Virus record (IMG/VR): IMGVR_UViG_3300031951_008223
Span: 1-20,545 of that record
Direction: 5' to 3' (one strand)
DNA from: a virus
Length of the DNA stretch: 20,545 bases
Every line of letters starts with the position of its first letter. The stretch's first letter is position 1. A program made the translations under genes and the position numbers. The notes below the pieces were generated by a model. That model ran no database searches, had not been told where the DNA came from, and saw only the letters and a program-made list of their open reading frames with translations. Below, in pieces: positions 1-20,545 of this stretch.

Positions 1-62
1 GGCGGCACCTACTGAGTAAATAAATAAAGAAAACGACCACATAAAAAGAGTCGAAGAACAAC
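1..62 (+). other. Leader upstream of the first fibre gene; possible 3' end of an upstream gene
   Basis: This short stretch has stops in all three forward frames (TGA at 13-15, TAA at 17-19, TAA at 21-23), so any gene entering from the left ends here; the true frame cannot be told. An A/T-rich run at 16-28 (GTAAATAAATAAA) loosely resembles the T4 late promoter box TATAAATA but is not a match. The bases before the ATG at 63 contain only a weak purine-rich segment (GAAGAAC) and no clear Shine-Dalgarno sequence. Confidence 0.35.
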
Positions 63-1685
63 ATGGCCGCTATAATAAAGCATAAAAGAAGCTCTATTTC
101 AGATAGAGTCCCAACAGTATCGGATCTTGAACTAGGTGAACTCGCCATCAACACCTATGATGGCAACATTTTCTTAAAGAGAAACCAGGATGGTGATGAA
201 GCCATCATAACGTTTCTTGCTAGCAATCCTGTAAGAAATGTTGTTTACGTTCAAAAGAACGGTGATGATACGAACAGCGGAACATCTTGGGACGGCGCGT
301 ATGCCACAATAGAGAAGGCGCTCGAAGACGCGGCAGACAGAGAAGAAGAAGAAGTCACTCTTATTGAAATAGGCCCAGGCAGGTATACGACACAGGGTCA
401 TTTAGATGTGCCAGACAATGTTGTTATTCGAGCAGCTCATAGAAGCGCATTCATAAGCCCTGTCACCGGGTATGAAGAAAGAAACGTGTTCCGCCTAGGT
501 TCTGGTTGCTTTGTTGAAGGTTTAGTATTCGACAATTGGCGTCTTGATAGTTTGGATAATCCAACAGAAGGTTTTGCGTTCTGTTTTAGACCAGGTGCAG
601 TAATTCGTAGAGCGCCATACGTTCATAAGGTTGTAGTTAGAACAACTCCATTCTGGGATACTGTTGCGCCACCTTTGGACAGAGATAATGCAAATCCACT
701 TATTGGTAGGGGTGCCGGTGTTATTATAGCCGATGGGTCCGTATGTTCAGCATATAGTATCTACCCAAACATTATGGCTTGGGGCGCTACACCAGTCTCT
801 CATAATGGTATTGGGTATGTCGCAAGGAACGGTGGACTCATTAATGCTGTTAATGCAGTTAGTATGTGGGCACACAAACATTTTCTTGCTCTTGATGGCG
901 GGCAAATTATTTTATCTTCTTGCTCTACTCAATTCGGCGACTATACTATGGTCGCGGACGGATCAAGAAACATCGTTGTTCCTACAGAAGTAGCAGAGGG
1001 ATCATTATCAATACAGACAGCTGCATCAAATGCCGTCTCTGCGGCTAGAACAACAATTATAAATGCTACTTGGAATAATCTCGTGTCTGGTGGATACACT
1101 AACGGGTGGACTGCACAGGACGAAGAATTTATCAGAAGAGAAGCTGCCGCATTTCTTCAGTCAATTGTGTGGGTTCTGCAGACTGCGAATGAAAAACCAA
1201 TGCTAGATTTTGCAAAAGGTCTGTTTGATACTATCGGCGAAAAGGTGTATGCAGAGTCAAAAGAAAACGCAATTATACACTCGTTCGAGTTTATGAGAAA
1301 CACTATTATTGCATTAGCAAACGTTAATTCTGCTTCAGACACGATAGTAACTAACCTGGTCTCTGCATTAATAGACACGATCGAAGATACGAATAGAGTT
1401 TCCGAGCCTTCTACGATCACGGCGATAGGCCACACATGGACAGCACTCATGGCCGGTGTCGCGCTAACAAAAATACCACCTGCTAGAAATTTTGCGACCA
1501 TCGAAGAAAGTATACTCGAGTTAAATAATGGCATAGTCATTGCGTCTGGCCAAGACGATCAAGGATCGGCTCTCTTCATTGGTGGCATGAAGATCGATGC
1601 AGATACTGGCGAACTTACGGGTCCTCCATTTGAACAATCAGTTAATAGAATTGCAACTAGAGCAGCAATCGCAAGGAGTTTTTAA
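63..1685 (+). CDS. Virion tail-fibre/structural protein with beta-helix-like region
   Basis: This 540-aa protein is probably a tail fibre or baseplate-attached surface protein. Residues 3-40 (IKHKRSS...ELAINTYDG...LKR) match an N-terminal motif that recurs in marine T4-like fibre proteins and probably serves as the virion attachment region. From about residue 60, VYVQKNGDDTNSGTS followed by a TIEKAL motif resembles the start of DUF1565/pectate-lyase-like right-handed beta-helices; regularly spaced Gly/Val/Ile strands to about residue 300 fit that fold. The C-terminal 200 residues look more helical and end in a short basic tail. No catalytic residues can be assigned, so enzymatic activity on polysaccharide is only a possibility. 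No signal peptide or membrane segment is seen. It is followed two bases later by the next gene, whose Shine-Dalgarno lies inside its 3' end. Structural role fairly sure; exact position in the virion unknown. Confidence 0.75.
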   Translation: MAAIIKHKRSSISDRVPTVSDLELGELAINTYDGNIFLKRNQDGDEAIITFLASNPVRNVVYVQKNGDDTNSGTSWDGAYATIEKALEDAADREEEEVTLIEIGPGRYTTQGHLDVPDNVVIRAAHRSAFISPVTGYEERNVFRLGSGCFVEGLVFDNWRLDSLDNPTEGFAFCFRPGAVIRRAPYVHKVVVRTTPFWDTVAPPLDRDNANPLIGRGAGVIIADGSVCSAYSIYPNIMAWGATPVSHNGIGYVARNGGLINAVNAVSMWAHKHFLALDGGQIILSSCSTQFGDYTMVADGSRNIVVPTEVAEGSLSIQTAASNAVSAARTTIINATWNNLVSGGYTNGWTAQDEEFIRREAAAFLQSIVWVLQTANEKPMLDFAKGLFDTIGEKVYAESKENAIIHSFEFMRNTIIALANVNSASDTIVTNLVSALIDTIEDTNRVSEPSTITAIGHTWTALMAGVALTKIPPARNFATIEESILELNNGIVIASGQDDQGSALFIGGMKIDADTGELTGPPFEQSVNRIATRAAIARSF

Positions 1686-1687
1686 TC

Positions 1688-2152
1688 ATGGCACGTATTA
1701 CATGTAGAACGCCATCAACCGGAAAACCTTTAAGAATAGCGCAGAATAGTGTAGCTAACACATTTCAAGTAATTGCAGAAGCACCTGACTTCTCTCTTCC
1801 AGACGCATCAAACAAATATTCTGAAAGAGATCCGGCCGACGCTTCACGAGCTATACGCCCTGGAGAGATCTTTTTGCTTACGCCAATCTCTGCTAGAAAT
1901 AAAGATTCTGTTGATAGGTGGATTGAAGTCGTTTTTGTAACTGAAGGTGGTACAACTATTGAAATAGGAAAGATAGAAGTTCCGGCTGGTGACACTGCGT
2001 TTATTCCTATTCAGGGCAGAAGTTTGTTTAAGAGAACGGCATCTAATGCAAATGGCGATAGACTTCAAGTTAGAGCAGAAGTGTCCGGCGTATTTGATGT
2101 TATGGTGGCCGCAGAAGAAAGACTGTCAAGCGAACATAGCGGAGTGGTGTAA
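1688..2152 (+). CDS. Small virion structural protein (conserved hypothetical)
   Basis: This 154-aa protein is not assigned to a named family, but its type is familiar from fibre regions of marine T4-like phages. It is rich in beta-prone stretches, for example residues 75-105 (IEVVFVTEGGTTIEIGKIEV and on), followed by PAGDTAFIPIQG, which reads like a compact beta-sandwich. No cysteine pairs, signal peptide or membrane segment are seen beyond one N-terminal Cys. The start is supported by a strong AAGGAG Shine-Dalgarno at 1673-1678, nine bases upstream, inside the end of the preceding gene, implying translational coupling. The stop lies five bases before the next ATG. Its place between a beta-helix protein and a collagen-like fibre suggests an adaptor or a fibre-associated subunit; this is inferred from context only. 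Confidence 0.6.
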   Translation: MARITCRTPSTGKPLRIAQNSVANTFQVIAEAPDFSLPDASNKYSERDPADASRAIRPGEIFLLTPISARNKDSVDRWIEVVFVTEGGTTIEIGKIEVPAGDTAFIPIQGRSLFKRTASNANGDRLQVRAEVSGVFDVMVAAEERLSSEHSGVV

Positions 2153-2157
2153 GTTAG

Positions 2158-5100
2158 ATGACAGAATTTTTATCAGGAATGAATTTATCAGGTAAAGTAA
2201 AAAAGACACCTCCTACAGAAGTGTCTCCGGATAGATACAAGTATATTAAACTTTCTGAAACAGAACCAGATCTCGGTGTTCCAGAAGCAAATAACTATGT
2301 TCTTGCGTCTGATACAGAAGGAAATCGCTTTTGGTTAGAGACGAGTGGAGTTCAAGGAACAACTGGCCTTCAAGGTGAGCAAGGTACGCAAGGAGTTGAA
2401 GGATCTCAGGGTACACAGGGTACTCTTGGTATACAAGGCGAACAAGGTACACAGGGATCTCAAGGCACGCAAGGTCTACGGGGAGACCAAGGTCTTCAGG
2501 GTACTCTTGGTATACAAGGTGAGCAAGGTACACAAGGATCTCAGGGTGCACAGGGTACTTTTGGTATACAAGGTACGGATGGCAACTTTGGCGGGGCATC
2601 GTTTGATTACACCTATAGCACTTCCATTATTCAATCTGACCCAGGCACCGGAAGATTAAAGTTCAATGATGCAGACATAACGACTGCAATTAGAATGTTC
2701 ATCGATGACACAGATGACAACGGTATTGATATTCAATCATTTTTAAGAACAATCGATGATTCTACTTCAACGATTAAAGGACACTTTAGAGTATCTAACA
2801 GAACTGCGTCTCAACGATTCGCTCTCTATACAATTTCATCTATATCAGAAGAAGCAGGGTTTTTCTTAGTTAACTGTGGGTATGTATCTGGGTCAGTTAA
2901 TAACTTTAATGATAACGAAGATATTATCATTACATTTGCTAGAACTGGAGATATTGGAGATATTGGACCACAGGGCGTGCAAGGTGCGCAAGGTGTTCAG
3001 GGAACTCGGGGTCTTCAAGGCGAACAAGGTCTTCAAGGAACGCAGGGCACTCAAGGTTTCCAAGGTACTACTGGGCCACAAGGCGTTCAAGGCACAACCG
3101 GAACTCAAGGAACGACTGGAACCCAAGGTACTATTGGAACACAAGGTCTTCAGGGAACACAAGGTACCCAGGGTACTACTGGTACACAAGGTACAACTGG
3201 GACGCAGGGAAATAATGGATCGCAAGGTCTACAAGGAACACAGGGTGAACAGGGAACCCAAGGCGAACAAGGTATTCAAGGTACTCAGGGAACCCAAGGC
3301 GAACAAGGTATTCAAGGTATTACCGGGACGCAGGGTTTTCAAGGAACATCTGGATTTCAGGGAATTCAGGGAACCGCGGCCATAGACGGAGCAGAAGGTT
3401 CTCAGGGTACGCAAGGTCTCCAGGGTACACAAGGAACTGTCGGATCTCAGGGTCTCCAAGGCGAACAGGGCACTACTGGAACACAGGGTTTTCAAGGCAC
3501 GCAAGGTCTTCAAGGAGAACAGGGAACACAAGGACTCCAAGGCAATCAAGGTGAACAAGGACTTCAGGGAACTCAGGGTGAACAAGGACTCCAAGGCAAT
3601 CAAGGTGAACAAGGACTTCAGGGAACTCAAGGTACCCAAGGTATCCAAGGCGAACAAGGTACTCAAGGTACTCAAGGTCTTCAAGGCGAGCAGGGTACTC
3701 AAGGTCTTCAAGGCGAACAAGGTACTCAAGGTCTTCAAGGCGAGCAGGGAACTCAGGGAACACAAGGTCTTCAAGGTACTCAAGGTGAGCAGGGCACTCA
3801 AGGAACACAAGGTCTTCAGGGAACGCAGGGAACTCAAGGCACGCAAGGTACTCAAGGTCTTCAAGGCGAACAAGGTATTCAAGGTCTCCAAGGCATCGAG
3901 CTCGTATTAAATTATATTGGATCATGGGTGCAGGCTAGCTATGTAAAAGATACTGTTGCTGTAAGCACGGTTGATGGTAACACTTATGTATCAAAGCAAG
4001 TCATCACGTCTGTTTATCAGGACCCTGCGGTTAATACTACTGAATGGGAACTATTTGTTCTACAAGGAACTCAGGGTCTTCAAGGTGAGCAGGGAACTCA
4101 GGGTCTTCAAGGTGAGCAGGGAACTCAGGGTCTTCAAGGTGAGCAGGGAACTCAGGGTCTTCAGGGTGAGCAGGGAACTCAGGGTCTTCAGGGTGAGCAA
4201 GGTACACAAGGACTTCAGGGTGAGCAGGGAACTCAGGGTCTGCAGGGTGAGCAAGGTACACAAGGACTTCAGGGTGAGCAAGGTACACAAGGACTTCAGG
4301 GTGAGCAGGGAACTCAGGGTCTGCAGGGAGATCAAGGTCTTCAAGGTAATTTTGGTATACAAGGTATACAAGGATCTACCGCAGGAGATGCTGCAACTCT
4401 AGACGGATTGGATAGTCTTCAATTCGTAAGATCCGATGTTAGCACCACGATGACCGGTGGTTTCTTAACTCTTGCACAAGATCCATCTGGTAATCTACAA
4501 GCCGTCACAAAACAGTATGTAGATACACTAGTATCTGCGGCTATACATTATCACGACCCAGTTAGAGTAGAGTCACCAATCTCTCTTAATGCTATTTATG
4601 ATAACGGAATATCAGGAGTTGGCGCTACATTAACGAATGGCGGAACTCAGCTAGGTCTTATTATAGATGGAATTACGCTAAGTACTGACAACCGTGTTCT
4701 TTTATATCAACAAGCTAACACGGCTCATAACGGCGTGTATACAGTCACAGATACTGGTTCTGCAAATACTGATTGGGTTCTTACTCGTTCAACCGATACA
4801 GATTCTTACAGCCCAAGCGATTCTGGAAGTATAGGTAGAGGCGACGCGTTTTACGTCCTAGAAGGTAACACCGGAGCCGGCGAACTCTATGTACTGACCA
4901 CAGAAGGAGTCATTACATTTGGAAGCACTGGCATAAACTTCTCACAGATAAGCTCTTCACAGATTTACAAAGCAGGCGCTGGATTAGAACTCAATGGTGT
5001 TGAGTTTTCTATTAATCCAGATGCGAATATTATAGTAAGTGGAGTTACAATACAAAGTATAGGACCTGTAATAAACTCAAGCGGTACGTGGGTTGGAGAT

Positions 5101-7341
5101 CCAACTAATTTACAGGGAGCTCAGGGTACAACCGGATCGCAAGGTCTTCAAGGATCTCAAGGTACGGCTGCTGTAGACGGATTAGACGGTGCTCAAGGTC
5201 TTCAGGGAACTCAAGGCACGACTGGATCACAAGGAACAACAGGAACTCAGGGAGTTCAAGGAACTACTGGATCTCAAGGTCTTCAGGGATCACAAGGAAC
5301 TCAGGGTGAACAAGGTATTCAAGGAACTCAAGGTACTACTGGATCTCAAGGTACTACTGGATCTCAAGGCCTCCAAGGAACTCAGGGTACTACCGGAACT
5401 CAAGGTCTTCAGGGAACTCAAGGTACAACTGGAACTCAGGGTACTACCGGAACTCAAGGTATTCAGGGAACGATTGGTACCCAAGGTACTACTGGAACAC
5501 AAGGTATTCAAGGTACTACCGGAGTTCAAGGAACTACTGGATCTCAAGGTCTTCAGGGATCACAAGGAACTCAGGGTGAACAAGGTATTCAAGGAACTCA
5601 AGGTACTACTGGATCTCAAGGTACTACTGGAACTCAGGGAACTACAGGATCTCAAGGTATTCAGGGAACGCAAGGTACAACTGGATCTCAAGGTACGACT
5701 GGATCTCAAGGAACTCAAGGACTTCAGGGTGAGCAGGGAACACAAGGTACAACTGGTATTCAAGGTACTACCGGTGCGCAAGGTACAACTGGATCTCAAG
5801 GTCTTCAGGGAACACAGGGAACTACAGGATCTCAAGGTCTTCAGGGAACACAGGGAACTACAGGAACACAAGGTACGACTGGAACTCAGGGAACTACAGG
5901 AACTCAGGGAACTACAGGATCTCAAGGTCTTCAGGGAACACAGGGAACTCAGGGTCTTCAAGGTGAGCAGGGAACTCAGGGTCTTCAGGGTGAGCAGGGA
6001 ACTCAGGGTCTTCAGGGAACACAGGGAACTCAGGGTCTTCAAGGTACACAAGGAACTCAGGGTCTTCAAGGTACACAAGGAACTCAGGGTCTTCAGGGTG
6101 AGCAGGGAACTCAGGGTCTTCAGGGTGAGCAGGGAACTCAGGGTCTTCAAGGTGAGCAGGGAACTCAGGGGGCAACTGGTACACAAGGTACAACTGGTAC
6201 ACAAGGTACAACTGGTACACAAGGAACAACCGGTACCCAAGGAACTACTGGATCGCAAGGTATTCAAGGAACTACCGGAACTCAAGGAACAATCGGTACA
6301 CAAGGAACAACCGGTACCCAAGGAACTACTGGATCGCAAGGTATTCAAGGAATTACTGGAACTCAGGGTACTACCGGTACACAAGGCACGACTGGAACTC
6401 AGGGAACTACAGGAACGCAAGGAACAACCGGTACCCAAGGAACAACAGGAACGCAAGGTGCTACTGGATCGCAAGGTCTTCAAGGTACGACTGGATCGCA
6501 AGGTATTCAAGGAACTACCGGAACTCAAGGAACGTCTGGGACTGGTGCACAAGGTATTTCAGGTGGATCTACTAGTTGGATCTTAAGAACTACCAATTAC
6601 ACTGCGGTTTCTGGTGATAGAATACTCACGAACACGGCCGGCGGAACATTTACAATTACACTCCCAGCTACACCCGCCACAGGAGCGTTCGTTGTAATCG
6701 CTGACGCTAACGATTGGTCAGCTATAAATCTAACGGTCGCAAGAAACGGAAGCACTATCGAAGGCATAGCTGATGATATTACAATGGACGTTAAAGGCTT
6801 TTCTGTAGAGTTTGCTTATGACGGTACAACTTGGGAAATATTTACTGCGATTGGTCTTCAAGGAGCGCAAGGTACAACCGGCTCACAGGGTATACAAGGT
6901 CCTACCGGCCCATCTACTACGATCAACGCGGTTGACGTATCAGATGACGATACAGTTTTCCCGGTGTTTGTAACAGCCGCTGGTTCAAATCAACTCGCAG
7001 AAGTTTCTACGACTAGACTATATTTCAATCCTTCGACCGGAGATCTGTCGGCAACTAACTTTAACTCACTTTCAGACGTAACATTTAAAGAAAACTTTAA
7101 GTCTATCGATAACAGCTTTGATATTCTAGAACAAATAAATACGTATAGTTTCGATTGGAAAGATAACAAGACAAAGAGCTACGGTGTGATTGCGCAAGAA
7201 CTAGAAAAGATCATGCCAGAGCTTGTAAAAACAAACGGAAGTGGTTTAAAGACAGTTACATATACTCCACTTATTGCAATCTTGATTGAAGCAGTTAAGA
7301 AACTAAAAGCTGACGTAGAAAACATAAAGAGAGATAACTAA
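2158..7341 (+). CDS. Giant collagen-like tail fibre protein with C-terminal S74 intramolecular chaperone
   Basis: This 1727-aa fibre carries about 330 Gly-X-Y triplets in four main blocks (residues 64-144, 264-581, 637-741, 987-1461) and a short one near 1569-1584. The blocks alternate with folded modules: residues 145-263 (a module I associate with marine phage collagen-like proteins), 582-636 (Trp/Tyr-rich, resembling small carbohydrate-binding modules), 742-986 (LDGLD...TKQYVD, then a fibre module with DGITLSTDNRVLL and NGVYTV) and 1473-1566 (paralogue of the next gene). The C-terminus is a Peptidase_S74 endosialidase-type chaperone. The Ser1639-Asp1640...Lys1644 spacing matches the Ser/Lys autocleavage dyad, and GVIAQELEKIMPELV follows. 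Known S74 domains drive fibre trimerisation and then release themselves, here about 89 residues. Triplets are Gln/Thr-rich (GTQ, GLQ, GEQ, GTT), almost proline-free and lysine-free. The stop overlaps the next start (TAATG). Likely a long trimeric host-recognition fibre. Confidence 0.9.
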   Translation: MTEFLSGMNLSGKVKKTPPTEVSPDRYKYIKLSETEPDLGVPEANNYVLASDTEGNRFWLETSGVQGTTGLQGEQGTQGVEGSQGTQGTLGIQGEQGTQGSQGTQGLRGDQGLQGTLGIQGEQGTQGSQGAQGTFGIQGTDGNFGGASFDYTYSTSIIQSDPGTGRLKFNDADITTAIRMFIDDTDDNGIDIQSFLRTIDDSTSTIKGHFRVSNRTASQRFALYTISSISEEAGFFLVNCGYVSGSVNNFNDNEDIIITFARTGDIGDIGPQGVQGAQGVQGTRGLQGEQGLQGTQGTQGFQGTTGPQGVQGTTGTQGTTGTQGTIGTQGLQGTQGTQGTTGTQGTTGTQGNNGSQGLQGTQGEQGTQGEQGIQGTQGTQGEQGIQGITGTQGFQGTSGFQGIQGTAAIDGAEGSQGTQGLQGTQGTVGSQGLQGEQGTTGTQGFQGTQGLQGEQGTQGLQGNQGEQGLQGTQGEQGLQGNQGEQGLQGTQGTQGIQGEQGTQGTQGLQGEQGTQGLQGEQGTQGLQGEQGTQGTQGLQGTQGEQGTQGTQGLQGTQGTQGTQGTQGLQGEQGIQGLQGIELVLNYIGSWVQASYVKDTVAVSTVDGNTYVSKQVITSVYQDPAVNTTEWELFVLQGTQGLQGEQGTQGLQGEQGTQGLQGEQGTQGLQGEQGTQGLQGEQGTQGLQGEQGTQGLQGEQGTQGLQGEQGTQGLQGEQGTQGLQGDQGLQGNFGIQGIQGSTAGDAATLDGLDSLQFVRSDVSTTMTGGFLTLAQDPSGNLQAVTKQYVDTLVSAAIHYHDPVRVESPISLNAIYDNGISGVGATLTNGGTQLGLIIDGITLSTDNRVLLYQQANTAHNGVYTVTDTGSANTDWVLTRSTDTDSYSPSDSGSIGRGDAFYVLEGNTGAGELYVLTTEGVITFGSTGINFSQISSSQIYKAGAGLELNGVEFSINPDANIIVSGVTIQSIGPVINSSGTWVGDPTNLQGAQGTTGSQGLQGSQGTAAVDGLDGAQGLQGTQGTTGSQGTTGTQGVQGTTGSQGLQGSQGTQGEQGIQGTQGTTGSQGTTGSQGLQGTQGTTGTQGLQGTQGTTGTQGTTGTQGIQGTIGTQGTTGTQGIQGTTGVQGTTGSQGLQGSQGTQGEQGIQGTQGTTGSQGTTGTQGTTGSQGIQGTQGTTGSQGTTGSQGTQGLQGEQGTQGTTGIQGTTGAQGTTGSQGLQGTQGTTGSQGLQGTQGTTGTQGTTGTQGTTGTQGTTGSQGLQGTQGTQGLQGEQGTQGLQGEQGTQGLQGTQGTQGLQGTQGTQGLQGTQGTQGLQGEQGTQGLQGEQGTQGLQGEQGTQGATGTQGTTGTQGTTGTQGTTGTQGTTGSQGIQGTTGTQGTIGTQGTTGTQGTTGSQGIQGITGTQGTTGTQGTTGTQGTTGTQGTTGTQGTTGTQGATGSQGLQGTTGSQGIQGTTGTQGTSGTGAQGISGGSTSWILRTTNYTAVSGDRILTNTAGGTFTITLPATPATGAFVVIADANDWSAINLTVARNGSTIEGIADDITMDVKGFSVEFAYDGTTWEIFTAIGLQGAQGTTGSQGIQGPTGPSTTINAVDVSDDDTVFPVFVTAAGSNQLAEVSTTRLYFNPSTGDLSATNFNSLSDVTFKENFKSIDNSFDILEQINTYSFDWKDNKTKSYGVIAQELEKIMPELVKTNGSGLKTVTYTPLIAILIEAVKKLKADVENIKRDN
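2347..2589 (+). repeat. Collagen-like block 1 (27 Gly-X-Y triplets)
   Basis: Residues 64-144 of the fibre are 27 uninterrupted Gly-X-Y triplets, mainly GTQ, GSQ, GEQ, GLQ and GIQ, with no proline. Glycine codons vary among GGA, GGT and GGC, and Gln between CAA and CAG, so the DNA repeat is degenerate while the protein period stays exact. Confidence 0.9.
2947..3900 (+). repeat. Collagen-like block 2 (106 triplets)
   Basis: Residues 264-581 keep a three-residue period throughout. The only break I see is one triplet in which Ala replaces Gly (A408-I-D, within GTAAIDG). It contains two of the few prolines of the collagenous part (GPQ). Nine-residue units such as GTQGLQGEQ dominate its 3' half. 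Confidence 0.9.
4066..4335 (+). repeat. 27-bp in-frame tandem array, 10 copies
   Basis: Ten consecutive 27-bp units each encode GTQGLQGEQ (the last ends GDQ). The first three units are identical at the DNA level; later ones differ only by synonymous changes until the final Glu-to-Asp. The array forms most of collagen-like block 3 (residues 637-741, 4066-4380). Near-identity indicates recent expansion by slippage or unequal recombination, so the copy number may vary between relatives or be misassembled from short reads. Confidence 0.93.
5251..5361 (+). repeat. 111-bp exact direct repeat, copy 1
   Basis: This segment of collagen-like block 4 is identical base for base to 5521-5631. The offset is 270 bp, a multiple of 27 and of 9, so the protein frame and triplet phase are kept. 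Lack of synonymous differences marks a recent segmental duplication. Confidence 0.9.
5521..5631 (+). repeat. 111-bp exact direct repeat, copy 2
   Basis: Second copy of the 111-bp direct repeat at 5251-5361. The first differing base after the shared segment is at 5632 (A, against T at 5362), and the first before it is at 5520 (C, against G at 5250). Confidence 0.9.
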
Positions 7342-7727
7342 TGCCAATATCACTAAAAAATGCTATTTCTCCTAACGTTGGTGTTGTTAAATCCTGGGTA
7401 AAAATAACAAGTAACTACACGGCGCTGAATGGTGATAAACTCATTGCTGATACGTCGGCCGGGTCCTTTACGGTGACTATGCCATTTTCACCTTCTCCTG
7501 GGCATGCCGTGCAGATTACCGACGGTGGAAGTTGGCTAATAAATAACTTGCTAGTTAACTTTAACGGCGCGACTATCGAAGGCATAAATGATACACTGTC
7601 TGTTAACATACCACAAACAACCGTAGAGTTTGTTTATGACGGCACTACATGGCAATTTATTTCAAATATTGGTGCGAGAGGCTCTAGCGATGAAGCTGCA
7701 GCTTTCGCTATAGCATTAGGATTCTAA
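7341..7727 (+). CDS. Small virion protein, paralogue of the 1473-1566 domain of the collagen-like fibre
   Basis: This 128-aa protein consists almost wholly of one domain. About 94 residues starting near residue 18 (SWVKITSNYTALNGD...) align without gaps to residues 1473-1566 of the preceding collagen-like protein, with 43 identities by my hand count. Shared blocks include NYTA, GATIEGI/GSTIEGI and YDGTTW. The last 20 residues (RGSSDEAAAFAIALGF region) are unique. Its start overlaps the stop of the collagen gene (TAATG), so translation is probably coupled. A short beta-sandwich that caps or docks onto the fibre is plausible. Function is not known; the paralogy is directly visible. Confidence 0.75.
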   Translation: MPISLKNAISPNVGVVKSWVKITSNYTALNGDKLIADTSAGSFTVTMPFSPSPGHAVQITDGGSWLINNLLVNFNGATIEGINDTLSVNIPQTTVEFVYDGTTWQFISNIGARGSSDEAAAFAIALGF

Positions 7728-7737
7728 AGGAAAAATT

Positions 7738-10647
7738 ATGGGTAAGAAGATTATAAGAGATTACGTTTTTTCTCCTGGCGGTGCTAACGTTGGCACAATA
7801 AAAATACCTGGAAGATATACTTTAGATCAGCTTCTGCTAATTACTAACGTTACAGATAATATTATCCTGTACACATTTGGTAACTCTACATACGGTGGTA
7901 CTACAGCAACGTTTACTGCCGCAAACGACGCAACTAACTTTCCTACTATCACACAGCGAGAAGATGGGTTCACAACGATAACATTGGGAGTAAGCACTAC
8001 TGGTCAGAGTGCTAGTGATTCTCTTCAAATTTTTGTTTACGGTAACGAAAACGCTGCCTCTACTATAAGACCTTGGAGTTTTGGTACTGATGCTATCGAA
8101 AGAATGCGCGTATCAAATCCCGAATCACTCATCGATGCTGACTTTGAATATGGTCTACAGCCGACAAAATGGGCAGGTTATGGAACTGTTCGCGGCTATC
8201 CATCCGCTTATGAATTACCGGGTGTTGACTTAGTTGTAACTGCTATTACTACAGATGGTGCTTCAACAAATAGTTTAATTACAGTCACTACGTCTGTCGC
8301 GCACGGTATCGCTGCGGGACAAGCGATTAATATTTCAGCTCTAAACTCTGGAATTGCAGGATTTAGTAGAGCTGACGGAACATTTATTGTTAACACAGTG
8401 GGTGTACCTAACACTAGCACGCTAACATATTTTGCAAGGGGTGTAGTTGGAACCAATGGACAATCATTACTAACAGATGCTACCACACTAAAGCGTGGAG
8501 CAATCTATTCAGGCGCTTCGATACCAGTAGCATCAGCAACGAGCAATGGTGCTAACCCGTCAGTAATTACTTTAAACTTTACCAACCCACACGGATTAAT
8601 TCCTGGTACTGCTATCCACTCTATCGTTGCATCTGGTACTCAGGCTGCGCTTGCTTCTGGGCCGTTTGTTGTTACGAGTGTTCCTAGTTTAACATCATTA
8701 ACATATACTGCACGAGGTGGCGCTGTTGTTGTGTCTCCAGCGACCGTTACTTTATATGCGTTTACAAATTCTACGATTGTTCACAGACCACAGGACGGCG
8801 GAGTTATTCTTTCAACTAAAACTCCAACATATGGCGCAACAGTTGCTCGTCAGAGTAAAAGATATTTTCGTTATCAATCAGGTAAAGGTTTTCTTTGGTC
8901 GACTGGAACGTTATTTAGACCAAACTATGATATTCGGAGTATAACTGCTTCCGGAACCACCGTCGGTTCTACGATTACTGTTACAACTGATGACATTGAT
9001 CATGGTTTACAGATCGGCGCAGTTATAGAAATAGCAGGATCGACAACTTCTGGGTATAATGGCACATATACAGTAGCATCTATCGTAAGCGACTATCAGT
9101 TTACAGTATTAGCGACCAGTGTACTCGGTGCAACTACTGCAGTGTTAAATATCACGCCAAAGGTGTATGTAATAACATGGGATGGCGCAGCTGTAAGAGC
9201 TGGGTTGTTTGACGAACAAAATGGATTATTCTGGGAATATGATGGTAGTATTTTATCTGTAGTAAAAAGAAATTCTACTGCACAATTAAGTGGAACTCTA
9301 TCTGTTACGCAAAACTCAAATGCGGTGACTGGCGTAAATACAAGATTTACTCAGCAATTAAAAGCAGGCGATAGAATCGTTATCCGCGGTATGACTCACC
9401 ATGTTATACAAGTAGTGAGTGATACTTCTATATTTGTGTCTCCTGATTATAGAGGTATCAATGCTTCTGGTGTAAAGGGTAACTTAATTCAAGAAACAAG
9501 AATTAGGCAGTCGCAGTTCAACATTGATACAATTGACGGAACCGGGCCAAGCGGGTTTAATATTAACCTAAGTAAGATGCACATGGTCGGTCTACAGTAT
9601 TCGTGGTACGGCGCTGGCTTTGTTGATTTTATGGTTCGTGGTAGTGATGGTAACTGGGTTTTCGTGCATCGTATCAAAAATAACAACGTGAATGATGAAG
9701 CTTATATGAGATCTGGTAACCTCCCGGTTCGCTATTCTATCGAAAACGATACTCCAGTAACATCTCTAACTTCTACGATCGACAGCTCAGTTACAACAAT
9801 TCCAGTTGCAGCACTGGAACACTTTCCAACAGCAGGAACATTGTACATAGATAACGAAATTATCAGTTACACAGGTAAGTCAGCGGCAAGTGGAGCTGGT
9901 AACTTTACCGGTGCGACTCGTGCAGCAACACTCACTCAGTGGCAAGCAGGTACTTCGACTGGATTTACTGCTGCGGCTGCTGCAAGCCATACGGCCGGCA
10001 CTGGTGTAATTCTAATAAGTAATACGTGTTCTCCAACTCTAAGTCACTGGGGTTCTGCGTTAATCATGGACGGTGGATTTACTAAGGACCGTGGATACAT
10101 CTTTAACTATCAGAGAGTCGGTTTGAGTCTTACAACCGCGAACCAAACAGCGTTCCTCATTCGTCTTGCTCCATCCGTTTCAAACAGTCAGGTTGGTGGT
10201 CTTGGAGTAAGAGATCTATTGAATCGTTCTCAGCTTCTTCTACAAGCAGTCGGTGTATCTGTTTCAGGTGGTACAAACCCTGGTGCTTGTATTGTTGAAG
10301 GCGTGTTGAATCCTAAGAATTTCTCTTCAGCGACGTGGCTTCCATTAAACGTAGAATCTGCGGGTGGCCAGCCAAGTCTCGCGCAGGTTGCGACTTCTGT
10401 GACTTATAGTGCGGGCACCGTTGCGGTACCAGGTGAACAGGTGTTTGCGTTTGCTGCTCCTTCTACCGCATCTGGCGCAGTGAACGATAGACTAGAACTT
10501 ACGGAACTGAAGGAATTGACTGGTGCTCCACTAGGAGGAGATTTCCAATATCCAGACGGCTCTGACATTCTTGCGATTAATATTCGTTTAACCGCTGGTA
10601 CTGGCACGGGTCACGTTCTTCTTCGTTGGTCAGAAGCTCAAGCATAA
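7738..10647 (+). CDS. Large modular virion structural protein (tail fibre or baseplate-associated)
   Basis: This 969-aa protein resembles large virion proteins of marine T4-like phages. The N-terminus (KIIRDYVFSPGGANVGTIKIPGRY) is followed by a conserved-looking segment near residue 108 (IRPWSFGTDAIERMRVSNPE). Three copies of a small beta module follow, each with an HG(L/I)..G motif, at His189, His285 and His422; they read T..HG...G..I..., then NGT/GPF.V, then a FTY/LTY-like strand. Around 519-575 is a GVNTRF...AGDRIVIRG module, and around 673-740 a TLYIDNEIISYTG module, both familiar phage structural pieces. No enzymatic motif is seen. A GGA-containing Shine-Dalgarno (AAAGGAA) precedes the ATG. 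Structural role fairly secure; exact location in the particle unknown. Confidence 0.75.
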   Translation: MGKKIIRDYVFSPGGANVGTIKIPGRYTLDQLLLITNVTDNIILYTFGNSTYGGTTATFTAANDATNFPTITQREDGFTTITLGVSTTGQSASDSLQIFVYGNENAASTIRPWSFGTDAIERMRVSNPESLIDADFEYGLQPTKWAGYGTVRGYPSAYELPGVDLVVTAITTDGASTNSLITVTTSVAHGIAAGQAINISALNSGIAGFSRADGTFIVNTVGVPNTSTLTYFARGVVGTNGQSLLTDATTLKRGAIYSGASIPVASATSNGANPSVITLNFTNPHGLIPGTAIHSIVASGTQAALASGPFVVTSVPSLTSLTYTARGGAVVVSPATVTLYAFTNSTIVHRPQDGGVILSTKTPTYGATVARQSKRYFRYQSGKGFLWSTGTLFRPNYDIRSITASGTTVGSTITVTTDDIDHGLQIGAVIEIAGSTTSGYNGTYTVASIVSDYQFTVLATSVLGATTAVLNITPKVYVITWDGAAVRAGLFDEQNGLFWEYDGSILSVVKRNSTAQLSGTLSVTQNSNAVTGVNTRFTQQLKAGDRIVIRGMTHHVIQVVSDTSIFVSPDYRGINASGVKGNLIQETRIRQSQFNIDTIDGTGPSGFNINLSKMHMVGLQYSWYGAGFVDFMVRGSDGNWVFVHRIKNNNVNDEAYMRSGNLPVRYSIENDTPVTSLTSTIDSSVTTIPVAALEHFPTAGTLYIDNEIISYTGKSAASGAGNFTGATRAATLTQWQAGTSTGFTAAAAASHTAGTGVILISNTCSPTLSHWGSALIMDGGFTKDRGYIFNYQRVGLSLTTANQTAFLIRLAPSVSNSQVGGLGVRDLLNRSQLLLQAVGVSVSGGTNPGACIVEGVLNPKNFSSATWLPLNVESAGGQPSLAQVATSVTYSAGTVAVPGEQVFAFAAPSTASGAVNDRLELTELKELTGAPLGGDFQYPDGSDILAINIRLTAGTGTGHVLLRWSEAQA

Positions 10648-10658
10648 GGGATTAAAAT

Positions 10659-11024
10659 ATGGTAGTCTTAGCAACAGATTTGATTTCAGCTTATTTGCCG
10701 CCGGGTCCGGCGGTAGAAGTAGAGACTGGAAACAACGCTAATGGTTTTTACGTGCGTCTTGCTGGCGGAACTCAGATGTGCTGGCATACCTTTTCAATAA
10801 CTCCGTCCGCGTCAAACACACCGACACTAGGGGCATGGACTTTTCCGATAGCATTTGCTGCAGCACCATATGTTCATGTTTCTGTTAACTCTACTGTTCC
10901 AGGAACCACAGTTACTGGTTGGTCTTCATCTGGTGCTACTACAACGGCCGTAAACGTGTATATTTCTCGCGCGAACACTACTGCTACGAGCGTGATTGTA
11001 TTTGCTATCGGTAGTTGGATTTAA
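10659..11024 (+). CDS. Small fibre-tip-like protein (gp53-like C-terminal domain type)
   Basis: This 121-aa protein carries the signature NGFYVRLAGGTQMCWH (residues 29-44), then GAWTFPIAFAAAPYVHVSV and a C-terminal strand ending FAIGSWI. This pattern (N G xx V R x x x G T Q x C W, then TFP x A F x x x P) is typical of the terminal domain of many tail fibres, the putative tail fibre gp53-like C-terminal family, normally found at the end of long fibre proteins. Here it stands as a separate gene with only about 28 residues before it. It may be a detached receptor-binding tip or attach to a partner fibre. The start follows an AAGGG Shine-Dalgarno overlapping the upstream stop. It is the last structural gene before the sugar-related cassette. 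Confidence 0.65.
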   Translation: MVVLATDLISAYLPPGPAVEVETGNNANGFYVRLAGGTQMCWHTFSITPSASNTPTLGAWTFPIAFAAAPYVHVSVNSTVPGTTVTGWSSSGATTTAVNVYISRANTTATSVIVFAIGSWI

Positions 11025-11040
11025 TAGTACCGATTTCATT

Positions 11041-11048
11041 GATAAATA
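11041..11048 (+). promoter_or_regulatory. Candidate late promoter box upstream of the glycan cassette
   Basis: GATAAATA differs by one base from the T4 late consensus TATAAATA and lies about 50 bp upstream of the ATG at 11099, in one of only two sizeable intergenic gaps of the window (11025-11098). The position fits a promoter for the cassette 11099-18591. GATAAATA also occurs inside a gene at about 17371, so the match alone is weak. Confidence 0.4.
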
Positions 11049-11098
11049 AATGTAGTTGACAGAACTTACATTCATATTATGAGGAATTTGATTACATC

Positions 11099-12163
11099 AT
11101 GTCATTTTTTGAACACGTCAAAGACGCGCATCAAGTAGAACAAACGTATAGATACGAAACTTCTACAACTCTAGCACAACAAGCGTTAACAGATGGTGGA
11201 AGTATTCATCCACTGATCGTTCCATCAAAGCTCACCGGCGGCACCGGGCTTATGAACCCGTCAATTCTTGTTCATAAAGGAAAACTAATAGTTAATGTAA
11301 GATGCACTAACTATTTCTTTTATCATTCTGAGAAAAAGAAGTTTATCCATCCATGGGGACCTCTTACATATCTTCACCCAGAAGATGATATGAAGTTGCG
11401 CACAGAGAATTTTTATTGTGAGTTGGATGGAAATTATAACATCACTCGAGTAAACCACGTAGACACTTCAAAACTTGATAAAGAACCGATATGGGAATTC
11501 GTTGGTCTTGAGGATGCAAGACTTGTTGAATGGAACGAAAAACTCTACATGACTGGAGTTCGTAGGGATACGAATACGACAGGCCAAGGAAGAATGGAAT
11601 TATCAGAGATAGAGGTTCTCGATAATGAAGTAATAGAAGTATCTCGCACGCGTATCGGTGCTCCTGGCGAAGATACATCTTATTGTGAAAAGAACTGGAT
11701 GCCGGTTCTAGATCAAGATTATACGTACATTAAGTGGTGTAACCCGACAGAAGTAGTTCTTGCTGATATAGAAAAAGCCAAGGCAGAAACCGTGTTTTTA
11801 GGCGACACTCGAATGTTTAATAGAAATCCAAAGGGATTGACTGAACCTAGAGGCGGTTCACAAGTCATTTCTTTTGGTGATTACTATATTGCGTTAACTC
11901 ACGAGGTTGATCTTTTTAAGGGAGAAAAGAAGGTAAAGGACGGAGTGTATCGCCATCGCTTTATCGTATGGGATAAGAATTGGAACATTGTGAAGTTCTC
12001 TGACGACTTTACTATCATGGGTGGTCATACCGAATTTACATGCGGAATGTGCCATTATAAAGGACGAATACTTATTACGTTTGGGTTTCAAGATAACGCC
12101 GCTTATCTACTCGAAGTGCCGTATGCGACTATTGAAAAATTTGTAAATAATGCGAAGGTTTGA
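11099..12163 (+). CDS. Beta-propeller glycosidase/phosphorylase-like protein (GH130-like), copy A
   Basis: This 354-aa protein has repeated short beta strands and motifs reminiscent of five-bladed propeller glycoside-active enzymes of the GH130/GH43 type: NPSI..HKGKLIVNVR near residue 55, GLEDAR at 136-141, YCEKNWMP at 195-202, RGGS at 251-254 and HTEF near 308. In GH130 enzymes, which phosphorolyse or hydrolyse mannosides, an acidic ED.R motif lies in the active site; whether the assignment holds here is uncertain. No signal peptide or membrane segment is present. The next gene holds a clear paralogue of the whole domain. The gene opens the cassette, with GAGGA at 11081-11085 as a possible, somewhat distant Shine-Dalgarno. 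Alternatives are a non-catalytic glycan-binding propeller or an uncharacterised phage family. Confidence 0.5.
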   Translation: MSFFEHVKDAHQVEQTYRYETSTTLAQQALTDGGSIHPLIVPSKLTGGTGLMNPSILVHKGKLIVNVRCTNYFFYHSEKKKFIHPWGPLTYLHPEDDMKLRTENFYCELDGNYNITRVNHVDTSKLDKEPIWEFVGLEDARLVEWNEKLYMTGVRRDTNTTGQGRMELSEIEVLDNEVIEVSRTRIGAPGEDTSYCEKNWMPVLDQDYTYIKWCNPTEVVLADIEKAKAETVFLGDTRMFNRNPKGLTEPRGGSQVISFGDYYIALTHEVDLFKGEKKVKDGVYRHRFIVWDKNWNIVKFSDDFTIMGGHTEFTCGMCHYKGRILITFGFQDNAAYLLEVPYATIEKFVNNAKV

Positions 12164-12167
12164 TATG
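12154..12167 (+). promoter_or_regulatory. Shine-Dalgarno and start deciding the 12165 gene
   Basis: GAAGG at 12154-12158 lies six bases before the ATG at 12165, directly after the stop of the upstream gene (TGA 12161-12163). An in-frame ATG at 12150 would place the Shine-Dalgarno inside the coding region, so 12165 is preferred. The junction to the next gene (13761-13770) has nearly the same layout: AGG, TTGAT, ATG. Confidence 0.7.
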
Positions 12168-13766
12168 ACGGAAGAAATAAAACAGTTGATCACGATGTTC
12201 GCTCTTAATCCTAGTGACCCAGAAGTTAGTTTTATGATCGGTTCGTACTATGAGGATTTAGGTCAGTACTCATCGGCAGGGTCTTATTACTTACGCTCGG
12301 CAGAAAGATTCGATGATAGAAATAAATCTTATGAGAGTCTAATAAGATTAGCAACATGCATGCAATCTTTGGGAAGACGGAAATATTCAACAAAGGGCCT
12401 TCTAAACTTTGCGATATCTCATATGCCAACGCGTCCAGAAGCATATTTAATTCTAAGCAAGTTCATTGAGAGCAGCGAAACGAATGACGAGAGGTGGTTT
12501 ACTGCCTATTCACTCGTGTCTACCGCGCTAAGCATTCCAGACTTAGATAGTTTAAAATCGTTGAGAAGAAAAACCACATATGATGGAAAGTATTCTCTCT
12601 TACTTCAGAAAGCTCATGCTGGTTTTCATAGCGGGTTCATAGAGGAATCTAGAGAGATACTTCTTTCTATTATAAACAGCAGTGATGCCCCTAGACATCA
12701 TCAGAAAGCTGCTATGAAAAATCTAATGATGATCAAAAAAGAAAATCATAGGTCTCAATACTATCATAACGAAACTCCGTTAAAAGATGTTTACCAATCT
12801 AGTCTAGCAAAGTACGCATTAGCAAATGGCGGATCGATCCATCCTATTGTTGTACCTCACTCTGTATCAAAAGGAATGGCGACAACAAACGCGTCTGTAT
12901 TTGTTGACAGTCAAGAAAGAGTCTTTGTAAATCTCAGAGAAACTAACTATACTCTTTATTATAGTAATAAGTTTCCAGATAAAGATGGGCCTTTAAAATA
13001 TCTTTATCCTGATAGTGATATTAACATCAGGTCCGAAAACGTTGTATGTAGACTTGACGATCGTCTTAATGTTATATCTGCGGACAGAATTGATATGAAA
13101 CTTAATGAGGATCCTAACTGGTTCTACATTGGGTTGGAAGATGGAAGACTCATAGAATGGGAAGGTAAAAAGTATCTCTGCGGAGTAAGAAGGGATCATA
13201 TACTCGAAGGTAAGGGTAGGATGGATCTTTCACAGATTGAGATAACCAAGAACGGCGTGGTTGAGGTAGAACGGTTTTCAATTCCAGCGCCGGGAAACGA
13301 CGACACCTACTGTGAAAAGAACTGGATGCCTATTCTAGACAAGCCGTTCCAATGGGTGAAGTGGACCAACCCAACTCAGATAGTTTCATTCGATACTAAA
13401 ACTCTAAAGACTAACACCGTACATCTTGAGGAGTCTAAAAAGTATCGGTTCCCTCGTGATCTAAGAGGTGGTTCGCATATCATACCTTGGAACGAAGACT
13501 ACTACATTGGCATTACTCACGAATGCATGTATAATAACAACGATAGCGGAAGAAGATACTTTCAGAGAATTATAGTTTGGGACAGAGACTGGAATATAGT
13601 ATGTTCCACTCGTGACTTTACAATGATGAGTGGATCTATTGAGTTTGTTTCAGGTATTGCTTATCATAAGAACGATGTGCTTATATCGTATGGGTACGAG
13701 GATAACACATCATATATACTAAGAATACCAAAAAATGTATTTGACGATTTTGTTTTGAGAGGTTGA
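12165..13766 (+). CDS. TPR region fused to a GH130-like beta-propeller domain, copy B
   Basis: This 533-aa protein has two parts. Residues 1 to about 130 form helical TPR-like repeats (FMIGSYYEDLGQYSSAGSYY, then SYESLIRLATCMQSLG and RPEAYLILSKF). From about residue 205 to the end lies a paralogue of the preceding 354-aa protein, sharing GGSIHP, GPL.YL.P..D, GLED.R (323-328), GVRRD...G.GRM.LS.IE, YCEKNWMP (382-389), KW.NPT, RGGS and IVWD..WNIV. Copy B has GLEDGR where copy A has GLEDAR. The TPR part is itself homologous to the N-terminus of the following gene, so the protein looks like a join of two neighbouring modules. TPRs commonly mediate protein contacts and may tether this enzyme to partners of the cassette. 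Sugar-active function is inferred from motifs only. Confidence 0.55.
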   Translation: MTEEIKQLITMFALNPSDPEVSFMIGSYYEDLGQYSSAGSYYLRSAERFDDRNKSYESLIRLATCMQSLGRRKYSTKGLLNFAISHMPTRPEAYLILSKFIESSETNDERWFTAYSLVSTALSIPDLDSLKSLRRKTTYDGKYSLLLQKAHAGFHSGFIEESREILLSIINSSDAPRHHQKAAMKNLMMIKKENHRSQYYHNETPLKDVYQSSLAKYALANGGSIHPIVVPHSVSKGMATTNASVFVDSQERVFVNLRETNYTLYYSNKFPDKDGPLKYLYPDSDINIRSENVVCRLDDRLNVISADRIDMKLNEDPNWFYIGLEDGRLIEWEGKKYLCGVRRDHILEGKGRMDLSQIEITKNGVVEVERFSIPAPGNDDTYCEKNWMPILDKPFQWVKWTNPTQIVSFDTKTLKTNTVHLEESKKYRFPRDLRGGSHIIPWNEDYYIGITHECMYNNNDSGRRYFQRIIVWDRDWNIVCSTRDFTMMSGSIEFVSGIAYHKNDVLISYGYEDNTSYILRIPKNVFDDFVLRG

Positions 13767-13767
13767 T

Positions 13768-14787
13768 ATGCTTGTAGAAAAGATTAAATCTTATGTAAGT
13801 GATCCAGAAAACGCGCAGTTCAACTACGATCTTGGAAAGGAGTATGAAGTACTTAAACAGTACTCTGCCGCCTGCGGATACTTTTTAAGAGCTGCGGATA
13901 GAACTGACGACAACGAGTTGGTCTATAATTCTTTAGTGTCAGCCGCAAAGTCTCTAATAGAGCACGGTGACAGCTTCGCAATCGTAGATAAGATTTTAAA
14001 GCATGCTATGTCAATAGATACGTCAAGAATAGACGCGTTTTATCTTATGCTGCTAACTTATAAATATATTGGAGAAGATCAAGCATTTGAGGAAATGCAC
14101 CCAGTCTTTCTTCGACTAAAAGAAGAAACCACTAAGAGCGAGATATATGATATGATAAATTTGAACGATATAATGAAGAAGTACATTCCTTCGATTGGTA
14201 CTATTAGATACTCCGAAGACCAACCACAAAAAGATTTCAAACACATGATAGAGAAAGAGTTTGCAGCGGCTGCTACGACTCCTAGTGACATTCATGAACA
14301 CTTGCCGGTTCTATACGAACTCGCCAAAGAATGCAATCATATAACAGAGATGGGTGTAAGGTTTGGAGTTAGTACTAGGGCATTCTTGAGAGCTAACGCA
14401 AAACTAATTTCTTATGACATCGTTACAGATCAAAAAGTAGTTGAACTCATGAATAATGCTAGTTCCGCTGGAAAAGACACAAAGTTCATTGAAGCGGATG
14501 TTCTTAATGTCGAGATTGAGGAGACAGATCTTTTGTTTATAGACACATGGCACGAATATGAACAACTAAAGAAAGAACTATCTCTTCATGCTAACAAAGT
14601 AAGAAAGTACATCGCATTTCATGATACGAACACATATGGTCTAAAAAATGAAGGTGGAGACAACAAACAACTTACACAAGGGCTCCTTCCTGCGATTATA
14701 GAGTTTCTTATTGAAAATCAAAATTGGAGATTTAAGATGTTTCTTACAAACAACAATGGTCTCACAGTGCTAGAAAGAATTTCGTAA
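13768..14787 (+). CDS. TPR region fused to a class I SAM-dependent methyltransferase-like domain
   Basis: This 339-aa protein begins with TPR-like helices (residues 1 to about 120; YDLGKEYEVLKQYSAACGYF and the following SLVSAAKSL) clearly related to the N-terminus of the upstream gene. Residues from about 165 look like a Methyltransf_24-type domain. The SAM-binding glycine motif is E194-M-G-V-R-F-G-V-S202; the second acidic strand is LLFIDTWHEYEQL with Asp259, His262 and Tyr264; and FHDT lies at 284-287, typical where a metal- or substrate-binding His/Asp sits in sugar O-methyltransferases and cephalosporin-hydroxylase-like enzymes. The start lies one base after the upstream stop behind GAGAGG. 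The stop overlaps the next ATG (TAATG). Likely substrate is a sugar or nucleotide-sugar, inferred from the neighbourhood. Confidence 0.65.
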   Translation: MLVEKIKSYVSDPENAQFNYDLGKEYEVLKQYSAACGYFLRAADRTDDNELVYNSLVSAAKSLIEHGDSFAIVDKILKHAMSIDTSRIDAFYLMLLTYKYIGEDQAFEEMHPVFLRLKEETTKSEIYDMINLNDIMKKYIPSIGTIRYSEDQPQKDFKHMIEKEFAAAATTPSDIHEHLPVLYELAKECNHITEMGVRFGVSTRAFLRANAKLISYDIVTDQKVVELMNNASSAGKDTKFIEADVLNVEIEETDLLFIDTWHEYEQLKKELSLHANKVRKYIAFHDTNTYGLKNEGGDNKQLTQGLLPAIIEFLIENQNWRFKMFLTNNNGLTVLERIS

Positions 14788-15503
14788 TGAATAGTCTAAA
14801 TGACAACATATCATTTGATGGTATAGATTCTATAGAAACTGTAGCAACGCTATATCACGAATTCTTTATAAGAAATGATTACGATTGGTGGTATAAAGTT
14901 CAACCAAACGACATCGTAGTGGACATAGGTGCATGTAACGGAATGTTCACATGTCATGCTCTGGACAACGGCGCCAAAAAGGTGTATTCTATCGAGGGAA
15001 ATTCTAAACTCATAAAAACAGTAATACACAATGCGTCACCACATATCATAAATAAAAAAGAATCTCCATTGGTTCCTATTAACTGCGTTATAGGGAATGA
15101 CCCAATGTATACTAGAAATGTTTTTGGCGAAGGATATGATAAGGCCGTTCCTATTCGTTCGTTTAAAGATATCATAAAGGAATATGATATCACGCATATA
15201 GACTATCTTAAGATAGATGCCGAAGGAGCCGAATATGATATCTTGTCAGAAGAAAATCTTGAATTCATAAAAAATAATGTTAAACACATTGCGGTCGAAG
15301 TGCATCTTGATTGCTTTGAAGATGCGCCAGTTTTATTCAAAAAATTTAGAGACAACTTCTTATCAAAATTTGATGCAAGTAAGATAAAATATCTTCAGGA
15401 AGATTCACAACAGAAAATGTATGACGATGCATATTTGAATTCAAAGTGGCCTCTCGGTTGGGGAAGCTGTTGGATGATCTACATCTGCAACAAGTCATTA
15501 TAA
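14787..15503 (+). CDS. FkbM-family methyltransferase, copy 1
   Basis: This 238-aa protein matches FkbM/Methyltransf_21 enzymes, which O-methylate sugars or related small substrates using SAM. Visible motifs are the SAM-binding VDIGACNG (Asp46, Gly48, Gly52), an acidic post-motif I segment VYSIEGN, a conserved PIRSFKDIIKEY, and the family-typical LKIDAEGAEYDIL (Asp144, Glu146, Gly147, Glu149). The usual FkbM domain length of about 160 residues is complete. The ATG overlaps the preceding TAA, so translation is coupled to the TPR-methyltransferase. A second, divergent FkbM gene lies at 17112-17843, on the other side of the GT17 fusion gene. No signal peptide or membrane segment. Family assignment is strong; the substrate is unknown. 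Confidence 0.85.
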   Translation: MNSLNDNISFDGIDSIETVATLYHEFFIRNDYDWWYKVQPNDIVVDIGACNGMFTCHALDNGAKKVYSIEGNSKLIKTVIHNASPHIINKKESPLVPINCVIGNDPMYTRNVFGEGYDKAVPIRSFKDIIKEYDITHIDYLKIDAEGAEYDILSEENLEFIKNNVKHIAVEVHLDCFEDAPVLFKKFRDNFLSKFDASKIKYLQEDSQQKMYDDAYLNSKWPLGWGSCWMIYICNKSL

Positions 15504-15509
15504 TAATTT

Positions 15510-15528
15510 GAGAGGTACAAATAATATG
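15510..15528 (+). promoter_or_regulatory. Shine-Dalgarno and start deciding the GT17 fusion gene
   Basis: GAGAGG at 15510-15515 stands ten bases before ATG 15526. A longer reading frame opens at a TTG at 15508, but this would bury the Shine-Dalgarno in the coding region and add a non-conserved prefix before MIVDFFPFF, the usual start of GT17-like proteins. The ATG at 15526 is therefore preferred. Confidence 0.75.
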
Positions 15529-17109
15529 ATAGTCGATTTCTTTCCTTTCTTTGCTCCATACGGAGAAGAAACACTTAAGCTGAGATATGAAGTACTTAAG
15601 GATCATGTAGATTATTTTGTTATATCAGAGTCAAATAAAACTCACGCTGGTCATAAAGTTGAAAGACAGTTTCCTGAGATCGCAGGCAGACTTGAGATGG
15701 ATCCAAATAAGATCATCTATATAGCACACGATATACCGGACGACGACAAGTTGGAGATCCTTCCTATTGATATTCAAAACACGTATGGAAATCGTGATAA
15801 GATTGAATCGCAAAGAGCAAGAGCTCGTGAGCGCCTTCAGAAAGACGCGCTCCTAAAAGTCCTCGACACGTTTGATGATGATACTGTCTTTATTCACGGC
15901 GATGCTGATGAAATCATTCGGCCGGATGGAATTCCGTATCTATCACGTGTCTGCCGAGAAAACCAAGAGATAATCATTAAGGTTCCACTCGTTTATCTCG
16001 AAGGAAGAGCAGATCTTCGTCTTTATCACAGAGATAGTAACACACCGGTTCAATGGTCCGGCGCAATGTTTCTTGCTACGAAAGCTCAACTTAAAAGGGC
16101 TACACCAGCGCAGATACGTTCAAATGTAAATAACCCGTTTCCAATTCATTATATTACGGAAAACGGTGCTGCTATTCAGGATCTTGGATGGCACTTCTCT
16201 TGGATGGGTGGGCCTGAAAAGCGAGCCCTGAAGTCTCAAGTATGGGCCCATTATAACGACTCATTCGAGTGGTTAGGAGGAAATGAAACAGACAGCATTA
16301 AAGAGATAAAGTCATACCGTGACGAGACATACGTGACATTCTTAACAGAGAACGAAATGAAAGAAGGATCTACTCCGCCTTCTGGAAATAAAAATCACGT
16401 CTTAAAGAAGTACTCTATTAGTGGGCTACCAAAAGAAATTCTTGAGAGCGAGTACTTAAAGAACTACTTTCTGCCAGATGTCAAAGAAGATAGTTTAGAT
16501 GTATTTGAAAGGGCTGTTATAAATCCTTCTTCTCTAATAAGCCCGTATAAAAAGAGAGTATGGATCGTAGACGATTTCTATCATAACCCAGATGAAGTAA
16601 GACAGTATGCTCTAACTCGTGAATTCGATAAGGGTGGCTTCGGAAAAGGATATATGGGAAATAGAACTTTTAAACAGTTTCTATTCCCAGGCCTGAAGGA
16701 AGAATTTGAAAAGATCATGGGAATGAAGATTACAAAATGGGAACAACATGGTATGAATGGCAGGTTCCAGACATGTTATGCAGGAGATGCTCTTGTTTAT
16801 CACTGCGACGATCAGAAATATGCTGGTATGTTATTCCTAACACCCGACGCGCCATTCGAGACTGGTACTTCAATGTACGCGCATAAGGCAACACGTATTC
16901 GTCACAATTCTCATCCAGAGATCATGAGCACCTTCTCTGGGCACACTACTCTCGATAAAACTCCATATGAACCGGTCGACGTAGTTGGAAATGTCTATAA
17001 CAGACTCGTCATATTTGACGCAGGTATGATTCACGCAGCATCCGGATACTTCGGATATAACAACGAGAATTCTCGCTTGTGGCAAATGTTCTTTTTTGAC
17101 GCGGAGTAA
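15526..17109 (+). CDS. Fusion of GT17-type glycosyltransferase and putative 2OG-Fe(II) oxygenase domain
   Basis: This 527-aa protein has two domains. Residues 1 to about 285 resemble glycosyltransferase family 17 (beta-1,4-N-acetylglucosaminyltransferase type): MIVDFFPFF at the start, LKDHVDYFVISESNKTHAG, an acidic D126-A-D-E129 likely serving as metal/nucleotide-sugar motif, then LGWHFSWMGG and a basic SQVWAHY segment. After a linker, residues from about 340 to 527 look like a 2OG-Fe(II) dioxygenase of the DUF6445-like kind: RVWIVDDFYHNPDEVRQYAL, a His426-x-Asp428 pair (YHCDD), distal His503 (GMIHAASGYFG) and Arg517, matching the H-x-D...H...R pattern for iron and 2-oxoglutarate. Together they could hydroxylate and glycosylate a target. 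It lies between two FkbM methyltransferase genes. The GT17 call is fairly strong, the oxygenase call moderate, and the substrate unknown. Confidence 0.7.
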   Translation: MIVDFFPFFAPYGEETLKLRYEVLKDHVDYFVISESNKTHAGHKVERQFPEIAGRLEMDPNKIIYIAHDIPDDDKLEILPIDIQNTYGNRDKIESQRARARERLQKDALLKVLDTFDDDTVFIHGDADEIIRPDGIPYLSRVCRENQEIIIKVPLVYLEGRADLRLYHRDSNTPVQWSGAMFLATKAQLKRATPAQIRSNVNNPFPIHYITENGAAIQDLGWHFSWMGGPEKRALKSQVWAHYNDSFEWLGGNETDSIKEIKSYRDETYVTFLTENEMKEGSTPPSGNKNHVLKKYSISGLPKEILESEYLKNYFLPDVKEDSLDVFERAVINPSSLISPYKKRVWIVDDFYHNPDEVRQYALTREFDKGGFGKGYMGNRTFKQFLFPGLKEEFEKIMGMKITKWEQHGMNGRFQTCYAGDALVYHCDDQKYAGMLFLTPDAPFETGTSMYAHKATRIRHNSHPEIMSTFSGHTTLDKTPYEPVDVVGNVYNRLVIFDAGMIHAASGYFGYNNENSRLWQMFFFDAE

Positions 17110-17111
17110 AG

Positions 17112-17843
17112 ATGAATTACGAAAACTTTGATTGGGGTCCAACAGATAAAGAATATGCAAACTTATTTACTAAAGAAAATTTTATCGATAGAACATACGA
17201 ACTATTATATAAGATAAAAGAAATCGATGTCGTTGTAGATATTGGTGCAAACGTTGGTTCTTTCATATATTCTCTAAAGGATATTAAACCTAAACACGCA
17301 TTTTGTTTAGAACCATCAAACATTGTATTCAAAACGCTGGAAAAAAATCTAGAAATATTTTCGTGTACACTGATAAATAAAGGTATATCTGGAGTAGATA
17401 CCGACTACAACATAATCAAACCGGGGTCAGATTATATCTATCATCACGCCGGCAGTATGTTTTCAACTATTCGGTTCGATACGTTAATAAAAGATTATAA
17501 CATAGAGACGATAGATTTCTTAAAATTTGATTGCGAAGGCGGGGAAGCTTTTATCTTCACTAAAGAAAATTCTTCTATGATCAAAAAAATAGTTAAGAAC
17601 ATAGCTGGTGAATATCACATAGTCGGAGTTCCAAATTCTATAGAGAACTTTATAGAATTTAGAGATAACTACCTGTTAGATTTAAGAGGAACAGAACATC
17701 TGCGTGTATATGAAAGAGATGGAAAAGACGTAACAGAACAAATTTTCGATAACAACTTTTTGCGTGCCTATGAAGAGTGGTGGAGAATTAATAACCCATA
17801 TAAGGGTCAGTTTATGGTATATGCAAATTTGAAAGGAATGTAG
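17112..17843 (+). CDS. FkbM-family methyltransferase, copy 2
   Basis: This 243-aa protein is a second FkbM/Methyltransf_21 enzyme. It has VDIGANVGSF (Asp43, Gly45, Gly49), the acidic CLEPSN strand and the family signature LKFDCEGGEAFIF (Asp140, Glu142, Gly143, Glu145), preceded by a STIRFDTLIKDYNIETIDF segment corresponding to RSFKDIIKEYDITHIDY in copy 1. Similarity to copy 1 outside the motifs is modest, so the two probably methylate different positions or substrates rather than being a recent duplication. The C-terminus carries an aromatic stretch (YEEWWRINNPYKG). It begins two bases after the GT17 fusion gene and ends one base before the next ATG. No signal peptide or membrane segment is seen. 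Confidence 0.82.
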   Translation: MNYENFDWGPTDKEYANLFTKENFIDRTYELLYKIKEIDVVVDIGANVGSFIYSLKDIKPKHAFCLEPSNIVFKTLEKNLEIFSCTLINKGISGVDTDYNIIKPGSDYIYHHAGSMFSTIRFDTLIKDYNIETIDFLKFDCEGGEAFIFTKENSSMIKKIVKNIAGEYHIVGVPNSIENFIEFRDNYLLDLRGTEHLRVYERDGKDVTEQIFDNNFLRAYEEWWRINNPYKGQFMVYANLKGM

Positions 17844-17844
17844 A

Positions 17845-18591
17845 ATGAAGATAGTACTTGTAACTGGTGGTTTCGATCCCCTTCATAGCGGTCATATTGC
17901 ATACTTTAATGAAGCAAAAGAACTCGGAGATATTCTAATAGTTGGAGTAAATAGTGACGAATGGCTGACTCGTAAAAAGGGTCAGCCATTCATGAGTCTA
18001 TCAGAAAGAGTTGCGATCGTTGAGAGCCTTCATATGGTCGATAGTGTCATGATATTTGACGATAGTGACGGCGGGGCGTCCGAAGCGATTAAGCTGTGTC
18101 TAGGAAAGTATCCACACGATGAAATCATTTTTGCGAACGGTGGTGATAGAACCGATAGCAATATTCCGGAAATGAGTATCGTAGACAGCCGACTATCGTT
18201 TGTGTTTGGAGTCGGTGGAACTCATAAGATGAATTCTAGCAGTAAGATCCTTACTGAGTGGAAGACACCTAAGACGGAAAGAAAGTGGGGATACTATCGA
18301 GTCCTACACTCGGACGGTCCTTCTACAAAAGTAAAAGAACTCATAGTCGAGCCAGGAAAGTCTCTCAGTCTTCAGAGACATAGTTTTAGAAACGAACTAT
18401 GGTACGTTACAAATGGTACCGGTGCTATCAAACTAAACGGAGTGTTGTCGCCTTTAAAGAAAGGCGACTTTGTAAACATATATGTTTCTGACTGGCACCA
18501 ACTCATTAACGATTCTTCTGAAGAACTAAAGATTGTTGAGATCCAGTATGGACAGAACTGCTACGAAGAAGATATCGAGCGCATCGAGTAA
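17845..18591 (+). CDS. Fusion of cytidylyltransferase-like nucleotidyltransferase and phosphomannose-isomerase-type cupin
   Basis: This 248-aa protein joins two sugar-metabolism domains. Residues 1 to about 135 are a HIGH-type nucleotidyltransferase: GGFDPLHSGH with His14 and His17, GVNSDEWL, a basic RKKGQPFMSLSER, FANGGDRT and a late SSSKIL motif. This class transfers CMP or AMP to a phosphorylated sugar or alcohol. Residues from about 148 form a cupin like the C-terminal domain of type II mannose-6-phosphate isomerase/ManC: KWGYYRVL, VKELIVEPGKSLSLQRH, metal-ligand candidates Gln177, His179, Glu184 and His218, and IVEIQYGQNCYEEDIERIE. Together they could isomerise and activate a sugar phosphate. 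The gene ends the cassette and is followed by the 119-bp gap with the late promoter. Domain calls are strong; the actual sugar is not known. Confidence 0.85.
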   Translation: MKIVLVTGGFDPLHSGHIAYFNEAKELGDILIVGVNSDEWLTRKKGQPFMSLSERVAIVESLHMVDSVMIFDDSDGGASEAIKLCLGKYPHDEIIFANGGDRTDSNIPEMSIVDSRLSFVFGVGGTHKMNSSSKILTEWKTPKTERKWGYYRVLHSDGPSTKVKELIVEPGKSLSLQRHSFRNELWYVTNGTGAIKLNGVLSPLKKGDFVNIYVSDWHQLINDSSEELKIVEIQYGQNCYEEDIERIE

Positions 18592-18600
18592 GTATATACT
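18591..18600. other. 10-bp perfect palindrome at the end of the cassette
   Basis: AGTATATACT overlaps the stop codon of the preceding gene and is its own reverse complement. Without a GC-rich stem or T-tract it is unlikely to be an intrinsic terminator; a protein-binding site is possible but untested. Confidence 0.3.
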
Positions 18601-18678
18601 ACCGGCTTGATAGATGTTAAATCTAATTATATCAGATATTTCACATATGTCAACCAAAAAATGTGGTTCATCTTCTTT

Positions 18679-18686
18679 TATAAATA
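18679..18686 (+). promoter_or_regulatory. T4-type late promoter upstream of gene 13
   Basis: TATAAATA matches exactly the T4 late promoter consensus, which in T4 is recognised by the phage sigma factor gp55 with gp33 and the gp45 clamp. It ends 24 bp before the ATG of gene 13, in the only gap over 100 bp in the window. The leader then carries an AGGGTGA Shine-Dalgarno at 18698-18704. Position, sequence and the late nature of neck genes agree. It probably drives genes 13, 14 and the fibre-like gene that follows. Confidence 0.85.
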
Positions 18687-18710
18687 GATCAAAAAGTAGG
18701 GTGATCAAAC

Positions 18711-19454
18711 ATGGCACGTCCTTCAACAAGAAGCGAATTCAAAGATTATGTTCTTAGAAAGATCGGTGCGCCAGTCATTCAGATCAACGTTTCTGATGAA
18801 CAGATAGAAGATCGTATTGACGAGGCAATAGCATTCTGGAGAGACTACCACTATGATGGTAGCCAGATGATATATCTTAAGCATGCTCTAACACAACAAG
18901 AGATAGATCAGGGATATATCGAAGTACCACAAAACATTCTCGGTATCACTCGTATCTTTGATCTTAGCTCTTCTATCTCGACCGGTACCGGCTTCTTCAA
19001 CGTTCAATACCAATTCGTTTTGAACAACCTAGAAGACATTACTGGGTACAACATTCAGCATTACTACATGGCTCTATCTCACCTACAGTTCCTGCAAGAA
19101 ATACTTGTAGGCCGCCCTCTCATAAGATACAATCGCCATGTAAACCGTTTATATGTAGATGTAAATAAGGCCATATTGAATCCTGGGTCGTTTATCATTA
19201 TAGAGGGATATGACATTATTGATGGCAACACATACTCCGACGTATGGAGCGATCGCTTTCTTCAGAACTATGCGTCTATCTTAATACGCGAGCAGTGGGG
19301 TGTAAACCTAACTAAGTTTACAAACATGCAACTTATCGGAGGTGTTCAGTTCAACGGCGAACAGATCCTATCGGAAGCAAAAGCAGACCGCAAAGAGATG
19401 GAAGAAAATGCGAAGACTTCACTTCAACCACTCGTTTACAATTTCGTTGGATGA
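18711..19454 (+). CDS. 13: Neck protein gp13
   Basis: This 247-aa protein is a homologue of the T4 head-completion/neck protein gp13, of the shorter length usual in cyanophage-type relatives (T4 gp13 is about 309 aa). Recognisable stretches are SEFKDYVLRKIGAPVIQINV with EDRIDEAIAFWRDYHYDG, the GITRIFDL strand, IRYNRHVNRLYVDVN, LNPGSFIIIEGYDIIDGNTY and a C-terminal LIREQWGVNLTKF...QLIGGVQFNGEQIL. In T4, gp13 with gp14 forms the neck closing the filled head and allowing tail joining. The gene follows a perfect late promoter and a good Shine-Dalgarno. It ends in tandem stops (TGA TAA) directly before gene 14, mirroring T4 order. Assignment is confident. Confidence 0.93.
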   Translation: MARPSTRSEFKDYVLRKIGAPVIQINVSDEQIEDRIDEAIAFWRDYHYDGSQMIYLKHALTQQEIDQGYIEVPQNILGITRIFDLSSSISTGTGFFNVQYQFVLNNLEDITGYNIQHYYMALSHLQFLQEILVGRPLIRYNRHVNRLYVDVNKAILNPGSFIIIEGYDIIDGNTYSDVWSDRFLQNYASILIREQWGVNLTKFTNMQLIGGVQFNGEQILSEAKADRKEMEENAKTSLQPLVYNFVG

Positions 19455-19457
19455 TAA

Positions 19458-20204
19458 ATGGCGACTAACGTCTTTTTTCAAAACTATGGATACTTCAATG
19501 AGCAGCAACTCATTGACGACTTAGTCATTGAAGCAATACAGATCTACGGTGTTGATACTTACTATGTTACTCGAAAGTTAGAAGCGACCGACCAGATACT
19601 CAATGAAGACGATCTTTCAATCTTTAATGCGGCTTACTTAATGGAAGTATACGTAAAGAGCGTGGACGGTTTTCAGGGAGATGGTGACTTTCTTAGTAAG
19701 TTTGGTCTTCAGATTCGTGACCAAGTTACTTTTACTGTTGCGGTGAGAACTTTTGAAAGATACGCAACTAGATTGAATACTACTCTCATAAGACCGAAGG
19801 AAGGCGACCTTATATATCTTCCTCTCAATAATAAATTCTTTGAGATCTCTCATGTTGAGCACGAAAGCGTTTTCTATCAGAGCGGAGCTCTTCAAGTATT
19901 TGATCTTAAGTGTGAACTGTTTGAATACTCGAACGAAAGATTCGACACCGGAATTGAAGATATAGATACACACTTCGATGTTTTAAACACTGAAGATCTT
20001 GAAGTTAACAATCTTAATAAACTACTAGAAAAAGATCCAATCGCAAAGAACGTATTCTTTGAAGAAGAAGGCGATGATATTATTGACTTCACTGAGATAG
20101 ATCCGTTTAGTGAGATTATCACAAGACCAACTAATTATGCTGTAACCGCCGATAATAACGAAATCACTGCTGACGCTACTGTTGTAACAGCAGATACCAT
20201 ATAA
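19458..20204 (+). CDS. 14: Neck protein gp14
   Basis: This 248-aa protein is a homologue of T4 gp14, partner of gp13 in the neck. It shows the family start VFFQNYGYFNEQQLIDDLVIEAIQIYGVDTYYV, then EAYLMEVYVKSVDGFQGDGDFLSKFGLQIRD-like text (residues about 58-90), RPKEGDLIYLPLNNKFFEI and a VFDLKCELFEYSNERFDTGI segment. From about residue 200 an acidic stretch (FFEEEGDDIIDF) leads to a low-complexity C-terminal tail with repeated VTADNNEITADAT-type text. The ATG lies directly after the tandem stops of gene 13, so the pair is almost certainly cotranscribed and coupled. In T4 the next gene is 15; here a fibre-like gene follows instead. Confidence 0.92.
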   Translation: MATNVFFQNYGYFNEQQLIDDLVIEAIQIYGVDTYYVTRKLEATDQILNEDDLSIFNAAYLMEVYVKSVDGFQGDGDFLSKFGLQIRDQVTFTVAVRTFERYATRLNTTLIRPKEGDLIYLPLNNKFFEISHVEHESVFYQSGALQVFDLKCELFEYSNERFDTGIEDIDTHFDVLNTEDLEVNNLNKLLEKDPIAKNVFFEEEGDDIIDFTEIDPFSEIITRPTNYAVTADNNEITADATVVTADTI

Positions 20205-20213
20205 GAGGAAGAC

Positions 20214-20545
20214 ATGGCAAAGCAAACCATTAATATCGGTACCGTCGCAAATGACAGATCCGGCGATCCCCTAAGAACGGCTTTTACTAAAGTTAACGCA
20301 AACTTTACTGAGTTGTATAACAGAGGTTCTTCGAGTTTTTCTGGGAGCTATAACGATCTCACGAATAAACCAAACATACCAGATGATATAGCTGATCTTT
20401 CTGATTCGTCATCGTTGTTGGCAGATATCGGAGACGTTGTTTTCACAGACAACGCCATTTCAGCACAAGATGGCGTTGACTTGCTTATTCACACTCACGA
20501 CAACGACGATAAAGAAAGAGTGTCAGTAAATTTAATACCTAATGA
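20214..20545 (+). CDS. Fibre-like virion protein, N-terminal part (cut by window end)
   Basis: An open frame of at least 110 residues starts at ATG 20214 behind a GAGG Shine-Dalgarno (20205-20208) and runs off the window. Its first residues, MAKQTINIGTVANDRSGDPL followed by RTAFTKVNANFTELY, form a well-known N-terminal motif of marine phage fibre and virion proteins. Next comes GSYNDLTNKPNIP...IADLSD, a common segment of T4-like fibres. The rest (DNDDKERVSVNLIPN) is unassigned. It is probably a tail fibre or whisker-like protein and shares the late promoter of genes 13 and 14. Its length and C-terminal modules cannot be known from this window. Confidence 0.8.
   Translation, partial: MAKQTINIGTVANDRSGDPLRTAFTKVNANFTELYNRGSSSFSGSYNDLTNKPNIPDDIADLSDSSSLLADIGDVVFTDNAISAQDGVDLLIHTHDNDDKERVSVNLIPN

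Follow-up and report, generated by a model that had tools for sequence, protein, structure and literature searches.

A modular gene cassette of T4-like aquatic phages that may decorate collagen-like tail fibers with glycans

T4-like marine phages, including pelagimyophages and cyanomyophages, carry a "host recognition cluster" (HRC), a hypervariable island of tail fibers and glycosyltransferases between VrlC and gp14, and the authors who described this type of location favor modification of the host O-chain as its role (PMC7029224). Other viruses provide precedents for individual activities: PBCV-1 a64r is a viral glycosyltransferase-methyltransferase that is missing from some close relatives, and Mimivirus L230 combines a glycosyltransferase (GT) with a hydroxylase acting on collagen-like proteins (PMC4691112). 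For bacteriophages, virion glycosylation has a precedent in mycobacteriophages (Freeman 2023, as cited in PMC12363180 and PMC12619734).

The locus described here belongs to a virus of aquatic microbes and consists of seven packed genes encoding soluble enzymes at 11099-18591, with fiber genes on one side and T4-type neck genes on the other. It resembles the HRC, a variable island of the structural region that ends at neck gp14 and contains fibers and glycosyltransferases (PMC7029224), in that the gp13/gp14 right border and the fibers are both present in the 20.5-kb fragment. However, the available sections of the HRC description name neither a GH130-like/TPR core nor a GT-oxygenase fusion, and the word "methyltransferase" is absent from its main text, whereas the cassette has three such enzymes (PMC7029224). 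The cassette shares with PBCV-1 a64r the coupling of sugar transfer with O-methylation domains in a virus, but a64r unites them in one polypeptide and comes from an algal virus, and the part of the source available mentions neither GH130 nor TPR (PMC4691112). The mycobacteriophage glycosyltransferases are phage encoded, as are those of the cassette, and act on virion proteins, which is what we propose here; they differ in that their targets are the capsid and tail tube, in phages unrelated to this one, with no methyltransferase/oxygenase module described in the available sections (PMC12363180, PMC12619734).

The preliminary description of this DNA had reported seven adjacent, tightly packed genes between fiber and neck genes, and an ORF check of the window (the whole 20,545-nt stretch analyzed) located all seven on a common strand, with intergenic gaps of -14, +1, -1, +4, +2, and +1 nt and flanks of 74 nt before the first gene and 119 nt after the last. 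The features of the window are as follows.

2158..7341, + strand: collagen-like fiber protein of 1727 aa with a C-terminal S74 chaperone, the proposed acceptor (PF01391 in 14 stretches, PF13884, tail fiber PHROGs)
7738..10647, + strand: virion structural or tail fiber protein 5' of the cassette (phrog_5838, E 9.2e-256)
10659..11024, + strand: small tail-fiber-like protein immediately 5' of the cassette (phrog_2712 tail fiber, E 6e-18)
11099..12163, + strand: core gene 1, GH130-like propeller with a catalytic-type Asp139 in GLED (AlphaFold model, structure matches, invariant residues)
12150..13766, + strand: core gene 2, N-terminal TPR and a second GH130-like domain (TPR-GH130 profile architecture; GLED kept, D331)
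13768..14787, + strand: gene 3, TPR and SAM methyltransferase, Methyltransf_24-like (PF13578, E 8.5e-5, 23.8 bits against a cut-off of 26.3)
14787..15503, + strand: gene 4, FkbM-family methyltransferase (PF05050 49.5 bits, cut-off 22.7; TIGR01444 60.6, cut-off 37.7)
15508..17109, + strand: gene 5, GT17-like glycosyltransferase fused to an Fe(II)/2OG-type oxygenase (PF04724 30.6 bits, cut-off 26; DUF6445/phrog_1644)
17112..17843, + strand: gene 6, FkbM-family methyltransferase (PF05050 32.6 bits, cut-off 22.7; TIGR01444 51.1, cut-off 37.7)
17845..18591, + strand: gene 7, fusion of an RfaE-like nucleotidyltransferase and a type-II mannose-6-phosphate isomerase cupin (PF01467 55.9 bits, PF01050 69.6 bits)
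18679..18686, + strand: TATAAATA, T4-type late promoter-like site 5' of gp13 (two copies in the window, which is the chance level; mean 1.45)
18711..19454, + strand: neck protein at the right border, presumably gp13 (phrog_211 head-tail adaptor, E 9.9e-38)
19458..20204, + strand: neck gp14-like protein (PF11649 T4_neck-protein 134.5 bits; phrog_460)

The earlier domain calls of two GH130-like proteins, three methyltransferases, a GT17-oxygenase fusion, and a nucleotidyltransferase-cupin fusion agree with the profiles, some of which score under their cut-offs. Gene 2 is also a TPR fusion, a feature overlooked previously. Gene 3 has a SAM-loop-like motif at residue 194, and genes 4 and 6 carry the SAM loops DIGACNG and DIGANVG, in keeping with their FkbM assignment. 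In gene 7, the C-terminal part exceeds its cut-off of 23.6 bits, as PF01467 does its own, and the N-terminal part has HSGH at residue 14; as an HldE/RfaE heptose adenylyltransferase, this part scored 80.9 with TIGR02199, below the cut-off of 181.5.

Gene 1 is predicted to adopt a GH130-type propeller fold. Its whole-protein PF04041 score was 19.8 bits (12.4 in another search), under the curated cut-off of 26, and no usable sequence match to solved chains was found. The best solved matches of its AlphaFold model (pLDDT 83.3, pTM 0.88) were GH130 phosphorylases, with VIA Z values of 20.8-24.1 over 269-286 residues at an rmsd of 3.2-4.0, versus 17.2-18.2 for chains of the Leishmania MPT mannosyltransferases, which we take to be GT108, and at most 18.8 for GH43 chains among the matches listed. 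R68, E138, D139, R155, K198, R251, H268, and D332 are invariant in a 39-row alignment, and D139 (39/39) aligns with GCED in 30 cellular GH130s (88.7% over 95 columns by hhalign); both the catalytic Asp of the Gly-x-Glu/Tyr-Asp motif and the mannose-binding residues are present, with residue roles taken from PMC4599007. Gene 1 resembles the GH130 mannoside phosphorylases and beta-1,2-mannosidases (PMC4599007; PDB 5ay9, 9gph, 6q4z) and the MPT enzymes in its propeller fold and, as aligned by hhalign, shares their Asn, Arg, Glu-Asp, and distal Asp positions, but differs from known members in scoring below the Pfam cut-off, in its pairing with TPR, and in being virus bound across the searches made. 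Near the base position, where hydrolases have Glu, it appears from a weak alignment to have basic or His residues (R251, H268), and the phosphate-binding/paired-Glu region was reached solely by a low-confidence global alignment.

The constant core of the cassette is a GH130-like propeller followed by a TPR protein, and the remaining families are exchangeable parts. In 42 of the 49 non-redundant loci, the GH130-like gene has a TPR gene as its immediate successor, a recurrence that makes the adjacency more than chance, and in 48 a TPR gene is at most six genes away. The correlation of distances between GH130 and TPR was 0.79, a value reached in none of 5000 permutations; those with gp13 (0.59), the oxygenase (0.40), and FkbM (0.19) were lower, the first two also exceeding permutation (reached in 1/2000 and 0/2000, respectively). 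TPR fusions link the core domains to accessory domains. Glycosyltransferases, methyltransferases, oxygenases, and radical-SAM enzymes are the commonest accessory matches, with GT25 and GT2 among the accessory genes of relatives; radical-SAM cassettes also vary between two close genomes in the HRC (PMC7029224). On a GH130 tree (n = 48), oxygenase presence changes at least 13 times and the TPR fusion partner at least 12 times, and a gene-exact comparison showed both FkbM genes to be missing from the nearest large relative (L174-L176). The preliminary description had allowed that the families might never be found together, yet a survey independently anchored on gene 5 recovered both GH130 and TPR in 40 of 49 clusters. 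Its proposal of an accessory sugar-modification cassette thus stands in that the genes co-occur, but the seven are not a fixed set, GH130 and TPR alone being near constant.

The setting of the cassette also recurs. The neck genes gp13/gp14 come after it in the window as well as in L177, L183, L195, L198, L202, and L205, and labeled fiber or structural genes precede it in the window, L177, L195, and L198; in L174 a structural gene separates it from gp13. Gene 1 had at least 600 matches in IMG/VR, as opposed to 2 of 50,697 annotated phage records and 5 bacterial or archaeal bin contigs. One of the two phage records names a laboratory host. The core is present in S-SCSM2R, for which the record lists Synechococcus WH7803 as the host, and the core family looks virus bound rather than recently copied from a host LPS operon.

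Gene 5 provides the link to collagen-modifying enzymes. Across 17 rows, D132, D134, and E135 of the GT part are invariant, furnishing the DxD motif, as are H432, D434, H509, and R523 of the oxygenase part, which we take to be the HxD...H facial triad and the 2OG-binding Arg. The modeled oxygenase part has a double-stranded beta-helix, with VIA Z values of 13.6 to OGFOD1 and 12.9 to P4H. In a Foldseek search with the model, human LH3 took ranks 1-6 and COLGALT1 ranks 9-10; both enzymes glycosylate collagen. The whole-chain TM to LH3 was only 0.24, and LH3 was absent among the best 50 matches of a second structural comparison. The order of domains, GT first and Fe(II)/2OG oxygenase second, is that of LH3 (PDB 6fxr), PLOD, and Mimivirus L230 (PMC4691112), and like the bearers of L230 and LH3, this virus encodes a collagen-like protein as a possible substrate. 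Unlike them, gene 5 is GT17-like and DUF6445-like by sequence, and its oxygenase is closest to OGFOD1, P4H, and PHD folds.

The collagen-like fiber contains 331 Gly-X-Y triplets in runs of at least six, with 212 Thr, 31 Ser, 6 Asn, 4 Pro, and no Lys, the substrate of LH3/PLOD/L230-type enzymes; with neither Lys nor more than four Pro, these repeats hold no ordinary target for LH3- or P4H-type hydroxylation. Of the records with GH130, 23 of 27 encode collagen-like proteins, as against 1 of 11 without it (Fisher p 2e-5, kinship ignored), the 8 controls identified by name being cyanophage isolates of marine type; in the gp13-anchored sample alone, the proportions were 13/16 and 1/3 (p 0.15), and the link may stem from common lineage or habitat. 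A collagen-like gene adjoins the core in just 9 of 49 clusters and is missing from 24 of the 49 fetched loci. Among 38 genes immediately 5' of GH130, 10 match phrog_5073 (tail fiber) and 9 match phrog_1806 (collagen-like minor tail), the sets overlapping.

The best reading of these data is a modular fiber-glycan system within the known HRC, and the chances appear about even that this is a phage-encoded glycan-decoration cassette whose likeliest target is the phage's own collagen-like or tail fiber protein. A serious rival, possible though doubtful in our estimation, is that the enzymes act on the surface of the infected host, remodeling its O-chain or another glycan, for example, against superinfection or progeny re-adsorption. 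The island between VrlC and gp14 has been interpreted in this way (PMC7029224), RfaE-like and mannose-isomerase domains are typical of LPS and capsule pathways, and the GT25 and GT2 accessory genes would fit. Promoters bear on this point as well. Sigma-70-like sites are commoner at GH130 starts (10/33 versus 7/89 for genes with a 40-nt gap; 11/47 versus 20/493 unfiltered; p 0.003), while the late TATAAATA is not enriched there (4/48 versus 31/484), a pattern compatible with an earlier infection step too. In the window itself, the candidate promoter once placed ahead of the cassette did not materialize, as a scan of the + strand at 11000-11099 gave no sigma-70-like site, and the late promoter placed after it does exist as a motif, but one whose copy number is not above chance. 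Against host-surface remodeling, the hydropathy of the seven proteins shows no membrane anchor (no membrane-type hydrophobic stretch; top 19-residue mean 1.11), their domain calls include no flippase, ligase, or acetyltransferase, and the core family appears virus bound. We infer the target, be it virion or host, and lean toward the virion, to which the association with collagen-like proteins and the LH3-like enzyme point.

That the genes are a loose pile of unrelated auxiliary functions in a hypervariable island is improbable. Accessory genes do turn over rapidly, 11 of the 18 clusters with gene 7 lack the core (several of these 11 contigs being short), and downstream runs include a few unrelated genes with terminase, gp15, kelch, and DUF matches, but such a pile is at odds with the adjacency and distance correlation of the core, with the sugar- and methyl-transferring character of the top accessory matches alongside oxygenases and radical-SAM enzymes, and with the TPR fusions. 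A role for the glycosyltransferase and methyltransferase genes in hypermodifying the bases of the phage DNA with sugars has a parallel in the known glucosylation of phage DNA by phage glycosyltransferases (PMC12619734, PMC7029224); it is nonetheless highly improbable here, as the cassette domain calls contain no base-modifying enzyme, the GH130-like and RfaE/isomerase domains belong to carbohydrate-pathway families, and the cassette sits amid fiber and neck genes.

Returning to the fiber as target, a more specific version, tentative and short of an even chance, is a dedicated machine for collagen-fiber glycosylation in T4-like aquatic phages, in which a virus-bound propeller glycosidase or transferase and TPR docking subunits form the constant core and swappable GT, methyltransferase, oxygenase, and radical-SAM domains place a variable, methylated glycan on Thr-rich triple-helical tail fibers. 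In the broader fiber-decoration reading, which we rate as about even, the TPR proteins would keep the enzymes on their substrate in the host cytoplasm, where the GT17-like enzyme (GT2 or GT25 in relatives) would begin a glycan on Thr or Ser of the Gly-X-Y fiber and the GH130-like enzyme, as a phosphorylase or transferase, would add or trim a beta-mannosyl-type unit. The FkbM/MT24 enzymes would O-methylate the glycan, and the oxygenase would hydroxylate peptide or sugar. The gene 7 fusion would supply mannose plus an activated sugar or polyol; apart from this fusion, nucleotide-sugar synthesis was not seen among the domains called in the seven genes on this 20.5-kb fragment of the phage genome. 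Exchange of accessory enzymes would alter the fiber coat.

Such a dedicated machine, if it exists, would be the equivalent of LH3 and L230 in a bacterial virus, with Thr in place of hydroxylysine, and would constitute a rapidly exchanged, combinatorial surface code. More generally, if the fiber is the target, a glycan on the receptor-binding apparatus would give these widespread phages of aquatic habitats a second, quickly changing means of recognizing hosts or resisting proteases, one that would be overlooked when hosts are predicted from protein sequences alone. If the host is the target, the module would instead be a widespread superinfection-exclusion system. Under either reading, a GH130-like gene beside a TPR gene provides a searchable marker for the family.

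The window record, at 20,545 bases, is most likely a fragment of a virus genome, and its genes are arranged as follows:

First in the window, same strand as the rest: a fibre/baseplate-like gene
Upstream of the cassette, same strand: a collagen-like fibre of 1727 residues with an S74 chaperone tail
Between the collagen-like fibre and the cassette, same strand: further fibre or structural genes
11099-18591, plus strand, after the fibre/structural genes and before the neck genes: the seven-gene cassette
Directly past the cassette, same strand: gp13- and gp14-type neck genes
Right end of the window, past the gp14-type gene, same strand: a baseplate-type gene, start only

The preliminary description had placed seven tightly packed genes between fibre and neck genes, and this is borne out, the gaps between them running from -14 to +4 nt. 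It had also treated their seven families as a single joint set. Gene 1 encodes a GH130-like propeller, and gene 2 a TPR protein with a second GH130-like domain and the same GLED motif. Gene 3 joins TPR to a Methyltransf_24-like domain slightly below the cut-off, genes 4 and 6 are FkbM genes, both over the cut-off, and gene 7 is an RfaE-like nucleotidyltransferase fused to a type-II mannose-6-phosphate isomerase cupin; its assignment as HldE was rejected, as the score falls under the HldE cut-off. None of the seven proteins has a membrane-like stretch by hydropathy (highest 19-residue mean, 1.11), and membrane proteins were rejected on that basis.

Neighbourhood counts anchored on GH130, gene 5, and gene 7 demonstrate that the cassette is a two-gene GH130-TPR core with accessory parts rather than one unit of seven families. 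Relatives of gene 1 were found on at least 600 IMG/VR stretches, of which the best 80 were kept, and in 2 of 50,697 annotated phage records, those of the Synechococcus phages DSL-LC02, metagenome-assembled according to the accessible part of PMC10611076, and S-SCSM2R, whose record gives Synechococcus WH7803 as host. These 82 anchors collapsed, with the loss of 33 loci, into 49 clusters at 90% identity, 44 of which have at least six genes downstream of GH130. The TPR protein lies directly next to GH130 in 42/49 clusters, at gaps of -41 to +43 nt, and no more than six genes off in 48/49; in the remaining cluster (locus L068), both profiles match one reading frame. It is thus the pairing of these two families that stood, while the others proved variable: counting up to six genes on each flank of GH130, the oxygenase occurs in 28 of the 49 clusters, a collagen-like gene in 23, window-type FkbM in 22, GT17 in 12, the nucleotidyltransferase in 8, gp13 in 7, and Methyltransf_24 and VSP in 2 each. 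With gene 5 as the anchor (79 loci, 49 clusters), GH130 and TPR are both on the locus in 40 clusters and neither is in 5, and with gene 7 (71 loci, 18 clusters), both are present in 7 and neither in 11. Several of these 11 core-less clusters (among loci L206-L232) have another gene neighbourhood in common. The distance correlation between GH130 and TPR is 0.79, reached by none of 5000 permutations. The corresponding values for GH130 are 0.59 with gp13 (n=15; 1/2000 permutations), 0.47 with GT17 (n=10; 21/2000), 0.40 with the oxygenase (n=27; 0/2000), 0.26 with the nucleotidyltransferase (n=8; 246/2000), and 0.19 with FkbM (n=22; 170/2000), and on these same subsets the GH130-TPR correlation is still 0.72-0.91.

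A GH130 tree built from 48 loci requires a minimum of 13 changes for oxygenase presence, 12 for the TPR fusion partner, 9 for GT17, and 8 for FkbM, counts that are possibly inflated by truncated contigs and profile limits. Among 51 TPR proteins at E 0.01, TPR_17 was matched in 31, FkbM in 18, Methyltransf_24 in 17, and radical SAM, SPASM, and DUF6445 in 5 each, and the 60 other genes of the same runs include GT2 (22), GT25 (8), radical SAM (6), SPASM (5), and sulfotransferase (1), along with terminase, gp15, kelch, and DUF families once or twice each. The gene at 12457-14610 of the DSL-LC02 locus, annotated only as an FkbM methyltransferase, is actually a TPR-FkbM-radical SAM-SPASM fusion. Locus L174, taken from the closest large relative (218 kb), is 88, 83, 77, 71, and 92% identical to window genes 1, 2, 3, 5, and 7, and 96 and 86% identical in gp13 and gp14, respectively; genes 4 and 6 are absent from it and the flanking genes abut. 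A VSP-type structural gene lies upstream of the cassette in the window (7738-10647) and its counterpart, with 44% identity over 330 residues, lies downstream in L174 (10880-16036), so the order of structural genes around the cassette varies.

Sequence searches of solved structures with gene 1 and with its profile gave nothing usable, and its kinship with GH130 therefore rests on a structural model, a sub-threshold match to PF04041 (19.8 bits; cut-off, 26), and a profile alignment. The AlphaFold model, built from 39 sequences (pLDDT 83.3, pTM 0.88), finds GH130 phosphorylases as its best solved matches (VIA Z: 5ay9, 24.1; 9gph, 23.5), with Leishmania MPT mannosyltransferases/phosphorylases at 17.2-18.2 and GH43 chains reaching 18.8. 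Against 30 cellular GH130s, the profile aligned at 88.7% over 95 columns, and a second alignment was longer but weak. In this partly weak alignment, N53, R68, E138, D139, and D332 correspond by motif to N74, R89, E141, D142, and D363 of BT3780, residues whose roles are taken from the accessible part of PMC4599007. Asp139 (in GLED), R68, R155, K198, R251, H268, and D332 are invariant in 39/39 rows. Where hydrolases have their catalytic base, gene 1 has basic and His residues nearby, and it may therefore encode a phosphorylase or transferase. Among predicted viral structures (BFVD), several pithovirus LCPAC proteins resemble gene 1 (TM about 0.7), hinting at a possible wider viral GH130-like family.

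Gene 5 (15508-17109) joins a GT17-like domain with an intact DxD to an Fe(II)/2OG-type oxygenase in which HxD, H, and R are invariant in 17 rows. In Foldseek, its model (pLDDT 82.4, pTM 0.63) places human lysyl hydroxylase LH3 at ranks 1-6 and COLGALT1 at ranks 9-10, with chondroitin synthases in between, but the TM against LH3 over the whole chain is low, at 0.20-0.24. A second structural comparison placed the oxygenase part nearest to OGFOD1 (Z 13.6), the prolyl hydroxylase 4j25 (12.9), and PHD2 (about 12); LH3 is not among the 50 matches listed, which cover the oxygenase part. The same domain is named 'minor coat protein' in phrog_1644 and several cyanophage annotations (syn9/S-SSM4/S-WAM2), a label that looks doubtful because of the HxD/H/R set and prolyl-hydroxylase-like fold.

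As to what the cassette acts upon, the phage fibre is an evenly balanced candidate. The collagen family PF01391 exceeds its cut-off in 14 of the 15 large records that carry GH130, a non-random selection from the known GH130 loci that favoured long and varied records, and in none of eight named GH130-less cyanophages (S-SSM7 matched under the cut-off, at 17.3 bits), controls taken non-randomly from earlier matches whose lack of GH130 rests on the search of 50,697 annotated records. Of 19 contigs that match gp13 and are about 38 kb or longer, 16 carry GH130 and 14 collagen (13/16 with GH130 versus 1/3 without; p 0.15 for this part alone). Combined, with four records in both samples entered once, the GH130-positive contig-end fragment G081 included, and G003 and G082 both kept despite near-identical cassettes, collagen occurs in 23/27 GH130-bearing versus 1/11 GH130-lacking records (Fisher p 2e-5, lineage and habitat uncontrolled). 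The neighbourhood counts define collagen-like by a triplet-run rule rather than PF01391, and by that rule such a gene adjoins the core in only 9/49 clusters and is absent from 24/49 fetched stretches. Genes upstream of GH130 were scanned for 38 of 39 loci, L062 being excluded as its gene is on the other strand; 10 of the 38 belong to the tail fibre family phrog_5073 and 9 to the collagen-like minor tail family phrog_1806, with some in both. The 331 counted Gly-X-Y triplets of the window fibre hold 212 Thr, 31 Ser, 6 Asn, 4 Pro, and no Lys, so O-linkage to Thr would be the plain option and LH3-type lysine chemistry would not. The host surface is a more tentative candidate for the target. Islands of the host recognition cluster type carry glycosyltransferases and radical-SAM cassettes, and their authors favour a change of the host O-chain; the accessible text names neither a GH130-TPR core nor methyltransferases (PMC7029224). 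Other targets or readings make up the remainder, and we infer throughout the order in which the enzymes would act.

The preliminary description had also proposed a promoter ahead of the cassette, which the sequence scan did not recover: no sigma-70-like site lies upstream of the window's own cassette. Across genes whose upstream gap is 40 nt or longer, such sites (scoring at least 10 of 12) precede 10/33 GH130 genes versus 7/89 others (p 0.003, one among several features examined). Enrichment of the T4-type late promoter-like sequence TATAAATA, one of whose two copies in the window, a chance-level number, precedes gp13, was rejected for GH130 genes (4/48 versus 31/484 other genes). A perfect TTGACA-16-TATAAT with TG before the -10 lies at 18653-18626 (minus strand) in the gap upstream of gp13, opposed to the surrounding genes.

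Recent capture of the core from a bacterial operon is disfavoured, since one scan of bacterial and archaeal genome contigs, with two patterns that may miss distant cellular relatives, confirmed just 5 of 23 matches, all on genome-bin contigs of 3-18 kb. These look like binned phage DNA, as TPR adjoins GH130 in all five and gp13 and gp14 accompany them in one. The 15 large GH130-bearing records carry T4-type gp23 in 13 cases and photosystem genes over the cut-off in 4, and a cyanophage identity for the window would be tentative. In one large record (G012; locus L100; 222,563 bases, classed linear), the gp23 match is split across both contig ends, and it may thus be a near-complete circular genome.

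A search of CC-licensed PubMed Central literature, as far as its text was accessible, found no description of a GH130-TPR phage module. According to the accessible parts of the respective papers, cyanophage mannose-6-phosphate isomerases are already known, and so are numerous 2OG oxygenases (PMC9602691) and viral GT-hydroxylase and GT-methyltransferase enzymes (PMC4691112). We read the cassette as a variable module for glycan decoration in which the GH130-TPR core stays constant, and place it, tentatively, in the host recognition cluster of PMC7029224.
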